Positions 1 through 64,000 of a DNA stretch of 64,000 nt are shown here, one piece after another. The position numbers and the translations under genes are program-made. This stretch comes from Clostridiales bacterium. GTDB lineage: Bacteria; Bacillota; Clostridia; Lachnospirales; Lachnospiraceae. The stretch is taken from contig DUNO01000043.1 of the NCBI GenBank assembly GCA_012839295.1, positions 1 to 64,000 on the forward strand, written 5' to 3'. How positions within the stretch are numbered: the first letter of the stretch is position 1; each line of letters begins with the position of its first letter. Under the pieces are notes generated by a model. That model saw nothing but the letters and a program-made list of their open reading frames with translations. It was not told the origin of the DNA and searched no databases.

Positions 1-2
1 AG

Positions 3-665
3 GATTTTTTCCGTTATGGTATCCCTGTCATTCTTGGTGATGTACTATGGGGTATCAACCTTACGGTACAGGGCATGATCGTCGGCAGATTGGGGGCATC
101 CTCCATCGCTGCAGTCAGTATTGCCAACACCATCTTTTCCCTCGTAAGTGTAGGGGTATATGGCACTGCCCAGGCATCGTCAATTATCATCGGTAATGCA
201 GCCGGTGAGGGTGATGAAGAGAAGATTAAATTTATGTCAGGAAAGTTGCAAAAGGTCTTTCTGGGCGTTGGGATCTGTACTGGAATACTACTGTTTTCCA
301 TCAGGAATTTTATTTTATCCTTCTATTCCATCACGCCTGAAACAAGGCATATTGCTTCCGTGTTAATACTGATTTTATCAATCACTGTAATCGGAACCTC
401 TTATCAGATGTCTACCCTGACCGGTATTGTCCGGGCAGGTGGTGCTACCCATTTTGTTCTGGTCAATGATATCTTCTTTGTATGGGGAATTGTAATTCCC
501 TCCTCCTTGATCATGGCATTTGTGGTTGGGGCGCCGACCTGGATCATATTCCTATGCCTGAAATCAGACCAGGTTCTAAAATGCATCGTGGCTGTTATTA
601 AGGTTAACCGTTATGACTGGATCAAAAAGCTGACAAAGGAGTTCCAACCGGCAAAAAGTGCCTAA
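3..665 (+). CDS. MATE family multidrug/Na+ exporter, C-terminal part
   Basis: The reading frame is open from the left edge, so the gene starts outside the window; about 220 C-terminal residues are visible. They contain several hydrophobic segments, small-residue-rich helices (IVGRLGAS, IIIGNAAGEGDEEK) and a late RAGG(A/D)-type stretch, all typical of the second half of MATE exporters, which swap Na+ or H+ for organic cations across the membrane. The gene ends 13 bp before the convergent Crp/Fnr gene and I see no hairpin between them. No link to the sugar genes is evident, so it probably marks the edge of the locus. Family assignment is fairly safe; substrate is unknown. Confidence 0.8.
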   Translation, partial: DFFRYGIPVILGDVLWGINLTVQGMIVGRLGASSIAAVSIANTIFSLVSVGVYGTAQASSIIIGNAAGEGDEEKIKFMSGKLQKVFLGVGICTGILLFSIRNFILSFYSITPETRHIASVLILILSITVIGTSYQMSTLTGIVRAGGATHFVLVNDIFFVWGIVIPSSLIMAFVVGAPTWIIFLCLKSDQVLKCIVAVIKVNRYDWIKKLTKEFQPAKSA

Positions 666-678
666 ATAGCCTTGGGGA

Positions 679-1389
679 CTAGACATAGGAATCCGAGGAA
701 AGTAGCTTCAATCTGCCTATGTCCTTGATAACATAGCAATCCTCCCGTTTTTCTAAAATCCCCTCCTGTACATACTGCTGCAGGATACGGAGCAGATGAC
801 GGTAACTGGTTCCAAGAAGCTCCGCTGTTTCTGTGAGGTTTTCCCGGAAAACCCTGTTATAAGCGGAGCTTTTGTCCGTGTTTTTCTCTGAAAGATAATA
901 AATGTATTTTGCGAGCCTGTTCTGGAGCGTACACAGGATATTGGCAGAGCTTACCTCAGAGATTGTAACCAGTTTTTTTGCCAAGGAAAAGGACAGAAAA
1001 TTCAAGAATTTCACATCCTTTAATAATGCCCCCTTAACCCTCTCATCCTTTACCGGAATGGCGACGCAATAGCTTTCCTTAATAACCGTAATAGAGTTAG
1101 AAGGACTCGCTATCTGGTACAGCTCCAGGTCTCCCAATATCTCAAAGCCCTCAAAAAAACACAACAGAAGGGATTTCCCATTGCTCAGGTTATTACAAAC
1201 CTTTAGCTTCCCGGACAAAAAGAAGTAAATATAATCCAGCGTTTCTTTATCCTTATAAACCACATCATTCTTGCTGAATCGGACCAGCTTTAGGTATTTA
1301 TAAAAATAATCAAAGTCAGAAAAATAATCTGCAATCCTATAGGACTTAATATATTGGTCTAATTGGACTTGGTTCAGGTATACCTTCAT
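679..1389 (-). CDS. Crp/Fnr family transcriptional regulator (YeiL-like)
   Basis: This 236-residue protein has an N-terminal cyclic-nucleotide-binding-type beta barrel (about residues 25-125, with FLSGKLKV and FFEGFEILGDLE) and a C-terminal winged helix (about 150-220, NLTETAELLGTSYRHLLRILQ). The GDLE stretch resembles YeiL-type members. Start is supported by GGAGG seven bases before ATG. Residues for cAMP binding are not obvious and there is no N-terminal cysteine cluster for an Fnr-type iron-sulfur centre, so the signal is unknown. It is divergent from the dehydrogenase/aldo-keto reductase operon at 1697, whose promoter carries a palindrome where an activator of this family would bind. Regulation of that operon is inference. 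Confidence 0.85.
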   Translation of the reverse strand: MKVYLNQVQLDQYIKSYRIADYFSDFDYFYKYLKLVRFSKNDVVYKDKETLDYIYFFLSGKLKVCNNLSNGKSLLLCFFEGFEILGDLELYQIASPSNSITVIKESYCVAIPVKDERVKGALLKDVKFLNFLSFSLAKKLVTISEVSSANILCTLQNRLAKYIYYLSEKNTDKSSAYNRVFRENLTETAELLGTSYRHLLRILQQYVQEGILEKREDCYVIKDIGRLKLLSSDSYV

Positions 1390-1450
1390 GATAACACCTC
1401 CTTGGTAATATGAAATGCTAACCGCTCCCTTAATACTGTGATTCTGTTTT

Positions 1451-1608
1451 TATAGCTGGCTTTTATGATCCAGCTTTTTTATGATTTAGTTTTCATGATT
1501 CAGCTTCTATGGTTTAACTTCTATGATCCGGCTTCTATGGTTCGGCTTTTATGGTTCAGCTTCTGTGTTTCGGCTTCTATAGTTCGGTTTCTATGGTTCG
1601 GCTTTTTA
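1451..1608. repeat. Degenerate 14-bp tandem repeat
   Basis: About eleven head-to-tail copies of a 14-base unit close to TATGGTTCGGCTTC fill most of the gap between the Crp/Fnr gene and the dehydrogenase promoter. Later copies are better preserved than the early ones. There are no unique spacers, so this is not a CRISPR array. The unit is out of step with the DNA helical turn and has no coding frame. It lies directly upstream of the promoter at 1665. Confidence 0.85.
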
Positions 1609-1628
1609 TAAATATTCTCCATCCATTG

Positions 1629-1670
1629 TGACAAATGTCATACCCACTGCAGTAACGGAATTGCTATAAT
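1629..1670 (+). promoter_or_regulatory. Candidate Crp/Fnr-activated promoter for the 1697 operon
   Basis: A perfect -10 hexamer TATAAT at 1665-1670 has no recognisable -35 box at normal spacing. Instead a 12-bp near-palindrome TGACAAATGTCA (1629-1640) is centred about 42 bp upstream of the predicted start near 1677, the usual place for a class II Crp/Fnr activator. The palindrome and -10 are seen directly; the activator identity is inferred from the neighbouring divergent gene. Confidence 0.55.
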
Positions 1671-1696
1671 AATAAAAAAAACAAGGAGTGTGAGTT

Positions 1697-2689
1697 ATGG
1701 GTTCAACATTTAAATGGGGTATTATCGGTCCTGGAATCATAGCCAATACTTTTGCCACAAGTATCGGATTTATTCCGGAGGCCAGCATCACGGCAGTCGG
1801 TGGCAGAAACATGGGAAAGGTGAACGAATTTGCAGACAAGTTCAATATTGCAAACCGTTACAATTCTTATGAGGAGGTAATCGCAGATAAAGAGGTTAAC
1901 GCTGTCTATATCGCTTTACCAAATACTCTTCATTATGAGTACATTAAAAAAGCAATTGACGGAGGAAAAGCCGTTCTTTGCGAAAAGCCGCTTGTATTAA
2001 ATTCCGTTGAATCAGAGAAAATCATCGCATATGCGCGGGAGAAAAAAGTATTTTTAATGGAAGCTGTCTGGACAAGATTCCTGCCGATCCACAAGGTAGT
2101 AAAGGAATGGATCAACAGCGGTGAAATCGGTGATGTCAGGATGATCCGCGCCGATTTTGCATTCAACGTTCCATGGCCCGCCGGTGACCGCCATATTAAT
2201 AAGGAATTAGGCGGCGGTGCTATCATGGATGTCGGGGTTTATCTTATTTCCTATGCGCACCAGATTTTAGGGGAGCACCCGGAAAAGGTTGTAAGTGTTC
2301 CTTATATTGATGAGACCGGCGTAGACGTTAAAAACAGCTTTATCATGTCATACAAGAACGGCACTTTAGTTTCCTGCAATTCCTCCGTAATCACGGATAT
2401 GCCACAGGACTGCTATATTTTCGGTTCCAAGGGCCATATCGTAGTAAAGGATTTCTGGCGCTCCACCTATGCCTACATTGAGGAACGGGGCGAGAAGGTG
2501 AAGGAAGCAACAATGCCGTTCACCGGTAACGGGTATGAGGAGGAAGCAATCGAGGTTATGAATTGCGTCAATGCAGGAAAGACGGAAAGCGATATTCTGC
2601 CCCTGGATGATTCCCTTGCATATGCCAGGATAATAACAAATATGAGAAAGGAATGGAATCTGCTATTCCCTGGAGAGGAGCTAAGTTGA
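1697..2689 (+). CDS. Gfo/Idh/MocA family NAD(P)-dependent sugar dehydrogenase
   Basis: This 330-residue protein has the family layout: an N-terminal Rossmann fold (GIIGPGII at 8-15), the EKP motif with the expected catalytic lysine (K97), and a C-terminal alpha/beta domain. In the second active-site motif (GGGAIMDVGVYLIS) the usual histidine is tyrosine, as in glucose-fructose oxidoreductase and dihydrodiol dehydrogenase types. It would oxidise a hydroxyl of a sugar or glycoside. Start is supported by AAGGAG before ATG. It is the first gene of an operon with the aldo/keto reductase at 2779; its stop codon lies inside a repeated leader element. It is rather distant from the DgpA-like members further along. 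Substrate is unknown. Confidence 0.85.
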   Translation: MGSTFKWGIIGPGIIANTFATSIGFIPEASITAVGGRNMGKVNEFADKFNIANRYNSYEEVIADKEVNAVYIALPNTLHYEYIKKAIDGGKAVLCEKPLVLNSVESEKIIAYAREKKVFLMEAVWTRFLPIHKVVKEWINSGEIGDVRMIRADFAFNVPWPAGDRHINKELGGGAIMDVGVYLISYAHQILGEHPEKVVSVPYIDETGVDVKNSFIMSYKNGTLVSCNSSVITDMPQDCYIFGSKGHIVVKDFWRSTYAYIEERGEKVKEATMPFTGNGYEEEAIEVMNCVNAGKTESDILPLDDSLAYARIITNMRKEWNLLFPGEELS

Positions 2690-2771
2690 AAAAAGAACAT
2701 TTTCAACTTTCATATTCAGGCCTATTCAATTTTTGAATAGGTCATCAAAAAAATTGAAAGGCACTGGTGTA
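2686..2771 (+). repeat. Leader-type repeat element R1, copy 1
   Basis: This is the first of three related 80-90-bp elements (others at 5246 and 9889). In transcript orientation it has a small hairpin (TTGAAAA...TTTTCAA), a strong hairpin (CCTATTCA...TGAATAGG), then conserved GTCATC and GAAAGGCAC-GGTGTA blocks. It begins on the upstream stop codon and ends seven bases before the ATG at 2779, where its GGTG serves as the likely ribosome binding site. Confidence 0.75.
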
Positions 2772-2778
2772 TTAAAAT

Positions 2779-3807
2779 ATGAAAAGACTTGATTTTTTAA
2801 ACCGTGAGGTTAGTAACGTCCTTTTAGGCACAATGCCATTGTTTTCCGGCGACTTAAAGGAGCATTTCGAGCATTTGGATATGGCTAAGGAACTAGGTGT
2901 AAACTTCCTGGATACGGCAATTGGCTACGGCGGCGCAGAGGTATCCATCGGAAAATGGATGACTGCCCGCAATAACCGTAAGGATATCGTAGTTATGACC
3001 AAGGGCTGCCACCCCAGTCCGGAAGGTAAAAGGGTGAATGCCGAGGCTCTTGCAGAGGATCTTTACAAATCCCTGGACCGCCTTGAGACAGATTATATTG
3101 ATATCTATCTCCTTCACAGGGATGACCTTGAATTACCCGTAGGGCCAATTGTGGAGGCCTTGAACGAGCATTTCGCTGCGGGAAGAATAAAAGCCTTCGG
3201 CGGCTCCAACTGGACACATCAAAGAATCCAGGAGGCAAACGATTATGCAAAGGCACATGGGCTGGAGCCTTTCAGAGCCAGCAGCCCAAGCTACAGCTTA
3301 GCTGAGGAGGCTGCAGAGGCATGGGCTCCCGGCACGGTTACCATCAGCGGTCCGAATGCCGAAGAAGCCAGAAGCTGGTACGGAGCTAACCAAATGCCTG
3401 TTTTTGCTTACTCCAGCTTAGCCAGGGGATTTTTCTCCGGCATGGTGACACGGGAGCGCTGGGAGCGTGAAAAGGATCATATTATGAATCCTGGTATTTT
3501 ATTCTCAGGCAATGCTACGAAGGATCAGCTGACGGGCCGGGGTGAAACCATTGACCCGATTTGCGCCACGGCTTATTGTGTTGAAACCAACTTCAAACGT
3601 CTGGACCGGGTTAAAATCCTGGCTGAGGAGAAGGGCTGCACCATTGCCCAGATTGCGCTGGCCTTCATCACTAACAGCAAGATGAACGTATTCCCGATCT
3701 CAGGTGTTGCCAACCGCACAGAGCTTCAATCAACCCTTGATGCAACCAAGATTGTGCTGACGGAGAAGGAACATGACTGGCTTGATTTAAAATCTGATCA
3801 TAGGTAA
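2779..3807 (+). CDS. Aldo/keto reductase
   Basis: A 342-residue aldo/keto reductase barrel with the complete catalytic tetrad visible: D45, Y50 (LDTAIGYGG), K75 (MTKG) and H113 (LLHRDD). C-terminal residues (IAQIALAFI, FPISGVANR) form the usual NADP(H)-binding segment. The family interconverts carbonyls and alcohols in the cytosol. After a dehydrogenase in the same operon it could reduce a keto-sugar or keto-aglycone, or reoxidise cofactor; that is inference. The start lies just after element R1, and no GGAGG is present, so translation probably depends on the GGTG of that element. A good terminator follows at 3994. Confidence 0.85.
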   Translation: MKRLDFLNREVSNVLLGTMPLFSGDLKEHFEHLDMAKELGVNFLDTAIGYGGAEVSIGKWMTARNNRKDIVVMTKGCHPSPEGKRVNAEALAEDLYKSLDRLETDYIDIYLLHRDDLELPVGPIVEALNEHFAAGRIKAFGGSNWTHQRIQEANDYAKAHGLEPFRASSPSYSLAEEAAEAWAPGTVTISGPNAEEARSWYGANQMPVFAYSSLARGFFSGMVTRERWEREKDHIMNPGILFSGNATKDQLTGRGETIDPICATAYCVETNFKRLDRVKILAEEKGCTIAQIALAFITNSKMNVFPISGVANRTELQSTLDATKIVLTEKEHDWLDLKSDHR

Positions 3808-3824
3808 GACAGGGCTTAATATAA

Positions 3825-3890
3825 GGCCACAGTACCAGGAGACAATTCCGGGTTACGGTATCGGCATATAATACTAGGCTACAGTATCAG
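3825..3890. repeat. Decayed direct repeats in a gene-free stretch
   Basis: Between the aldo/keto reductase and its terminator there is no plausible gene. Three imperfect copies of a 14-15-base motif like GGCTACAGTATCAG lie 25-27 bases apart (3825, 3850, 3877). They look like a worn tandem duplication; no function is evident. Confidence 0.4.
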
Positions 3891-3993
3891 TATTTTAAAA
3901 AAATAATGATATCAGGGCACAATGTTTAAGTCTGCTTCCTATTACGATATGATCCTGTTACATATAATTCAGATTCATCTAAGGATTACATAT

Positions 3994-4040
3994 AGGCTTA
4001 TTTTGGTGTATCAAAATGATATGCCAGAATAAGCCTTTTT
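3994..4040 (+). terminator. Rho-independent terminator
   Basis: A 13-bp stem (AGGCTTATTTTGG with CCAGAATAAGCCT, one G-U) closes a 17-base loop and is followed by TTTT on the plus strand. It lies between the plus-strand operon 1697-3807 and the minus-strand LacI gene and can serve both. Confidence 0.85.
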
Positions 4041-4108
4041 ACATAACAGTACACAACAACACTCAGACCCAGGCCGGCTGCAGCTCAGGCTTTCCTTCCA
4101 GCACCTGA

Positions 4109-5104
4109 TCACCCTACATCATCCGTGGATTTTCTAAGGATGATCTTGCCCTCAACCTTAACATCCTCTGCAGGCTCTCCCTGGATTTCCGATAAAATCC
4201 TCCGTACGGCCAACACTCCCATCTCATCAAAGGGCTGTGCCACCGTAGAAATGGTTGGATCAAATTGAGCCGTAATCCCCAGGTTATCAAAGCCTGCCAC
4301 GTATACATCCTCCGGCACACGGATCCCTTTTTCCTTAAAAGCAGAGATACAGCCAATGGCTATTTTATCGTTGAAGCAGAACACTGCCTCCGGCATCTCC
4401 GGCAGGCTCATATAGTAGTCCACTGCCTCTCTTCCTGTGGAGTATCCCACATCCCCTATATACTTGAAAGCATCCGGCATGTCGATCCCGGCTTCCGCCA
4501 AGGCCTTCCGTACCCCTTTTTCACGTTCGAGGGAGAATTTAGGCTCTACCTTGCCGCCCAGCTGTATTCCAACAATTCCAATCCGCTTCTTTCCTTTTTC
4601 AATCAAATGCTTTGTCATGCTATATGCAACAGCAGCATTATCAATCATAATCGATTTCTCATCACTGTCTTCAAAGGACATGACACCTCCGCACAGCACT
4701 ACCGGATATCGTTCTATAATATCATACAGGACCTTCCGGTCCAGCATAACATCCTGAAGTATAACCCCGTCCACCAGGCCTTGGTAAACCGGGCTTAAAG
4801 GCTTTGAGTTTTTGATATAGGACGGCGAGAAGTAGAACAATATTGTATAGCCCGCTTTATCCGCTTCCGCAGTTACCGCATTCATAAATTCTGGAATCAG
4901 GACCGAAAATACCACCAGAATCGATTTTGTTTCTGATTTGCGCAGCATCCTCCCTGCAATATTCGGCTCGTACTTCAGCCGCTTGATTGCATCCAGAACC
5001 AGTTCGCGCCGCTTTTCACTAACCGCATCCGCATTGTTTAAAACACGGGAAACCGTTGCTTTTGACACACCCGCACATTTCGCTACATCATCTATTGTTG
5101 CCAT
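4109..5104 (-). CDS. LacI family transcriptional regulator
   Basis: A 331-residue LacI/GalR regulator with an N-terminal helix-turn-helix and hinge helix (TIDDVAKCAGVSKATVSRVL, residues 3-22) and a periplasmic-binding-like sensor domain (about 60-325). Start is supported by AAGGAG ten bases upstream. It lies downstream of the nine-gene operon ending at 5327 and reads the same way, but a hairpin and its own promoter separate them. The LacI-type operators at 15692, 15773 and 15836 around the promoter of that operon are good candidate targets, though CcpA would recognise the same pattern. The effector is unknown. Confidence 0.9.
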   Translation of the reverse strand: MATIDDVAKCAGVSKATVSRVLNNADAVSEKRRELVLDAIKRLKYEPNIAGRMLRKSETKSILVVFSVLIPEFMNAVTAEADKAGYTILFYFSPSYIKNSKPLSPVYQGLVDGVILQDVMLDRKVLYDIIERYPVVLCGGVMSFEDSDEKSIMIDNAAVAYSMTKHLIEKGKKRIGIVGIQLGGKVEPKFSLEREKGVRKALAEAGIDMPDAFKYIGDVGYSTGREAVDYYMSLPEMPEAVFCFNDKIAIGCISAFKEKGIRVPEDVYVAGFDNLGITAQFDPTISTVAQPFDEMGVLAVRRILSEIQGEPAEDVKVEGKIILRKSTDDVG

Positions 5105-5142
5105 TCCAGCCTACTCCTTATTATCAAAAATGTATTGCCATT

Positions 5143-5171
5143 ATCTTAACACATTCCTGTCCCAATGTTAA
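5143..5171 (-). promoter_or_regulatory. Candidate promoter of the LacI gene
   Basis: Read on the minus strand, TTAACA (5166-5171) and TAAGAT (5143-5148) are 17 bp apart, a good sigma-A match. The two boxes are parts of an inverted repeat, TCTTAACA...TGTTAAGA (5144-5173), so the repeat may be an operator or only a consequence of the boxes. Confidence 0.5.
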
Positions 5172-5190
5172 GAAAAACATTACAAATTGT

Positions 5191-5222
5191 ATGGGACTGC
5201 CCTGTGATGTCGGCAGTCCCAT
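5191..5222 (-). terminator. Strong intergenic hairpin
   Basis: An 11-bp perfect stem (ATGGGACTGCC with GGCAGTCCCAT) closes a 10-base loop. It sits after the last gene of the operon ending at 5327 and before the LacI promoter. The U-rich stretch that follows on the minus strand is interrupted, so it is a likely but not perfect terminator. Confidence 0.55.
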
Positions 5223-5245
5223 ACCTTTAATTTTATTCCCTATTT

Positions 5246-5330
5246 TACACCCATGCCTTTTAATTTTTTAATGACCTATTTAAAAAAATCGGATCGGCCT
5301 GAATAGAAAGGTTGAAAATATTTTTTTTAA
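5246..5330 (-). repeat. Leader-type repeat element R1, copy 2
   Basis: This is the most diverged copy of R1. Its central hairpin is partly broken, but the ATTTTCAACC, CAGGCC, AATAGGTCATTA and AAAAGGCATGGGTGTA blocks are kept. As in copy 1 its 5' end overlaps the stop codon of the gene upstream (the dehydrogenase at 5327). No start codon of a recognisable gene follows directly, so it may be a relic or act on the mRNA 3' end. Confidence 0.65.
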
Positions 5331-6493
5331 TCTACGTCCTCAAGCTTAACCCAAGCTCCGTCCCTGTTACTGCTTTCCACAGCTGCATGGACAAATCTGA
5401 CACCTGTAATACCATCATCAACAGAGGGGAAATCATAATCATATTTTGTCAGTGGCTCTCCGTTGATTTTCTTGAGTATCACATTAATAAATACCCTGTA
5501 GATATTAGCAAATGCCTCATACAATCCCTCCGGATGTCCTGATGGGATTCTTGATACAGAAGCCGTTCTTTCTGTCACATATGCCATTCCCCTATTGTAA
5601 ACTTTAGTTGGTTGCCCCTTTAAGGTTACATAGAGAATATTCGGATTTTCCTGAACCCACTCAATGGCACCCTTGGTTCCAAAGATGCGTACCACCAATC
5701 CGTTCATATGGCCGACACATACCTGGGATGAGCAAAATACACCATGTGCCCCATTATTAAATTCAACAAGAATATTAGCATTCAGATCAAGAGGCTGGCC
5801 AAAATGATCGAGTACAGCTGCCACTCTCTTTACCTTAAGTCCGGTAATATAGGATACCGTATGTTCAATATGTGTTCCAATATCACCGACGCAGTTGGAG
5901 ATGCCCGCAACCTTAGGATCCTTCCTCCATACCGAGAGTTTGTTCATGGTCTGGTCGCCTGCGCCGATATCGTCAATCAGCCATTCCTGAAGATATTCCG
6001 CATTAACATTAATTACCTCACCAATGGTTCCGTTTTCTACAAGTTCTCTTGCTTCTTTTACCATAGCATTGCCGGAATAGCTATAATTAACTGCGAAAAA
6101 TAATCCCCGTTCCTCCGCAATTTTCTTTAATTCCTCCGCCTGGTTCACTTCAAAGCACAAGGGCTTCTCACATAGTACATGGATGCCGCATTCCAGGAAC
6201 TTCTTAGCAACTTCATAGTGTAGAAAATTCGGGGTAGCAATGGTTACAAAATCAATTTTATCCGCTCTTTTGCTTTCCTTTTCCGCCATTTCCTTATAGT
6301 CCGCATAAATACGGTCATTTTCCAGCTGATAAAACTCCCCGCATTCCTTATTTGCAGCAGGATCCGGATTAAAACAGCCAGCCGCCAGGAATGCCGTTCC
6401 TTCAAAATGAATTGCCACTCTGTGAACTCCGCCAATAAAGGCGTTTCTGTCTCCTCCTACCATTCCATAAAGCAATGTTTTTCTGCTCATCAT
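5327..6493 (-). CDS. Gfo/Idh/MocA family dehydrogenase, last gene of the ribose-type operon
   Basis: About 388 residues. The Rossmann glycine motif is divergent (GMVGGDRNAFIGG), followed by EKPL with the catalytic lysine and a classic second motif, GDIGTHIEH, with histidine retained. Members with this start are often annotated as oxidoreductases of polyol or inositol-like substrates. Start: GGAGG precedes two adjacent ATG codons (6493 and 6490); a longer frame to 6511 has no ribosome site. It is the ninth and last gene of the operon read from 15656 and follows an isomerase-like barrel at 6588, a pairing seen repeatedly here. Likely role: NAD-linked oxidation of an imported glycoside or polyol; substrate unknown. 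Confidence 0.85.
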   Translation of the reverse strand: MMSRKTLLYGMVGGDRNAFIGGVHRVAIHFEGTAFLAAGCFNPDPAANKECGEFYQLENDRIYADYKEMAEKESKRADKIDFVTIATPNFLHYEVAKKFLECGIHVLCEKPLCFEVNQAEELKKIAEERGLFFAVNYSYSGNAMVKEARELVENGTIGEVINVNAEYLQEWLIDDIGAGDQTMNKLSVWRKDPKVAGISNCVGDIGTHIEHTVSYITGLKVKRVAAVLDHFGQPLDLNANILVEFNNGAHGVFCSSQVCVGHMNGLVVRIFGTKGAIEWVQENPNILYVTLKGQPTKVYNRGMAYVTERTASVSRIPSGHPEGLYEAFANIYRVFINVILKKINGEPLTKYDYDFPSVDDGITGVRFVHAAVESSNRDGAWVKLEDVD

Positions 6494-6587
6494 ATTTCCT
6501 CCTTCTTTCACACATTATAGGATTTGCCCGGCAAAAATCTTTCTATAACTAGCGCGATGACATCTCCCAGGCAAACCCTGCCATCAA

Positions 6588-7577
6588 TTAATTTGCGATG
6601 GCATCATCAAATCTAATATCGGATTTTGCAAAATCCACCTTTCTTACAAAGGCAGCCGCCTCCGTTGCACCATAGATACGCTCCATACCGCTGTCCTCCC
6701 ATTCCACGGAAAGAGGCCCGTCATAGCCGTAGGCATTCAGAACACGGATGATTTCTTCAAAGTTAACATCCCCGTGTCCTAAGGAACGGAAGTTCCAGCC
6801 CCTCCTTAAATCACCAAAATCAATGTGGGAGCCTAAAAGTCCTGATCGTCCGTCCAGCGTTACAGCCGCATCCTTCATATGTACATGGTATACCTTATTG
6901 ATGAAATCCTTCAGGAACAAATGAGGCGTTATTCCCTGCCAGATCAAATGGCTGGGGTCAAAGTTCAAGCCGAATTCCGGTCTGTGTTCAAACTTTTTCA
7001 ACAGCTTTTCTGTAGAATAATAGTCAAAGGCGATTTCTCCGGGATGTACCTCCAATGCGAATACTGCACCATTTTCCTTAATGACATCCAGGATAGGCTC
7101 CCATAGCTTAACTATGGTATTAAAACCATCCTCAACCATCTCCTCCGTGGTCTGGGGGAAGGAATACAGATACTTCCAGATAGGAGATCCAACAAAGCCT
7201 GTAATGATTTTAACCCCCAGCTTATTTGCTGCAATTGCTGAGTATTTCATCGTTTCAACAGCCCATGCACGGATTTCCTCCGGCTTGTCTGCCAGCTCTG
7301 CCGGAGCAAAATTATTCAGGCGGGGGTCATTATAATCCCCAACGCACTGTCCGATGATATGGGTTGCGATTGCCTTGCACTGAAGCCCGTACTTTTCCAG
7401 GGTCTCCTTGATGTAGGTTACATAGGCTGGATCCGTCGCCGCCCTTTTTACATCCAGATGCTTGCCCCAGCATGCGATCTCAAGACCGTCATAGCCCATC
7501 TCTTTTGCTTTTTTACACATGTCATCAAATTCCAGGTCTGTCCACTGACAAGTTACTAAGGTTACTAATCTGCTCAT
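6588..7577 (-). CDS. Sugar phosphate isomerase/epimerase family TIM barrel
   Basis: A 329-residue xylose-isomerase-like barrel with a complete divalent-metal site: E176 (LEVHPGE), D207 (FDPSHL), H231/H233 (HVHMKD) and E292 (SVEWED). E176-x-H178 is the arrangement also seen in the C-glycoside deglycosidase alpha subunit and in 3-keto-glycoside-processing relatives such as YcjR. It is clearly larger than the short Hyi-type members in this window. Start has GGAGG upstream. It lies between an ABC permease and a dehydrogenase in the same operon, so epimerisation or eliminative cleavage of a 3-keto sugar is the favoured role, by inference. Confidence 0.85.
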   Translation of the reverse strand: MSRLVTLVTCQWTDLEFDDMCKKAKEMGYDGLEIACWGKHLDVKRAATDPAYVTYIKETLEKYGLQCKAIATHIIGQCVGDYNDPRLNNFAPAELADKPEEIRAWAVETMKYSAIAANKLGVKIITGFVGSPIWKYLYSFPQTTEEMVEDGFNTIVKLWEPILDVIKENGAVFALEVHPGEIAFDYYSTEKLLKKFEHRPEFGLNFDPSHLIWQGITPHLFLKDFINKVYHVHMKDAAVTLDGRSGLLGSHIDFGDLRRGWNFRSLGHGDVNFEEIIRVLNAYGYDGPLSVEWEDSGMERIYGATEAAAFVRKVDFAKSDIRFDDAIAN

Positions 7578-7623
7578 CTTTTATACCTCCATAATTTTAT
7601 TTTAAAACTTCAGCTCCAAGCCT

Positions 7624-8589
7624 TTAATCCAATCCCTGCAGCCTCGCAGCCTTTTCGCTTTTTTCCGATAATTTGAGGTTAATTGAGGTTGCAAGCAATA
7701 CACATAACAGGGCAAATCCGGTAATAATCTGCTGCAAGCTGCTTGATAGTCCCATAGATACCAAGCCTGCATTGATTATTTTGATGGAGATTTCCCCGAT
7801 GACAACTCCCAGTGTGATATTGATATATTTCTGCAGGGATAGTGCAATAATCATGCCCATAATCGGCTGGAAGGTCATGGACATGGTTGCCATATTATAT
7901 TTTGCAGCGGCGGTACCTCCGTAGCTCAAATAAGCGATTGCCGCCACTCCAACGAAGAATCCGGCAACGAGGAATGCCTGTAATTTAACCTTTCTAGGGT
8001 TAATGCCTACGTTCTTGGCAATTAGGGAGCCGTTCCCGATTGCCCTGATATTGCCGCCAAAAACCGTATGGTTATATACAACATAATAGATAATCCCAAT
8101 CACAATACAAAGGATAAAAATATAAGGCGGCTGTCCCAAAACCGTTGCCCCGCTCTTCACTGATATTGGCCCACCGCTTTTGTAGATTGTTGTAGCTGCT
8201 TCATAAATAAGCATCATGCCGATAGTCGTTATGATGGAAGGAATCCTTAAAAAGGTAAACACCAGGCCCGTAATCGTCTCCAGCAGGAAGGACATGACCA
8301 GGCATCCCAGAATTAACCCGGGCAGGCCGAAAGAGCCGGATAAATCCGCCGCAATCATGGCAGCCAATGCAATGGTTGCCCCAGCGCTGAAATCCCATGC
8401 TCCAACGATCAGGTTAAAGCTTATGCCCCAACCGATCAGAATCGGAATTACTGCCTGTATCAATACCACCTTAATACTGATGGGAGTCCCAAATTTACCG
8501 CCTGACAATATTACAAACAGGAGGAACAATGCAACCGGCAGCAGTAGCACCTTTAATGCATTTAACAAAGATTTATTAATTGCCTTCAT
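7624..8589 (-). CDS. Ribose-type ABC transporter permease (second permease)
   Basis: About 321 residues with eight to ten hydrophobic segments and the BPD_transp_2 pattern of RbsC/XylH permeases (WGISFNLIVGAWDFSAGA, IRAIGNGSLIAKNVGI). It forms part of an inner-membrane channel for a periplasmic-binding-protein-dependent sugar importer. ATG at 8589 follows AAGGAG; a longer GTG-started frame is less likely. It is the second permease in the operon, separated from the first (10048) by the binding-protein gene, so the channel may be a heterodimer instead of the usual RbsC homodimer. Confidence 0.88.
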   Translation of the reverse strand: MKAINKSLLNALKVLLLPVALFLLFVILSGGKFGTPISIKVVLIQAVIPILIGWGISFNLIVGAWDFSAGATIALAAMIAADLSGSFGLPGLILGCLVMSFLLETITGLVFTFLRIPSIITTIGMMLIYEAATTIYKSGGPISVKSGATVLGQPPYIFILCIVIGIIYYVVYNHTVFGGNIRAIGNGSLIAKNVGINPRKVKLQAFLVAGFFVGVAAIAYLSYGGTAAAKYNMATMSMTFQPIMGMIIALSLQKYINITLGVVIGEISIKIINAGLVSMGLSSSLQQIITGFALLCVLLATSINLKLSEKSEKAARLQGLD

Positions 8590-8673
8590 ATACACTCCTT
8601 ATATGCTGATGCAAGGGATTCCCAAAATGAAGTATATTATTTTAGAAATCCCTTAGCTGATCCAGACAAGTCC

Positions 8674-9885
8674 TTACTGCCTTCTGCTTAACACATCTTC
8701 CATACCATAGCTATCACAGATCTCCTGGAACTTTTCATAAGTTAAATCCGGGTTGAACTGTTTGCTGAGAGCCCTGATTTCTTCTTCATTATAAGCCAAT
8801 GCCCCATCTTCACCTTCACAGTATTTAAAATATGCTTCACAGTCCTCCGAGCTCTTAAGCACCAGGTTATGCATCTTGGCCAGAACCTTATCTCCTCCGT
8901 TTAACGGATCTCCTGAGAGCTGGTTTACCAGCATCATGGTCGTGAACAGGATGTTCGGATACTGTCCTCCGATAGCGCAGGTAACAGTTCCGTTATCGAT
9001 TTGCTCCGCGATGCCATCGATAAAATCTACCATTGCAAGCTTGATCTTGCCTGATTTGCCCAGGGACTGGAGCGCCTGGATACAGCCCTGTCCCCTGGAA
9101 TCACTGCCGCTGATACAGAAGATGCCATCACAATCAGGATAGCTGGCAACAATATTATTAACAGCCTCTGCCGCATCCGTGGCGTCTGTTAAGGTACGAA
9201 CCTCCGTAACCACCTCAATACCATAGTCAGCCGCATTTTCCTTAAATACCTGGGCTCTTGTATCCGTTGTAATATCTCCGGTAGCGGGTCCTACGATTGC
9301 CGCCTTTTTAACCCCGTTTTCCTTAAAGGAGGCAAGGGCATCCATGGCTACCGCAGCTTCATCCGTATAGGCCCTGCCAACATAATATTTGCTCGAATCT
9401 AACATGCCCAAAATCTCCGGATCCGTCACATCACGCAAAAACTGTGCCCAGTATACCTCATTCTCATCGCAAATCCGGGCAACCTTGGGAAGGACGTCCG
9501 TGGTAAAGTTAATGAATACGATCGCATCCGCTCCAGCCGAAATAACATTCTCAACACTTGTAATCTGGTCTTCCGGGGATACTGCACCTACATCATAGAT
9601 TACTTTAAAGCCGCAGGCTTTCCCTGCCAGCTCTAGCAGCTCCGAACATTTTTGGAACAGCCCTCCTGAGGTTGTTACAACGATCATGGCTAATGTAAAT
9701 TCTTCCGGAAGCTGGTCCCCTTTTGTTCCCGTTCCGTCATTTTCCCCTGATGCAGCTTTGTCTGACTGAGACGTTTTGTCTGAAGTCCCTGAGGTCTGTG
9801 TTGTATTGCCACAGCCTGTAAAGGTTCCCATAAAAACCAACACTGCTACCAGTAATACCGAGATTTGTTTCACCCATCTTTTCAT
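8674..9885 (-). CDS. Sugar ABC transporter substrate-binding lipoprotein (type I fold)
   Basis: About 403 residues. It begins with a lipoprotein signal (basic MKRWVKQ, hydrophobic core, lipobox ending in TGC), then a low-complexity linker and a type I periplasmic-binding fold (LAMIVVTTSGG, DAIVFINF, KKAAIVGPATGD, CDGIFCISGSDSRG), like ribose and related sugar receptors. It should be anchored to the outer face of the membrane and deliver substrate to the permeases at 7624 and 10048. Its ATG lies only three bases after element R1 copy 3, whose GGGTG is the apparent ribosome binding site. The extended frame to 9906 would run into that element and is rejected. Confidence 0.88.
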   Translation of the reverse strand: MKRWVKQISVLLVAVLVFMGTFTGCGNTTQTSGTSDKTSQSDKAASGENDGTGTKGDQLPEEFTLAMIVVTTSGGLFQKCSELLELAGKACGFKVIYDVGAVSPEDQITSVENVISAGADAIVFINFTTDVLPKVARICDENEVYWAQFLRDVTDPEILGMLDSSKYYVGRAYTDEAAVAMDALASFKENGVKKAAIVGPATGDITTDTRAQVFKENAADYGIEVVTEVRTLTDATDAAEAVNNIVASYPDCDGIFCISGSDSRGQGCIQALQSLGKSGKIKLAMVDFIDGIAEQIDNGTVTCAIGGQYPNILFTTMMLVNQLSGDPLNGGDKVLAKMHNLVLKSSEDCEAYFKYCEGEDGALAYNEEEIRALSKQFNPDLTYEKFQEICDSYGMEDVLSRRQ

Positions 9886-9888
9886 AAT

Positions 9889-9971
9889 TACACCCGTGCC
9901 TTTCACTTTTTGATGACCTATTCAGAAAGTGAATAGGCCTTGATAAATAGTTTGAAAGTACTTTTTTCAAG
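9889..9971 (-). repeat. Leader-type repeat element R1, copy 3
   Basis: Reading the minus strand: TTGAAA...TTTCAA hairpin, then the best-preserved central stem (CCTATTCA...TGAATAGG), GTCATC, GTGAAAGGCAC and GGGTGTA. It ends three bases before the ATG of the binding protein. Its ACTTTCA could also pair with the downstream TGAAAG, an alternative fold near the ribosome site. Confidence 0.75.
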
Positions 9972-10047
9972 CTTCCCTTCTCCTTTTTTATGAGTACACC
10001 TAAGAATCCACTTATTATGTATCTTAGCGGCTGATCCTGGAGTACGC

Positions 10048-10974
10048 TTAATCAATAACTGCAACGTTAGCACGTTCATAGGATAAGGCTACAATCAGTA
10101 GCAGGATGATTCCTTCAATTCCTTCCTGCAGCTTTGCATCCACCCCACAGAGCACCAGCCCATTTCCCAGTACTGCCAGGGAGAGGGCTCCAATGACGGC
10201 CGCCCTTACCCTTGCCTTAGAGCCCCCGGATAAAGGCATTCCGCCTAATACCAATGCAATCAGTACCTCTGTCTCAAACATCTGGCCCGTCGTCGTAAAG
10301 GAGGTTCCCGACCGGATTAAGCTTAAAAGTCCACATAAACCACCAAACAGCCCTGAGATGGAATAGGCTATTATTTTTACCCTGTTGACCGGCACGCCGG
10401 ACTGCAGCGCCGCCATCTCACCTGAACCGACTGCCTTACAGTACTTTCCGAACTTTGTCTTATTAAATAACAGGAAAACAATTACTAACACCAGCAGCGC
10501 AATGATTACCCTGTAGCTTAATTTGTCATATTTATACATAGCAATGGGTAACGCAATGGAGCCGTCATTATTCAATATCCATGTCAGCCCACGGTACATG
10601 AATAAAACCGTAATGGAGATAATGAAGGGATTTAGCTGAAAGGCTGCATGCAATCCTCCGATCAGGATACCTGTCAGCGCCCCAATTACTAATACGGCAA
10701 GGAGCGCCGGTATAATTCCAAAGGATTTTGATACCAGGCACCCAACGGTAGCCGTGACACCCACCAGGCTTCCCAGGGAGAAATCCAGCTTGCCGATTGC
10801 CAAAACAAAGCTGGTGCCTAAGGCTCCGATCATAATAATCAGCATTTGGTTGACGATTACCTTGATGTTTCTTGGGGATAGGAGCTCATTGCCGCTTGCA
10901 ATAGAGAAAATCAATACAATTGCTATCAATCCCATATATGGGACGAGAGCTTTAAAATCCAATTTATGTTTCAC
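10048..10974 (-). CDS. Ribose-type ABC transporter permease (first permease)
   Basis: A 308-residue RbsC-like permease with about nine hydrophobic helices and the family's signature segments (GTSFVLAIGKLDFSLGS, CKAVGSGEMAALQSGV, LGGMPLSGG). It starts at a GTG preceded by GGAGG. It lies 15 bp after the ATPase gene at 10990 in transcription order, the normal RbsA-RbsC arrangement, with the binding protein and a second permease following. It forms the membrane channel for an unknown sugar or glycoside. Confidence 0.9.
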   Translation of the reverse strand: MKHKLDFKALVPYMGLIAIVLIFSIASGNELLSPRNIKVIVNQMLIIMIGALGTSFVLAIGKLDFSLGSLVGVTATVGCLVSKSFGIIPALLAVLVIGALTGILIGGLHAAFQLNPFIISITVLFMYRGLTWILNNDGSIALPIAMYKYDKLSYRVIIALLVLVIVFLLFNKTKFGKYCKAVGSGEMAALQSGVPVNRVKIIAYSISGLFGGLCGLLSLIRSGTSFTTTGQMFETEVLIALVLGGMPLSGGSKARVRAAVIGALSLAVLGNGLVLCGVDAKLQEGIEGIILLLIVALSYERANVAVID

Positions 10975-10989
10975 GACCTAAGCCCTCCT

Positions 10990-12495
10990 TTAAGAAATCA
11001 TCTTGTCAATAATGTCTGATTCTGATAATGCTTCCGACCTTAGAAATTCACCGGAGACCTGCCCATTCTTCATGATGAGGATCCTGTCGCTCATGCCGAT
11101 CAGCTCCGGAAGCTCCTCAGAAATCATCAGGATGGATTTCCCTTCCGATTTTAACTTTTCCATCAGCCGGTAGATAGCCGCCTTAACACCGATGTCAATT
11201 CCTCTTGTCGGGCAGTCCAGGATCAGGATTTCAGAATCATTCCCAAGCCATTTTGCAATTGCTACCTTCTGCTTGTTGCCTCCGCTGAGATTCATGACAA
11301 GCTGGTTAATGCCGCTCATTTTCACCTCCAGCAGCTTTGCCATCTCAGAGCTTAGTGACTTTTCCTTTGACTCCGCGATCATAAACCCCTTTTTGATCTT
11401 GTCATAGGAAGGAAGACAGATATTTTCCTTAATGGATGCACTTAAGTGCAGGGCTTCCTGGTCCCGGTTTTTTGATATGTATGCCACTTTATTAGCAATT
11501 GCCACACGGGGAGAGCTGATTTTCAAGCCCTTCCGGCTCAGGCTGACCGTTCCCTTATCCGGTTTTTGCACGCCAAAGATAATTCTGCCAAGCTCGTGCA
11601 TGCCGCAGTCCGTAAGTCCGCCCAGCCCCAGAATCTCACCTTTGTGCAGCTCGAAGGAAACATGGCGCACTTCCCTTTCAAAGCATACATCCTCCAGTTT
11701 TAAAACCACCTCACCGCCCCAGGTATGGTCATAATCGGAGCGGTAATAATGCTCCCCAAGCTCACGGCCAATCATCAGTGTCTTTAGAAGATCCGTATTT
11801 AGCTCCCTTCGTTCCACTGTCTTTACATATACGCCGTCCCTCATAACGGAAACGCTGTCCGAATGCTGCATTAATTCTTCCAGGTCATGGGAAATAAAGA
11901 TAACCGCCTTGTCCTTCGCACAAAGCCCATGCATCACCCTATAGAGGGTATCCCTTCCGGCCTGTGACAGGGCTGTTGTCGTCTCATCCACAATCAGCAG
12001 CTCCGGATCCCGGTAAATCGCCCTGGCTACTTCAATTAATTTTCTATTTTCAAAGGACACTGTATTAATCACTGCAGAGGGATCAATAAAATCAATCCCA
12101 ATCTGCTGTAATGCCTTTTTTGCTTCTGCCCTCATGGCCTTGCGGTCAATGATACCGTTTTTTGAAAACTGCTTCTCATTCCCCAAAAACATATTTTCAG
12201 CAACTGTAAGATTGTTGATGGTTGCCATCTCCTGCACGATCATACAGATCTTGTTGGCGCTGGAATCCATCATGGAATGGGGGTTGTAAGGCTGCCCCAT
12301 CCATTCCATAGAACCGCTGTCCGGGGCAAAAACACCCGCAATAACATTTGATAGAGTTGATTTGCCGGAACCATTTTCACCAATCAAACCACGGATTTCA
12401 CCGCGGTTAAATTCAATTGAAACATTTGAAAGAGCCACTGTTGATGAAAATCTTTTGGTGATATCGTTCATTTTCAGTAAGAGCTGTTTCTCCAT
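10990..12495 (-). CDS. Ribose/galactose-type ABC transporter ATPase, two nucleotide-binding domains
   Basis: A 501-residue fused double ATPase of the RbsA/MglA type. Domain 1 (about 5-245) has an intact Walker A (GENGSGKST), Walker B (LLIVDET) and a weak signature (VSFENRK). Domain 2 (about 255-500) has a degenerate Walker A (GLTDCGMHE) but an intact LSGGNKQK signature and Walker B, as usual for this family. It powers sugar import. Start ATG follows AAGGAG. It is the fourth gene of the nine-gene operon and the only sugar-type importer here that carries its own ATPase, unlike the two LplABC-type systems. Confidence 0.92.
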   Translation of the reverse strand: MEKQLLLKMNDITKRFSSTVALSNVSIEFNRGEIRGLIGENGSGKSTLSNVIAGVFAPDSGSMEWMGQPYNPHSMMDSSANKICMIVQEMATINNLTVAENMFLGNEKQFSKNGIIDRKAMRAEAKKALQQIGIDFIDPSAVINTVSFENRKLIEVARAIYRDPELLIVDETTTALSQAGRDTLYRVMHGLCAKDKAVIFISHDLEELMQHSDSVSVMRDGVYVKTVERRELNTDLLKTLMIGRELGEHYYRSDYDHTWGGEVVLKLEDVCFEREVRHVSFELHKGEILGLGGLTDCGMHELGRIIFGVQKPDKGTVSLSRKGLKISSPRVAIANKVAYISKNRDQEALHLSASIKENICLPSYDKIKKGFMIAESKEKSLSSEMAKLLEVKMSGINQLVMNLSGGNKQKVAIAKWLGNDSEILILDCPTRGIDIGVKAAIYRLMEKLKSEGKSILMISEELPELIGMSDRILIMKNGQVSGEFLRSEALSESDIIDKMIS

Positions 12496-12521
12496 ATCCT
12501 TCTCCTTGTTTCAAGCCCCCG

Positions 12522-13697
12522 TTAATCCAAGGTTCCGTTTTTCAACCCCGTAGGAATCGGTTTTGGCTGCCTGCAGGTGGATTTCATCTTATAGACCTTG
12601 CCTGTCTTCGCGGCCACGTCAAAGCTTAATAATGCTTCCGTGACATGGTAAACCAGGTCTGTATTTGTCCTATGGCTCCTGCCGCTGACGATGGAGTAGG
12701 CCATGTCAAGGAGACCCAGCCCCCGCATGTTATCCTCCGATTTATTATAGAGCAGCGGAACCTCCTTGAAGAATTCATACATCTCCTGGGAATGGATCTT
12801 CTCTACCGCTTCCCCAACATCCATCCCTTCCACGCTGTCCACCATGCTGTTACCCCTTAACAGCTTTACGGGGCCTCCGAACATGTTGGGATCCGGCACC
12901 ACCAGGGTTCCCTCCGATCCGAAGATCTCAAACTGGGGTAGGTTGGACAGCCATACATCAAAGCTCATATTAATGTTGACAACCACCCCGTTTTTGAATT
13001 CCATAATTCCGGCATAGTGTGTCATCACATCCACGTCAATTTCTTTCCCTCTCTGGGCCTTGCTGGTAATGACACGCTTATCAAAGGATTTCTTTGCAAG
13101 GCAGTAAATCTTATCAATGGGCCCCAGTAAGGAAACCAATGCCGTAATATAGTAAGGTCCCATATCCAGCATGGGGCCTGCGCCCTCCTTATAATAGAAT
13201 TCCGGTGCAGGATGCCAGGTCTCATGTCCATGTCCCACTAAATTAACGGTGGCTCCAAGGGGCTTTCCGATCCAGCCCTCTTCAATGACCTTCCTGCAGG
13301 TCTGCAGCCCGGCACCCAGGAAGGTATCCGGAGCACAGCCCAGCAGCAGGTTCTTCTCCTTCGCCAGTTCAATCTGTTCCTTAGCATCCTCCAGGGTCAT
13401 AGCCAGGGGCTTTTCGCAGTACACATGCTTGCCTGCCTCCAGGGCTTTCATATTAATCTCCTTATGGGCCTTGGGAATCGTCAGGTTTGCGACAAGCTCC
13501 ACCTCCGGGTCTGCCAGCAGCTCATCCACGGTACAAGCCTTAGGAACATTAAACTGCCCTGCTACCTCCTGCGCTTTCTCCAGAAACATATCCGCTACTG
13601 CAACTACCTCCAGGTTCTCAAAGAGCGTTGTAAGATTTCTCATATAGGTCTGGCAAATAACTCCACAGCCGATTATGCCGACTTTCACTTTTCTCAT
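12522..13697 (-). CDS. Gfo/Idh/MocA dehydrogenase of triad 1 (glycoside 3-dehydrogenase-like)
   Basis: A 391-residue oxidoreductase with a canonical Rossmann motif (GIIGCG), EKPL carrying the catalytic lysine, and GPMLDMGPYYITAL, in which tyrosine replaces the common histidine. A PDPNMFGGPVKL block and a C-terminal TCRQP segment are shared almost unchanged with the paralogue at 19247, so the two are recent duplicates. It follows two TIM barrels (13731, 14676), making a triad also present at 19247-22606. The likely reaction is NAD-dependent oxidation of a sugar ring hydroxyl, probably C3, on an intact glycoside; the carbon position is inferred from relatives, not visible. Confidence 0.87.
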   Translation of the reverse strand: MRKVKVGIIGCGVICQTYMRNLTTLFENLEVVAVADMFLEKAQEVAGQFNVPKACTVDELLADPEVELVANLTIPKAHKEINMKALEAGKHVYCEKPLAMTLEDAKEQIELAKEKNLLLGCAPDTFLGAGLQTCRKVIEEGWIGKPLGATVNLVGHGHETWHPAPEFYYKEGAGPMLDMGPYYITALVSLLGPIDKIYCLAKKSFDKRVITSKAQRGKEIDVDVMTHYAGIMEFKNGVVVNINMSFDVWLSNLPQFEIFGSEGTLVVPDPNMFGGPVKLLRGNSMVDSVEGMDVGEAVEKIHSQEMYEFFKEVPLLYNKSEDNMRGLGLLDMAYSIVSGRSHRTNTDLVYHVTEALLSFDVAAKTGKVYKMKSTCRQPKPIPTGLKNGTLD

Positions 13698-13730
13698 TGC
13701 TATACCATGCCTTTCTGTTTTTTATGTTCT

Positions 13731-14663
13731 TTATTCGTAAATAGGGTGTAATACGTGGTTAATATAGTATTTTGACAGCAGCATGGTTGCCATGGGATCC
13801 GGCGTTCCATCAGTCTCCAGCCCAATCCAGCCCTTGTATTCATATTTCTTTAACAGCTTCCACAGGCCTACAAAATCAACTGCCCCAGAACCCAGCTCCC
13901 AGAACCAACGGTCACCGTTATCCTGGAATTCAGCACCCGCACATAGCCTTAATTCATCCGGTGAATTGGGGAAGGTGGTATCCTTTAAGTGGAAGTACTT
14001 TACAAAATCATGGTAGGTATCGTAGAACTTTACTACATCAAAGCCAAGGATTGATACCTGTGCCGTATCCAGGCAGAAGCCCACATATTTCTGGTCAATA
14101 TGCTCAATATATCTCTCCAGCTCATCCTTATTGATAGAACCCCAGAATTCCGTATGTACACAGGGAATAATATCTTTTTCCGCACAACGCTTCCCAAATT
14201 CATTCATAAAATGTGCCGCATTCTGGATCTGCTCCTTATCCAGGGGTCCCAGTCCGTAGTATCCGCCGCAGGGCATGATATTGATCCTGTGTCCGCCTAA
14301 TTCCTTTGTGAAATCGGCAATTGCATCCAGGGGCTGCAATGCCTCATTGAATTTTGATTTGTCCTGGGAATTGAAGGCAATGGCAAAGGTTCCGGTAACC
14401 TCCTCAATTCCTCTTTTCTTTACAAACTCCGTGAATTTCTTTGCTTCCCCGAAGAATTGCCTGATATAGGGTTCCATATGGAACATAAGCTCAATTCCGG
14501 TAAAGCCTGCACCAATATGGTATTTGATAATCTGATCCCAATCCAGGTAATATACCGCGTTGCTGAAGTCACCCTTGTACCATTCGTCCCAGTTAGTCAG
14601 CTGAGGATATTGAACCTTAAGGCCCCACATATTAGTCTGATATGAATATTTTAAATTTCCCAT
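13731..14663 (-). CDS. Sugar isomerase/epimerase TIM barrel of triad 1, intact metal site
   Basis: A 310-residue xylose-isomerase-like barrel. All four expected metal ligands are present: E172 (HTEFWG), D199 (LDTAQ), H225 (HLKDT) and E283 (GLETDGT). Its closest relative in the window is 21683-22606, which occupies the same position in the second triad. ATG follows GGAGG. It lies 12 bp after the partner barrel at 14676 and 33 bp before the dehydrogenase at 12522. It is the more plausible catalytic half of the barrel pair; it might epimerise, isomerise or cleave a keto-glycoside. Confidence 0.85.
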   Translation of the reverse strand: MGNLKYSYQTNMWGLKVQYPQLTNWDEWYKGDFSNAVYYLDWDQIIKYHIGAGFTGIELMFHMEPYIRQFFGEAKKFTEFVKKRGIEEVTGTFAIAFNSQDKSKFNEALQPLDAIADFTKELGGHRINIMPCGGYYGLGPLDKEQIQNAAHFMNEFGKRCAEKDIIPCVHTEFWGSINKDELERYIEHIDQKYVGFCLDTAQVSILGFDVVKFYDTYHDFVKYFHLKDTTFPNSPDELRLCAGAEFQDNGDRWFWELGSGAVDFVGLWKLLKKYEYKGWIGLETDGTPDPMATMLLSKYYINHVLHPIYE

Positions 14664-14675
14664 GCTCCCCGCCTC

Positions 14676-15656
14676 CTATCTCAATTTTTCTACAATTTTA
14701 TGTTGAACGAACCAGCCCAGCTTTAGCAGTCCGCGATATACATCCAGCGTCTTCTTCTGTTCACAAATTACCCAGCCGTCGTAGTTATTATCCTTTAATA
14801 CCTGAACTGCACTAAGAAGATCTACTGTTCCTTCACCAAGATCGCAAAATACCTTCTGAGGTCCCTCTACCGGAATTTCTGCATTGATTTTTTTCCAGTT
14901 ATTAAAAGAATCCTGAAAGGCGGTATCACTCAGTCGCATATAAGCCACCTGATGCTTGTGTGCATTCACCACCACCGTAGTTGGATCTCCTGCAATCTGC
15001 ATGTGGGCCAAATCAGGGCACAGATAGGAACCCCTTACCCTTTCCAGGAGTTTCGCCATCTTATTGCCGCGGAACAAGCTCCAATATTCCGTTTTTAAAG
15101 CGACCTGGATTCCTTTTTTCTCTGCTTCCTCAACTACCTCGCTTAAAATCTCTACCGTTTTATCAGTGAATTTTTGATCTAAGTCACCTTTAAACATTGC
15201 TTCCAACCAACCTATCTCAGGAGTAGGTGAGATCACCAGTCCCTTTCCCTGCAAGGAAATCAGATGGTCAATTGCCTGCAGGCACATATCACGGAATAAT
15301 TCATAATAATCCTCTGCCGCCCTGGCAGCAGCTACAACCTCCAGCATTGCATCATTGGCATTTACATGGACACTGGTCACTTCTTCGATGCCGAATTCCT
15401 TCAGCATTGCGAGAAATTCCTCCGGTGAGCCATATTTTGACCGTACCGCCACTGCATTGCAGGGAATTCCGCATCTGCCCGTCTCAAATGCCATCGGGTC
15501 ACTGTTATAAGGATTAAAAGGTAGCTCAATTCCTTTAAACCCTACTGCTGACACATATTTGAAAAACTCAACCCAGAAGCCTTTTGATTGCTTGTAAATA
15601 AAGTTGGGTCCGCTTGTCAGCATGTTTACCATTTCTAAACTGCATCCAAATTTCAA
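14676..15656 (-). CDS. TIM barrel of triad 1 with an altered metal site
   Basis: A 326-residue isomerase/epimerase-family barrel, first gene of the nine-gene operon. It starts at TTG with GGAGG eight bases upstream; no better ATG is available. Three of the metal ligands line up (E190 in KTEYW, D215 in CPDLAH, E299 in ICEQ), but the histidine of the HxxD(T) strand is R241 (YMRLSDT). Its paralogue at 20702 keeps that histidine but lacks the last glutamate. The protein may be a non-catalytic or differently metallated partner of the barrel at 13731. That partnership is inference. Confidence 0.82.
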   Translation of the reverse strand: MKFGCSLEMVNMLTSGPNFIYKQSKGFWVEFFKYVSAVGFKGIELPFNPYNSDPMAFETGRCGIPCNAVAVRSKYGSPEEFLAMLKEFGIEEVTSVHVNANDAMLEVVAAARAAEDYYELFRDMCLQAIDHLISLQGKGLVISPTPEIGWLEAMFKGDLDQKFTDKTVEILSEVVEEAEKKGIQVALKTEYWSLFRGNKMAKLLERVRGSYLCPDLAHMQIAGDPTTVVVNAHKHQVAYMRLSDTAFQDSFNNWKKINAEIPVEGPQKVFCDLGEGTVDLLSAVQVLKDNNYDGWVICEQKKTLDVYRGLLKLGWFVQHKIVEKLR

Positions 15657-15691
15657 TGAAATATCCTCCTGTCCGTTTTTTTAAGTATATT

Positions 15692-15705
15692 TGTAATCGT
15701 TTTCA
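15692..15705. promoter_or_regulatory. LacI/CcpA-type operator 1
   Basis: TGTAATCGTTTTCA matches the cre/LacI-family pattern TGWAANCGNTNWCA at every fixed position. It lies in the leader just upstream of the gene starting at 15656. Confidence 0.7.
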
Positions 15706-15772
15706 AATCATGGTAAAAAAATATTGTAGTTTTATGTAGAACATTTGTGATTACCCAATAATTTACTAGTGG

Positions 15773-15786
15773 TGAAAACGATTACA
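15773..15786. promoter_or_regulatory. LacI/CcpA-type operator 2
   Basis: TGAAAACGATTACA is a full match to the same pattern. It begins about 7 bases after the predicted transcription start of the minus-strand promoter at 15800-15828, where a repressor would block RNA polymerase. Confidence 0.75.
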
Positions 15787-15799
15787 TTTTATATCATAA

Positions 15800-15828
15800 A
15801 GAATACCCTATAACTACTAAAATGTCAA
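15800..15828 (-). promoter_or_regulatory. Promoter of the nine-gene operon (15656 to 5327)
   Basis: On the minus strand, a perfect TTGACA (15823-15828) and TATTCT (15800-15805) are separated by exactly 17 bp. Operators flank it on both sides and a third lies in the leader, so the operon is very likely repressed by a LacI-family protein, either the one at 4109 or CcpA. Confidence 0.8.
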
Positions 15829-15835
15829 TATAATT

Positions 15836-15849
15836 TGTAATCGTTTTCA
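15836..15849. promoter_or_regulatory. LacI/CcpA-type operator 3
   Basis: TGTAATCGTTTTCA, identical to operator 1, lies just upstream of the -35 box. It is 63 bp (six helical turns) from operator 2, which would suit looping by a dimer-of-dimers or bound pair. Confidence 0.75.
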
Positions 15850-15892
15850 CAAATATCGCCTATCAGCTTTTTGATGGCTCTTATGCCCTGGG

Positions 15893-15950
15893 GGTATCAT
15901 ACCTTGTTATGTATGATACCTTAATACCTTCCCTATATAGCCTATAGGGA
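15893..15950 (-). terminator. Two hairpins after the MFS gene
   Basis: GGTATCATAC...GTATGATACC (15893-15920) and TCCCTATA...TATAGGGA (15930-15950) lie between the MFS stop codon and the next promoter. Neither has a proper U-tract on the minus strand, so termination is probable but not certain. Confidence 0.5.
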
Positions 15951-15961
15951 GCAAGTATATG

Positions 15962-17110
15962 TTACTGCCTTTTTCTTATCCTGGCTATAAACAGCAATAA
16001 GGAGATAAAAAGCATGCCTACCGCTGCCAGCATATATACATGGGCTGTTGTGGTACTTCCCCACACCAGCCTTGACACATTGTTAAATACATAGGGTGAT
16101 GCCAGCTGGGACAGGCAGAAGGACACTGTAAGCAGCGCTGATGCCATAGCGGCCGCCACAGGCTTTACCGCCGAGGTTGCCTCGAATATAATCTGGGGTA
16201 CAAAAATCCCCTGGGAGATTCCGCAAAGGGCAGCACCAAGGAGTAGGGGGAGGAAGGAATCCGGTTTCAAAAGGATAATGAAGCAGCCCATGCTCAGGGA
16301 CAGCATCGCCAGCGCCATGGTGTGCTGCTTTGCGTATTTTACTACCTGTCCCAGAAACAGCCCTGCAACAATCTGGATCCCGGAAAATACCCCGATTAAA
16401 ATTCCGGCAACGGAGGAGTTGCCAGCCAATTTCCCACTCAGATGCATGGCTATGTTGGTGGAAAATACGAAGAGGAAGATCACTTCCAGAAAGCCAAGAC
16501 CCAGCAGCCGGTATACCTTAGCATTCATTTTGATCCCTTCCGCTTTGCCCACCCTCTTTCTTCCTGTATCGGGCAGCAGCCTCCAGATAAAAAACAGGCT
16601 GACAAATCCAATGATATGGATGAAGTATGTATATTGGAATCCGAAGTTTCCTATGATTCCTCCCAGGGTCGTTGCAAAAAGATAACCGAAGCCTATGGTT
16701 GCCGCCTGCATTCCCATGGCGGATACCCTTTCCCCTCCATGGAAATGTTCCACGACCACCGCCGTATTTAAGGTGCTGCTCAACCCAATCGCCACACCGA
16801 GCAATACCCTGGAGAAGAACAGCAGGCCAAAGCTGTCATATAAAAATGGGATGAAGCCGGTAACGCCTGCAATACCGGCGGCAAGGAGCAGCAGCTTCTT
16901 CATGCTGACCTTGGTGACCAGCCATCCGCAGATTACGGAGACCAGAGCGGATAAAAGCGCCGGTGCGGTAACCAGCATCTGGATCATGCTCCTGTCCACA
17001 TGGGGGTAATGCTCCTGGATCTGGTTCAGGACCGGCGATACGGTCAGCTGCAGGCCAATGCACATGGATATGAACAGGATTGATACTCTTACATTTCGTT
17101 TTGTGTTCAC
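15962..17110 (-). CDS. Major facilitator superfamily transporter
   Basis: A 382-residue membrane protein with about twelve hydrophobic helices and MFS loop motifs (GWLVTKVSMKKLLL between helices 2 and 3, FFSRVLLGVAIGL in helix 4). It starts at GTG after AAAGGA. It resembles bacterial drug- or sugar-efflux permeases of the YnfM/AraJ type, but the substrate cannot be read from sequence. It is a single gene between the nine-gene operon and the ROK regulator; it could export a released aglycone or import a monosaccharide. Its leader, 17111-17320, holds three stacked hairpins. Confidence 0.85.
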   Translation of the reverse strand: MNTKRNVRVSILFISMCIGLQLTVSPVLNQIQEHYPHVDRSMIQMLVTAPALLSALVSVICGWLVTKVSMKKLLLLAAGIAGVTGFIPFLYDSFGLLFFSRVLLGVAIGLSSTLNTAVVVEHFHGGERVSAMGMQAATIGFGYLFATTLGGIIGNFGFQYTYFIHIIGFVSLFFIWRLLPDTGRKRVGKAEGIKMNAKVYRLLGLGFLEVIFLFVFSTNIAMHLSGKLAGNSSVAGILIGVFSGIQIVAGLFLGQVVKYAKQHTMALAMLSLSMGCFIILLKPDSFLPLLLGAALCGISQGIFVPQIIFEATSAVKPVAAAMASALLTVSFCLSQLASPYVFNNVSRLVWGSTTTAHVYMLAAVGMLFISLLLFIARIRKRQ

Positions 17111-17227
17111 GTTGTTGTTTCCTTTCTGCAGTTACTATTTGTGCCAAGGATGTTTAAAGATTCATAGCGCTTGGGATCTTGCCAACTATCAGTTGCTCCC
17201 GTACTTTTAGGGACTCAATAATATAAG

Positions 17228-17317
17228 TTATGAGAAGTTATACTTTACTTCTCATAAAAGGCGCTGCATTTGCGCCGTGCATCCCGATTACAGGAATATG
17301 TATTTGCTTCCTGTAAT
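17228..17317. promoter_or_regulatory. Three consecutive hairpins upstream of the MFS gene
   Basis: The stretch contains TTATGAGAAGT...ACTTCTCATAA, GGCGC...GCGCC and ATTACAGGAA...TTCCTGTAAT in direct succession. All three have perfect stems. They lie 120-210 bases before the MFS start on the minus strand, so they could form a structured leader, or be terminators left from lost genes. Confidence 0.5.
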
Positions 17318-17480
17318 ATAATTCTATGCTTCAAATCCCTGTTTGTCTATGTGCCTGAGCCCAAATTCTAATTCATTGTGAAACAGGGAGTCAACCGGCT
17401 ACGAGGTAGACAAACCCAAAATAGACTTTATCACTTGTAAATGCTATACTGTTTCTATCAATTTAACAGGAGGGGTTGAA

Positions 17481-17702
17481 GTGACATTAACAAACGAAGA
17501 TTTACTGGCAATATCGCAGCTGCTGGATGTAAAATTACAGCCGACAGAAAAGCGGACAAAAAATATTGAATTACTATTGGAAAACGATGTTCTGCTCCGG
17601 CTCCAAAACATAGAAAATTGTTATACGACAACATACCGCAGGTACCCAAGCGGAATAGAAGAGATAGAAGCATTACGGACAGATATGGGTAGTAAAAGGT
17701 AA
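17481..17702 (+). CDS. Short coiled-coil-type protein, probably truncated
   Basis: A 73-residue ORF starting at GTG, with AGGAGG seven bases upstream and a plausible promoter (TAGACT, 17 bp, TATACT ending near 17450). The start (LTNEDLLAISQLLDVKL) and the NIENCYTTTYRRY stretch match small clostridial proteins of unknown function that have a longer C-terminal coiled coil. Here the chain stops soon after IEALRTDMG, so it looks truncated compared with those relatives. No function can be assigned, and it has no visible link to the sugar genes. Confidence 0.55.
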   Translation: MTLTNEDLLAISQLLDVKLQPTEKRTKNIELLLENDVLLRLQNIENCYTTTYRRYPSGIEEIEALRTDMGSKR

Positions 17703-17889
17703 GGTCGGATCCGGATAGATTGCCTGTTTTATCTCGGGTCATACTACTTTATTTTTACGGTCAGAAATGTTATAATACGATTCAGGCATCCGTCCAGCTA
17801 TGTTTTAAAAGGTGTGTGAGGGTTATGCCGCTGGATCCAGGATATTTTTATACCATTCCAGCTAAATTTGATTGATGAGGTGATTGAGA

Positions 17890-19008
17890 ATGGAGCGTGG
17901 CTCTACCAACCGGGATGTCCGATTAACGAACCGCAAGGTTGTCGTAAATACATTATTCCATAGTGAGCCCATGACAAAACAGGATCTCGTCATAAAAACA
18001 GGCCTGAGCCTTCCCACTATAAATTATATTTTAAAGGACCTTACAGCCCAGGGGCTGATTACCCAGGGTGAGAAATTAGATTCCAGCGGCGGAAGACCGG
18101 CTTCCTATATCCAGCCGGTTTTTGATTCAGGATATTCCATCGGCATCAATGTTTCAGAAAACTGTGTGCGCATTGCCATGTCGGATCTTGCTCCGAAGCT
18201 TCTGAGCAAGGATAAGTCCCCTATGGCCTTTGAGGATACGAAGGAATATTGGACTGCCGTAAACAGCCTGTTAAAACAGTTCATTGCAAAGAACAGTGTA
18301 AACCCGTCCAAATTATTGGGCATCAGCCTGTCCCTTACCTCTGCAATAACCCTCCATGAGGAAAAGGCATCCTATTTTAATAACCAGAGGATTGACCAAT
18401 TAGATTTGGTGCAGGTACGGAACTATTTTGATCATGACATAACCATTACAAATTCCTCAAAAATGGCAGGCTTTGCCCAGGCATGGGGAGCGATGGAGAC
18501 AGAGGATATTGTCTATCTCACCATGAATGAGACAATTGGCGGAGCCATTATGTCCAAGAGGGATGTGCTAAACTTTTCAAGCAAAAACGCCATGTTTGGC
18601 CATATGAGCATTGAAAAAGACGGGCGCAAATGCTCCTGCGGCAAAAAGGGCTGTCTTGACGCATATTGCTCTACCAGGGCTTTAACAGGGCTTTCAGGAA
18701 CTACCCTGGATGAGTTTTTTGAAGGTGTTGATACAGGTAACCCTGCATACCAGGCAATACTGGAGGATTATCTTATCCATCTGGCAGTTGGGATCAATGA
18801 CATACGGGTCATCTTTGATACGGATATCGTGATCGGAGGGGAAATGAGCACCTACCTGCAAAGGTATATAGAGCGCCTGCAGGAATTGCTGCGGGAGATG
18901 AATCCCTTCGGAGACCCGGGTACCTATGCCCGGATTGGAAAATACGGTGAATACGATTCTTCCGTCGGAGCAGGATTAGTCCATAATAACCGGCGCTTAT
19001 CATCATAA
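17890..19008 (+). CDS. ROK family transcriptional regulator (XylR/NagC-like)
   Basis: A 372-residue protein with an N-terminal winged helix (about 10-75, MTKQDLVIKTGLSLPTINY) and a C-terminal ROK domain with the zinc motif CSCGKKGCLDAYC. The phosphate-binding DxGxT of sugar kinases is replaced (GINVSENCV), so it is a regulator rather than a kinase. ATG at 17890 follows GAGGTGAT; a TTG six bases earlier is less likely. A TATAAT box lies at 17771-17776. It faces the second dehydrogenase triad (19247-22606) and is the best local candidate to control it, probably in response to a sugar. Confidence 0.87.
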   Translation: MERGSTNRDVRLTNRKVVVNTLFHSEPMTKQDLVIKTGLSLPTINYILKDLTAQGLITQGEKLDSSGGRPASYIQPVFDSGYSIGINVSENCVRIAMSDLAPKLLSKDKSPMAFEDTKEYWTAVNSLLKQFIAKNSVNPSKLLGISLSLTSAITLHEEKASYFNNQRIDQLDLVQVRNYFDHDITITNSSKMAGFAQAWGAMETEDIVYLTMNETIGGAIMSKRDVLNFSSKNAMFGHMSIEKDGRKCSCGKKGCLDAYCSTRALTGLSGTTLDEFFEGVDTGNPAYQAILEDYLIHLAVGINDIRVIFDTDIVIGGEMSTYLQRYIERLQELLREMNPFGDPGTYARIGKYGEYDSSVGAGLVHNNRRLSS

Positions 19009-19246
19009 ATGAAAATAATATTCGGCTTAATGCCCCCTGTGAGTAGGGATGTTTTGGGTTTTTAAAAGTGCCAAAGCGAAGCCAAAGGCAGGAAAAAGTA
19101 CTCCAATTCAAAGCTTGCCATAAAGCAAATCCTCCAAATAAAGTTTATTTACAATCCTCCGGCTGTCATGGTAGACAACTATGCTATTCGTAAATATCCT
19201 GTCTGGAGGAATGCCGAGAGCTACCTAGTTTTCATATTGAAGTTGT
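19009..19246. other. Gene-free gap between convergent genes
   Basis: I see no credible gene, repeat or strong hairpin here. The ROK gene ends at 19008 and the minus-strand dehydrogenase ends at 19247, so a terminator would be expected but none stands out. Confidence 0.4.
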
Positions 19247-20425
19247 TCAGTCCATCTGCCAGAGCTCCAGCCCTAAGGACATCGGCGCCGGACGTTCACA
19301 GGTTGTCCGCATCTTATATACCCTGTTTTCCCTGCTGGAGATGTCAAAAGCCGTAAGGGCTTCCACAACATGCTTGGAAAGCTCCGCATTCAATCTGCTG
19401 CTGCGCTTATCCAGCAGTGCCTGTGCCATATCAGCCACACCAAAGCCCCTCAGGTTGCTGCGGGGCACCGCCTCCGCCGGGAAGGCTAATTCTACTTCTC
19501 TCAGGCATTCTGCTTTGCAGCCATGCATCTTCATCAGCCTGTTAATTGGGACTCCTTCTACTGCTGTAACGATGCGCTCCATTTTTTTACCGTCATAGAG
19601 CTTGACAGGCCCGCCGAACATATTCGGATCCGGGACATGCATAACTCCTTCCGTACCATAGATCTCTAGCTGGGGCAGCTCGGACTCCCAGACATCAAAG
19701 CTCATATTGACATTTCCGATCAATCCGCTTTCAAATTCCACAATGCCGGCATAATGTGTCGGAACTTCCACCTCAACCATTTCACCCTTGATGCTTCTTT
19801 CCTGGCGGGAAGTTTTTGCAAAGCAGGAAAGCTGCTTTATGGGACCAAGGAGGGCAACCAATGCGGTTATGTAGTAAGGCCCCATATCAAGCATGGGTCC
19901 GCCGCCCTTTTTGTAATAGAATTCCGGTGCCGGATGCCACATTTCATGTCCCGGGCCGACTAAATTTGCCGTAAAGCCAAGAGCCTTGCCAATGGCGCCC
20001 TCATCCAGCAGCTTACGGCAGGTCTGAAGCCCTGCGCCAAGAAAGGTATCCGGTGCACTGCAAAGGATCAGCCCCTTCTCCTTAGCAACATTGGCTGCTT
20101 CCTCTGCATCCTCAAGGTTTAATGCCAAGGGTTTTTCACAGTAAACATGCTTCCCAGCCTTAAGCGCCTGCAGGTTAACGGAGTGATGGGCTGCAGGGAT
20201 GGTCAGGTTAACCACTATTTCAAGCTCCGGGTCAGCCAGCAATTCTTCTACGGTACAGGCCTTTGCAAGCCCATACCTTTCCTTTTGCTGCTCTGCTTTT
20301 TCTAAGAACATATCAGCGCAGGCTTTCACCTCAACATTTTTAAAATTCCGGGTCAGGTTCGTTAAGTAAATATCGCTGATATTTCCACAGCCAATTATGC
20401 CAATACCAATCTGTTTCTGTTCCAT
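19247..20425 (-). CDS. Gfo/Idh/MocA dehydrogenase of triad 2
   Basis: About 392 residues, closely similar to 12522-13697 over the whole length: GIIGCG, EKPL, GPMLDMGPYYITAL and PDPNMFGGPVKL are all shared. Tyrosine again stands where most relatives have histidine. ATG at 20425 has GGAG nine bases upstream; the longer frame to 20440 has no ribosome site. Here the dehydrogenase is transcribed away from its two barrels (20702, 21683), while in triad 1 all three share one operon. Predicted role: NAD-dependent oxidation of a glycoside ring hydroxyl, with substrate range different from triad 1. Confidence 0.87.
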   Translation of the reverse strand: MEQKQIGIGIIGCGNISDIYLTNLTRNFKNVEVKACADMFLEKAEQQKERYGLAKACTVEELLADPELEIVVNLTIPAAHHSVNLQALKAGKHVYCEKPLALNLEDAEEAANVAKEKGLILCSAPDTFLGAGLQTCRKLLDEGAIGKALGFTANLVGPGHEMWHPAPEFYYKKGGGPMLDMGPYYITALVALLGPIKQLSCFAKTSRQERSIKGEMVEVEVPTHYAGIVEFESGLIGNVNMSFDVWESELPQLEIYGTEGVMHVPDPNMFGGPVKLYDGKKMERIVTAVEGVPINRLMKMHGCKAECLREVELAFPAEAVPRSNLRGFGVADMAQALLDKRSSRLNAELSKHVVEALTAFDISSRENRVYKMRTTCERPAPMSLGLELWQMD

Positions 20426-20514
20426 AAGCTCATTCTCCATTCTATTAAAATTAATATAAAAAGCCGTACACTACTTTTACCACTTTTTTCATAATCATGA
20501 TGCTATTGTATTTT

Positions 20515-20543
20515 ATTATCCTATGTCTCTTCTCACTTGTCAA
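20515..20543 (-). promoter_or_regulatory. Promoter of the triad 2 dehydrogenase
   Basis: On the minus strand, TTGACA (20538-20543), a 17-bp spacer and GATAAT (20515-20520). The -35 box is one arm of a 9-bp inverted repeat (TTGTCAATA...TATTGACAA) shared with the divergent promoter. Confidence 0.7.
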
Positions 20544-20577
20544 TATTATTTTTATAAAAGTGTTATATAAAAGTATA

Positions 20578-20606
20578 TTGACAAAGTCCAATTTTCGATA
20601 TATCCT
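20578..20606 (+). promoter_or_regulatory. Promoter of the triad 2 barrel genes
   Basis: TTGACA (20578-20583), a 17-bp spacer and TATCCT (20601-20606). The two divergent -35 boxes are about 35 bp apart, so one regulator bound between them could control both directions. Confidence 0.65.
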
Positions 20607-20701
20607 TTCCTTATAGATGCATATTTTTTCCTTATTATTATAGTTTAATCTATTACCTTGGAGCTATTGTACAATGAATTTAAAAAAGGAGATGGTAAAT
20701 T

Positions 20702-21676
20702 ATGAAACACGGTATCAGCTTTGAAATGGTTGACCTCCACCACCAGGAGCCAAACCGGAACGTCAGGGAAAGCAAATACTTTTGGGATGAGCTTTATACA
20801 TTGGTATCCGCCTCAGGATTTCAATACATAGAAATTCCTTATGAGCCCAAATGGGATTTTGGCGGGCGCTCCGGTATCCCTCTTACAAACCGTTCCATTA
20901 CAGTAAAATTCCAGAACGCCAAGAATTATCTTGCCCAATTAAACCAGGCTGGAATCAAGGGAATGGTGGGTATCCACCTGGATCCTTCCATATTTTTAGG
21001 GGAGAACCTCGCCATGTTCTTTAGCGCAACTAATCACTATGGAACGGAAGCCATTGATTTTGCCTCTAAAATTGGTGCTGACTTTTTAACACTTACAGCA
21101 ACTCCCCCCATCGGAGCTTTACATACTGTATGCCCAAAGGACACATCCTGGGATGATTTTGTCAAAGCCTTCCTGCAAAAAACTGCCGGGCTGATCAACG
21201 GTCTTGCTGATTATGCCGCCCAAAAGGGTGTTAAGCTTTGCCTGAAAAATGAATATTGGACCTTACTCCGGGGAAAAGAAGTAGTTCCTTTTATTAAATC
21301 CCTTCAGACAAAGGTGTTCCTGGACATTGATACTGCCAACCTTAAGATCACGGGTGTTGATCCGGCAGACCTGGTTGCTGAAAATGCAGATTTAATTGGA
21401 TGTGTCCACTTTACCGATACCTCCTTTGTTGATGATGCAGAGTATTATAAGCAGCCGATGCCTGAATTCCCCGACGGCCGTGCAACCCAGGTGTTTAAAG
21501 ATATCGGGCAGGGTGAAGTTGACTTCCCTAAGGTCTTGGCCGCACTTAAGAAGATAAAATATAAGGGAACCATCGTATTTAATTGCCGCCAGACCAGGGA
21601 TATCTGCCGTGCTTTACTCCGCACCCGCTATTACATTGACAATAAGCTGACGGCAAGCGATAAAGAATGGAGGTAG
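20702..21676 (+). CDS. TIM barrel of triad 2 with an altered metal site
   Basis: A 324-residue isomerase/epimerase-family barrel, paralogue of 14676-15656. E184 (KNEYW), D210 (DIDTAN) and H236 (VHFTDT) fit the metal site, but the last ligand, normally glutamate, is N294 (VFNCRQ). The paralogue instead lacks the histidine. ATG follows AAGGAG. Its stop codon overlaps the ribosome site of the next gene (GGAGGTAG), so the two are tightly coupled. It probably acts with the intact barrel at 21683, as a subunit or as an enzyme of different chemistry; this is inference. Confidence 0.82.
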   Translation: MKHGISFEMVDLHHQEPNRNVRESKYFWDELYTLVSASGFQYIEIPYEPKWDFGGRSGIPLTNRSITVKFQNAKNYLAQLNQAGIKGMVGIHLDPSIFLGENLAMFFSATNHYGTEAIDFASKIGADFLTLTATPPIGALHTVCPKDTSWDDFVKAFLQKTAGLINGLADYAAQKGVKLCLKNEYWTLLRGKEVVPFIKSLQTKVFLDIDTANLKITGVDPADLVAENADLIGCVHFTDTSFVDDAEYYKQPMPEFPDGRATQVFKDIGQGEVDFPKVLAALKKIKYKGTIVFNCRQTRDICRALLRTRYYIDNKLTASDKEWR

Positions 21677-21682
21677 AAAGAT

Positions 21683-22606
21683 ATGTCAAATATAAAGCTC
21701 TCCCATATGAGCCATTGGAAGACCATTCCTTACAAAAAGATCGATAATTTTAGGAATTTTTATTATGAGGATAAGAGAAACGGCGCCTATTATTCCGACT
21801 GGGACAGGATTCTGCGTTACCACTTTGCAACGGGCTACGAGGGCATTGAAGTTGCTCCCTGGGATATGGCGGAGATGATGGCCTTGTTTGGAACTCCCCA
21901 GAACTTCTCCAGCTTTGCAAAGGAACGGGGAGTATCGGTAAGCGGTATGTTCCACGGCGCTGACAACTCCCATATTGCAGAAAAATTTGATGAGGTATTG
22001 GAAAGCGGCAAACGTGCGGTTAACCTGCTGGAAGCCTTTGGCGGAAAGCATCTGAACACATGCCCCTGCAACAACTATTGCGAGGTAGGCCCCCTTTCCA
22101 GGGAGCAGACCCGCAATGCTGCAAAGGTCATTACTGAAATAGGGCGCTACGCCGTAGACCATGGTGTCCAGATCGGGTTACACAATGAATTCTTCTGCGC
22201 AATCAACAAAGAAAACCATCGGGAGTTTATTGAATTAACAGATCCCAGATATGTCTTCTATTGTCTGGATACAGCACAGATCGCCATTATCGGTGAGGAT
22301 ATGGTTAAATTTTATGATGATTACCATGAACGGATCAATACCTTCCACCTAAAGGATACCGCTTCCCCTAAACTGCCGGATGAAATCCGCTATAGCAAGG
22401 ATATTGAGATTGTTGATGACGGCACCCGCTGGTTCTGGGAGCCCGGTGAAGGTGTCCTTGATTTCAAAGGGCTTTGGGAGTTAATGAAGAAGTACCAGTT
22501 CAAGGGCTGGGTAACTGTTGAGACGGACGGAACGCCTGACCTTCTGGCCTCCATGGCTTTAACAAGCTACTATGTGAAGCATGAGCTGGCAGCGATTTAT
22601 AGCTAG
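21683..22606 (+). CDS. Sugar isomerase/epimerase TIM barrel of triad 2, intact metal site
   Basis: A 307-residue barrel, paralogue of 13731-14663, with E169 (HNEFF), D196 (LDTAQ), H222 (HLKDT) and E280 (TVETDGT), a full metal site. It starts six bases after the preceding stop codon and shares its ribosome site with that codon, so translational coupling is likely. A strong bidirectional terminator follows at 22653. Likely role is isomerisation, epimerisation or cleavage of the keto product made by the dehydrogenase at 19247. Confidence 0.85.
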   Translation: MSNIKLSHMSHWKTIPYKKIDNFRNFYYEDKRNGAYYSDWDRILRYHFATGYEGIEVAPWDMAEMMALFGTPQNFSSFAKERGVSVSGMFHGADNSHIAEKFDEVLESGKRAVNLLEAFGGKHLNTCPCNNYCEVGPLSREQTRNAAKVITEIGRYAVDHGVQIGLHNEFFCAINKENHREFIELTDPRYVFYCLDTAQIAIIGEDMVKFYDDYHERINTFHLKDTASPKLPDEIRYSKDIEIVDDGTRWFWEPGEGVLDFKGLWELMKKYQFKGWVTVETDGTPDLLASMALTSYYVKHELAAIYS

Positions 22607-22652
22607 TCAGTTTTCTTAGTTGGAATAAGCTTTCGAATACGGCCTATAGAGC

Positions 22653-22701
22653 GGCAAACAGCCAAACAGTTACGTATGATACGTCTGCTTGGCTGTTTGC
22701 C
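22653..22701. terminator. Bidirectional terminator with a nested hairpin
   Basis: A 13-bp perfect stem (GGCAAACAGCCAA with TTGGCTGTTTGCC) encloses a second small hairpin (ACGTATGATACGT). It separates the convergent genes at 22606 and 22752. There is no long U-tract, but the stem is very stable. Confidence 0.75.
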
Positions 22702-22751
22702 ACCATGGGATGTACAAAAACTTTATCTGATTTGAGATAGAAAGCTTTTCA

Positions 22752-23720
22752 TTAAACTGGTTTCTTAACCTCGTTTATTGCATTCAAAGGTTCCAACAGC
22801 CCAGGTATCCTATGCCCATCCTTCTCCATCTTCATCATTGCAAATGACCTCATGCTCCTGATTTCATCATTGTGCTCGATCAGCCCACCGATACGGTATC
22901 TGGAGCGGTTGAATTGTTCCTCAGGATATTCCACTTGGATTTTACCATCTTTTATATCCAATTCCCCCACCATGCCACACACCGTGCATTCCACAGTCAC
23001 ACCTTCCCTGACCGTCAGCTGGTTACAGTGGCATACGGGACATACTCCTTCATGGTCGCCCATCCATTCGGTTTCTTCTTCCGGCAGCTTTAGTGCGTTG
23101 CCAATGTTTGTACCCAGTCTATAAAGGCGTGCCATGAATTCCCGGTCAAAGACCGGGTTAACCCTGTCTCCCATTCCGTAAGCATCGATTGCATCAATCG
23201 GGATCATCTGATTAGAAAAACCAAGGATATGCATGCCGGATAGTCCCATGGAGGTCCAGCCCGGTGTCCTTGCCCCGCCAACAGAAATCAGACCAAGGGG
23301 ACGGTTTTTAAAATATTTGCGGGCTATCATCCTGTCCTCACTCCACCCCAGCTCACGCCTGCGCTCATTTTCCCTGATCAGGGCGCAGCGGTCGTGGGAA
23401 GCCCCCATTTTGTCACAAAGGTTTTTATATTGTCCCACCGGACCCACACTATAGACCGGAGCAGCCGCAATAATTGCATCCGCCTCCATAATTGCATCCT
23501 CCACGAATGCAAAATCATCCTTTTGGATGCAAATGGACATACCTCCCTTTTCCCTGACCTTATCGCAGGCACCGCAGCCGGTACAGCGGTCAATTTTTAA
23601 ATTACAGGTATTAATGTATTCAACCTCTGCCCCGGTGCTTTGGGCTCCCAGCAGGGCTTGTTTTAAAAGCATGTCACAGTTTCCGTTTTTTCTGCCAAAT
23701 GATAATCCTAATACTTTCAT
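22752..23720 (-). CDS. NADPH-dependent FMN reductase-like flavoprotein with cysteine clusters
   Basis: A 322-residue protein. The first 190 residues are a flavodoxin-like FMN reductase fold (MKVLGLSFGRKNGNCD, CTGCGACD, AAPVYSVGPVGQYKNL). A rubredoxin-like zinc or iron knot follows (CPVCHC and CTVCG, about 230-255), then a C-terminal tail. CTGCGACDKVREK resembles part of a ferredoxin site, so electron transfer rather than simple flavin reduction is possible. AAGGAG lies upstream of ATG. It is the last gene after the ThuA-like protein in the oligopeptide-type importer operon. It may reduce an aglycone or recycle cofactor; this is inference. Confidence 0.75.
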   Translation of the reverse strand: MKVLGLSFGRKNGNCDMLLKQALLGAQSTGAEVEYINTCNLKIDRCTGCGACDKVREKGGMSICIQKDDFAFVEDAIMEADAIIAAAPVYSVGPVGQYKNLCDKMGASHDRCALIRENERRRELGWSEDRMIARKYFKNRPLGLISVGGARTPGWTSMGLSGMHILGFSNQMIPIDAIDAYGMGDRVNPVFDREFMARLYRLGTNIGNALKLPEEETEWMGDHEGVCPVCHCNQLTVREGVTVECTVCGMVGELDIKDGKIQVEYPEEQFNRSRYRIGGLIEHNDEIRSMRSFAMMKMEKDGHRIPGLLEPLNAINEVKKPV

Positions 23721-23863
23721 TGCTTTGTCCTTCTCCTTATATACTTAAATTTAGTTTTGCTCACTTTATTTTATATGTCCCAAATGATATGTTCCAAATG
23801 ACCACCATCGCAGCATCAAAAATCACATCAGAAACAGCATCAGAAGCTGCATTAGAAAGAGCA

Positions 23864-24736
23864 TTAAAAGGAAGTTATCTTCGCAAATTCACTCCAATTC
23901 ATATCCAGATAATACGGCCAGCAGCGCAGCCTTTTCTCACCACCTAATTCTGGATATGGAATGGTAACCTCACCGCTGGCAGCCCACTCCGTTGCACGGC
24001 ATAAAAGTCCCGTAAAAGCAGGTCTCTTCAACGTATCCGGTCCGTGGCCGATGGAGGTGGTGAAGACACGGCCCTTGCCAAAATTATGGATCCAGGCCAC
24101 CGGCTGGTCCGTATTAATGCCAGGAAGGGCATTCAAATCAATATTCTCAAATTCACTTCGCCTATGGGACTGAGTTTTTTCCGGGGTATAGTCTGTAATA
24201 TCATCCCGTATTGTAGCAAGTACTGTTACAGGAGCCTCAGGAAGCCATGTCATATTGACAAAGAAATCCTCCTGGGCAGTCATCCAGGACTGGGGGCATC
24301 CCCTGGTAATTTCATGTACCCCATTGTTCATATCAACAATCACCTCTAATTTCGGGGATTTACGGCCTGTGGTAAAATCAAAATCACAGCCAACAAGCCT
24401 TACATATTCCTCCGGGAGCGCCGGTTCACCCTTGATAAAGGAGGAGTGGTAAACGACAGCACCGCCGCCATTGCCTACATACTCATAAAGCGCCTTTTCC
24501 GTATTGGCACCCCAGCCTACAAAAGGAGTCCCAACATTGGCTTTGCCATCATAGTTAATAAATACCGCATCATATTTGGCCAAGGTTTCTGCCGTTGCAC
24601 CGGTAAACTCCTCCGTAATTTTAACCTCAAAACGCCCCGTCGATTCCAGCATAAAACGAATCATGGGATTCATCTTTGGATCATGTTCATCCGTTACAAT
24701 GCCTGTGATTAACAGGATATTCAACTTTTCTTTCAT
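23864..24736 (-). CDS. ThuA-like domain protein
   Basis: A 290-residue protein with the class I glutamine-amidotransferase-like ThuA fold (NILLITGI, DAVFINYDG, GNGGGAVVYHSS). In other bacteria ThuA is paired with the Gfo/Idh/MocA dehydrogenase ThuB in trehalose use through 3-keto intermediates, so its presence supports oxidative glycoside handling here. ATG at 24736 follows GGAGGCGACT. An extended frame to 24904 starts at GTG inside repeat R2 and is not real coding sequence. It follows the importer ATPase at 24957 and precedes the flavoprotein at 22752. Confidence 0.8.
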   Translation of the reverse strand: MKEKLNILLITGIVTDEHDPKMNPMIRFMLESTGRFEVKITEEFTGATAETLAKYDAVFINYDGKANVGTPFVGWGANTEKALYEYVGNGGGAVVYHSSFIKGEPALPEEYVRLVGCDFDFTTGRKSPKLEVIVDMNNGVHEITRGCPQSWMTAQEDFFVNMTWLPEAPVTVLATIRDDITDYTPEKTQSHRRSEFENIDLNALPGINTDQPVAWIHNFGKGRVFTTSIGHGPDTLKRPAFTGLLCRATEWAASGEVTIPYPELGGEKRLRCWPYYLDMNWSEFAKITSF

Positions 24737-24792
24737 AGTCGCCTCCAAAATATCATGATTTTCCCAACAAAAAAGATTCTTTATACTACTGC

Positions 24793-24915
24793 GGTGAATA
24801 TGAGTGTCTATATATCCATATGGGCGCAGACCGGGCCTCCCGTGATTGCCTGCACTTGGCAACCATGGGAGGTTAAAGGCAAGCCCATGTGGATATATAG
24901 ACACTCATATTCACC
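24793..24915. repeat. Structured repeat R2, copy 1 (123 bp)
   Basis: A 33-bp outer stem with a single G-U pair (GGTGAATATGAGTGTC... at the left) encloses a conserved GGGCGCAGACCGGGCCTCCC block and an inner hairpin (CCCGTGATTGCC...GGCAACCATGGG). Copies at 45088 and 55614 have the same length. It lies in the gap upstream of the ThuA-like gene. Confidence 0.85.
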
Positions 24916-24956
24916 TCACAACCTATATCCAATTCATGGGATCCTCCACATATAAA

Positions 24957-25916
24957 TTATTTCTTACACTTATGGCAAGCCACAAAGTGGTTTTCCTCCA
25001 CTTCTACAAACTCCGGCGTTTCCTTGAAGCAGCGCTCTGACGGCATTGGACAGCGTGCTGCAAAGCGGCAGCCTTCCGGCGGTTCAATCGGTGAGGTTAC
25101 CTCTCCCTTCATAACCTCCGCTTCCTTCCCCTTAAAGGTAATATCCGGAATTGGAATCGCACTCAGCAATGCCTTGGTGTATGGATGCACCGGATTTTCA
25201 AACAACCGGTCTGAGCTTGTCATTTCTACCATTTTTCCTAAATACAGCACTAAAATATCATCACTGATATGCTTTACGACAGACAGATCGTGGGTAACAA
25301 AGATATATGTAAGGCCAAATTCCTCCTTCAGATCCATCATCAGGTTCAAAATCTGTGCCTGAATGGATACATCCAAGGCAGAAACCGGTTCATCACAAAC
25401 GATGAATTTTGGATTCAGCGCAATGGATCGGGCGATCCCGATACGCTGGCGGCGCCCGCCGTCTAATTCATGGGGATAGATATTGACATAACGGTCATCC
25501 AGACCGACAATCTCCATTAATTCATTTACTCTTTTGGAACGTTCCTCTTTGTTCTTATAAACCTTATGTATACGCAGCGGCTCCTCGATAATCTGTGAGA
25601 CGGTCATCTTTGGATCCAGGGAAGAAAAAGGATCCTGGAAAATCATCTGCATTTTCTGCCTAAGCTTAATCATATCCTTTGAACCCTTTTCCGTGATATC
25701 CTCCCCGTCAAAGATAATTTTTCCTCCTGTGGAAGGAGTCAAACGTAAAATTGTTCTCCCGAGGGTTGATTTCCCACAGCCGGATTCTCCTACTACACCA
25801 AGGGTTTTCCCTTCACAAAGCTTAAAGCTGACATCATCCACCGCGTGCAGCGTTCCCCCCGGCGTATCAAAATACTTTTTTAAATTTACACATTCCAGCA
25901 ATACCTTGCCGCTCAT
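24957..25916 (-). CDS. Oligopeptide-type ABC transporter ATPase (OppF-like)
   Basis: A 319-residue ATPase with Walker A (GESGCGKST), a Q-loop (FQDPFSSLDP), Walker B (FIVCDEP) and the C-terminal CRFAARCP cysteine region typical of OppF/DppF. The signature motif is unusual: the stretch before RQRIGIARS reads LDGGRR instead of LSGGQ. GGAGG precedes ATG. It is the last transporter gene of the operon and pairs with the OppD-like ATPase at 25949. These systems import peptides but also oligosaccharides and glycosides; the neighbourhood favours the latter. Confidence 0.9.
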   Translation of the reverse strand: MSGKVLLECVNLKKYFDTPGGTLHAVDDVSFKLCEGKTLGVVGESGCGKSTLGRTILRLTPSTGGKIIFDGEDITEKGSKDMIKLRQKMQMIFQDPFSSLDPKMTVSQIIEEPLRIHKVYKNKEERSKRVNELMEIVGLDDRYVNIYPHELDGGRRQRIGIARSIALNPKFIVCDEPVSALDVSIQAQILNLMMDLKEEFGLTYIFVTHDLSVVKHISDDILVLYLGKMVEMTSSDRLFENPVHPYTKALLSAIPIPDITFKGKEAEVMKGEVTSPIEPPEGCRFAARCPMPSERCFKETPEFVEVEENHFVACHKCKK

Positions 25917-25948
25917 ATTAATCCTCCATTCTACCTAAGACTGCAAAT

Positions 25949-26917
25949 TTAGCTAAACAAATGACATTGAATCATATGGGTTCCATTCTGGTGCTGGGGC
26001 GGATTGCCGCCGCTCCTGCAAACGTCCATACAATAAGGACAGCGGGGATGGAACTTGCAGCCTTCCGGTAATTCAGAAGGATGGGGTGTCAGACCCTTGA
26101 TTGGTGTCAAACGCTCTGTACGTGTCGTGATATCCGGAAGGGATGCAAACAGTCCCTCCGTATAAGGATGATGCTTGCGGCTTTTATCAAATACCTCCTC
26201 CAGGGTTCCATTTTCTACGATTTCCCCACCATACATAATGGCAACCTTGTCACAGAAATTTGCTACAATCCCCAAATCATGTGTAATAAGAAGAACTGAG
26301 GAACCAAGCTCCTTCTGGAGGCTTCTCATCATTTTAATAACCTGGGCCTGAATTGTTACATCCAGCGCAGTAGTAGGCTCATCTGCAATCAGCAGGTCAG
26401 GGTTGCATGCGATTGCGATCGCAATCATGACACGCTGTTTCATACCTCCGGAGAATTGGTGGGGATATTCGCCTTTTCTGGAGGCCGGAATTCCAACCAT
26501 CTTTAAGATATCATCTACTTTTTCTGCAACCTCCCCATGGCTGAGTTTATTATCATGGAATTTAATGACATCGGCAATCTGCTCCCCTACCCGGAACACC
26601 GGATTTAAGCTTGTCATGGGATCCTGAAAAATCATGGATATCTTTTTTCCCCGGATGGCCCTCAGCTTCTTTTCCCTTGCTCCAACCAGGTTTTCCCCTT
26701 CAAAAATAATCTCTCCATCAACTTCAGCGGTATACTTTGGAAGCAGTCCAAGGATGGCAAGTGCCGTAGAGGTCTTCCCGGCGCCGGTCTCCCCTACCAA
26801 TCCCAGCACCTCACCTTTATGAATGGTCAGATTCACATGGTTGACCGCTCTGGAAATAACTTTGTCAGTCGTATACCTGACGTTGAAATTCTTAATTTCA
26901 AGTAATTTTTCACTCAT
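25949..26917 (-). CDS. Oligopeptide-type ABC transporter ATPase (OppD-like)
   Basis: A 322-residue ATPase with Walker A (GETGAGKTS), Q-loop (FQDPMTSLNP), signature FSGGMKQR, Walker B (LLIADEP) and the C-terminal CKFHPRCPYC region that may hold an iron-sulfur or zinc centre in this subfamily. GGAGG precedes ATG. It lies 10 bp after the permease gene at 26928 and 32 bp before its partner at 24957, in one operon with the binding protein at 29052. Confidence 0.92.
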   Translation of the reverse strand: MSEKLLEIKNFNVRYTTDKVISRAVNHVNLTIHKGEVLGLVGETGAGKTSTALAILGLLPKYTAEVDGEIIFEGENLVGAREKKLRAIRGKKISMIFQDPMTSLNPVFRVGEQIADVIKFHDNKLSHGEVAEKVDDILKMVGIPASRKGEYPHQFSGGMKQRVMIAIAIACNPDLLIADEPTTALDVTIQAQVIKMMRSLQKELGSSVLLITHDLGIVANFCDKVAIMYGGEIVENGTLEEVFDKSRKHHPYTEGLFASLPDITTRTERLTPIKGLTPHPSELPEGCKFHPRCPYCMDVCRSGGNPPQHQNGTHMIQCHLFS

Positions 26918-26927
26918 CGCAGACCTC

Positions 26928-27905
26928 CTATGCCTTGCCCTTAAGTTTTGGATCTAATGCATCTCTTAAGCAATCCCCAAAGGTATTAATAAACAGCGCT
27001 GCCAGCGCCAGAACAATACCTGGTACAAGAACCATATACTGATTACGCATCATATAGCTAAGCCCGCCAGAGAGCATCGTACCCCATTCCGGTGTAGGTG
27101 CCTTAACACCCAGGCCAACAAAGCCCAGGGTTGCGCCCATCATAATATTCATGGAAATCTGGGCCGTACCATTGATAATGATGATGCTTGTCAGATTTGG
27201 AAAGAGATGGCGGAGCATAATGTAGCCCGGACTTGCACCAAGTGCAACAGAGGATTCTATGTAATCCATTTTTGCAACGCCCAGTGCAACGCTGCGTATC
27301 ATCTTGGTATGCATGGGAAGCCCTGAGAAAAATAAAGCGACAATCAGCTGGGGTATGCCGTTTCCAAGAGCCGCACAGATGGCTAATGCCAGTACAAGAC
27401 TGGGGATACAGCTGATAACATCAATAATTCTCATAATAATATTGTCTACGATTCCACCAATCATTGCACAGAGGCTGGCAAGAAACGTAGATATGATAAC
27501 GGACAGAAATGCTGAAATAACTCCAATTTCTAAAGCGGTACGCGCACCGTGTATGATCCTGGCTAAAATATCACGCCCGAAATTGTCCGTTCCCAGTATA
27601 TGCCCCGGAGTCCCCGGCGGCTGTAGTTTATCCGCCGCAACCTGTTTAATTGCCAGGCTGTATGGACAGATAACATCCGCAAATATGGCTACTAAGACCA
27701 GTAGCACGACAACTCCCAGGGAAAACATGGCAAGGGGCTGTGTCTTAAGGCGTGCCCAGGTTTCTGCCGCCTGGCTGCGCTTTTTTGTTTTTTTTCTGAC
27801 AACCGTTTTTGTATTTGTAATTTTTGTACCTGTAGTTTTTGTATCTGTAGTTTTTGTACCTGTAGTTTTTGTACCTGTAGTTTTTGTATCCGTAGTTTTC
27901 GCCAT
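26928..27905 (-). CDS. Oligopeptide-type ABC permease (OppC-like) with a repetitive N-terminus
   Basis: A 325-residue permease with about six helices and the BPD_transp_1 loop (ESSVALGASPGYIMLRHLFPN). The first 35 or so residues are a run of five-residue repeats (TDTKT, TGTKT) followed by a basic RKKTKKR stretch, absent from normal OppC proteins. The repeats come from a 15-bp DNA tandem array at 27805-27900. The tail would face the cytoplasm. GGAGG upstream overlaps the end of the OppB-like gene, so the two are translationally coupled. Confidence 0.9.
   Translation of the reverse strand: MAKTTDTKTTGTKTTGTKTTDTKTTGTKITNTKTVVRKKTKKRSQAAETWARLKTQPLAMFSLGVVVLLVLVAIFADVICPYSLAIKQVAADKLQPPGTPGHILGTDNFGRDILARIIHGARTALEIGVISAFLSVIISTFLASLCAMIGGIVDNIIMRIIDVISCIPSLVLALAICAALGNGIPQLIVALFFSGLPMHTKMIRSVALGVAKMDYIESSVALGASPGYIMLRHLFPNLTSIIIINGTAQISMNIMMGATLGFVGLGVKAPTPEWGTMLSGGLSYMMRNQYMVLVPGIVLALAALFINTFGDCLRDALDPKLKGKA
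27805..27900. repeat. 15-bp tandem repeat inside the OppC-like gene
   Basis: Six to seven copies of a 15-base unit (plus strand about GTTTTTGTACCTGTA) encode the TGTKT/TDTKT repeats at the protein's N-terminus. Copies differ at one or two bases. Because the unit is a multiple of three, changes in copy number would lengthen or shorten the protein without a frameshift. Confidence 0.85.
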
Positions 27906-27906
27906 T

Positions 27907-28887
27907 CTACTCCCCTCCCCCTGTTGCCTTTACAGCATCAAGCTTTTTTACTTTCTTCTTTCCTGCAAAGGTTGCCCGGATACGGGGATCAACCAAAGCA
28001 TAGCTAATATCAATCACAAGCTGCGCACCAATGGTGAACAGGGATAAAATCATGGTGCATGCTAAAATTGTCGGCATGTCACGGTTGTTAATCCCCTCCA
28101 GAATCTTATAACCGATACCGGGGAATGCAAATACCTTTTCAATCATGACTGCGCCGCCAATCATACTGGCAAAGATACCTCCTGTCAGTGTAATAATCGG
28201 AAGAAGTGCGTTACGCAGGGCATCCCGGTATATCACAACGCTCTCCTTTGCACCCTTACTCCGTGCCGTGCGCACATAATCCTGCCGGATACAATCCAGC
28301 ATGGCACTCCGTACCTGACGCAGATAATTTGCCAGATAGGGCAAAAGGAAGGTAAAGACGGGAAGAACCCAGCTCCTCCAGCCCTTCATACCGAAGGTGG
28401 GGAACCAGCCCAATTTTATGGAGAATACCTGAATCAGCATCAGCCCCAACCAAAACCCCGGTATGGAGCCCATGAATTTAGCCAGGACATTTGTTATATT
28501 GTCAAAGGTGGAATACTGCTTGACCGCACATAGGGCTCCTAATGGAACGCCGATCACAATCATTAAAAGTGTAGTGATCAGTGCCAGGTTCCAGCTAATG
28601 GGTATACGGTAAAGAACGTCCCCGGATACGGGACCCTTGGTTTTATAGGATATCCCAAAATCACCCTGAACCGCATTCACTACCCAGTTGCCAAACTGGA
28701 CAAGCAATGGCTTATCAAGGCCAAACCGTGCTGCCATGGCATCATATTCTACCTGTGTATATTCTGCCGGCATCATCTGCAAAACAGGATCCGCTTCAGA
28801 AAGATTCAATAATATAAACACAAAAAAGGCCACGAACAGGAGCAAAACCGGTACAATTAATATTCTTTTTAGAATATATTTGAGCAT
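27907..28887 (-). CDS. Oligopeptide-type ABC permease (OppB-like)
   Basis: A 326-residue permease of the DppB/OppB type: N-terminal helix, the ADP...MMP segment, a periplasmic domain, and the coupling loop (RTARSKGAKESVVIYRDALRN). About six transmembrane helices. Start ATG follows AAGGGGG. Two hairpins lie between it and the upstream binding-protein gene, which may lower permease expression relative to the binding protein. Confidence 0.92.
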   Translation of the reverse strand: MLKYILKRILIVPVLLLFVAFFVFILLNLSEADPVLQMMPAEYTQVEYDAMAARFGLDKPLLVQFGNWVVNAVQGDFGISYKTKGPVSGDVLYRIPISWNLALITTLLMIVIGVPLGALCAVKQYSTFDNITNVLAKFMGSIPGFWLGLMLIQVFSIKLGWFPTFGMKGWRSWVLPVFTFLLPYLANYLRQVRSAMLDCIRQDYVRTARSKGAKESVVIYRDALRNALLPIITLTGGIFASMIGGAVMIEKVFAFPGIGYKILEGINNRDMPTILACTMILSLFTIGAQLVIDISYALVDPRIRATFAGKKKVKKLDAVKATGGGE

Positions 28888-28937
28888 AAATATGACCCCC
28901 TTACTAGTTCAAAACTACAACAATAAATTTAACGCAC

Positions 28938-29011
28938 TGGCCGGATAAACTCTTAGCCGGCCACGCTTAATTAGGAATAGCATCGGAAGACTTATCATCC
29001 GCCGATGCTAT
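28938..29011 (-). terminator. Two intercistronic hairpins between binding protein and permease genes
   Basis: TGGCCGG...CCGGCCA (28938-28963) and ATAGCATCGG...CCGATGCTAT (28977-29011) have stable stems and no U-tract. In an operon such hairpins act as attenuators or 3'-end protectors that raise binding-protein levels. That role is inferred from position. Confidence 0.6.
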
Positions 29012-29051
29012 GATACGACTAAGCTATAGTTAAAATTTAATTACTTCCATA

Positions 29052-30719
29052 TCAGCCTTCGTCCACCCATAGATGATTAAATTCCATATAGCCTGAAATC
29101 GGGGAAATGTATACCCCTTTGTACTTGCTTCCGACAGCAAAGAAACGCATAACCTTCACTCCGCCCAGCGCCAGTACTTCCTCCTGCACTAAATTAGTCA
29201 GCTGTGAAACATAATCTACATAGGAATCCCAGGTAGCCGCAGTGTTTGCACTGTTATAAAGCTCCATGGCCTTCTCAAATGCCTCAGGATTTGCTTCTTT
29301 TAAGAACATAACCGGCTGTGTTCCGTTTTCCAGCATTCCCATAGTAAAGGGCGTCAGAGGTGATTCCAGACCATAGCCATTGTGGCAGGGGAACACTTCG
29401 TAAGTACCGGATTTTAACATGCCATAGCAGGTAGCTCCATCATAGGTAACCGTATCGACATTAACCAGCCCAAGCTCATTTAACTGGGATACAATGGCAA
29501 CCTCCATATCCGTAAAGTCAGGGTCTGCCAGAATGGTAAATTTAATATCCTCCAGCTTATAGCCTGCATCCTGCAGCATCTTGATGCCCAGCTGCGGATC
29601 ATAGGTATATTTATCTGAATAAGGATAGGATCCCACACCATCTCCCCAATAGCTACCGGCAACAGGATACATGCCGTCGTAAACCAGATCCGTAACCGCC
29701 TGCCAGTCAATCATATGGGCCAAGGCCTCACGGACTCTAATGTCTTTAAAAAGATCAACCTGGCGCACATTCAGCCAGAAAGGGTTCACACGGTCTTCCA
29801 CGATATGGATATCCCATCCCATATCAACCAGAGTATTATAAACCTCAATATTAACTGTATTCATACAGTCAATTTCCCCATTTTCAAGTGCAAGCATTGC
29901 GGTATTTACATCCGGGATGATAACCACCTCACAGGTTTCAATGTGGGGAGCCCTCTCCGGGTTATGGTAATTCGGATTTGCTTTTAATACAAACTTCTCT
30001 CCTGATACATAAGATTCTATGTAATAAGGTCCGCATCCGACTGCCGCTCTGTTATCTTCCATACCGTACTTTTCTATCAAAGTATGGTCTACCACACCGT
30101 ATACGGATTGTGTCGGTAATTCGTACAGGAAGGAAGCGGAAGGAGCATTCAAGGTTACAACAAGTTCATAATCACCCTTAGCTTCATAGCTCTTTACATT
30201 TGCCACTCCACGGGGCTGGTATTTTGTCACGGCATCCCAGGTTGCGATAAAATCTTTGGAGGTTACCTGGTTCCCATTTGTAAAATACACATCCTTCTTA
30301 AGAATAAAATCATATACCAGACCGTCCTCGGAAATTGTATAGCTTTCAGCAATATTACATCTGATGTCATCTGAGTTACCCTTGTATTTCACTAACAAAT
30401 TGTCATATACCTGGAGGCAAAGTGCGGTGCCCCGGTTATCAATCCATGGAAGGTATACCGGAAGATCGTAGTTTGTCCAGAAGCGGAAAGAGGTTCCCGC
30501 CTGAATTCCAGTTGGCTCCACATCCGTTGTTCCACCGGAAGCATCCTCGCCTCCCTTAACCGTTTCCACAACCGCATCCTTCCCCTCCGGTGTTACCGCA
30601 TCGGTGTTCGCGTCACCTGATGTTTGTGCCGGCTCTTTGTTTGCACATCCGGCCAGGGAAGCAAAAATCATTACGGTTACTAAACACCCGGCAATCAGTT
30701 TCCATGCTTTTCTTTTCAT
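29052..30719 (-). CDS. Family 5 extracellular solute-binding lipoprotein
   Basis: About 555 residues. A lipoprotein signal (MKRKAWK, hydrophobic core, LAGC lipobox) and a Ser/Thr/Gly/Asp-rich linker precede the SBP_bac_5 fold (YNLL-type start, FILKKDVYFTNG, VREALAHMIDW). It is anchored outside the cell and feeds the OppBCDF-type importer that follows. ATG at 30719 has GGAG upstream; the longer frame to 30773 includes no ribosome site. A cre-like operator at 30876 lies in the promoter region. Since the operon also holds ThuA-like and flavin genes, an oligosaccharide or glycoside ligand is as likely as a peptide. Confidence 0.9.
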   Translation of the reverse strand: MKRKAWKLIAGCLVTVMIFASLAGCANKEPAQTSGDANTDAVTPEGKDAVVETVKGGEDASGGTTDVEPTGIQAGTSFRFWTNYDLPVYLPWIDNRGTALCLQVYDNLLVKYKGNSDDIRCNIAESYTISEDGLVYDFILKKDVYFTNGNQVTSKDFIATWDAVTKYQPRGVANVKSYEAKGDYELVVTLNAPSASFLYELPTQSVYGVVDHTLIEKYGMEDNRAAVGCGPYYIESYVSGEKFVLKANPNYHNPERAPHIETCEVVIIPDVNTAMLALENGEIDCMNTVNIEVYNTLVDMGWDIHIVEDRVNPFWLNVRQVDLFKDIRVREALAHMIDWQAVTDLVYDGMYPVAGSYWGDGVGSYPYSDKYTYDPQLGIKMLQDAGYKLEDIKFTILADPDFTDMEVAIVSQLNELGLVNVDTVTYDGATCYGMLKSGTYEVFPCHNGYGLESPLTPFTMGMLENGTQPVMFLKEANPEAFEKAMELYNSANTAATWDSYVDYVSQLTNLVQEEVLALGGVKVMRFFAVGSKYKGVYISPISGYMEFNHLWVDEG

Positions 30720-30875
30720 AATCTCTTCTCCTTTTCCTCTTCTTTTTTGGCAATTATAAATTGCCCGCCCCAATTACGTTTTTGGGTTCTGCCGCTTCCT
30801 TAAATTAACTTCCTTTTTGCTTTTTCTTTGAAATCTCTTTCCCACTCCCTTAAAATATGATAGAATCATAATAAA

Positions 30876-30889
30876 TGAAATCGATTACA
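30876..30889. promoter_or_regulatory. LacI/CcpA-type operator at the importer/AraC divergent region
   Basis: TGAAATCGATTACA matches TGWAANCGNTNWCA completely. It lies between the divergent genes at 30719 and 31050, with AT-rich -10-like sequence (TATGAT/TATTAT on the minus strand) next to it. Carbon catabolite control is the simplest reading. Confidence 0.6.
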
Positions 30890-31049
30890 TTTTCTAATTG
30901 TATTTTACCAGTATCCCCTATCAAGAATCATTGATTTTGAACCGCCCTCCTCACAATATACCTTTTTACTAAATTAATTCAAAATCGAGATGCATTATTG
31001 AACCTTTTAACCATACAACTATCAATACCATGCAGAGAGGTATATCAAA

Positions 31050-33494
31050 ATGAACAAATCAGAAAATACACTTCCGGTTTTGGATGCCCAATTAATTTCT
31101 ACTCAGGAGACAATTGACTTAAATCATAACAACTACACTTTTTTCGTTGTTCTAGAAGGTAAGTTTGAATTATCCCATGACGCGGACCGTTTTATCCTAA
31201 AAACCGGGGATGTTTATTTCATGGACCACATGCCGGCAGGCAGGGGCAATATTTATGCTAAGAGCTGCCTTTTGATGGTATCCTTTGCCCCGGAATTCAT
31301 GTCACAGTATATCCCTGCCTATCCATTCCGCTTCCTTGTAAATTCCTGCTGTTTTCCTGAGGAATCCTATGACAATTTAATCCGTTTGCTGATGGACATT
31401 AGTCTTCACTTTTTCACTGATACTCCTAACCATTATTTTATTATGAGCTTATCTTATGAGCTGCTGCATGAATTGGACAAGAATTTTACTGTCATGGCAG
31501 AAGAGCATGTGGTATCCTCCCATAAGCATTCGGACCGTATCCGCGCAATAGCCAGTTTTGTAAATAAAAATTACAGCTTAAATATAACCCAGTCCGATAT
31601 GGCCAGGCACCTTTATGTAAGCCCCCAGCATTGCTCCCGTTTTTTCCGGCAGCATTTTCAAATGACCTTTCTGGAGTATTTAAATTATGTCCGTTTACAG
31701 CATGCCCTGGGCCAGCTCCAATACAGTGACCTTTCCATTACCCAGATTGCATTTCAGAATGGCTTCCCCAACCTGTACTCTTTTAACAGGGTTTTTCGGC
31801 AGTATAAACATACTACACCGAATGAGTACCGAAAAAGATACATAGCCTCCCAAAGGGCGGCCATAAAGCCCGTGGCACAGAACCAGGATCCTGACACCTC
31901 CCTGCAGAGCCTGAAGCATTATGAACAGCTCCTCGGCCTTTTGGCTCCGACTGCGGAAAACGCCTTCCATTCCGAGGTACTGCCCTTAAGCACCATTCCT
32001 TCCCACCGTGCTTTCCCTGCCTGTGCTTCTATTTTAAATATTGGCCTGCTGTCCGACTGCCTGATGTATCAGTTCCATGTCCAGGTAGCAGATTTGCAGT
32101 CCCGGCTGCATTTTCAATATGTACGGTTCCATGGGATTTTGGATGATACTGTTATTTCCCAGGTTCCCCAGACGGATAAATATAATTTTCAACATGCGGA
32201 TACCTTATTGGATTACTTTTTAGAGCTAAAGCTCACTCCTTTTATCGAAATTGGTAATAAGCCTAAAAGATTGTCCTTTGCTCTCAGCCCTCTGGCTGAC
32301 TTTATAGGAGCGGATGAGGGCATGCCCTATACCAGAAATTTAGAGAAGCTGCAGCCCTTCCTGAAGCACTGCATACACAGATATGGGATTCAGGTAGTAG
32401 AAACCTGGTATTTTGAGATTTGGATGGATTTTGACCAATACTTTGACACGGACCGGCCAGAGGATGCCCTGCCCCTATATATAGACCATTATGGCCAATG
32501 CCTGAAAACCATAAAGGCCTTAGCTCCAAAGGCGCAGGTTGGTGGTCCCGGCTTCAATACGGTTGCGTCTTTTTCTATATTGAACGAATTACTAAAGAGG
32601 CTCTCCATGGAGAACCTGCCTATGGATTTTATTTCCGCATATCTATACCCTTATGAGGTGGGGAAGAATATGCCTAATAAAAAGAAGGTGTGCGCAGAGA
32701 CAATCCTCATCGGCCCAGAGCAGATCCTGGAAAGGAGGGTAAGGAGCCTAATTTCCACCCTGCAGCGCTTATCCTTCCAAAATAAGAGATTGTTTATAAC
32801 GGAATACCATTTCTCCGTCTCGCCCCGGAACCATATGAATGACAGCTGCTTCCAGGCTGCCTTCATATTAAAAACCCTGTTGGAAAACGAGGAATCCATC
32901 GCCGGCTTTGGGTACTTCCGCTCCCTGGATATCTCCAGCAATTATACGGATGCGGTGGCCCCCCTCTATGGAGGTTCAGGTCTGATTACAAAGGACGGCA
33001 TTAACAAGCCTTCTTATTATGCCTATTATTTTTTAAACAGTATGAAGGGGAGGCTTTTGGAAAAGGGGGATGGCTATCTGCTGGTTCAGACCAGCCAGAA
33101 CTGTTACTCCCTCCTGCTTTATTATTATTTACATCCGGCCTCGGAGTATCTGCTTAATTCAAAAACTTACCCTCCGATGGCGGGCTTAAAGAATATCTTT
33201 CCGAATGCGAAGGAAAAGCACTATCATATCACAATCGATCACATGGACCTTTCACAGTATATTGCAAGGCACCGCTTTTTAAATAAGGACTGTGGGAGTG
33301 TTTTTGATGCGTGGCTTGCCTTGAATGCCACTCCACATTTGTCTGGAGCTGATATTGCGTATTTAAAGAATGTTTGTGTTCCTCACCAGACGATCAGTAT
33401 ATTGGAGGCTGTCAACCAGAGGCTGTCATTTTCTGTTAAGCTTATTCCGCATGAAATACGGCTGATAGAGATTACGCCGGCTGTAGAAATTTAG
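31050..33494 (+). CDS. AraC family regulator fused to a GH39-like domain (1)
   Basis: An 814-residue fusion. Residues about 1-100 are a cupin-like AraC sensor, about 165-265 the double helix-turn-helix DNA-binding domain (ITQSDMARHLYVSPQHCSR, ITQIAFQNGFPNLYSF), and about 330-800 a GH39 beta-xylosidase-like barrel with its beta-sandwich tail. At the acid/base site the family's NEP is MDF, giving D460; the nucleophile position keeps E585 (ITEY). No secretion signal is present. The domain is therefore probably a cytosolic sugar or glycoside sensor. It is divergent from the oligopeptide-type importer and probably regulates it. A bidirectional terminator follows. Confidence 0.88.
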   Translation: MNKSENTLPVLDAQLISTQETIDLNHNNYTFFVVLEGKFELSHDADRFILKTGDVYFMDHMPAGRGNIYAKSCLLMVSFAPEFMSQYIPAYPFRFLVNSCCFPEESYDNLIRLLMDISLHFFTDTPNHYFIMSLSYELLHELDKNFTVMAEEHVVSSHKHSDRIRAIASFVNKNYSLNITQSDMARHLYVSPQHCSRFFRQHFQMTFLEYLNYVRLQHALGQLQYSDLSITQIAFQNGFPNLYSFNRVFRQYKHTTPNEYRKRYIASQRAAIKPVAQNQDPDTSLQSLKHYEQLLGLLAPTAENAFHSEVLPLSTIPSHRAFPACASILNIGLLSDCLMYQFHVQVADLQSRLHFQYVRFHGILDDTVISQVPQTDKYNFQHADTLLDYFLELKLTPFIEIGNKPKRLSFALSPLADFIGADEGMPYTRNLEKLQPFLKHCIHRYGIQVVETWYFEIWMDFDQYFDTDRPEDALPLYIDHYGQCLKTIKALAPKAQVGGPGFNTVASFSILNELLKRLSMENLPMDFISAYLYPYEVGKNMPNKKKVCAETILIGPEQILERRVRSLISTLQRLSFQNKRLFITEYHFSVSPRNHMNDSCFQAAFILKTLLENEESIAGFGYFRSLDISSNYTDAVAPLYGGSGLITKDGINKPSYYAYYFLNSMKGRLLEKGDGYLLVQTSQNCYSLLLYYYLHPASEYLLNSKTYPPMAGLKNIFPNAKEKHYHITIDHMDLSQYIARHRFLNKDCGSVFDAWLALNATPHLSGADIAYLKNVCVPHQTISILEAVNQRLSFSVKLIPHEIRLIEITPAVEI

Positions 33495-33561
33495 TACCGG
33501 AAAATGAAACTACTCAAACGTGGATTCGAGATTTCATAACACACAGAGAAATCGTAAAAGA

Positions 33562-33602
33562 GATGCCCCAGCAGGATGAAAAAATCATCATTTTGGGGCA
33601 TC
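33562..33602. terminator. Bidirectional terminator
   Basis: GATGCCCCA pairs with TTGGGGCATC around an AT-rich loop. It lies between the convergent AraC-GH39 gene (ends 33494) and the isomerase gene (ends 33698). A 66-codon ORF drawn across it is not credible. Confidence 0.75.
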
Positions 33603-33697
33603 CTCTCTATTATGGCCTGTACTCTACTCCTGAAACTTTCCCGAAAGCTTGCAGCATCCATATCATTCTGATATAGGCTGCTATCCTTCATTGGGTA

Positions 33698-34426
33698 TTA
33701 TTCATATTTCCTGATAGCCTGGATACTATTGCAAATACTCGTTATGCCATCCGGCTTCTGCATATCATCTTCTACAATGACATACTCAGCCCCCGCGGCT
33801 TCTGCCAATTCATAATAGGATCTGCAGGGCAGCTTTCCCTGGCCAACTGCGCAGGAGCCTTCCTCATTCCCATCCTTTAGATGAATGTACAGGATCCTGT
33901 CACTATGTTTCCTCAGGAAGGCTGCTACATCAGCTCCACCCTTTGCTGCCCAATAAACATCTACTTCGATCATGATGTCTGTAGCATCCAGTATTTCCTG
34001 CATTGCCGTTGTCCCTTCAAAATCCCTGAATTCAAAGTCATGGCAATGATAATATAGATTCAGGCCTGCTTGCCTTAACTGCCCTGAATATCTGTTTATG
34101 TTACCGATTAACAGGTCAATATCATGCTTTGATTCTACTAACGGTCTTGGAATAGCGACCCAGGGAATGCCCGCTTCTTTATGGAAGCAGATAATTTCAC
34201 TCATGCTTTCCTCAAAAAGCCGATACATGATATGGGCTCCGCATATCTCTAAGCCGTACTCGTCAATTGCTGTTCTGATCTCCTTTGCGCTAAAGCCATC
34301 ATAGTCCATCCCATTAAACCCGGCTAATTCTACTCCGTCATAACCCAGTGTAGAGATAACCTTTAATTTTTCCATAATATTCAGAGGCGTTCTATATAAA
34401 TTATATAACTGTACCCCTACTTTCAA
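33698..34426 (-). CDS. Short sugar isomerase/epimerase TIM barrel
   Basis: A 242-residue barrel, shorter than the other members in this window. The YYHCHDFEF strand corresponds to the common HNHDFEF motif, followed by D in EVDVYW, H in YIHLKDG and E in VIVEDD, so the metal site seems complete. It starts at TTG with GGAGG eight bases upstream. It is the last gene of the operon beginning at 39069, behind the DgpA-like dehydrogenase at 34473. Likely acts on the keto product of that enzyme. Confidence 0.85.
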   Translation of the reverse strand: MKVGVQLYNLYRTPLNIMEKLKVISTLGYDGVELAGFNGMDYDGFSAKEIRTAIDEYGLEICGAHIMYRLFEESMSEIICFHKEAGIPWVAIPRPLVESKHDIDLLIGNINRYSGQLRQAGLNLYYHCHDFEFRDFEGTTAMQEILDATDIMIEVDVYWAAKGGADVAAFLRKHSDRILYIHLKDGNEEGSCAVGQGKLPCRSYYELAEAAGAEYVIVEDDMQKPDGITSICNSIQAIRKYE

Positions 34427-34472
34427 GATTTGTACCTCCTTTATTTAAAGCAAGCTATACCAGCGTACTCCT

Positions 34473-35561
34473 TTATTCAAAATAAATTGCCTTCCCCGTT
34501 TTCCCTGACTCATAGATAGCTTCAAGAATCTGGGAAACAACAAGAGCCTGCTCCGGCTTAACAACTACTTCCGTCCCTTTGTTAATCGCATCAATAAAGA
34601 TTCGCTGCTCCATGCTTAGGGCATTATCCACCGGCTTTTCAATTAAAGGAATGCCTTCACCGTCAATATTAGGCCTTTCAACGATTAATTTATTATGCTT
34701 TACCGTATTAATGCGAACGCCGTCATTTAGATCAACTCCCCCTTTTGTTCCGCATAGGGTGAATTTCGCCTCCTTTTCATCCAGCATATTCAATGCCCAG
34801 CTGGCCTCTAAAAAGATGGTTGCCCCATTCTTCATTGTAATAAAGCCAAATGCAGAATCCTCTACCGTCATTTTTTCAGGATCCCAATCCCCCATAATAT
34901 TGCCGGTATTTCTTTGCCTGCCAATCTTATGGTATACATTTCCCACAACCATCTTTGGCTCATAATTATCCATGCACCACAATGTCAAATCCAGGGCGTG
35001 GGTTCCTATATCAATTAATGGTCCGCCGCCCTGCTCGTATTCATCCAGGAATACACCCCAGGTCGGTACCTTCCTGCGCCTAACCGCATGGGCTTTTGCC
35101 ATATACACCTCGCCCAGCTCATTATCATCGCAGGCTGCCTTTACATACTGGACATCACCCCGGAAGCGGTTTTGATAACCAATCGTTAATATCTTTCCAG
35201 TCCGCTTGGCAGCCTCCGCCATTGCTTTCGCTTCTTCATAATTAATTGCCATGGGTTTTTCGCATAAAACATGCTTTCCCGCCTCCAGGCTATCGATCGT
35301 GATAAAGCTGTGGGATCTGTTCGGGGTAGCAACTATGACTGCGTCAATTGTATCGTCCTTTAATAATTCCCTATAATCCTGATAAGCCTTAGCCCCTTCT
35401 ATTCCGTACTGCCTGGCATATTCGATGGCACGCTCTTCAATTATATCGCAGAAAGCTGCCATTTCAACCTCGTCCTTATGAAAGCTTACTGCATTCATGT
35501 GTTTAATCCGTGCAATCGCGCCGCATCCGATTAAGCCGTATCTTAATTTTCTATTATCCAT
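34473..35561 (-). CDS. Gfo/Idh/MocA dehydrogenase, DgpA-like (1)
   Basis: About 362 residues: Rossmann GLIGCG, EKPM with the catalytic lysine, the AKAHAVRRRKVPTWG stretch and GGGPLIDIGTHALDLTLW, in which histidine is retained. These last two blocks are shared with the paralogues at 43941 and 50645 and, as far as I recall, with DgpA, which oxidises puerarin at glucose C3 before C-C cleavage. ATG follows GGAGG eight bases away (35561). It lies in an operon with an LplABC-type importer and a short isomerase. Glycoside 3-oxidation is the favoured role; the exact substrate is not visible. Confidence 0.87.
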   Translation of the reverse strand: MDNRKLRYGLIGCGAIARIKHMNAVSFHKDEVEMAAFCDIIEERAIEYARQYGIEGAKAYQDYRELLKDDTIDAVIVATPNRSHSFITIDSLEAGKHVLCEKPMAINYEEAKAMAEAAKRTGKILTIGYQNRFRGDVQYVKAACDDNELGEVYMAKAHAVRRRKVPTWGVFLDEYEQGGGPLIDIGTHALDLTLWCMDNYEPKMVVGNVYHKIGRQRNTGNIMGDWDPEKMTVEDSAFGFITMKNGATIFLEASWALNMLDEKEAKFTLCGTKGGVDLNDGVRINTVKHNKLIVERPNIDGEGIPLIEKPVDNALSMEQRIFIDAINKGTEVVVKPEQALVVSQILEAIYESGKTGKAIYFE

Positions 35562-35668
35562 TTCAATTCCTCCCATTAACCAAGTACAATTTCCTTGTAG
35601 TGTTATTTTATCGCCCGCTTTACATAATCTGGTTTTCCATAACCCGCAATATGTTTTCCGGGCACGCC

Positions 35669-36553
35669 TTACCCTTTGACCGCCCCCAGCGTTAAGCCCT
35701 TTACATAATATTTCTGAAAAAATGGCAGCAATATCATAATCGGAATTGCGCCAGTGGCTGCCATTGCCATCTTTAATCCATTATTCGGCACTATTCCTGC
35801 CGCAAGGGTTTCAACGCCTGAGGTATTCGTCGTTAGGAATCTGGCATCCTGAATCATCCTGTTTAATATTTGCTGAATGCTGAACAGCTTGCTGTCCGTA
35901 ACGTAATATAGGCCATTGATCCAATCATTCCAATAGGAAATGCCCACCATCATTGCAATTGATACAATAATCGGGATTGCCATCGGCAGGATCACTTTTC
36001 TCAAAACCGTAAATTCACCGGCGCCATCAATCTGGGCAGCCTCCTTGATTTCTTCGGGTATATTGGTTTGGAAATAAGTTCGCATGATGATTACATAAAA
36101 GGCAAATACCAGCAGTCTTGGGAAAATCAAAGCCGCCATTGTATTTTTTATATGGAAAATCTGTGTCCAGATCATATAGGATGGAACCGTTCCTCCATTA
36201 AATAGCATTGTAAAAAACAGAAAGAACGAAATTGCATTTCTATAGGGCAGATGCTTAATTGACAGCCCGTATGCAAAAAGTGTCGTAATGATCAGGGAAA
36301 GCAGTGTCCCCGGTACGGTTACTAAGACAGTTACGCTATATGCCCTGAGAATCATGAAGGGGTCATTGAATAAATATTGAAAAGCTTCCAAACCAAATTT
36401 CTCAGGAAATGCCGAATAGCCATTCGTAATCAAGGTATTCTCAGCCGTAACAGACGACATTATCATAATTAAAAAAGGAAATAAGCATATAATAACCATT
36501 GCGATCATAACGATATGTACAAATACATAGAACCCTTTTTTCGTACTAACCAT
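35669..36553 (-). CDS. Carbohydrate ABC permease (LplC/MalG-like) (1)
   Basis: About 294 residues with six helices and the MalG-type coupling loop (EEIKEAAQIDGAGEFTVLRKVILP). The C-terminal KGLTLGAVKG is typical of LplC-type permeases. ATG at 36553 has GGAGG eight bases upstream; the longer frame to 36583 would overlap the upstream gene. It pairs with the permease at 36567. No ATPase gene accompanies this importer, so it probably uses a shared MsmX-type ATPase encoded elsewhere, as is usual for this class. Confidence 0.92.
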   Translation of the reverse strand: MVSTKKGFYVFVHIVMIAMVIICLFPFLIMIMSSVTAENTLITNGYSAFPEKFGLEAFQYLFNDPFMILRAYSVTVLVTVPGTLLSLIITTLFAYGLSIKHLPYRNAISFFLFFTMLFNGGTVPSYMIWTQIFHIKNTMAALIFPRLLVFAFYVIIMRTYFQTNIPEEIKEAAQIDGAGEFTVLRKVILPMAIPIIVSIAMMVGISYWNDWINGLYYVTDSKLFSIQQILNRMIQDARFLTTNTSGVETLAAGIVPNNGLKMAMAATGAIPIMILLPFFQKYYVKGLTLGAVKG

Positions 36554-36566
36554 TCCATCTGCCTCC

Positions 36567-37499
36567 TTAAAACAATGCGTCATCGGCGCTTATTTTTTTG
36601 ACTGCAAAATTAGCTCCCAGGACTAATACAAATCCTACTACAGACTGATATAAGCCAGCAGCTGTGGACATACCAATATCACCAAGCTGCATCAGCCCAC
36701 GGTAAACGTAGGTATCGATTGTCTGCGTCACATCATACAGTGCCCCTGAATTCATAGGAACCTGATAAAATAATCCGAAATCAGAATAAAAAATACGGCC
36801 AATCGACAATAAAGTAAGCGTTATGATGGTAGGCTTTAAGAACGGCAGGGATATGTACTTAGTCTGCTGCCACCTGCTGGCACCATCCAAAGCCGCTGCT
36901 TCATAATAACCCCGGTCAATTCCGATTAAGGTCGAAAAATATAGAATCGTGTGATATCCAAAATTCTTCCATAAGTATACTACCACGATAATCACAGGCC
37001 AGTTCTTCGGTTCGCTGTACCAGGAGATATTCTCAACTCCAAAGCTTCCCAGGATTGCCTTATTGATAAAGCCGGTCTCCGTGCTTAAAAAAGAATTTAC
37101 CAGGTAAGCCGTAACGACGATCGAAATCAAATAGGGATATAGCGTAACCGTCTGGTATATCTTTTTCATCCTTTTCCCCGGTACCTCGTTTAACATCACC
37201 GCGATAAAAATACTGAAAACCGTACCCAGGATGATAAAGGCCAGATTATATAAGATCGTATTTCTTGTAATGATCCAGGCGTCTTTTGTAACAAGCAGGT
37301 ATTTAAAATTATCAAACCCTACAAGCTTGCTTCCGTATATGCCGCCTTTCACAGAGTACTCCTCAAATGCTAAAATGATTCCGCTTAAGGGCATATAATT
37401 ATTAATGATTAAATAAATAACCGCAGGAAGCATCATCAGATAAAAAGGGAAATACTTTTTAATTTTTACCCACTTTTTCTTACTGACAGCGACATCCAA
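36567..37499 (-). CDS. Carbohydrate ABC permease (LplB-like) (1)
   Basis: About 310 residues, six helices, with the LplB-type coupling loop (GYYEAAALDGASRWQQTKYISLP). The probable start is TTG at 37499, seven to eight bases after GGAGG; the GTG at 37508 touches the ribosome site and is unlikely. It sits 52 bp after the binding-protein gene and 13 bp before its partner permease. The channel probably imports an oligosaccharide or glycoside. Confidence 0.9.
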   Translation of the reverse strand: MDVAVSKKKWVKIKKYFPFYLMMLPAVIYLIINNYMPLSGIILAFEEYSVKGGIYGSKLVGFDNFKYLLVTKDAWIITRNTILYNLAFIILGTVFSIFIAVMLNEVPGKRMKKIYQTVTLYPYLISIVVTAYLVNSFLSTETGFINKAILGSFGVENISWYSEPKNWPVIIVVVYLWKNFGYHTILYFSTLIGIDRGYYEAAALDGASRWQQTKYISLPFLKPTIITLTLLSIGRIFYSDFGLFYQVPMNSGALYDVTQTIDTYVYRGLMQLGDIGMSTAAGLYQSVVGFVLVLGANFAVKKISADDALF

Positions 37500-37551
37500 A
37501 CCACGCACCTCCTAAACAATGCTGCACAAAATATGGCACATCAACCTTACA

Positions 37552-39069
37552 TTATTTATTATTGGCTGCCCAGGCATCTAATTGCGCTTGCTTTTCCTTA
37601 ATAATCTTTTCAATTCCTGCCGCATTCAGATCCGCTGTAAACTTCGGCAGAATTTCTTCCGGATTAACCGCACCGCATTCCAGGGCTGTCCTATATTTAT
37701 TGGCAACATTCGTACATGCTGTAATTTCATTGACAACAGCTGAGTTGTCAAAGGAGAACCCTAATGCTTTTGACTTTAATGACGACGCATTAAATTCCCT
37801 GGTCTTTTCATAAATATCCAGGGCATTACCTTCCCAGACCTTAGTGATGAACTGATTTCCATACGCCCAGCCAAGATATTCCTGATATTTATTGTTGTCA
37901 GGATCGATCCTGCTAATCGTGCCATCCTCGTTCTCTTCATAATGGGTTCCTTCGATGCCATTCAAAAGAAGATTCGCAACAACCGGATCCGTATACATTA
38001 AATCCATGAACTGCATCGCCTTGTCAGGATCAACACTTGAGGCAGGTATCATCCAGTTTGTATTAACAATACTGGAAGTATAGGATAATGCCTCCGTCAG
38101 AATGACATAACCACAGTCAATGCCGGTCTGGGCCTCTACCGCCTCAACAGCCCCTGGCTTATAGCTTGTAATGCCGCCAAAAGCCGTACCAGCCTGCAGC
38201 CTGCTGGTCCAGGTTTCGGAAGAAGTTGCAAAATCCTTTTCAATATAGCCTTTTTCATACCAATCACGCATCAAATTGCACAATTGCGCATATTCATCAG
38301 TCTCATACAGATTCTCAACCTTCAGGGAATCTCCATAGTTCATCAGCACACCCATGGAATCTGATAGAACGTCCCAATCCCAGACCTCAAAATTCTTAGC
38401 GTTACCGCCTGCGCCGCCAAACATGGACTTGTCAGTATACTTTGCTTTTACCTTAGCAAATACATCTGTTAAATCATTGATTTGTTTCACATTACTAAAA
38501 TCTGCCCCTGCAGCATCCGCCATTGCCTTGTTGTACACAAACATTCTGCTGATTGCCATATCCTTCAAGGATGGCAGGGAATAAACCGTACCATTGACAT
38601 ACGCTGCTTTCAGGTTATCTTCTCCAATCTGCTCAACGATACCGGAGCCATACTTCTCCAGAAGGTCATTTAAGGGAGTTAATGCATCCTGCCTAATATA
38701 GTTTTTCGTGTCTCCTTCAAAGGAAAACATGACATCAATCTGCTCACCGCTACGGATCATCAATCCCACCTGCTCCGAATAGGAGCCCATATTAATATAA
38801 TTCAAGCTGATTTCCGCATTGATCAGCGGCTTGATATATTCATTCACCTTCTCAGCTACCTTAGCCGCATCCTCCATATTACCTGCCGCTGCCATATACA
38901 TAACCAATTTTGTTGGTTCCTCACCCTCTTGCTTTGTTTCATTGCCTTGCCCTGATTCTTTACCTTCTCCATTACTTTGGGTACCTTGCGTCTTGCCAGA
39001 ATTGCCACAAGCTGTCAATATCGAAGCCATCAGTAAAATACTTAAAACCACTGCGAAAAATCTTTTCAT
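37552..39069 (-). CDS. Carbohydrate ABC substrate-binding lipoprotein (LplA-like) (1)
   Basis: About 505 residues with a lipoprotein signal (MKRFF, hydrophobic core, TACG lipobox), a Gly/Ser/Glu-rich linker and a type II binding fold of the LplA family (ISLNYINMGSYSEQVGLMIRSGE, NTNWMIPASS). Its start at 39069 follows GGAGG. It heads a five-gene operon and is probably controlled by the YesMN two-component system read from 42004, which is typical for this importer class. It is clearly related to the binding protein at 59307. Confidence 0.92.
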   Translation of the reverse strand: MKRFFAVVLSILLMASILTACGNSGKTQGTQSNGEGKESGQGNETKQEGEEPTKLVMYMAAAGNMEDAAKVAEKVNEYIKPLINAEISLNYINMGSYSEQVGLMIRSGEQIDVMFSFEGDTKNYIRQDALTPLNDLLEKYGSGIVEQIGEDNLKAAYVNGTVYSLPSLKDMAISRMFVYNKAMADAAGADFSNVKQINDLTDVFAKVKAKYTDKSMFGGAGGNAKNFEVWDWDVLSDSMGVLMNYGDSLKVENLYETDEYAQLCNLMRDWYEKGYIEKDFATSSETWTSRLQAGTAFGGITSYKPGAVEAVEAQTGIDCGYVILTEALSYTSSIVNTNWMIPASSVDPDKAMQFMDLMYTDPVVANLLLNGIEGTHYEENEDGTISRIDPDNNKYQEYLGWAYGNQFITKVWEGNALDIYEKTREFNASSLKSKALGFSFDNSAVVNEITACTNVANKYRTALECGAVNPEEILPKFTADLNAAGIEKIIKEKQAQLDAWAANNK

Positions 39070-39137
39070 AATTTTTCCTCCCAATCTGGATAATTTAATG
39101 GTTGAACAGCACTAAGATCAAATAACCTCCTGGCGTT

Positions 39138-39258
39138 CCGCCCCCTTCCTCTTTCAATAAACCGTGCTGAACAGATCGTCACTCTGTAAGGCAGAGGAGG
39201 TACTGTACGTAAACAGATGGCGATATAGACAGTGCGGTTTATTGAATTATGGGGGCAG
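39138..39258. repeat. Long imperfect inverted repeat in the importer leader
   Basis: Two arms, CCCCC...TTCAATAAACCG and CGGTTTATTGAA...GGGGG, flank about 70 bp with smaller hairpins. The total is about 120 bp. It lies between the YesN-like gene and the binding protein at 39069, so it would be in that operon's leader. It could be a MITE-like element or a regulatory structure. Short ORFs drawn through it are not credible. Confidence 0.6.
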
Positions 39259-39397
39259 TGCACTTTCTTATTTGATAGGCTTATTGTATAAAATCGGGCT
39301 TAACTTCTCCACCAGTTACACGACTATAGGATATCGTTTTAACGACTATTTTGCAGCTTTAAAGAAATAAACCATCATAGAGAATTCCCTGTGAAGC

Positions 39398-39434
39398 AAA
39401 AAAGTATTTAGCGCTTATCTGCTAAATACTTTTT
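39398..39434 (-). terminator. Rho-independent terminator of the YesMN genes
   Basis: AAAAAGTATTTAGC pairs perfectly with GCTAAATACTTTTT around an 8-base loop, ending in a run of six T on the minus strand. It lies just downstream of the response-regulator gene. Confidence 0.9.
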
Positions 39435-39461
39435 ACTTACAATCGTACTTCTATACCAGTA

Positions 39462-40244
39462 TTAACCATTCTTATATTTAAACCTATATTCCACCGGCGT
39501 TAATCCCACCTCTTTCTTAAACATCTTTGAGAAATGGGCCATGTGGGTATAGCCGCAGCTGGCTGCTATTTTGCTGATTGACAGCTGGGTTTTTAATAAA
39601 AGGTCACATGCCACGCTGATTCTGGTTTTTAATATATATTCACTGATGGAATAGCCGGTATCTTTTTTAAAGATTCTGGATAAGTAGTCCGGGTTCAAGA
39701 AAACATGGGCCGAAACATCATCCCTGGTTATGTCATTTCCGATATTGTTATAGATGAATTCCTTTGTATCCTCGATCACGCGCTGGTTTTTCTTATTTTC
39801 CTCCATCTCCGGAGCGGCCTGTGAGCTTACTTCCGAAAGCATTAAATTTGCACGTTTGTTCTTTACCATTTCCTTCTTTTTATCTATTGCATTCAGAATC
39901 ACCTGCTCAAGCTCCTGATAGTCCACCGGCTTTAATAAATAATCCATGACCCCCAGGGATATTGCCTTTTTCGCATAGTCAAACTTAGAATGGCAGGTTA
40001 AAAAAATGCAGATGCATTCCAGGCTATACTCCACTACCCAGCTAATCAGATCCAGCCCGCTTCCTTTGGGCATCTCAATATCACATATTATAATATCGAT
40101 ATCATTGTCATTTAGTATTTGTTTTGCTTCCTGGATATTCATAGCCGTATAAATATCCGATATATTCAAAACTGACCAGGAAACCCCATGTTTCATTGCT
40201 TCCAGCGTCATTATCTCGTCATCCACCAATAGTACCCGAAACAT
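39462..40244 (-). CDS. YesN-like response regulator with AraC DNA-binding domain
   Basis: A 260-residue regulator: receiver domain (about 1-120) with the acidic pair LLVDDE and phospho-acceptor aspartate in ICDIEMPKG, and a C-terminal AraC-type double helix-turn-helix (about 160-258, ISKIAASCGYTHMAHFSKMF). Start has GGAGGG upstream. It follows the histidine kinase gene by 14 bp. Family members switch on neighbouring LplABC-type importers, so the operon starting at 39069 is the most likely target. Confidence 0.92.
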   Translation of the reverse strand: MFRVLLVDDEIMTLEAMKHGVSWSVLNISDIYTAMNIQEAKQILNDNDIDIIICDIEMPKGSGLDLISWVVEYSLECICIFLTCHSKFDYAKKAISLGVMDYLLKPVDYQELEQVILNAIDKKKEMVKNKRANLMLSEVSSQAAPEMEENKKNQRVIEDTKEFIYNNIGNDITRDDVSAHVFLNPDYLSRIFKKDTGYSISEYILKTRISVACDLLLKTQLSISKIAASCGYTHMAHFSKMFKKEVGLTPVEYRFKYKNG

Positions 40245-40258
40245 GAATACCGCCCTCC

Positions 40259-42004
40259 TTAATTTGATGCATCCGCATCCTCCTCTTTCATGATAGGTAT
40301 CACATACTCCGTTACGCTGCCATGGTCGTTATAAAAATGTATAAATGCATTTTCGCCAAAGATCAATTTAAACCTTTCTTTTACATTCCGAATCCCTATC
40401 CGGTATGTTTCATCCCCCTCAAACTGATCCTCGTCCGAATTAATTATTGTCAAAACATCCGCCGGAAATCCAGCACCGTAGTCTCTTACAATTACCTTTA
40501 TGTTGCTGCCCAGCTTCTCAAGATTGACCAGAACCTTTGTCTTTCCGTTATAATCGGAGGCATATTTAATTGAATTTTCAACAAAGGTCTGTATACTTAA
40601 GGGAGGTATCAGGGCATCGTGAAGCTCCTCATCCATGTTAATGCTGTAATTAATTCCATCCGGAAACCTCATCATCTGGATATCCATATAGTTTTTGATA
40701 TGCTGCAGCTCCTCCCCGACTGAAATCATAGTATTTGCTTTCTTAAACATATACCGGAAATAATTTACCAGGCTGCGGGAAAGCTTCTGGATCTCCCTAT
40801 ACTTTCCTAGCTCTGCAAGGCTATGCATTAAGCTCATGCAATTCAAGAAAAAATGTGGATGGATCTGGAGCTGCAAGTATTGCAGATGGGCCTCCTTTTC
40901 CTTTAATTGCTGTTCATAGATATGGATTTTCAGATGATGCATCTCGTCCAGCATCTCATTAAAAGTCGTACTGAGGACATAGAATTCCTTCAGCTTGCTT
41001 TTCTCATCCGCACGAATATCCACCTTGCCCGCTTTCACTTCCTCCATGGTTCTGGTAAGAAGCCCGATCGGATGATAGATACCCCGCTGGACCAGAATCG
41101 CGCTTAAAGGAATTAATGCCAGGATGATGATGGAGATAATGATTAGAACATTGCTTACCTTAGCGTATTCCGCCAGGACAGCCTTGTCCGGGATCATTGC
41201 TACCAGGCACAGGTCGGCAGAATCAGAGGCAGCGCTTACGTACAGGTATTTCTGACGGTCATCCTCAGCCGGGAGCTTCATCTCAATGCTATGATAGCTT
41301 TCAGCCAGATCCAGCATAATCAGACCGGCAGGATCATCGGTTAATATTTGCCCTTCTAAAGAAGTCATAAATGAAAATCCCTGGTTGCCAGGATTTATTT
41401 TTTCTAAGGGCTGCAATAATCCATTTAAGCTAATATAGCATCCCAGATAGGTGTTCCTGTCATATACAATTCTGAATAAATAATAATCTTCTCCGAATTT
41501 CCATTTAAACCAGCGGCCGGTGTTTAATTTGCCCTGCTGGATCGCCATCAGCAATTTGTTTTGTATTCGTTTCGATTCCAGATTATAATTAACCAGGTCT
41601 CCGCCCGAGTTCACTGCAGTAAAAAAATCATCGTCTATGATATCGCTTTCCGAGTATACAAAAAAGCCATTCACCTTACTGGTATCAAAGGTAAAATCGG
41701 TTAATTGGGTATATAAATCATATTTAGCCAGCTGGCGGTCGTTAGAATCTGAGGATACCTGCAATTCGACAATATTCTGATTTTTTGCCATAAATCCGTT
41801 GAGCGATACATCCAGTTCATCCAGCAGATGATCTGTCTGCTGCATATAAAGGCTCAACATGTCCCTCTTCACTTTTGTAACCTGCTCCCGGAGGTTATTC
41901 TGGATGCTATAATTTACATAGATCAGTGACAAAAAGCTTGGTATGATAAAAATGATTAGAATGATTTTAATCCAGAATGACACCGAATACCTGTTCTTAC
42001 TCAT
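40259..42004 (-). CDS. YesM-like membrane sensor histidine kinase
   Basis: A 581-residue kinase: N-terminal helix (about 12-32), a large extracellular sensor domain, a second helix near 285-305, HAMP linker, then a His_kinase domain with the phospho-acceptor in LQIHPHFFLNC and an ATPase domain (VENSIKYA, RDYGAGFP). The HPHF variant replaces the more common NPHF. It is thought to sense an external sugar or a liganded binding protein. It lies just upstream of its response regulator and downstream of a TetR gene. Confidence 0.92.
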   Translation of the reverse strand: MSKNRYSVSFWIKIILIIFIIPSFLSLIYVNYSIQNNLREQVTKVKRDMLSLYMQQTDHLLDELDVSLNGFMAKNQNIVELQVSSDSNDRQLAKYDLYTQLTDFTFDTSKVNGFFVYSESDIIDDDFFTAVNSGGDLVNYNLESKRIQNKLLMAIQQGKLNTGRWFKWKFGEDYYLFRIVYDRNTYLGCYISLNGLLQPLEKINPGNQGFSFMTSLEGQILTDDPAGLIMLDLAESYHSIEMKLPAEDDRQKYLYVSAASDSADLCLVAMIPDKAVLAEYAKVSNVLIIISIIILALIPLSAILVQRGIYHPIGLLTRTMEEVKAGKVDIRADEKSKLKEFYVLSTTFNEMLDEMHHLKIHIYEQQLKEKEAHLQYLQLQIHPHFFLNCMSLMHSLAELGKYREIQKLSRSLVNYFRYMFKKANTMISVGEELQHIKNYMDIQMMRFPDGINYSINMDEELHDALIPPLSIQTFVENSIKYASDYNGKTKVLVNLEKLGSNIKVIVRDYGAGFPADVLTIINSDEDQFEGDETYRIGIRNVKERFKLIFGENAFIHFYNDHGSVTEYVIPIMKEEDADASN

Positions 42005-42023
42005 AGCGAATCCCCCGATATGT

Positions 42024-42650
42024 CTATATTTTAACCTTTATTTTACCTTCCATAATATCCCGGAAGGTTTGAAAAAAACCCTTTTCCATATTGCCTTTCA
42101 TTAGATTGCTGGCCTTTTCAAACTCGATGGTGTCCATATGGTCAATCCACCACCGGATTGTCAGCATGAAATCACAGGAAAACAGATCGGCATAGAGGAT
42201 GGCATAGGGAAGCTTTTCCTCCGAGTAAAAGGGATCTGTGAGGATGGTTTCCAATATGTCCGCCCTCAGGATCTCCTGCATCTGCCCATACAGGTCACTT
42301 CCTATATCGGAGCTCCATAGGATTTTATATATCCTGCTGTTTTTCTTGATGAATTCTTCCGAGTTGCGGAGGTTACGGCTATAGACCGGATCATCAATTT
42401 CATCTTTGCCAGCCTTGATGAAATCATAGTTTTTCTCCTGCTTAAATTCCTCCAGGATCTGTCCCAGGTAATAATCCCTCAGATCATATTTGTCCAGAAA
42501 ATATTTATAGAAGGTTGACCGGTTAATACCGGCCTTTTCAATAATTCTCTTAACCGTAATCTTCTGGAAGGATTCCATGGATAAGCAGTGCAAAAGTGCT
42601 TCGCAGATCCTTTCCTTCATCCGGTATGCTCCCTCTTCTTTCCTTGTCAT
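42024..42650 (-). CDS. TetR family regulator
   Basis: About 208 residues with an N-terminal helix-turn-helix (ITVKRIIEKAGINRSTFYKYF) and a variable ligand-binding domain of the TetR_C_7/DhaS-like group. ATG at 42650 has GGAG upstream; the longer frame is unlikely. It is divergent from the flavodoxin-ferredoxin gene at 42792, and a TATAAT box (42729-42734) in the shared gap has a poor -35. It probably controls that gene; the ligand may be a released aromatic aglycone, which is speculation. Confidence 0.88.
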   Translation of the reverse strand: MTRKEEGAYRMKERICEALLHCLSMESFQKITVKRIIEKAGINRSTFYKYFLDKYDLRDYYLGQILEEFKQEKNYDFIKAGKDEIDDPVYSRNLRNSEEFIKKNSRIYKILWSSDIGSDLYGQMQEILRADILETILTDPFYSEEKLPYAILYADLFSCDFMLTIRWWIDHMDTIEFEKASNLMKGNMEKGFFQTFRDIMEGKIKVKI

Positions 42651-42791
42651 TACTCCTCTCCCTTTGGAAACCGCCGACATTCCAGGCCCTGTTTGTTGAT
42701 TGTTTACAGTATGTCCTCATGATAGAATTATAATATATCCTTTTTGTGAATTCAACAAAGGAAAAACAGTACATAACCAAAGGAGAATATC

Positions 42792-43751
42792 ATGAAGGTA
42801 TTAATTATTTACTTTTCCCAAAGCGGCAATACCAGAAAAATAGCCCACAGTATCGCCGAAGGCTCCCGCGAAGCCGCATCCCAGGTAGATGTCAGATCTA
42901 TCAAAAAGGTTACCTATGATATGCTGGAGGAATATGACCTGATTGGCCTTGGAAGTCCCATCTGGAAAGCAGATCCCCCGAATATCAGAAGGTTCTACCG
43001 GAATGCCCCTGATCAAAAGGGAAAGCATATCTTTTCCTTTGCAACCCATGGGACTATGCCAAGCTTCTACTTCCCTGTGGTACTGCCGAACCTGAAAAAG
43101 GCTGGCTTTACCGTAATCGGAAGTGCAAGATGGTACGGCAATGTGGTGATGCCAGGTATGCCGGAGCCATATTATACCGCCGGCCATCCTGATGACCAGG
43201 ACTGTGCGGAGGCAAAAGCCTTCGGAAAGGAAATGGTTCTGAGAAGCCAGAGAATCACTGCCGGTGAAACGGACCTGATCCCTCCAATGCCAAAGAATGA
43301 CGTCAACCAAAACCAGGCCGTAGCAATCGTGAATATGCTGCTGGAATACGGTAACCCCCAAGGCAGGATTATCCGTGACAAGGAAAAATGCATCTACCCC
43401 AAATGTACAAGGTGTATGGACAATTGTACCATGGATTACATTGACCTTTCCTGCGAGCCGCAGAAATTTGGCAGTGAAGGAAACTGCTGCGACGACAACC
43501 ATGAATGTGCCTGGTGCTTTATGATCTGTCCAACCGGCGCAATCCGTCTGGAACCGGATATTTATGAGCACATAAAGCCCTTTATCGGCGTGAGGAAGCC
43601 TCTCTTTGAAACTATCCTGGACCAGGCAGAAAAGGACGGGGAGTTCCGCAGGTTAATCTCCTTCGACAAGGTGGGCTTTGATACGCCTTACTGCCTTGCC
43701 CATCCGAACAAACCGCATTTTAAGGTTCCTGCAAAGCCATTGGAGGATTAA
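42792..43751 (+). CDS. Flavodoxin-ferredoxin fusion (EFR1 type)
   Basis: A 319-residue protein: flavodoxin-like FMN domain (about 1-170, YFSQSGNTRK loop) followed by a ferredoxin-type cysteine region (CIYPKCTRCMDNC at about 200-212; CAWCFMICP at about 238-246) that could hold two 4Fe-4S clusters, then a C-terminal tail. It should move electrons in the cytosol, for example to or from NAD(P)-linked steps. Divergent from a TetR gene, it may be induced by a small molecule. Its link to glycoside chemistry is suggested only by location. Confidence 0.82.
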   Translation: MKVLIIYFSQSGNTRKIAHSIAEGSREAASQVDVRSIKKVTYDMLEEYDLIGLGSPIWKADPPNIRRFYRNAPDQKGKHIFSFATHGTMPSFYFPVVLPNLKKAGFTVIGSARWYGNVVMPGMPEPYYTAGHPDDQDCAEAKAFGKEMVLRSQRITAGETDLIPPMPKNDVNQNQAVAIVNMLLEYGNPQGRIIRDKEKCIYPKCTRCMDNCTMDYIDLSCEPQKFGSEGNCCDDNHECAWCFMICPTGAIRLEPDIYEHIKPFIGVRKPLFETILDQAEKDGEFRRLISFDKVGFDTPYCLAHPNKPHFKVPAKPLED

Positions 43752-43890
43752 GGGCTGCTGCCAGACTCCTAGTATCATATTATTGTCCTGATCTATATGC
43801 CATTTTGGGAAATAAACAAAAATCTGATATTTATATTTCAGGACATCATACCGGAATATATGAACCTGCCCCCGACGGGCGTATTTATAA

Positions 43891-43927
43891 CAGGGCGGTT
43901 TCTTCTGTAGAGGAAGGAACCGCCCTG
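43891..43927 (+). terminator. Rho-independent terminator
   Basis: CAGGGCGGTT pairs with AACCGCCCTG, and the loop side adds a CTTC/GGAA extension; GCTTTATTTATT follows on the plus strand. It lies between the convergent genes at 43751 and 43941. Confidence 0.8.
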
Positions 43928-43940
43928 GCTTTATTTATTG

Positions 43941-45026
43941 CTATTCAAAGAAAACTTCTTTTCCTGTCTTAGCTGACTGATAAATCCCCTCAATAATCTG
44001 GGTAACTACCATGGCTTCCTCCGGTTTAATGAACGGCTCTACGTCTTCCCGGATTGCTTTAACCAACTCCCTGGACTCTCTGAGCATGGGCGGAACCGGC
44101 TTGATGGAAAAGGGTGCCCCGGGAACACCCATATCCGGCTCCAGCACATATGGCTTGCCATTCTTAACACCGTTGATGCGTACGCCACCCTGATTAAACA
44201 TGTCAACACCGGCCTCCGTGCCGCAGAGTGTCGTCTTCATATCCCCGCTCAGCATATTGATTAACCAGGCAGCCTCCAGATATATGGTGGCACCGTTCTT
44301 CATTGTGATGATTGCAAAGCCGGAATCCTCCACCTGGAATTCTTCCTCCTGCCACTCTCCCCAGATATTACCCTCCGGCTTACCGGACATCTTCCGGTAG
44401 GTATGAGCCTTTACGCTCAGGGGTTCATAATTATTCATTGCCCAAAGGGTCAGGTCAAGGGCATGGGGAGCTCCGTCAATCAACACACCTCCCCCGTTCT
44501 TTCCTGACAGGTACTCACCCCATTTGGGGACGGCACGGTATCTGGCCGCATGGGCCTTTGCATAATAGATATCCCCCAATTCCCCTTTTTCACACAGCTC
44601 CTTGATATAAAGCGCTTCCGGACGGTATCTCCACTGATAGCCGATGGTCAGCTTCTTATCCGCTTTTTTGGCCGCCCCTATCATAGCTTCACATTCCGCC
44701 TTGGTGGTTGCCATGGGCTTTTCACAAAGGACATGGTTGCCCGCCTCCAGTGCCGCAGCCGTCATCTCACAATGCAGCGGATTTGGTGTCGCAATATGTA
44801 TAATATCCGTCCTCACCTCTGCAAGCATTTTCTTATAATCACCATAAATTCCAATGTCCTTCAGACCAAACAGCTCTGCCAGGCGCACCGCCCTTGCCTC
44901 ATCAATGTCACATAGTGCAACAATTCTTACATCCGGATTGGCCATTAACCCGGGAAGGTGCTTATCCTCCGCAATCCATCCGCACCCAATAACTGCCACC
45001 TCAAAAACTTTCTTATCCTCTTTCAT
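43941..45026 (-). CDS. Gfo/Idh/MocA dehydrogenase, DgpA-like (2)
   Basis: About 361 residues with GCGW in the Rossmann loop, EKPM with the catalytic lysine, AKAHAARYRAVPKWG and GGGVLIDGAPHALDLTLW. The DxGxH pattern of paralogue 1 is here DGAPH, histidine kept. ATG at 45026 follows GGAGG; longer frames run towards repeat R2. It is the last gene of the module with the Hyi-like isomerase at 45229 and, further up, a PhzA/B-like protein and an AraC-GH39 regulator. Predicted to oxidise a glycoside, probably at C3. Confidence 0.87.
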   Translation of the reverse strand: MKEDKKVFEVAVIGCGWIAEDKHLPGLMANPDVRIVALCDIDEARAVRLAELFGLKDIGIYGDYKKMLAEVRTDIIHIATPNPLHCEMTAAALEAGNHVLCEKPMATTKAECEAMIGAAKKADKKLTIGYQWRYRPEALYIKELCEKGELGDIYYAKAHAARYRAVPKWGEYLSGKNGGGVLIDGAPHALDLTLWAMNNYEPLSVKAHTYRKMSGKPEGNIWGEWQEEEFQVEDSGFAIITMKNGATIYLEAAWLINMLSGDMKTTLCGTEAGVDMFNQGGVRINGVKNGKPYVLEPDMGVPGAPFSIKPVPPMLRESRELVKAIREDVEPFIKPEEAMVVTQIIEGIYQSAKTGKEVFFE

Positions 45027-45087
45027 CCCTTTTCCTCCTACTAACATCATATATTTTTCTTGACAAGATTCTTTCATAGACTAACGC

Positions 45088-45210
45088 GGTGAATATGAGG
45101 TTATCTATATCCATATGGGCGCAGACCGGGCCTCCCATGATTGCCTGTACTTGGCAATTATGGGATGTTAAAGGCAAGCCCAGGTGGATATAGATAACCT
45201 CATATTCACC
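45088..45210. repeat. Structured repeat R2, copy 2 (123 bp)
   Basis: A 33-bp outer stem with mismatches only near the base of the loop. Its upper part differs in sequence from copy 1 (GAGGTTATC against GAGTGTC) yet pairing is kept by matching changes on the other arm. The inner hairpin and GGGCGCAGACCGGGCCTCCC block are conserved. It lies between the isomerase and dehydrogenase genes. Confidence 0.88.
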
Positions 45211-45228
45211 TCACAGCCTCATAGCCTC

Positions 45229-46002
45229 TCACACCAATATTTTCTCCCTTGCCTCAACCAGCCCCGGAACCGGATCCCCGTCCGTCATATATTCCAGTCC
45301 TATGAACCCATCAAAGGAGGTCTTACTAATGGCTTCAAAAACATACCTGTAATTGATCTCACCCTTCGTAACCTCATTCCGTCCCGGATTTCCGGCTGCA
45401 TGGAAGTGCCCGATTTTATCAATATTTTCTGTGATATTGCGGATCAGGTTTCCTTCCGTTATCTGCTGGTGATAGATATCAAATAAGACCTTGACCCTGG
45501 GGCTTCCGATTTTATCTATCACCTCAAAGGCATCCCCGGAGGTGGATAAGTGGTACCCCGGATGATTTACCAGCAGGTTCAGCGGTTCAATCACCAGGTT
45601 CATATTTTCCTTTTCCAGGATCTCTGCCGCCCGTTTCATCGTGTCCAGAAAAGCAGCCCTGTGCTGTTTTCTTGTAATTTCCTTCTTAAAGCTGTCAAAT
45701 TCCCATCCTGCCTGGCCAATCAAGGTAGGGCAGTCCAGACCCTTCGCCATACTGATGCTCTCCCTTAAGCCCTGGAGATATTCCGCCTGTAATTCCCTGT
45801 CTCCCGGATTAACGAATTTGGTGCAGAAGGTGGCAACCTCAAGTTCCAGGTCATTTTTAGTTTTTTGGAGCAGCTCCATATCCTTGTCCCACCAGGTCCA
45901 GAATTCAATGGCTTGGTACCCTGCCTCCTTTGTCTTCTTCATGGCTTCCGCAAAGGAGCCTTTTTTCATAAAAACCGCATCAATGCATACCGAATATTTC
46001 AT
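45229..46002 (-). CDS. Hydroxypyruvate-isomerase-like TIM barrel (1)
   Basis: A 257-residue Hyi-type barrel starting MKYSVCID after GGAGG; an upstream extension to 46203 is antisense-like noise. Metal ligands are visible: E in LVIEPLN, D in LFDIYHQ, H in GHFHAAG and E in GLEYMTDG. The GNPGRNE loop is typical of hydroxypyruvate isomerase and its relatives. Its closest relative here is 51783-52553, which also precedes a DgpA-like dehydrogenase. Likely isomerises or cleaves a keto-sugar product; the exact reaction is unknown. Confidence 0.87.
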   Translation of the reverse strand: MKYSVCIDAVFMKKGSFAEAMKKTKEAGYQAIEFWTWWDKDMELLQKTKNDLELEVATFCTKFVNPGDRELQAEYLQGLRESISMAKGLDCPTLIGQAGWEFDSFKKEITRKQHRAAFLDTMKRAAEILEKENMNLVIEPLNLLVNHPGYHLSTSGDAFEVIDKIGSPRVKVLFDIYHQQITEGNLIRNITENIDKIGHFHAAGNPGRNEVTKGEINYRYVFEAISKTSFDGFIGLEYMTDGDPVPGLVEAREKILV

Positions 46003-46330
46003 GGCAAACCTCCTTTTCTCTGCCTTAATTTTAGCATTAATACCTGGTTTTTTAGGCTCCTGGTTTGCCAAGATATTTCCGGGCCGGCAATTTGTTTCTC
46101 TATGGGAAACCTCCGTGCAGACATCTGTGCTTCCATATTTCTTAACTATGGTATTGTGTGGGAAATCAGGGCAGCACAAAGAGGATGCTGATCTAGAAGG
46201 CACTATCCCGTATATTGAAGAAATCCTTTGATATCTGCAATACCGTCATATTCTTTCTATGCTGCAACATCCTCTTGTGATCAAATTTATTCAGTTATGA
46301 GCCTAAGTAGCCCTAAGGCGTAAGGAATCG
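46003..46330. other. Gene-free gap
   Basis: Between the PhzA/B-like gene and the isomerase I see no believable gene, repeat or strong hairpin; an open frame continuing the isomerase upstream has no family similarity. Confidence 0.4.
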
Positions 46331-46801
46331 TTAAAACTTATACCCCAATTCACTGAAGGGCAATTTTGTATCATCCCACAGATACTCCCCGGGAATGACA
46401 AATCCATCTGCGACCATTCCATTAATCGGATTCATGTATTCTACGATTTCCTGGATCAGGCCATCCTTCATGCGGAAGGTAAATAAATAAAAATTCTTAT
46501 AATAGCTTCCCCTGGTATGGAAGCCCTCACCGATACATCTTACCAGGAACAAATTAGGATCCAGCCCCGGGTAAAACTCCATATCCTTAAACTCCCAGCT
46601 TTTTAAATCCTGCTTATTAAACTCAAAGTTATTGGTCAACTGCTCCTTGCCCCTCCAGGAGAAAACCTTCAAATGGGATGGGTTAAAGGGAATTGTCTTT
46701 GCCCCGTCCTCCGTAAATAATCTTAAACGGTCGGATCCATGGAGCTGGAAATACTGCTTTACCGTATCTAAATTCTTCTCCCTTAATTCTTGTTCTGTCA
46801 T
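46331..46801 (-). CDS. NTF2-like protein of the PhzA/PhzB or SnoaL group
   Basis: A 156-residue protein with the cone-shaped NTF2 fold pattern: N-terminal helix (LREKNLDTVKQYF), the GKEQLTNNF segment and a C-terminal strand ending EIVEYMNP, which is characteristic of PhzA/B-like proteins. Ribosome site GGAAGGA precedes ATG. Such proteins bind small, often aromatic molecules and sometimes act as isomerases or hydrolases. It is upstream of an isomerase and a DgpA-like dehydrogenase, parallel to the NTF2-like protein at 55774 in the deglycosidase operon. Binding of an aglycone or keto intermediate is inference. Confidence 0.75.
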   Translation of the reverse strand: MTEQELREKNLDTVKQYFQLHGSDRLRLFTEDGAKTIPFNPSHLKVFSWRGKEQLTNNFEFNKQDLKSWEFKDMEFYPGLDPNLFLVRCIGEGFHTRGSYYKNFYLFTFRMKDGLIQEIVEYMNPINGMVADGFVIPGEYLWDDTKLPFSELGYKF

Positions 46802-47082
46802 CTTACTTTCCTTCCTTTCTTATCGCGTATCGTTTCCCGTAGCTACTAATTATTCCACTGGTATTCCACTGGAAAATCATGTTAAAAATTTAATACCGCA
46901 GCCTTGTCATTCCCTATAATTTTATTCCTTCCATACCAGGATAACTTTCGATAAATTCATGAATTTCTTCTAATAAATTAAGCATTTTCCTCCGCAGAGC
47001 AGCCTTTTTGGTAAGAGCTTAATTTTTTCTCTTATTTATTAAGGTCTTATCCATTTTATTAAGGTCTTATCCAAAAAGACCA

Positions 47083-47106
47083 TAAAAAAAGAGGAATCAT
47101 TCCTCT
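47083..47106 (-). terminator. Terminator whose loop is the stop codon
   Basis: On the minus strand AGAGGAA-TGA-TTCCTCT is followed by seven T. The TGA loop (47097-47099) is the stop codon of the AraC-GH39 gene, so the last two sense codons form half of the stem. Confidence 0.9.
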
Positions 47107-49505
47107 TCTTTTAATAGCGATATATCAACTAACTGGATCTCCTGGGGCTGCAATACCAGCTGGAGATTTAGGGTTCCATTCGTTACTGTGCAGCTGCTGT
47201 AGGTACATCTTGGAATACAAATGCTTTTCAGGTACTGTATTTCCTCCCTGGATAGGGCCTCGGGCTTTTCCATGCGGAGCCACTCATCTAAGACGCTCCC
47301 TGCATTTTGGTTAATGCCCTGTTTTTTAATGCGGTAGGTACCGTTTTGGACATGCTTGATTTCCAGCTCCATTTTCTTTACGTCAACGTCATAGAATATT
47401 TGCCACTGCTCCAGGAATGCCACCTGGTTCGTATCCTCCTGGACATTCTTAAAATTAGGGCTCTGGTAATTATGGCAAACCGCCAGGTAATTATCCTCAC
47501 CATCCGTTGTAACTACCCCATAATCCCCTTTTCCTATGATATATTCCTTCATACGGTTCAAAAACTCAACCGCAAAGTATGCCGGCTTCCTGATGCCATC
47601 CCTGGTTAACAGCCCCGTACTGCCGTTTAAGGCCAGGCTGGTATCTGAATATTCAAAAGACAGATCAGACCCGCACCAATAGCCCATGACATCAACGCTT
47701 CCCACGGCATCAACCAAATTGTGGGCCATATATGCTCCTTTGTTGCAGGCATCATGGAGGCTGTTACGGTTTGACCTGGAGGAATTCCATTCCGACACAT
47801 GCAGGGGCAGGGATCCAAAGCCAAGCTCGTCCAGAAGCCCCCCAACCTTGCGCGCAAACTTTTTTGTAGCCTCAAGCCCCGGATCCGCCGCCACACTCCT
47901 GCTCTGCTCCATACTTGTAGTACTATAGGGAAAACAGTATAACGTAATAAAATCCGGCTTTATCTCCCTGGCTTTCCAGAGCAGCAGCTTTTTTCTGATC
48001 TCCTCCATAGCCTGGTCCTGCCCAAAGCCGGCTCCTCCGACCTGGATGGAGGGAGAAAGGGATTTCAGGGCATGGTATGCGGCTTCAAAGAGCTCAAAAT
48101 AACCGGAATTGTCTTTACTAATCTCCATATCAGGAGCATTCCACAATTCAAAATACCAGGTCTCCACTTCACTGTTCCCATACCGCTTCCCATAGTGCCG
48201 GATAAATCTTAACAGGAAGCTCTTAAAATGCTCCGGTGTGCAAAACTCATTCCGGCGCTCTTCCTTCACAATATACTCATCTAAAATACGGATTAATTGA
48301 ACCGGCTTCCACCCCAGCTCGATATAGGGCTTCATTCCATTCTCTATCAGAAAATCCATTATCCTGTCCAGCTTTGTAAAATTATAACTCTCGTCCTTGG
48401 CCGGCAGATTCAGCTGCAGCTCCGGGGAATATAAATCCCAGAAGCGCACATACCGGTATTGCAGTCCATTTTTTAATAATAAAAGATGCTCCTGCAGCTC
48501 ACGGTTTAGCAACTCACCGGCCCGGCCGATATTAATCATTGTATTCCAGTTTTTATTATAGCTCCTGGGTTTTCTGGCATCCGCTCCCAGATACTTGCGT
48601 TCCGTTTCTTCCAGATATCCGGGAGGGCCATAATCGCTTAAGTAACTTTTTATCCTCTGGATCTCCATCGGGTCTTTGTCTGGCATATCCGCAGTATTAT
48701 TCTCCTCCCCCTGGCACAGCTTCAAATAGGCGGAGGGGCTCATATCATAGGCATCCTTAAAGGCCTTATTAAAAGCCGCAATGTTCGGGAACCCGTTATC
48801 CAGGGCAATATGTATTAACCCTTTTTCCCTGCATTTACGGATATCATTGAAGGCATGCCGGAGACGTACCCGGGTTAAATAATCCTTGAAATTCATTCCC
48901 AGCACCTTTTTAAAATAGGTGGAGAGATATTCCTTTGACAGAAACAAATAACCGGATAAATCATTCAGGCTGATGGGATCCTTATACCTGTTATCAATAA
49001 AGTGGTATATCTTATTAATACGGTCTTCCTGGTCAAGCTCCAGCTCATTCTTTGGGATTAAGAACTTATCGGATATCATATTTAGCAGGGCATAGTATAG
49101 ACAGGTAAGGTAAATCCTGCCGTGGCCGCCCTTACCGAAATACTGGCTGAAAATCCTTTTCAGCATAAGCCGGCAGGTATTCGTAATATCATTTTGCTCA
49201 AGTACCGTATTGCAATCAAAGATCAGGGCTCCCAAGTCAACATACCTCTTAGCAAGGCTAAAATTTAAATGAATGCATGCACACAACACCTTCTCTTTTG
49301 CTTCAAAGGCATGCCTTTCATAGGAATTTATAATAATAAAATCTTCCTTCACCATCCGGTATTCCTTGTCACCAATCTTCAGAAGTCCTTCCCCTTCCAA
49401 GATATGGAAAATCTCAGGGTTCTGGTGAAAATGCTCCTTCACCCTGCTGATATCCCAAAAATCATAATCCATTATCTCATACTCTGCTACATAAAAATCT
49501 ACCAC
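47097..49505 (-). CDS. AraC family regulator fused to a GH39-like domain (2)
   Basis: About 802 residues: cupin-like sensor (HFHQNPEIFHILEGEG), AraC helix-turn-helix (about 180-280, ISLNDLSGYLFLSKEYLS) and a GH39-like barrel (about 315-800). In the catalytic NEP motif glutamate is replaced by alanine (FELWNAPD, A457), while the nucleophile E572 (SEWNSS) remains, so hydrolysis by the normal mechanism should not occur. The likely start is GTG at 49505 after GGGAGG; the ATG at 49520 overlaps that site. It follows an RpiR gene and ends in an unusual terminator. Sensor role inferred. Confidence 0.88.
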   Translation of the reverse strand: MVDFYVAEYEIMDYDFWDISRVKEHFHQNPEIFHILEGEGLLKIGDKEYRMVKEDFIIINSYERHAFEAKEKVLCACIHLNFSLAKRYVDLGALIFDCNTVLEQNDITNTCRLMLKRIFSQYFGKGGHGRIYLTCLYYALLNMISDKFLIPKNELELDQEDRINKIYHFIDNRYKDPISLNDLSGYLFLSKEYLSTYFKKVLGMNFKDYLTRVRLRHAFNDIRKCREKGLIHIALDNGFPNIAAFNKAFKDAYDMSPSAYLKLCQGEENNTADMPDKDPMEIQRIKSYLSDYGPPGYLEETERKYLGADARKPRSYNKNWNTMINIGRAGELLNRELQEHLLLLKNGLQYRYVRFWDLYSPELQLNLPAKDESYNFTKLDRIMDFLIENGMKPYIELGWKPVQLIRILDEYIVKEERRNEFCTPEHFKSFLLRFIRHYGKRYGNSEVETWYFELWNAPDMEISKDNSGYFELFEAAYHALKSLSPSIQVGGAGFGQDQAMEEIRKKLLLWKAREIKPDFITLYCFPYSTTSMEQSRSVAADPGLEATKKFARKVGGLLDELGFGSLPLHVSEWNSSRSNRNSLHDACNKGAYMAHNLVDAVGSVDVMGYWCGSDLSFEYSDTSLALNGSTGLLTRDGIRKPAYFAVEFLNRMKEYIIGKGDYGVVTTDGEDNYLAVCHNYQSPNFKNVQEDTNQVAFLEQWQIFYDVDVKKMELEIKHVQNGTYRIKKQGINQNAGSVLDEWLRMEKPEALSREEIQYLKSICIPRCTYSSCTVTNGTLNLQLVLQPQEIQLVDISLLKEEE

Positions 49506-49608
49506 GGACCGTCCTCCCATAAACCTAAGACATCATTTCCCATATCTCCCGGCCTGCTGCCCGGCTTATCTGCCAAAGGAAACAACCCTATATCCGCCTG
49601 TCCTCCCC

Positions 49609-50385
49609 TCAGGATAAATATAATTCCCTGAACCTGATAGAAAGCAGGTTTAAATACATCGCAAACCGGTAATCATCAATAATCCCCAAAGCCCCTTCAA
49701 AGCCATAATAATAATCTGCATATTTCTTATATGGCGGATACTGTGCATCCGTCATGACGAACAGCCCGGCTCCCTGCTTCCTAATTCCTTCCATGACCTC
49801 AAGCACATAGGCCGCATCATGGACTACCGGGGAAATCAGGATGACCAGATCCTCCTTCCCCAGGGATGGTATATCTGCAATCTGCTCCTGGGGGGATGCC
49901 TTGATCTCGCTCATATGCCCCGCCATAATCAGATCTCCCTGGAACCGGTGCTCCGCAAATATAATCCCGTTTGTATAAAATTTAATATTCCTGGAGGCAT
50001 TGATGACCGCTGCCATCTTATCCAGCTCATATATGTCTATCTCTTCCTTCAGGCATCTTATCTGCAAATCCAACAGCTCCAGGTATGCCGTAACGCTGTT
50101 TTCATACCTTGATTTCTCCTGAAAGGAAACATATTGGTTCAGTATCCCATAATTTTTCACGGCATTGACAATACTGCTTTTAAACTCCTGGAAGCTGCTA
50201 TAGCCCAGCTTCTTGCTTAACCGGCTGATTGTTGTCGGGGATACATAGCACAGATCCGCAAGGTCGTATATGGTGCACCCGCTGATTTTATGGATATTCT
50301 GTAAGAGTATTCCGACGACGGTATGATAAATATCTCCTTCTTTACTGCTATTGTAATAGACCTGTAGCTCCTCCAGCGCATGCAT
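49609..50385 (-). CDS. RpiR family regulator (1)
   Basis: A 258-residue RpiR-type protein: N-terminal HTH_6 (about 20-80, TIYDLADLCYVSPTTISRLSKKLGYSSFQEF) and a C-terminal SIS sugar-isomerase-like domain (about 125-245) that binds phosphosugars. GGGGATGAG precedes ATG. It is the first gene before AraC-GH39 (2), with a second RpiR gene at 52832 heading the next module. It likely senses a phosphorylated catabolite. Confidence 0.87.
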   Translation of the reverse strand: MHALEELQVYYNSSKEGDIYHTVVGILLQNIHKISGCTIYDLADLCYVSPTTISRLSKKLGYSSFQEFKSSIVNAVKNYGILNQYVSFQEKSRYENSVTAYLELLDLQIRCLKEEIDIYELDKMAAVINASRNIKFYTNGIIFAEHRFQGDLIMAGHMSEIKASPQEQIADIPSLGKEDLVILISPVVHDAAYVLEVMEGIRKQGAGLFVMTDAQYPPYKKYADYYYGFEGALGIIDDYRFAMYLNLLSIRFRELYLS

Positions 50386-50583
50386 GACAACTCATCCCCA
50401 TTCTTTACGTATCATATATTTTTTCATCTTAAATAAATCAAAAGGCACAATCTTAAACTAGCAGTTTTGCCTGCTAAGTAAAGGCTTTGATAGCCCATTA
50501 CTCAGCTTTCCATAAATATACTTTACTAATGATAAAAAGTCAATTCCTACTTGCATAGTGTGTCCATACAGCACACCACAAAA

Positions 50584-50619
50584 AGGGCAGAAGATCCTCA
50601 TCACCTGATCTTCTGCCCT
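50584..50619 (-). terminator. Rho-independent terminator
   Basis: AGGGCAGAAGATC pairs perfectly with GATCTTCTGCCCT over a 10-base loop; TTTTT follows on the minus strand. It ends the isomerase-dehydrogenase module 52553-50645. The rest of the gap 50386-50644 shows no gene. Confidence 0.9.
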
Positions 50620-50644
50620 CTATACGATACAGAATTTATTCCCT

Positions 50645-51715
50645 TTATTCAAAAAATATGGTCTCACCTGTGGCTGCCGATTTATAAATCCCTTCCATCA
50701 CCCGTGTTACAGCTGCCGCTTGTTCTGGTAAAACAGCTGGATCCCTATCATATAGAATTGCATCAATCCAATGAGTAATGTCATAATCATTCATATTCAT
50801 CATAGGAGGCATGCCTAAGGTTGGAACCGTTATCGACTGCTTTTCATTAATAATTTGATTTAGCCGGATCGAGGTATTCATTTGCGGCCCAACCATATCA
50901 GCACCAGCTTTTGTCCCTGCTAAGGATACAACAATGCCTGGAGCACTCTGTATCATATTAATTGTCCAAGCAGTCTCCATATAAATCACAAGGCCATTCT
51001 TCATCGTTATTAATGCAAAAGCGCTATCCTCAACATCAAAGTTTTGGGGATCCCATGGCCCCAAGGCATTACCCTCTGTACTATAACGCATTTTATCTGT
51101 AATGACGCCCCGCACACTCATAGGCTCATAGTTATCGGCGATCCACATTGGCAAATCTATGGAATGTGGCCCGCCATCCATCAAAACGCCCCCTCCATTT
51201 TTCTCCTTACTCGTATACACACCGTATGCAGGGAGCCTTCTTCCCCTAAGCTGCTGTGATTTCATATAATAAACATCACCAAAATATCCTTGCTTTACGA
51301 GGTCACGCATATAGACACATTGGTCACGATAGCGCCATTGCAAACCTACCGTCAGCTTCTTCCCTGCCTTTTTTGATGCTGCAATCATTTTTAAAGAATC
51401 TTCATAAGTACATGCCATTGGCTTTTCACAATGAACATGCTTACCAAATTCAAATGCCGCTAACGTCATTTCACAATGAAATGGATTTGGTGTACAAATA
51501 TGTACCACATCAACACTAGGATCACTGCAAAGATCCCTGTAATCAGTATAGATCTTTGCATTTAAGCCAAAGGACGCATTGGCCTTTTCGCAACACTCTG
51601 GCAATATATCACATAAAGCTACTATTTCCACTTGGGCTATTTTCATTAAAGATGGAATATGCTTTGTATTGGCTATTACCCCAATTCCAATGATACCAAT
51701 TCTAAGTTTTATCAT
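50645..51715 (-). CDS. Gfo/Idh/MocA dehydrogenase, DgpA-like (3)
   Basis: About 356 residues: GIIGIG in the Rossmann loop (glycine replaced by isoleucine before the last G), EKPM with catalytic lysine, GRRLPAYG and GGGVLMDGGPHSIDLPMW with histidine retained. ATG at 51715 follows AGAGG. It comes 67 bp after the Hyi-like barrel at 51783 and before a strong terminator. It is the DgpA-like dehydrogenase closest to the C-glycoside deglycosidase genes (53983-55503), so it is the best candidate to make the 3-keto substrate for them, though not in the same transcript. Confidence 0.87.
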   Translation of the reverse strand: MIKLRIGIIGIGVIANTKHIPSLMKIAQVEIVALCDILPECCEKANASFGLNAKIYTDYRDLCSDPSVDVVHICTPNPFHCEMTLAAFEFGKHVHCEKPMACTYEDSLKMIAASKKAGKKLTVGLQWRYRDQCVYMRDLVKQGYFGDVYYMKSQQLRGRRLPAYGVYTSKEKNGGGVLMDGGPHSIDLPMWIADNYEPMSVRGVITDKMRYSTEGNALGPWDPQNFDVEDSAFALITMKNGLVIYMETAWTINMIQSAPGIVVSLAGTKAGADMVGPQMNTSIRLNQIINEKQSITVPTLGMPPMMNMNDYDITHWIDAILYDRDPAVLPEQAAAVTRVMEGIYKSAATGETIFFE

Positions 51716-51782
51716 ATTAACCTCTCTTTTTTTAGACATAGATTATTTTCTTGGTTCTACTTCACTTTTCATTACATCCTCA

Positions 51783-52553
51783 TTAAACAAACAGCTTACG
51801 GCTACTAATCAGACTTTCTGCCTTATCCGTAGTGGGTCTATATTCTAATGCTATATAATTGTTATATCCACTATTCTTGATTTCCCTTAAGAGGTATGTA
51901 TAATTAAGTTCACCATCCGTAATCTCCGTACGGTCCGGCGCAGATGCAATGTGGATATGGCCTATTTTATCCAGGTTTTTCTTAATCGTTTGAATTAGGT
52001 TGCCTTCCATCAGCTGAAAATGATAGAAATCGTAGAGTAGCTTCAAATTCGGACTGCTAACTTCATTAAGCATCGCAAAGGCTTCTGCAGAATTCACGAA
52101 AAACGAACCATAAATAGGCTCCAGAATCAATGTAATTTCATCCTTTTCAGCGAGAGGAACCAATTTTTTAAGTCCCTCCACAATATTGGAATAGCTTTCT
52201 TCCCTATCAATGCCTGGCACATTCTGTGCCGTGACAATAATCTTATCGCACCCAAGCCTCTTTGCTACCGGGATCGTCTGTCTTAAGCCTTCCATCGCCA
52301 TTTGATGTGTGCCTTTATCCGCCAACGTTCCTCTATCCTTGGTGCAAATAGAGGACATCTTCAGCCCTAATTCCTCCTTTTTGGCAATAATCAATTCCAT
52401 ATCCTTGTTTTCCCAATCCCAGAATTCTACTGCCTGAAATCCAGTGTCCTTTGCCAAGTACATACCCTCTATAATCTTCTCTGTATTTGCAAAAATTGGA
52501 CCTTGTGGTGTAATTTCTAAATAGAGCAGATCAATACAAAAACTATAATCCAT
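51783..52553 (-). CDS. Hydroxypyruvate-isomerase-like TIM barrel (2)
   Basis: A 256-residue Hyi-type barrel that starts MDYSFCID after GGAGG nine bases upstream. Metal ligands: E in LILEPIYG, D in LYDFYHFQ, H in GHIHIASAP and E in ALEYRPTT. The APDRTEI loop parallels GNPGRNE of the paralogue at 45229. It is paired with DgpA-like dehydrogenase 3 and lies behind the RpiR gene at 52832, with a 42-bp palindrome between. Likely converts a keto-sugar released by cleavage. Confidence 0.87.
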   Translation of the reverse strand: MDYSFCIDLLYLEITPQGPIFANTEKIIEGMYLAKDTGFQAVEFWDWENKDMELIIAKKEELGLKMSSICTKDRGTLADKGTHQMAMEGLRQTIPVAKRLGCDKIIVTAQNVPGIDREESYSNIVEGLKKLVPLAEKDEITLILEPIYGSFFVNSAEAFAMLNEVSSPNLKLLYDFYHFQLMEGNLIQTIKKNLDKIGHIHIASAPDRTEITDGELNYTYLLREIKNSGYNNYIALEYRPTTDKAESLISSRKLFV

Positions 52554-52736
52554 ACCCTTCATCCTCCTTTCACTTACTATGTTTGCAGAAGCTGTGGGCA
52601 ATTTCCCTGCCAGGATAAATACATCTGTTTTCCATTGGCACATCACAGCTATTGATAGGATAATTATACAAAAGGATAATTTCTCTGGCGCTCAGCTTAG
52701 TAAACTCTTTATTATAAAACGACACTCTTCTCCCAA

Positions 52737-52778
52737 AAAATAATCCTTGGTTTCAAATTTGAAACCAAGGATTATTTT
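52737..52778. terminator. Perfect 42-bp palindrome
   Basis: The sequence reads the same on both strands for 42 bases with no loop: the centre is CAAATTTG and the ends are AAAATAATCC and GGATTATTTT. As RNA it gives a stem with U-rich ends in both directions, suiting a terminator for the RpiR gene. As DNA it could extrude a cruciform or bind a dimeric regulator. Confidence 0.85.
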
Positions 52779-52831
52779 AATCACAAGGGATATGCTTACA
52801 GCGTTAACAAACCTTTTTGCCATAGGACAAC

Positions 52832-53614
52832 TTATTCTATATACCGTGACCGGTATACCTCACTAAGTACAAGGATAAAGACCTCAAATATTATGCTTGA
52901 TGCATGATCTGAATTAGAGTTCGGTTCAACATCAAACATTAACTGGTCTGCATAAGATTGGTATCTGGATTTATAGGTATTTGATAATATAATCTTACTT
53001 CCCTTTTCTTTTGCAATTAAAAAAACTGGCGACATATCCATAGTTTCCGCAAATTCCAAGGTGTTTACAAAAAGCAGGCTTTTAGGATCCAATGTCTTTG
53101 CATCCTCTAACATATCCGGTAGCAAACAGAAGTACCCGGTTGCTTTCCCTGTCATAGCTAAATTCTGCTGCAGGGAATAGATTGAATAGATTCGAAACGG
53201 CATATAGAAGCTAATCCTTTCCGCTTGATGTAATTCCTTGGCAAGTGCATCGATCTTTGTAAGATTTAATTTTTGTTCCATAAACTCACAGGATTTATGC
53301 AATCTTGAGAGAAATGCCGGAATAATATTATTCTCATGTCGCACATCTTGTTCAGGAAGCATTCTATTATAATAAGTGTATTGGGAAACAGCGGCCTTTA
53401 ACGCATACCGGAAATCGGAATATGTATCATACCCCATCTTTTGTACCATACGCCAAATTGTCGTGCGTGACGAATGTGTCATTTCCGCAATATCATATAT
53501 TGTAGCATCCGATACTTTGTCCAAATTTTCAAGAATTCCTTTTGCAACGATCCGATAAGTACTGTCCAAGGGAAGTTGATTGTATAATTCCATTAAATTT
53601 TGAAGAACATTCAT
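52832..53614 (-). CDS. RpiR family regulator (2)
   Basis: A 260-residue protein with an N-terminal HTH_6 (TIYDIAEMTHSSRTTIWRMVQKMGYDTYSDF) and a SIS-type domain that is more divergent than in RpiR (1): the usual phosphosugar-binding S/T stretches are hard to see (MPFRIYSIYSLQQNLAMTGKA). GGAG precedes ATG. It lies between the deglycosidase operon's terminator and the isomerase-dehydrogenase pair, so it may regulate either. Confidence 0.85.
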   Translation of the reverse strand: MNVLQNLMELYNQLPLDSTYRIVAKGILENLDKVSDATIYDIAEMTHSSRTTIWRMVQKMGYDTYSDFRYALKAAVSQYTYYNRMLPEQDVRHENNIIPAFLSRLHKSCEFMEQKLNLTKIDALAKELHQAERISFYMPFRIYSIYSLQQNLAMTGKATGYFCLLPDMLEDAKTLDPKSLLFVNTLEFAETMDMSPVFLIAKEKGSKIILSNTYKSRYQSYADQLMFDVEPNSNSDHASSIIFEVFILVLSEVYRSRYIE

Positions 53615-53786
53615 TTTTTCTGCTCCTACAACTCTGACTTATGAACTATATGTGTATTATATCATTCTTTCTTTTGAAGTAAAAGAAATCTTTCAAACGG
53701 GTTTATTCTCCCTATATCAAAGCCGGGCAATTCATATCATTTACTTTTTATACCAGCATACTACTAAAGCCATGCTGATTAGCTCT

Positions 53787-53872
53787 ACGTTATATCATGT
53801 ACAAACCACATGATATGGCACTTCGTGCCAGGGATGCGCACTATGCTTCGCTCCGGCGCCATGATATAACGT
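53787..53872. repeat. MITE-like element with 13-bp inverted ends
   Basis: ACGTTATATCATG at 53787 is repeated perfectly in inverse at 53860-53872. The interior has ATCATGT...ACATGAT and GGCACTTCGTGCC hairpins and is more GC-rich than the flanks. The layout resembles small non-coding mobile elements. There is no transposase in the window and only this copy. Confidence 0.55.
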
Positions 53873-53903
53873 CTGTCGACATTATATCATAAAGACAGGA
53901 TGC

Positions 53904-53946
53904 AATAAAACAGAAGAGCCAGGTCTCCTGTCTCTTCTGTTTTATT
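53904..53946 (-). terminator. Rho-independent terminator of the deglycosidase operon
   Basis: AATAAAACAGAAGAG pairs perfectly (15 bp) with CTCTTCTGTTTTATT around a 13-base loop, 37 bp past the dgpC-like stop. The stem's A/T-rich base gives a U-rich 3' end on the minus strand. Confidence 0.88.
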
Positions 53947-53982
53947 AGCGACACACTTCTATATAATTTAGGTATTTAGCTT

Positions 53983-55035
53983 TTATCCTTCGATAGCTCT
54001 TCTAAGCGCTTCCTGGTGCCTGCGGACCTGCTCCACACTGTCTACCTCATAAGCATCATTAAGCATGCCGTTTCCTTCATATTCTGAGCTTAAATATCCA
54101 TGATAGCCGGCTTTCTTATATGCTTCAACAACCTCCCTGATCGGAATAGAGGTCTCCTCATAGTTCTCATCCACATGATAAAACTTTGCATGGGTGTGAT
54201 AGATATATTTAATATTATCAATGATATCCCGGGTCTCACACCAGGTGTACTGGAAGCTTGACCTGGCATAGTCTAAGGCATTCCCTTCCCCACCTAATCT
54301 CTGTATCTTCTCTAACAGATCCGGAAGCCCGTTCACCCTCATATATTCCTGATGTGCCCTTCCCAGGTTTGTATCATACTTAATCTTGGTAAAGCCCTTT
54401 GTCACACGGTTATGGAAGGCATCCTCCACAGCCTTAATGCACTCCTCACTGACACCCTTTCTCCTTGCCTGCTCCGTCAAGAGATCCGGAATCTTCTTGC
54501 AGAAGATCCCAAAGTCAGGCATAAAGCCAAAGTTCTTGGTCCCTGTTCTTAATATCATCTCCATATAGCCATCTGCCCAGCCTGAATTTAAGGAAAATGG
54601 GGAATGTACCTCCAGGCATACCTTAATATCGTTGGCTTCCGCAATGGGAATGCTTCCTTCAATGACATTCATCGGGGTGGATACCAGAGTACGGAGCGTC
54701 TTAAAGCCCATCTCATGAGCCAGCCTGATATCCCGTTCCATCATTGCGATCTGTTCCTTTAAGGTACAGGTACGGTTTTTATAAATCCGGTTCTCCAAGA
54801 ATGCATCATAGCAGGTCGGCTCAGTGCCATACTTCTCCATCCAGCCAAACCACTGCTCCTTGAACTTTGGTGTAAGCACCGGAAAGTCATCCATCATCTG
54901 CTCAGCAAGCAGCTCAATCCCCGTCGCCCCCGTCTTTGATACCTCACGGATACAATCCTCCAGGCTCATCTTCCCAAGATAATATTCTTCCTGGAAGCTA
55001 TATAAGGAAACACTCCTTTTTATATCATAACTCAT
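53983..55035 (-). CDS. dgpC: C-glycoside deglycosidase alpha subunit (DgpC/CGD-alpha-like)
   Basis: About 350 residues with a xylose-isomerase-like barrel and the metal site E142-x-H144 (LEVHSPF), D174 (MPDFGIF), H280/H282 (HTHAKF) and E318 (SSEYEG). The length, the KRSVSLYSFQ start and the motif order fit the alpha subunit of C-glycoside deglycosidases, which cleave the C-C bond of 3-keto C-glycosides (for example 3-oxo-puerarin). It follows the beta-subunit-like gene at 55114 by 78 bp. The start is uncertain: ATG at 55035 has only a weak GAGAG site, and a TTG at 55074 is possible. It would need a dehydrogenase to supply the 3-keto substrate. C- versus O-glycoside specificity cannot be decided from sequence. 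Confidence 0.82.
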   Translation of the reverse strand: MSYDIKRSVSLYSFQEEYYLGKMSLEDCIREVSKTGATGIELLAEQMMDDFPVLTPKFKEQWFGWMEKYGTEPTCYDAFLENRIYKNRTCTLKEQIAMMERDIRLAHEMGFKTLRTLVSTPMNVIEGSIPIAEANDIKVCLEVHSPFSLNSGWADGYMEMILRTGTKNFGFMPDFGIFCKKIPDLLTEQARRKGVSEECIKAVEDAFHNRVTKGFTKIKYDTNLGRAHQEYMRVNGLPDLLEKIQRLGGEGNALDYARSSFQYTWCETRDIIDNIKYIYHTHAKFYHVDENYEETSIPIREVVEAYKKAGYHGYLSSEYEGNGMLNDAYEVDSVEQVRRHQEALRRAIEG

Positions 55036-55113
55036 TTCTCTCACGCGCCCTTTCCATTTTAGATTATCTGCCAAAGCACCCCATCAGGGGATCTTCTATC
55101 ACCGAACCTTATA

Positions 55114-55503
55114 CTATACAATTTCAAAATCATACTCTCCGGGCTTTACAAGAATCATCGGCATATAGGAGGGAGCAATGGTCTGAACCGCTTTAATATG
55201 GTGCTTTCCCTTCGCCAATCCGCCATCCTTTAAAACAGTCACCGTGGCATACTGGCCATATTTCCAGCGGTAGGTAATAACCGTCTCCATCTCATCCAAG
55301 GTAAAGGTATCCCCCTCCAGGGTAAACCGGATATCCTCCCTGTTAAACTCCTCCCCATCCACATTAACCTCAATATTGCGGATAATAGAAAGGGTTACTC
55401 CTCTATAATACTGCATCTTAAAATCAAACTGAAAGCCAATTACCTTTCCGTTCTTTTCTACATTCTTAAATCCCTTCGGATCAAACATATATTTCGGATT
55501 CAT
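55114..55503 (-). CDS. dgpB: C-glycoside deglycosidase beta subunit (DgpB-like, DUF6379)
   Basis: A 129-residue all-beta protein (GVTLSIIRNIEVNVDGE, FTLEGDTFTLDEM, VLVKPGEYDFEI-type end). Size, composition and position next to the alpha subunit match the small beta subunit (DUF6379) of DgpB-DgpC complexes, where it contributes to the active site and oligomer. GAGGAG precedes ATG. No homologue lies beside the other isomerases in this window, which makes this pair the specific signature for C-glycoside cleavage. Confidence 0.85.
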   Translation of the reverse strand: MNPKYMFDPKGFKNVEKNGKVIGFQFDFKMQYYRGVTLSIIRNIEVNVDGEEFNREDIRFTLEGDTFTLDEMETVITYRWKYGQYATVTVLKDGGLAKGKHHIKAVQTIAPSYMPMILVKPGEYDFEIV

Positions 55504-55613
55504 CGACCTACTCCTCTCTCATTTTCTTAAGATTTTCCCATTCCTCGGATTCTCTCACTCCTTAACTCTCACTTCCTAGAATTCTCTCAGCAAAAGCTTC
55601 TGTAGCCTAACGC

Positions 55614-55736
55614 GATGAGCCAGAGTACATCTATGCCTATCTGGGCGCAGACCGGGCCTCCCGTGATTGCCTGCACTTGGCAATCATGGGATGTTAAAGG
55701 CAAGCCCAGATGGATATAGATGCACTCTGGTCCACC
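55614..55736. repeat. Structured repeat R2, copy 3 (123 bp)
   Basis: The outer stem differs strongly in sequence from the other copies (GCCAGAGTACATC against GAATATGAGTGTC) but still pairs, mostly through complementary or G-U changes. The core (GGGCGCAGACCGGGCCTCCC) and inner hairpin are nearly identical to copies 1 and 2. It lies between the NTF2-like gene and dgpB. The flanks CTAACGC and TCACAGCCT are shared with copy 2. Confidence 0.85.
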
Positions 55737-55773
55737 TCACAGCCTAAATCCTTCTCACTCATAATTACGCAGA

Positions 55774-56436
55774 TTACTCTTTGCCCCAGAATCCCTTCAG
55801 ATCCTCCTCCGTCTGGTGGCGGTAGGGAGGCTCAAAAAACATATCCGTAGACTTTTCGCTTCCATAAAAGGTAGGCGGATAGCTGGAGGGCCTGTCTGCC
55901 GTGGGTCTGCCATCATTTCCGATCTGGCTTCCCATCTTCACCTTATCCAGCTCAACCCAGGAATGGTGATAATCACATAATAACAGGTGGGGGATTCTAA
56001 AATGCCAGAACTTCCACTCCCCGTTTTCCTTGATAAAGTCTATGGCATACATGCCCCAGATCCAATAGGCCTCCAGGTCTTTTGAATCTGCTGCACGGCG
56101 GCCTTCTGCTCCGGGAGATAGCCATAATCCCCTGGCGGTCTTTCCATCTGCCGCAACCTCAATAATATCTGTTGTTAGAAGGTGGAGTGCAAAAACACCC
56201 TTCCCATCCCCTTCCATGGAGTGGTGCCAATCGACAAAAAATGTTTCGATCCCCTTACGTCCATCAAAGATTCCGAAGCCTTCACAATCGATCCAGATAT
56301 CTTCCCTGTCGGCGAACATATCCGGTACTCTTTCCCAGACACGTCCGTAGCCGTAATACACATATCTTGCCATTAACTTTTTTATTTCCTGTACATCCCA
56401 TAGCTCCTGTACCTTTTGCTCAAATAATGGTTCCAT
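55774..56436 (-). CDS. NTF2-like (SnoaL-type) protein of the deglycosidase operon
   Basis: A 220-residue protein whose first 160 residues show the NTF2/SnoaL_4 pattern (VQEIKKLMARYVYYGYG, DGRKGIETFFVDWHHS, WKFWHFRIPHLL), with a proline-rich tail (RPSSYPPTFYGS). GGAGGAG precedes ATG. It is cotranscribed with the importer genes upstream and dgpBC downstream. Related proteins bind or act on aromatic or polyketide compounds, so binding of the flavonoid-like aglycone or its keto-glycoside is plausible but unproven. Confidence 0.78.
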   Translation of the reverse strand: MEPLFEQKVQELWDVQEIKKLMARYVYYGYGRVWERVPDMFADREDIWIDCEGFGIFDGRKGIETFFVDWHHSMEGDGKGVFALHLLTTDIIEVAADGKTARGLWLSPGAEGRRAADSKDLEAYWIWGMYAIDFIKENGEWKFWHFRIPHLLLCDYHHSWVELDKVKMGSQIGNDGRPTADRPSSYPPTFYGSEKSTDMFFEPPYRHQTEEDLKGFWGKE

Positions 56437-56646
56437 CCTGTCTCTCCTCCCTTTTTCCCAAATATCAGTATATTTTCCATCATATAATCATATAATTTCC
56501 ATCTCAGCCTTTTATCCAAGGCCTCTATCCCAGAATCATAGCCCAGACACCTCTCCAAGCCTCATCCCGGAATTTTTCCTCAGGCACTAATCATGCCTCT
56601 CTCAGAATTCCACACTTAGCACTTATCCAATCCTCTATCCCTGCAT
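56437..56646. other. Low-complexity CT-rich spacer
   Basis: Between the NTF2-like gene and the permease the sequence is a loose series of CCTCTATCC/CAGAAT-like words on the plus strand, apparently worn short repeats. I see no gene or hairpin. Confidence 0.35.
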
Positions 56647-57546
56647 CTACTCCTTGACACCACCGAGGGCGATACCCTTGATAAAATACTTCTGGAAGAA
56701 TGGATAAAGTGCCATAATGGGAATTACACCAATCACAGCCATCGCCATCCTGATTCCCGTTCCTGGCATATCCGATACACCCAAGGTATTCGTCGAGCTC
56801 ATAGTCGAAATAGCGCTGATATTATTGATAATGCTGTTCAGCAGCAGCTGCAAGCTGTATAGCTTGGAATCGCTGATATAGTACAGACCGTTCACCCAGT
56901 CATTCCAGTAGCCCAGGCCGACCATCAGCCCGATGGTTGCCAAAATCGGGGTGGACAAAGGCAGCACGATCTTCCGGTAGATATAGAATTCTCCGGCTCC
57001 GTCAATCTTAGCGGCCTCAATTAGGGCCGGATGGATATTGGTAGCAAAATTAGTCTTATAAAGCATAATATAAAACCCGTTAAACACTAAGTTGGGGAGG
57101 ATCAAGGCGATGAGCGTATTCTTGATATGGAAAATCTGGGTCCACATCAGGTAAGACGGAACGGCTCCTCCGTTAAAAAGCATTGTGAACACCACCAGCA
57201 TAGTAACGATTTTCTTTCTTGGATAATCCTTTCTGGACATGGGATAAGCCAGCAAAGGACCGATAATTAAGCTGATCAAGGTTCCTACAATTGTGATAAA
57301 GAAGGTAATGCCATAGGACCTCATGATCTTAGCCCCGTTTGTAATAAATAGATAGACATATGCATAGCCACTAAAGTCCGTTGTAATAAAATGATATCCA
57401 TCTGCCAGCAGTGACTTTTCATTTGTAACGGATGAAGAGATCAGCAGCACGAAAGGAAGAACTGCCATCAGTGCTAAAATTGCCAGAAAAACTACTATTA
57501 TAATTTGGAAAATCTTTTCCCCTGTTCCTTTTACACCTGTTTCCAC
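56647..57546 (-). CDS. Carbohydrate ABC permease (LplC/MalG-like) (2)
   Basis: A 299-residue, six-helix permease with the MalG-type coupling loop (IEAAKIDGAGEFYIYRKIVLP) and KGIALGGVKE C-terminus, closely similar to 35669-36553. It starts at GTG with GGAGGG upstream. With the permease at 57561 and binding protein at 59307 it forms the importer that precedes dgpBC, presumably bringing in the C-glycoside. No ATPase is encoded nearby. Confidence 0.92.
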   Translation of the reverse strand: METGVKGTGEKIFQIIIVVFLAILALMAVLPFVLLISSSVTNEKSLLADGYHFITTDFSGYAYVYLFITNGAKIMRSYGITFFITIVGTLISLIIGPLLAYPMSRKDYPRKKIVTMLVVFTMLFNGGAVPSYLMWTQIFHIKNTLIALILPNLVFNGFYIMLYKTNFATNIHPALIEAAKIDGAGEFYIYRKIVLPLSTPILATIGLMVGLGYWNDWVNGLYYISDSKLYSLQLLLNSIINNISAISTMSSTNTLGVSDMPGTGIRMAMAVIGVIPIMALYPFFQKYFIKGIALGGVKE

Positions 57547-57560
57547 TTTATTCCCTCCTC

Positions 57561-58910
57561 TTAGAATAATGCACTATCTTTGTCAACCTTACTTACAATC
57601 CGGTTTACTATCATAATAAGGACAAAGCCTACGATAGACTGATATGCACTTGCCGCTGATGCCATTGAAATATTGTTCGTCTTCATCAAACCACGGTAAA
57701 CATAGGTATCAATTGTCTGTGTTACTCCATACAGGGAACCGGAATCCATCGGAACCTGATAAAACAGACCAAAGTCTGAATAGAAGATTCTTCCCACCTG
57801 GATCAGTACCAGGGTGATGATCGTAGGTTTTAATAAAGGCAGGGTGATGTTAATGATCTGCTTCCAGCGGTTACAGCCATCCACATAGGAAGCCTCATAT
57901 AAGCTCTTGTCAATACCTATAATGGAGGACATAAAGATGATGGAGCTATAGCCCAGACCCTTCCAGGAGTTAACGAACACCAGGATAAAAGGCCAATATG
58001 CCTTTGTGGCATAGAAGTTAACCGCATTGTCCTTCCCTAATATGGCATTATTGATCCATCCCGCTTCGTTGCTCAAGAATCCATATACGATATAGGCAAC
58101 GATAATCATTGAGATCAGCTGGGGAAGCAGGATCGTTGTCTGGAAGAGCTTCTGCAGCTTTTTAGAGAAAACCTCGCTTAAGCAGATACCTACAACAATA
58201 CCTAATACATTACCGACAATTATAAAGGTCAGGTTATACAGAAGGGTATTCCTGGTAATGACAAAGGCATCACTTGTCGCAAATAAATATTTAAAATTCT
58301 CAAAGCCTATCCAGCCGCTTTTCCATATACCCACGGAAAAGTCAATCTTCTTAAAGGCAAGCAAAATACCCACCATTGGAAGGTAATTATTAATAATGAC
58401 ATACAGAAGTCCCGGCAATACCATAAAGTCAAGGGCAGTAACAGCCTTTGCCTGGTACAGGATATAAAAGCCCCTGGCTATGATTGCAATTCCAATAACC
58501 ATGAAAATAATGGAGCCATAGGCTACCTTAACGTTTTTTGCCTTTTCGAGAATTCCCGGCACTGAATTTGAAAATATCAGGTTGATTACTACAAACAACA
58601 CTCCCAGGAGGAGAATACTTAAGCCTCCCCATCTGGGCTTTAGCCTGGAAAATACAAGGGCAAATACAACCAGCAATATGATGACGACAAGCTCTGCCCA
58701 CATAGTCCAGGCAGGACTTACCGCAAGCTGCCCTCCCATAATTGTTTTTCCAAACAAGAATTCAATTCCTGATATCGTATATACCACTCTTTTATATGTA
58801 TAGGATGCAAAAGGAGTGATGTAACATAGCACAGTAACAACGGCTAATATGATTATGTCAATCGGCAATTTTCCTTTAAATATAATACTTAATAAATTAA
58901 CTTTTTTCAC
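57561..58910 (-). CDS. Carbohydrate ABC permease (LplB-like) with an extra N-terminal membrane domain (2)
   Basis: About 449 residues. The last 290 match LplB permeases (coupling loop EASYVDGCNRWKQIINITLP). The first 160 form an additional membrane domain with about four helices (IIILAVVTVLCYITPF, LVVIILLVVFALVF, LSILLLGVLFVVINLIF, IIFMVIGIAIIARGF), absent from the 310-residue paralogue at 36567. Start is probably GTG at 58910, with GGAG eight bases upstream. The extra domain might bind a lipid or partner; it has no obvious family. Confidence 0.88.
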   Translation of the reverse strand: MKKVNLLSIIFKGKLPIDIIILAVVTVLCYITPFASYTYKRVVYTISGIEFLFGKTIMGGQLAVSPAWTMWAELVVIILLVVFALVFSRLKPRWGGLSILLLGVLFVVINLIFSNSVPGILEKAKNVKVAYGSIIFMVIGIAIIARGFYILYQAKAVTALDFMVLPGLLYVIINNYLPMVGILLAFKKIDFSVGIWKSGWIGFENFKYLFATSDAFVITRNTLLYNLTFIIVGNVLGIVVGICLSEVFSKKLQKLFQTTILLPQLISMIIVAYIVYGFLSNEAGWINNAILGKDNAVNFYATKAYWPFILVFVNSWKGLGYSSIIFMSSIIGIDKSLYEASYVDGCNRWKQIINITLPLLKPTIITLVLIQVGRIFYSDFGLFYQVPMDSGSLYGVTQTIDTYVYRGLMKTNNISMASAASAYQSIVGFVLIMIVNRIVSKVDKDSALF

Positions 58911-58930
58911 GACCCAGTCTCCTTTCATGC

Positions 58931-59052
58931 TAACGAACATTTGACCATTAGGTCACTCAATGTCGGATGTGAAATACTCTGTATTTCACATTAGCGATCA
59001 TTTGGCCGCTAGGCCATTCAATGTCGGATGTGAAATGATCTTCATTTCACAC
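58931..59052. repeat. Tandem 61-bp repeat with covarying hairpins
   Basis: Two adjacent 61-bp units (58931-58991 and 58992-59052) share TCAATGTCGGATGTGAAAT. Each has two hairpins: GACC-GGTC in unit 1 is GGCC-GGCC in unit 2, and GTGAAATAC...GTATTTCAC becomes GTGAAATGA...TCATTTCAC. Changes on one arm are matched on the other. It lies between the binding-protein and permease genes. Confidence 0.8.
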
Positions 59053-59174
59053 TATCCTGCTTCCACTCTATATAAACTATTTTCATAGCAATATTCGTCT
59101 TGGATATAACATGTACTTCGTTTTGCAAACACCCCAGAAATGTCCTAGCTTTCTGCTTATGTATGGAAATTTTT

Positions 59175-59213
59175 ACGTTATGGCATATCCGCTCACAGGA
59201 TATGCCATAACGT
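59175..59213. terminator. Strong hairpin in the binding protein/permease gap
   Basis: ACGTTATGGCATATCC pairs perfectly over 16 bp with GGATATGCCATAACGT; the loop is 7 bases. No U-tract follows, so it is more likely an mRNA stabiliser or attenuator than a full terminator. Confidence 0.65.
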
Positions 59214-59306
59214 TGACTTCCTTTTGTTCATCATAGGAAAGGCTTTTCCTTTACCAATCCCATTTTATCATATTTTAGTTAATATTGTTCTATCTACTTA
59301 AAATAA

Positions 59307-60896
59307 TTACTGCTGAGCTTTCCATGCATCCAACTGTGCCTGGTATTCTGCTACTACCTTCTCTGCACCTGCCTCATTCAGCTTCTTAACAAACGCATCA
59401 TATGCCTTTAAATCTACGGAACCACTTTCTACGCCTGGCTTATATTCGCCGATTACGTTGTTGATTGCTGTCAGTTCATTAGAAATATTAGTTAAATCAC
59501 AGCTAAAGCCTAAGTAAGGAGAAATTTCTGCTGATTTTAATTCTGCCAGCTGCTGATCCCTGATATCTGCCGGGTCACCCTCCCATGGATATACTAAGAA
59601 CTGGTTACCATATAAGAAATCAGAGGTATGGTATGCAACGGTATCAGCGGTTACGCCTTCCGGATATTTTGCAACACCGTTCTCAACAACATAATCCCTG
59701 CCTTCTACACCCCAAGCTAAGAGGTTGCAGATATCCTTGTTGGTAAACATTAAGTTAAGGAACTTAGCTGCTGCTTCCGGTTCTGTTGCGCATACAGGGA
59801 TTGCCCAGTCAAACTTTGTTGTATTTCCAGTTGAAATCAAAGGAGTTGCAAGCTTCTTAATAACAACATCATAGCCGCTGGTACCCTTTACGGCTGTCTC
59901 AACACCTAACTCACCCATTTTAACAAAGCTTGCTGTTACATTGGCTTTCATTAAGTTCTCAGATGCCTGGTCTGTTGTTGCAGCATCCTTATAAACATAG
60001 CCTTTTTCATACCAGCTGCGTACTCTTTCAATCATCGCTTTGTATTGAGGAGATGCAAAATTATTAATTACTTTACCGTCTGCATCTACGCCAATTAGCT
60101 TGTATCCATCTCCTAAATTGTCAAATGTAGTAAATCCTGCAAAGCTATCTGTATCAAGGTTACCATTCGGGAAGCAGATGATATTTCCATCCACGTCATT
60201 GTTAGCGATTGGAGAAATTCCTCCCTTGCCCTTAATTGCCTCAAGAATCTTTTCATAGTCAGACCAGCTTGCCATATTGTTAAAAGCATCCGCTAGACCC
60301 AGATCATCAATGATATCTTTTCTTGCAATGATGTAATAGCTGGTAGCTAAATTTCTGTAATTAGGGATTGCATAGATATTACCGTTAATGGTAGTACCCT
60401 TGATATACTCCCCAACCTCTGCCAAAGCTTCCGGTGCATACTTAGGTAAAAGATCGTTCAGAGGCATTAACTGGTTCTGTGCAATCAGCGCTGAAAAGCT
60501 GGAAGCAGGAATCGGAGTTGTTAAGCAAATGTCCACCTTCTCATTACCTGTGATTGCCAGGTTAAGCTGCTGTGAATAGGAACCTACTTCTACATACTGT
60601 AATGTAACGTGGGTGTTAATCTCTTTCTCAGTAATAGCATTGATGCCTTCTTCAACCGCATCCTTACCATCACCCATAGCTCCCAGGGACATTACCATGA
60701 GGGTAATCTCCGCCATGTCTTCCGGTTCTTCCACGTCCTGTGTATCGTCTGCTGCACCAGTGATGTCTTCTGCCACGTCATTCCCAGGATCCTTTGTGCC
60801 TTCATTGCTCCCCTCGGATTTTCCGCAAGCCCCAAGCATTGATACTGCCATTAATAGCACTAACAACATCGCTATAAGTTTCTTAATTTTGTTCAT
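59307..60896 (-). CDS. Carbohydrate ABC substrate-binding lipoprotein (LplA-like) (2)
   Basis: About 529 residues with a lipoprotein signal (MNKIKKL, hydrophobic core, LGACG lipobox), an acidic linker (DDTQDVEEPEDMAE) and a type II binding fold like that at 37552 (VTLQYVEVGSYSQQLNLAI, FDWAIPVCATEPEAA). ATG at 60896 follows GGAGG. It heads the operon that ends with dgpBC, so it is the likely receptor for the C-glycoside or a related plant glycoside. Divergent from AraC-GH39 (3), its probable regulator. Confidence 0.92.
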   Translation of the reverse strand: MNKIKKLIAMLLVLLMAVSMLGACGKSEGSNEGTKDPGNDVAEDITGAADDTQDVEEPEDMAEITLMVMSLGAMGDGKDAVEEGINAITEKEINTHVTLQYVEVGSYSQQLNLAITGNEKVDICLTTPIPASSFSALIAQNQLMPLNDLLPKYAPEALAEVGEYIKGTTINGNIYAIPNYRNLATSYYIIARKDIIDDLGLADAFNNMASWSDYEKILEAIKGKGGISPIANNDVDGNIICFPNGNLDTDSFAGFTTFDNLGDGYKLIGVDADGKVINNFASPQYKAMIERVRSWYEKGYVYKDAATTDQASENLMKANVTASFVKMGELGVETAVKGTSGYDVVIKKLATPLISTGNTTKFDWAIPVCATEPEAAAKFLNLMFTNKDICNLLAWGVEGRDYVVENGVAKYPEGVTADTVAYHTSDFLYGNQFLVYPWEGDPADIRDQQLAELKSAEISPYLGFSCDLTNISNELTAINNVIGEYKPGVESGSVDLKAYDAFVKKLNEAGAEKVVAEYQAQLDAWKAQQ

Positions 60897-61047
60897 ACAC
60901 ATCCTCCTTAAATTTGATACTCCAATTATAATATGTCCCCAATCCCAATACATCATTTTCTATAAGCATTTCACCTTGTTAAGCTAGATGTTTTTTCATT
61001 TTTAATGGAGTGGATAGACAATCCCTACAAAAAGTTTCATATTTTCA

Positions 61048-61076
61048 TTGTAAACTTAACATTTTCAACCTATAAT
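61048..61076 (+). promoter_or_regulatory. Promoter of AraC-GH39 (3)
   Basis: TTGTAA (61048-61053), a 17-bp spacer and TATAAT (61071-61076), about 50 bp before the ATG at 61129. A TATAAT on the other strand near 60930 probably starts the importer operon. Confidence 0.65.
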
Positions 61077-61128
61077 ATACTTAGAATAAATAATTTTTTT
61101 CATCAAAAAGTACGTATAGAGGTAAACC

Positions 61129-63552
61129 ATGTATAAATTAACTACGAATTCACAATATAGTAACGCCATTATATATAAAGTGACTGAGCCTGTTTATTAC
61201 CGGTCGGAAGGAGTCACCTTCCTTTGCATGCTAAGCGGTGACGCGGTCATTACCTGGGATAACAAAAGCTATTATCTATCTGATAAGGATGTCCTCCTTT
61301 TTGGGCCAAACGAGTATTACCATTTAAAAAGCGATACCTCCGCCCTCATATTGGAGCTTAGCTTTGATTATGTCTTCTTTAAGGAAACCTTCTCGTCAGA
61401 TTATGGGAGGCTAATCTGCAATTCCATCCTTGATCAGGAGCATGATTACAAGACCCTGAGAAGGCACCTGGCCGGAACTGCCATTGTCCATTACAGTGAC
61501 CTCCAGGAAAACCGGTTTTATCTGTTATCGAATATCTTCCAGCTGTTTCATTACTTGAGTAACGAGTTTATTCATCCGGTTCCTGAGGATGAGACCACAA
61601 GTAAGCAGCAGCGGAAAATTAACCGGATCCTTTCCTACCTGCAGAAGAATTACCAAAATTCTATTTCTCTCCAGGATCTGGCCGGCTATATGAGCTTAAC
61701 CCCCCAATATCTGGAGCGGTTAATGAAGCAGTCCTTAAATGTCACCTTTTATGATTATCTGAACCAGCTCCGGCTCCAGGCAGCCTATGAACTGCTGAAT
61801 AATACTGCCCACAGCTTAAACTACATTGCCCTAAGCTGCGGTTTTCCAAACCTCTCCTCCTTCCAGAATTCCTTCGTGGGCAAATACGGCGTCAGCCCGG
61901 CAAAATATAGGGAGGATAAGCTGCTGGAGCTGCCGCCCTCCGATTCCAAGGCAGCCTCCTCTATCACAGATGCCCTGGCAAAGGATTTTCTGACTAATAG
62001 CATACGGCTTCCGAATTACTCAAATTCCATGGTAGAGAACTCCACCCCTGTCACTGCCACCGTAAGTGCGGCCAGACATAAGCCCTTCCCTCCTGTCTGG
62101 AAGGATATGATTAACTTAGGGTTGTGCAATAACTTTGAACGCCCCTCCTTCCGAAGCCACCTGACCATACTGCAAAACGAGCTAAAATTTAAATATGGAC
62201 GAATCCAGGGGATTTTAGACCTTATTGATATCTATTCCTCCGAGGATACCACCAACTACAACTTTAATAAGATTTACCGGATCCTGGATTTTCTCCAGAC
62301 AATCCATATGTATCCCTTGTTTGAACTTGGGAATAAATCCCCTACGATCTATAAGGATTATATGGATACCCTTCCCTCGAAGCGGCAGGGGAGCCAGTAC
62401 AGCAGCAGGCTCAAGAAATTATTGCCCGTCTTCCTGGTGAACTGCATTAACCGTTATGGCTTTAAGGAGGTTTCCAACTGGAGGTTTGAGCTATGGATGG
62501 AATACAGTGATTTTATGACCGCAGTGGAAGCACCGGCTGACTATGTGAAGCGTTTCCGGTTTGTAGCTGAAACCGTCAAACAGCATATCCCCCATGCAGA
62601 GGTTGGCGGACCGGGCTTTAATACCTTTCTTCCGGCGGACTACCTGGACGCGCTTTTAAAGGAATTTGTTAAAAGCCATGTCCAACCGGACTTCGTTTCC
62701 ATCTACCTATATCCTTATATCCATCCGCAAAGCGGCCCCTTTGACGATAAGGGCCAGCTTATTATCATATTAAATAAGGATAAGAATGCTTACAAAAAAC
62801 TGGTTGATGGTGCCAGACAGCTCCTGCACAAGCATTTTACAGCCATGCCTAAGCTTTTTGTTACAGAATACAGCTCCGTCATGTATTCCCATAATTACAT
62901 CAACGATTCCACCTACCAGGCGGCCTTCATTGTAAAGGAAACGCTGGATAATTATTCTGCCCTGGATTCCTTTGGTTATTGGCTGATTTCTGATGTTTCC
63001 ATGGAATATGAGGAGGCTGTGAATATCTTATTTGGCGGCAACGGCCTGATCAGCCGGGACGGAATCAAAAAACCCAGCTACCACGCCCTGTCCTTTTTAA
63101 GTGCGCTGGGAGACCGCATCATTGCAAGGGATAATAATTATATTATTACCTCAAATTCCAATAATAAATTCCAGATCCTGGCCTATCATTATTGCCATTA
63201 TAGCGAGGAATATTGTGATGATATAAACAGGTACCGGTCCTTCCGGCTTCCGGCCTCGGCCTTCGAGGTTCTGCCGCCCATTGACCTGACCATACAGCTA
63301 AAGGATATTCCACCGGGCACCTATACCATCAGGCAGCATGTCATAGACCATGAGCACGGCAATATCTTAAATGACTGGCTGCGCCTGGATGCCCCCAGCA
63401 ATTTATCGGACCAGGACATTGAATATTTGAAGAGTATCAGCATCCCCGCCTTTAAGATCTATAAGAAAGAGGTTACTGATCTGCTGTCCGTATCCTGCCA
63501 CTTGAATACGAATGATATTATATTGACAGAGATAGATTTATTAATTAAGTGA
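61129..63552 (+). CDS. AraC family regulator fused to a GH39-like domain (3)
   Basis: An 807-residue fusion: cupin-like sensor (about 1-90), AraC helix-turn-helix (about 170-265, ISLQDLAGYMSLTPQYLERLM) and GH39-like domain (about 325-800). Unlike the other two complete fusions, both catalytic glutamates are retained: E458 (in WMEY, where NEP has become MEY) and E580 (VTEY). It could therefore still hydrolyse or only bind a glycoside. AGAGG precedes ATG. It is divergent from the importer/dgpBC operon and the most likely activator of it; a fourth fusion follows after 23 bp. Confidence 0.88.
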   Translation: MYKLTTNSQYSNAIIYKVTEPVYYRSEGVTFLCMLSGDAVITWDNKSYYLSDKDVLLFGPNEYYHLKSDTSALILELSFDYVFFKETFSSDYGRLICNSILDQEHDYKTLRRHLAGTAIVHYSDLQENRFYLLSNIFQLFHYLSNEFIHPVPEDETTSKQQRKINRILSYLQKNYQNSISLQDLAGYMSLTPQYLERLMKQSLNVTFYDYLNQLRLQAAYELLNNTAHSLNYIALSCGFPNLSSFQNSFVGKYGVSPAKYREDKLLELPPSDSKAASSITDALAKDFLTNSIRLPNYSNSMVENSTPVTATVSAARHKPFPPVWKDMINLGLCNNFERPSFRSHLTILQNELKFKYGRIQGILDLIDIYSSEDTTNYNFNKIYRILDFLQTIHMYPLFELGNKSPTIYKDYMDTLPSKRQGSQYSSRLKKLLPVFLVNCINRYGFKEVSNWRFELWMEYSDFMTAVEAPADYVKRFRFVAETVKQHIPHAEVGGPGFNTFLPADYLDALLKEFVKSHVQPDFVSIYLYPYIHPQSGPFDDKGQLIIILNKDKNAYKKLVDGARQLLHKHFTAMPKLFVTEYSSVMYSHNYINDSTYQAAFIVKETLDNYSALDSFGYWLISDVSMEYEEAVNILFGGNGLISRDGIKKPSYHALSFLSALGDRIIARDNNYIITSNSNNKFQILAYHYCHYSEEYCDDINRYRSFRLPASAFEVLPPIDLTIQLKDIPPGTYTIRQHVIDHEHGNILNDWLRLDAPSNLSDQDIEYLKSISIPAFKIYKKEVTDLLSVSCHLNTNDIILTEIDLLIK

Positions 63553-63575
63553 TTTAGATTAGAACGGAGGTAAAC

Positions 63576-64000
63576 ATGTATCTGTTTTCCCATCTCGCAA
63601 CCACTCTTAATGTGACTATGATGAATGTTAAGAGAGTCAGCCATTATATTCCAGAGCATTATCAGATGCAGATGGTAATTAAGGGCTCTATATCCATCAA
63701 GGATAACGGGGAAAAATATATTTTGAAAAAGGATGATATTATCCTGCTATATCCCTGCTATCAGTATAAGGTGGAGGCAATTACGGACAACACGGTTCTT
63801 GACATAAGTATTCCCGCTAATTTTTTTCACAGTATGGTGAAACCGGGCTATGAGGTTGTCTGTAATTCAGCCATCGGACGAAAAAAAGATTATTTTGCCC
63901 TGAAAAACATCCTGACAGATATGGTGGTATATTACAATAAGGAAGATAACCATCTGAAGATGTGCTCCCTGCTATATTCCTTAATGGATTACCTGAACGA
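63576..64000 (+). CDS. AraC family regulator, N-terminal part (probably AraC-GH39 fusion 4)
   Basis: An open frame from ATG at 63576 (GGAGG seven bases upstream) to the window end, about 141 residues. It shows the same cupin-like sensor as its neighbours (HYIPEHYQMQMVIKGSISI, KKDDIILLYPCYQY) and the spacing (NSAIGRKKDY, LTDMVVYYN) seen before the helix-turn-helix. The DNA-binding and any GH39 part lie beyond the window. A tandem pair of such regulators suggests two inputs on the same operon. Confidence 0.8.
   Translation, partial: MYLFSHLATTLNVTMMNVKRVSHYIPEHYQMQMVIKGSISIKDNGEKYILKKDDIILLYPCYQYKVEAITDNTVLDISIPANFFHSMVKPGYEVVCNSAIGRKKDYFALKNILTDMVVYYNKEDNHLKMCSLLYSLMDYLN

Follow-up and report, generated by a model that had tools for sequence, protein, structure and literature searches.

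Recurrent coupling of C-glycoside deglycosidase genes to an importer clade

C-glycoside deglycosidases (CGDs) free the aglycone of dietary C-glycosides, for example puerarin, isoorientin and mangiferin, and no description of a bacterial uptake route for these compounds was found in the accessible text of the literature searched. Are import and cleavage joined in one genetic unit? An initial annotation of a 64,000-nucleotide stretch of Clostridiales DNA (the window) had proposed that they are, describing an operon at 53904-60896 dedicated to C-glycoside cleavage. The source bacterium is a relative of gut species. Here we report that the importer-coupled CGD arrangement is recurrent, the enzyme kind itself being already known; the repeated pairing may point to the uptake step. 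The run probably serves to take up and cleave phenolic glycosides of plants, among them C-glycosides.

The gene run and its importer

The ORF list and Pfam matches place six genes in a single run on the minus strand, in the order solute-binding protein (SBP), permease B, permease C, SnoaL/NTF2-like protein, CGD beta and CGD alpha. The lipoprotein SBP (59307-60896) matches SBP_bac_8 (8.6e-16) and DUF3502 (1.1e-21); judged by eye, its start is taken as the ATG at 60896, with AAGGAGG just 5' and a lipobox LGAC. Permease B (LplB-like, 57561-58940, BPD_transp_1 2.1e-14), for which a GTG near 58910 is by eye a possible alternative start, is followed by permease C (LplC-like, 56647-57546, BPD_transp_1 6.7e-11). 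The claim that the operon opens with an LplABC-type importer is thus borne out. Importers of the LplABC-type CUT1 group comprise a lipoprotein SBP and two permeases and use a shared ATPase encoded elsewhere, and the window's importer has the same composition: no ATPase gene was found within the run by ORF list or Pfam, and one OB_MalK-type ATPase was found in the genome, which fits an ATPase shared between importers. The DUF3502 lipoprotein, the two permeases and an ATPase-free run are shared with LplABC/YtcQ-type CUT1 importers, whereas the frequent adjacency of the window's clade to CGD genes is a difference. No characterised LplABC/YtcQ-type importer with a polyphenol-glycoside substrate was found in the accessible text of the literature searched.

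A terminator-like hairpin lies at the end of the run (53904-53946; inverted repeat with 20-nt arms, 95% complementary, -27.1 kcal/mol, z -8.3) and another hairpin 3' of the SBP gene (59175-59213; 16-nt perfect arms, -26.1 kcal/mol, z -7.1). Rfam gave no match at the gathering threshold over 49000-62000. The intergenic gaps between SBP and permease B (366 nt) and between the SnoaL and CGD beta genes (270 nt) both contain dispersed repeats, so that a single transcript for importer and CGD genes is likely rather than certain.

The CGD pair

The alpha subunit (53983-55035, minus strand) is a predicted DgpC-like TIM barrel with a helical lid, likely starting by eye at the ATG at 55035, which gives 350 aa. 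Each of the eight PDB sequences matched at E<=0.001 is a CGD chain, either alpha or fused. CGDs also fill Foldseek ranks 1-16, after which a ten-log gap (4.7e-22 to 1.5e-11) precedes the next proteins. These matches uphold the DgpC-like identity given to the protein.

Residue roles were assigned by alignment with the data of PMC8563793, which describes a Glu/Asp/His/Lys/Glu metal ligand set for CGDs and, in AgCGD2, a catalytic His (H149) with a supporting Glu (E307). Our alignment comprised the window and 43 of 67 related loci, hand-picked; 24 loci were set aside in this choice, part of them as incomplete or near-duplicate and part only for brevity. The metal ligands E142, D174, H282, K284 and E318 are invariant in all 44 sequences, as is the catalytic H144, and its partner E320 is conserved in at least 90%. 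The metal site had been called complete on a list that rightly named E142, D174, H282 and E318 as ligands; K284 was missing from it, H144 is invariant but catalytic, and H280 is conserved only at 90% or more. The alpha model (mean pLDDT 91) has helices at 182-190, 195-211, 222-232 and 235-244 (model numbering, residue number minus 2), which we call a four-helix lid by place and number, without superposition; such a lid is not universal among CGDs, EuCGD having none (PMC8563793). Assignment as a levoglucosan pathway eliminase was rejected: LgdB1 is, in the accessible part of PMC7676230, a TIM-barrel eliminase of ~30 kDa active as a single protein, and the alpha subunit has 350 aa and a partner gene.

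That partner, the beta subunit (55114-55503, minus strand), lies adjacent with 78 nt between the two genes. It matches the Pfam family CGDB (DUF6379, PF19906) at E 1.4e-43 (147.7 bits, cut-off 27.6) and, in the PDB sequence search, solved chains of CGDs with E between 6.8e-20 and 7e-5, some of which carry the name DUF6379. The small subunit is accordingly DgpB/DUF6379-like, as had been claimed, and both proteins match characterised CGD structures. Taken together, sequence, predicted fold, metal site and gene adjacency support the assignment of 53983-55503 as a putative CGD.

The closest solved alpha is that of the C-glucosyl deglycosidase of Deinococcus aerius TR0125 (8qvc, 8umc; E 7.7e-75, TM 0.90, 38% identity), which likewise has a paired DUF6379 beta chain. 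In the Deinococcus system oxidation falls to a GMC-type flavin oxidase instead of a DgpA-like partner. With DgpB-DgpC (PuCGD) and DfgA-DfgB (EuCGD) of gut bacteria the pair shares the alpha/beta design, the metal site and adjacent genes, and DgpA-like dehydrogenases are present in the window; in contrast, its alpha is only 28% identical to DgpC and to DfgA in structural alignment. No importer gene tied to PuCGD or EuCGD was found in the accessible text of the literature searched.

Linkage in other genomes and competing readings

The physical coupling of importer and enzyme asserted for this window recurs, close permease relatives adjoining CGD genes elsewhere in the family. Using permease C as the marker, we found five of the eight best-scoring homologues (the window's own included) within 5 kb of, and on the same strand as, a CGDB gene, against none of the 42 others listed (Fisher p 2.6e-5, with the split chosen after data inspection). 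A genome-level test over 397 genomes, devised afterwards with the lists already seen, found CGDB in 8/8 other genomes with a permease C match at E<=1e-100 and in 26/388 without (p 1.3e-9); the permeases of three of the eight are only 54-56% identical, and the co-occurrence may partly reflect large, sugar-rich genomes. Where the best match reached only 1e-70 to 1e-100, CGDB was present in three of ten genomes. Half of the permease C homologues of at least 60% identity (5/10) were not within 5 kb of CGDB, and a distance test set beforehand was weak in new genomes (1/3), its positive probably being, by coordinates, the same MAG as locus L031. Scoring covered the best 11 permease C candidates per genome at most in one listing and the best five in another, together with the best 11 CGDB candidates, so that lower-ranking candidates are censored; a coupled case of another importer clade on the genome's own contig C34 (L013) is absent from the main list. 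In this genome, as a raw count, seven of 14 CGDB genes lie no more than 5 kb from an ABC importer gene on the same strand. Where the clade adjoins CGD genes, four basic arrangements occur, and the CGDs have diverged, their alphas being 23-66% identical to the window's; all seven CGD residues are conserved in 7/7 compared sequences. The observed recurrence supports the coupling of CGD genes to this importer clade, and supplies both a concrete clade to test and a possible metagenome marker of C-glycoside users.

Whether the cassette is dedicated to C-glycosides is unproven, since beta-elimination of a 3-keto O-glycoside is likewise known from a characterised CGD, and one locus of the importer clade has no CGDB among the matches listed. 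It might mainly serve phenolic O-glucosides or esters, the pair acting in vivo as a 3-keto O-glycoside beta-eliminase with C-C cleavage as a side activity or absent. The accessible part of PMC10628242 describes plant glycosides as mostly O-linked and reports that PuCGE cleaves 3-keto-phlorizin, an O-glycoside, besides C-glucosides; at locus L115 the importer clade adjoins a carboxylesterase (COesterase 3.6e-87) and a GH3 enzyme (1.2e-59), with no CGDB among the matches listed for that contig. However, the closest solved relatives carry the name C-glucosyl deglycosidases, and Tyr33 of the beta subunit (in YYRG) is kept, whose PuCGE counterpart is, in the same part of PMC10628242, required for C-cleavage and almost dispensable for O-cleavage. 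Tyr33 aligns with PuCGD Tyr39beta (PuCGE Tyr39) in solved chains whose numbering is presumed to begin at Met1; because it is conserved in 69/69 related rows, it scarcely discriminates between the two. On balance we consider a mainly O-linked substrate range rather unlikely.

It is more improbable still that importer and CGD genes are unrelated neighbours, the transported substrate being some ordinary plant oligosaccharide. The genome seems to hold a great many LplABC-type importers (163 first-look permease C candidates), the two long gaps with their repeats separate the genes, and only two of the 67 related CGD-alpha loci (L029 and L031), viewed over at most 9 kb each side and in many cases less, show this importer clade. 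Set against this are the clade-specific adjacency and genome co-occurrence, seen with gene order shuffled, and genome G067 (locus L107), in which the CGD genes sit between the SBP on one side and the permeases on the other. An ordinary sugar isomerase/epimerase of xylose-isomerase-like fold, suggested by AP_endonuc_2 as the sole Pfam match of alpha, is rejected with next to no residual probability, being contradicted by sequence and by the Foldseek ranking, the seven CGD residues with the lid, and the adjoining CGDB gene.

Neighbouring genes and a proposed pathway

The run, which we favour as an uptake-and-cleavage cassette, is bordered by a second run, on the minus strand, with an RpiR-type regulator (52832-53614, HTH_6 1.5e-10). 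Nearby on the same strand lie genes for an AP_endonuc_2 TIM-barrel protein (51783-52559, PF01261 1.4e-39) and a DgpA-like Gfo/Idh/MocA dehydrogenase (50645-51715). Among solved Gfo/Idh/MocA proteins the dehydrogenase is closest to DgpA, matching DgpA1 (9m3d) at 2.1e-93 (316.6 bits) and DgpA (7xr9) at 4.6e-89 (302.3 bits), with the next-best match at 1.3e-26 (96.8 bits). Relatives of both enzymes (55-56% for the TIM barrel, 67-68% for the dehydrogenase) lie directly upstream of importer and CGD genes in L029 and L031. An even closer DgpA relative (34473-35576; 1e-128, 432.5 bits) lies 18 kb away. As all DgpA-like dehydrogenases are outside 53904-60896, calling that span a complete uptake-to-cleavage unit was too strong.

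From the gene identities, residues, predicted fold and recurrent linkage described above we propose a route in which each reaction is modelled on characterised relatives. The SBP would capture the glycoside, and the two permeases, driven by the shared ATPase encoded elsewhere, would import it. A DgpA-like dehydrogenase would then oxidise the sugar at C3 inside the cell, 50645-51715 being the nearest candidate and 34473-35576 and 43941-45044 alternatives. In the CGD pair, H144 would take the C2 proton with the assistance of a Mn-type metal site, and beta-elimination of the aglycone would leave 1,5-anhydro-hex-1-en-3-ulose, following the chemistry of characterised CGDs (PMC8563793). The candidate hydratase/isomerase 51783-52559 may hydrate this product to 3-keto-glucose, which the dehydrogenase would reduce to glucose, making the cycle redox-neutral, as described for DgpA in the accessible part of PMC11239390.

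The SnoaL_4/NTF2-like protein (55774-56436, minus strand, 220 aa) confirms the presence of such a gene in the run (PF13577 6.2e-17) but not its standing as a regular part of the unit: it was found in 0/67 related CGD loci, and its role as a conserved third component is rejected. The AlphaFold model of the protein alone has a pLDDT of 36. Its nearest solved chain is that of LdpA (8abv, 2.7e-10), a distant diarylpropane gamma-formaldehyde lyase that, as far as the accessible sources go, acts on phenolic dimers. Compared with LdpA, the protein keeps the dyad His and has Gly at the aligned place of what we take to be the dyad Asp; the Asp-His dyad is typical of SnoaL_4 dehydratases/lyases such as BaiE, LinA and LdpA in the accessible part of PMC11476836. 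As a bolder reading, the importer clade marked by permease C would be dedicated to uptake of intact C-glycosyl polyphenols and spread among bacteria in cassettes that combine it with varying CGD pairs, either fused or split; C-C cleavage would be intracellular, redox-neutral, growth-supporting catabolism and not chance detoxification, and the substrate of the NTF2-like protein would be the released aglycone, acted on through a mechanism that needs no dyad. Taken jointly, these proposals are tentative and on the doubtful side.

Relatives of the NTF2-like protein at E<=1e-10 occur in four of the family's 199 remaining genomes (5/200 including this one), and wider surroundings were inspected for four places, one of them in this genome. 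At L102 the relative adjoins another LplABC-type importer, at L105 LplABC-type permeases lie ~8 kb away, and L104 shows neither such an importer nor a CGD pair; at L103 a CGD pair with an SBP relative lies ~3 kb from a copy that carries an in-frame stop. Genome G091, viewed in short stretches only, has eleven matches. Divergent from the run, on the plus strand, lies the gene for an AraC-type regulator of 807 aa that contains a GH39-like domain (61129-63552; HTH_18 2.2e-18, Glyco_hydro_39 6.8e-48).

The deglycosidase pair and its conserved residues

Six consecutive minus-strand genes lie between 60896 and 53904, encoding an SBP with DUF3502 (59307-60896), two BPD_transp_1 permeases (permB, 57561-58940; permC, 56647-57546), a SnoaL_4 protein (55774-56436), a CGDB protein (55114-55503) and an AP_endonuc_2 protein (53983-55035). 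The initial annotation had read the last two as the beta and alpha subunits of a C-glycoside deglycosidase (CGD), a DgpB/DUF6379-like and a DgpC-like protein, and both identifications are borne out. The CGDB protein scores 147.7 bits against a Pfam cut-off of 27.6 and its top PDB matches include known CGD beta chains, some of which carry the name DUF6379, so DUF6379 similarity is present. In the beta subunit of PuCGE, Tyr39 is described in PMC10628242 as required for cleavage of C-glycosides and hardly for that of O-glycosides. Tyr33 occupies this position in the window; the tyrosine is kept in 69/69 rows from related loci (rows not made unique) and in 13 of the 14 beta sequences of the same genome, window included. 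Being near-universal, it fits CGD membership and does not discriminate between C- and O-substrates.

For the alpha subunit we aligned the window with a hand-picked 43 of 67 related CGD loci. With numbering that starts at the ATG at 55035, all 44 rows share E142, H144, D174, H282, K284 and E318, and E320 is conserved at ≥90%. In AgCGD2, Mori et al. 2021 (PMC8563793) assign Glu147, Asp179, His269, Lys271 and Glu305 to the metal site and a catalytic function to His149 and Glu307; the motifs ExH, D, HxK and ExE match by spacing. E142, D174, H282, K284 and E318 thus correspond to the metal ligands, and H144 and E320 to the catalytic pair; Lys284 had been overlooked in the initial annotation. A structure model of the alpha subunit (mean pLDDT 91) has four helices where the lid sits; its structural matches at ranks 1-16 are all CGDs, led by that of Deinococcus aerius (TM 0.90, 38%), before a drop from 4.7e-22 to 1.5e-11. 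Named relatives of the gene are mostly from Lachnospiraceae, which suggests this family for the host. Fused beta and alpha subunits occur in single ORFs on contig C34 of the same genome (L013, 5660-7078, 472 aa) and in genome G110 (L106, 9980-11374, 464 aa, directly after the importer), 74% alike; the 435-aa chain of PDB 8qrz matches both subunits.

Recurrent coupling of importer and deglycosidase

CGD is a known kind of enzyme, rightly recognised at the outset; the new part is its recurrent coupling to an importer. The proposed physical coupling recurs in two related loci, L029 and L031, which read SBP-SBP-permB-permC-CGDbeta-CGDalpha. Their permeases share 57 and 66% identity with those of the window, and immediately upstream they have relatives (55-68%) of the neighbouring TIM-barrel (51783-52559) and DgpA-like dehydrogenase (50645-51715) genes. 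The importer clade was not found in the other 65 of the 67 loci within the flanks compared, many of them short; four (L037, L038, L048, L060) have distant permeases only (23-28%). Among the permC homologues listed from 200 family genomes, five of the best eight, the window's own included, lie ≤5 kb from CGDB on the same strand, against 0/42 of the others (Fisher p 2.6e-5, grouping picked after seeing the data); the chance per gene of such nearness, computed for five genomes, is 0.3-3.6%. Among the matches listed from 397 genomes, permC is matched at E≤1e-100 in eight besides the window's own, and all eight hold CGDB; in three of them (G046, G250, G322) the permeases reach only 54-56% identity. 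Of the genomes lacking such a match, 26/388 hold CGDB (p 1.3e-9, a test devised post hoc, after the lists were seen); for best permC matches of 1e-70 to 1e-100 it is 3/10.

A criterion set in advance (permC ≥60% identical, CGDB within 5 kb, same strand) held for one of three cases in genomes outside the first draw and 5/10 over both draws. The one case, G364:C24, with 79 bp between permC and CGDB, is probably the L031 MAG, judged by coordinates. G364:C57 falls outside the criterion, as does G292:C134, where CGDB lies 11.3 kb from permC; there one stretch (L114) holds importer and CGD together with Gfo/Idh/MocA, FAD_binding_2 and FMN_red genes.

Importer-coupled CGD loci show four basic gene orders. 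SBP-B-C-beta-alpha is found in the window, with the SnoaL gene in between, in L029/L031, with two SBPs, and in L106, with the fused CGD and a permC of 82%. The others are beta-alpha-SBP-B-C on contig C55 of the same genome (L016), SBP-beta-alpha-B-C in genome G067 (L107), and B-C, four ORFs, then beta-alpha in G046 (L108), with an SBP relative on the opposite strand. The alpha chains compared are 23, 42, 32, 34, 66 and 42% identical to that of the window, the last being the fused C34 protein beside another importer clade, and all retain the seven residues. That gene order and CGD partner both vary favours selection acting on the pairing over a single block passed on by descent. We did not meet such coupling in the literature searches made; the word 'transporter' is absent from the main text of Mori 2021, and the passage of the Catenibacillus paper mentioning aldouronate-family ABC transporters does not link them to dgpBC.

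Oxidation step, NTF2-like protein and cargo

The span had been proposed as a complete uptake-to-cleavage unit, which is too strong, as it holds no dehydrogenase. The candidate in the next run, 50645-51715, adjoins the TIM-barrel gene and an RpiR-type regulator gene, and among solved proteins it matches DgpA chains best, at 316.6 and 302.3 bits against 96.8 for the next one. We chose it for its nearness and its relatives in L029 and L031, over 43941-45044 (337.3 bits) and 34473-35576 (432.5 bits), the closest to DgpA, 18 kb off beside its own importer genes. According to PMC11239390, DgpA works with bound NAD and returns to its oxidised form through 3-oxo-glucose; by analogy the oxidation-cleavage scheme would be redox-neutral.

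Among solved proteins, the NTF2-like (SnoaL_4) protein is closest to LdpA, a lyase that acts on phenolic lignin dimers; this makes a role on the aglycone thinkable. Aligned with LdpA, the window protein lacks the Asp of the Asp-His dyad, which is not clearly present in any of four aligned relatives covering the stretch. BLAST found the protein in 0/67 related CGD loci; its proposed membership of the unit is unsupported and its role not established. The 2.3-Mb genome G091 has eleven SnoaL_4 matches (contigs C2, C50, C52, C129), several in tandem.

Against an importer strictly dedicated to C-glycosides stand importer-clade loci without a nearby CGD (C55 of the same genome at 75 kb, G036, G067:C16, G364:C57), and exclusivity is not established. 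At G364:C57 (L115) the importer has genes for a carboxylesterase and a GH3 glycosidase as neighbours, and what the clade carries may thus be plant phenolic glycosides generally. In two genera the importer clade is followed (L106, 12417-18273 and beyond; L109, 11790-19696) by iron alcohol dehydrogenase, 2-hydroxyacid dehydrogenase, Oxidored_FMN and FGGY kinase genes, each Pfam-tested in one of both loci; a CGD is present in L106 and none stands beside the importer in L109.

Neighbour clusters of the 67 loci, each named after one Pfam-tested member, include MFS-type transporters (20 loci), FAD_binding_2 protein (25), FMN reductase (24), NuoF-like (18) and NuoG-like (18) proteins. FAD_binding_2 with a NuoF or NuoG type occurs in 19/67; related pairs in L019, L024, L035, L077 and others stand with these and FMN reductase, which hints at a coupling of deglycosylation to reduction of the aglycone. 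The window's own genome carries 14 genes for CGDB, of which six are on C48, the contig of the window (69-89 kb, directly right of the window, included), and others on C14, C34, C43, C52 and C55; G067 also has 14, and 30 of 35 CGDB-bearing genomes have 1-3 among the matches listed.

Regulators and intergenic repeats

Three AraC regulators of ~810 aa with a GH39-like domain are encoded at 31050-33494, 47097-49520 and 61129-63552, and by BLAST such genes occur in 37/67 related CGD loci. The second reads, by eye, WNAP where the usual motif is WNEP, a hint in its sequence at a sugar-sensing dead enzyme.

Two gaps of the gene run hold genome-wide repeats, no private terminators, which may influence read-through. 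A palindromic hairpin of 139 nt (55607-55745; -72 kcal/mol, z -6.6) lies in the 270-nt gap before CGDbeta and recurs in at least 39 other places in the genome (best 40 of 111 candidates scored), including 45077-45219. A second dispersed repeat (58923-59230), with a 61-nt tandem unit and 43 other rows in the genome, lies in the 366-nt gap after the SBP. Copies of the 139-nt element are 82-92% alike and MITE- or REP-like.
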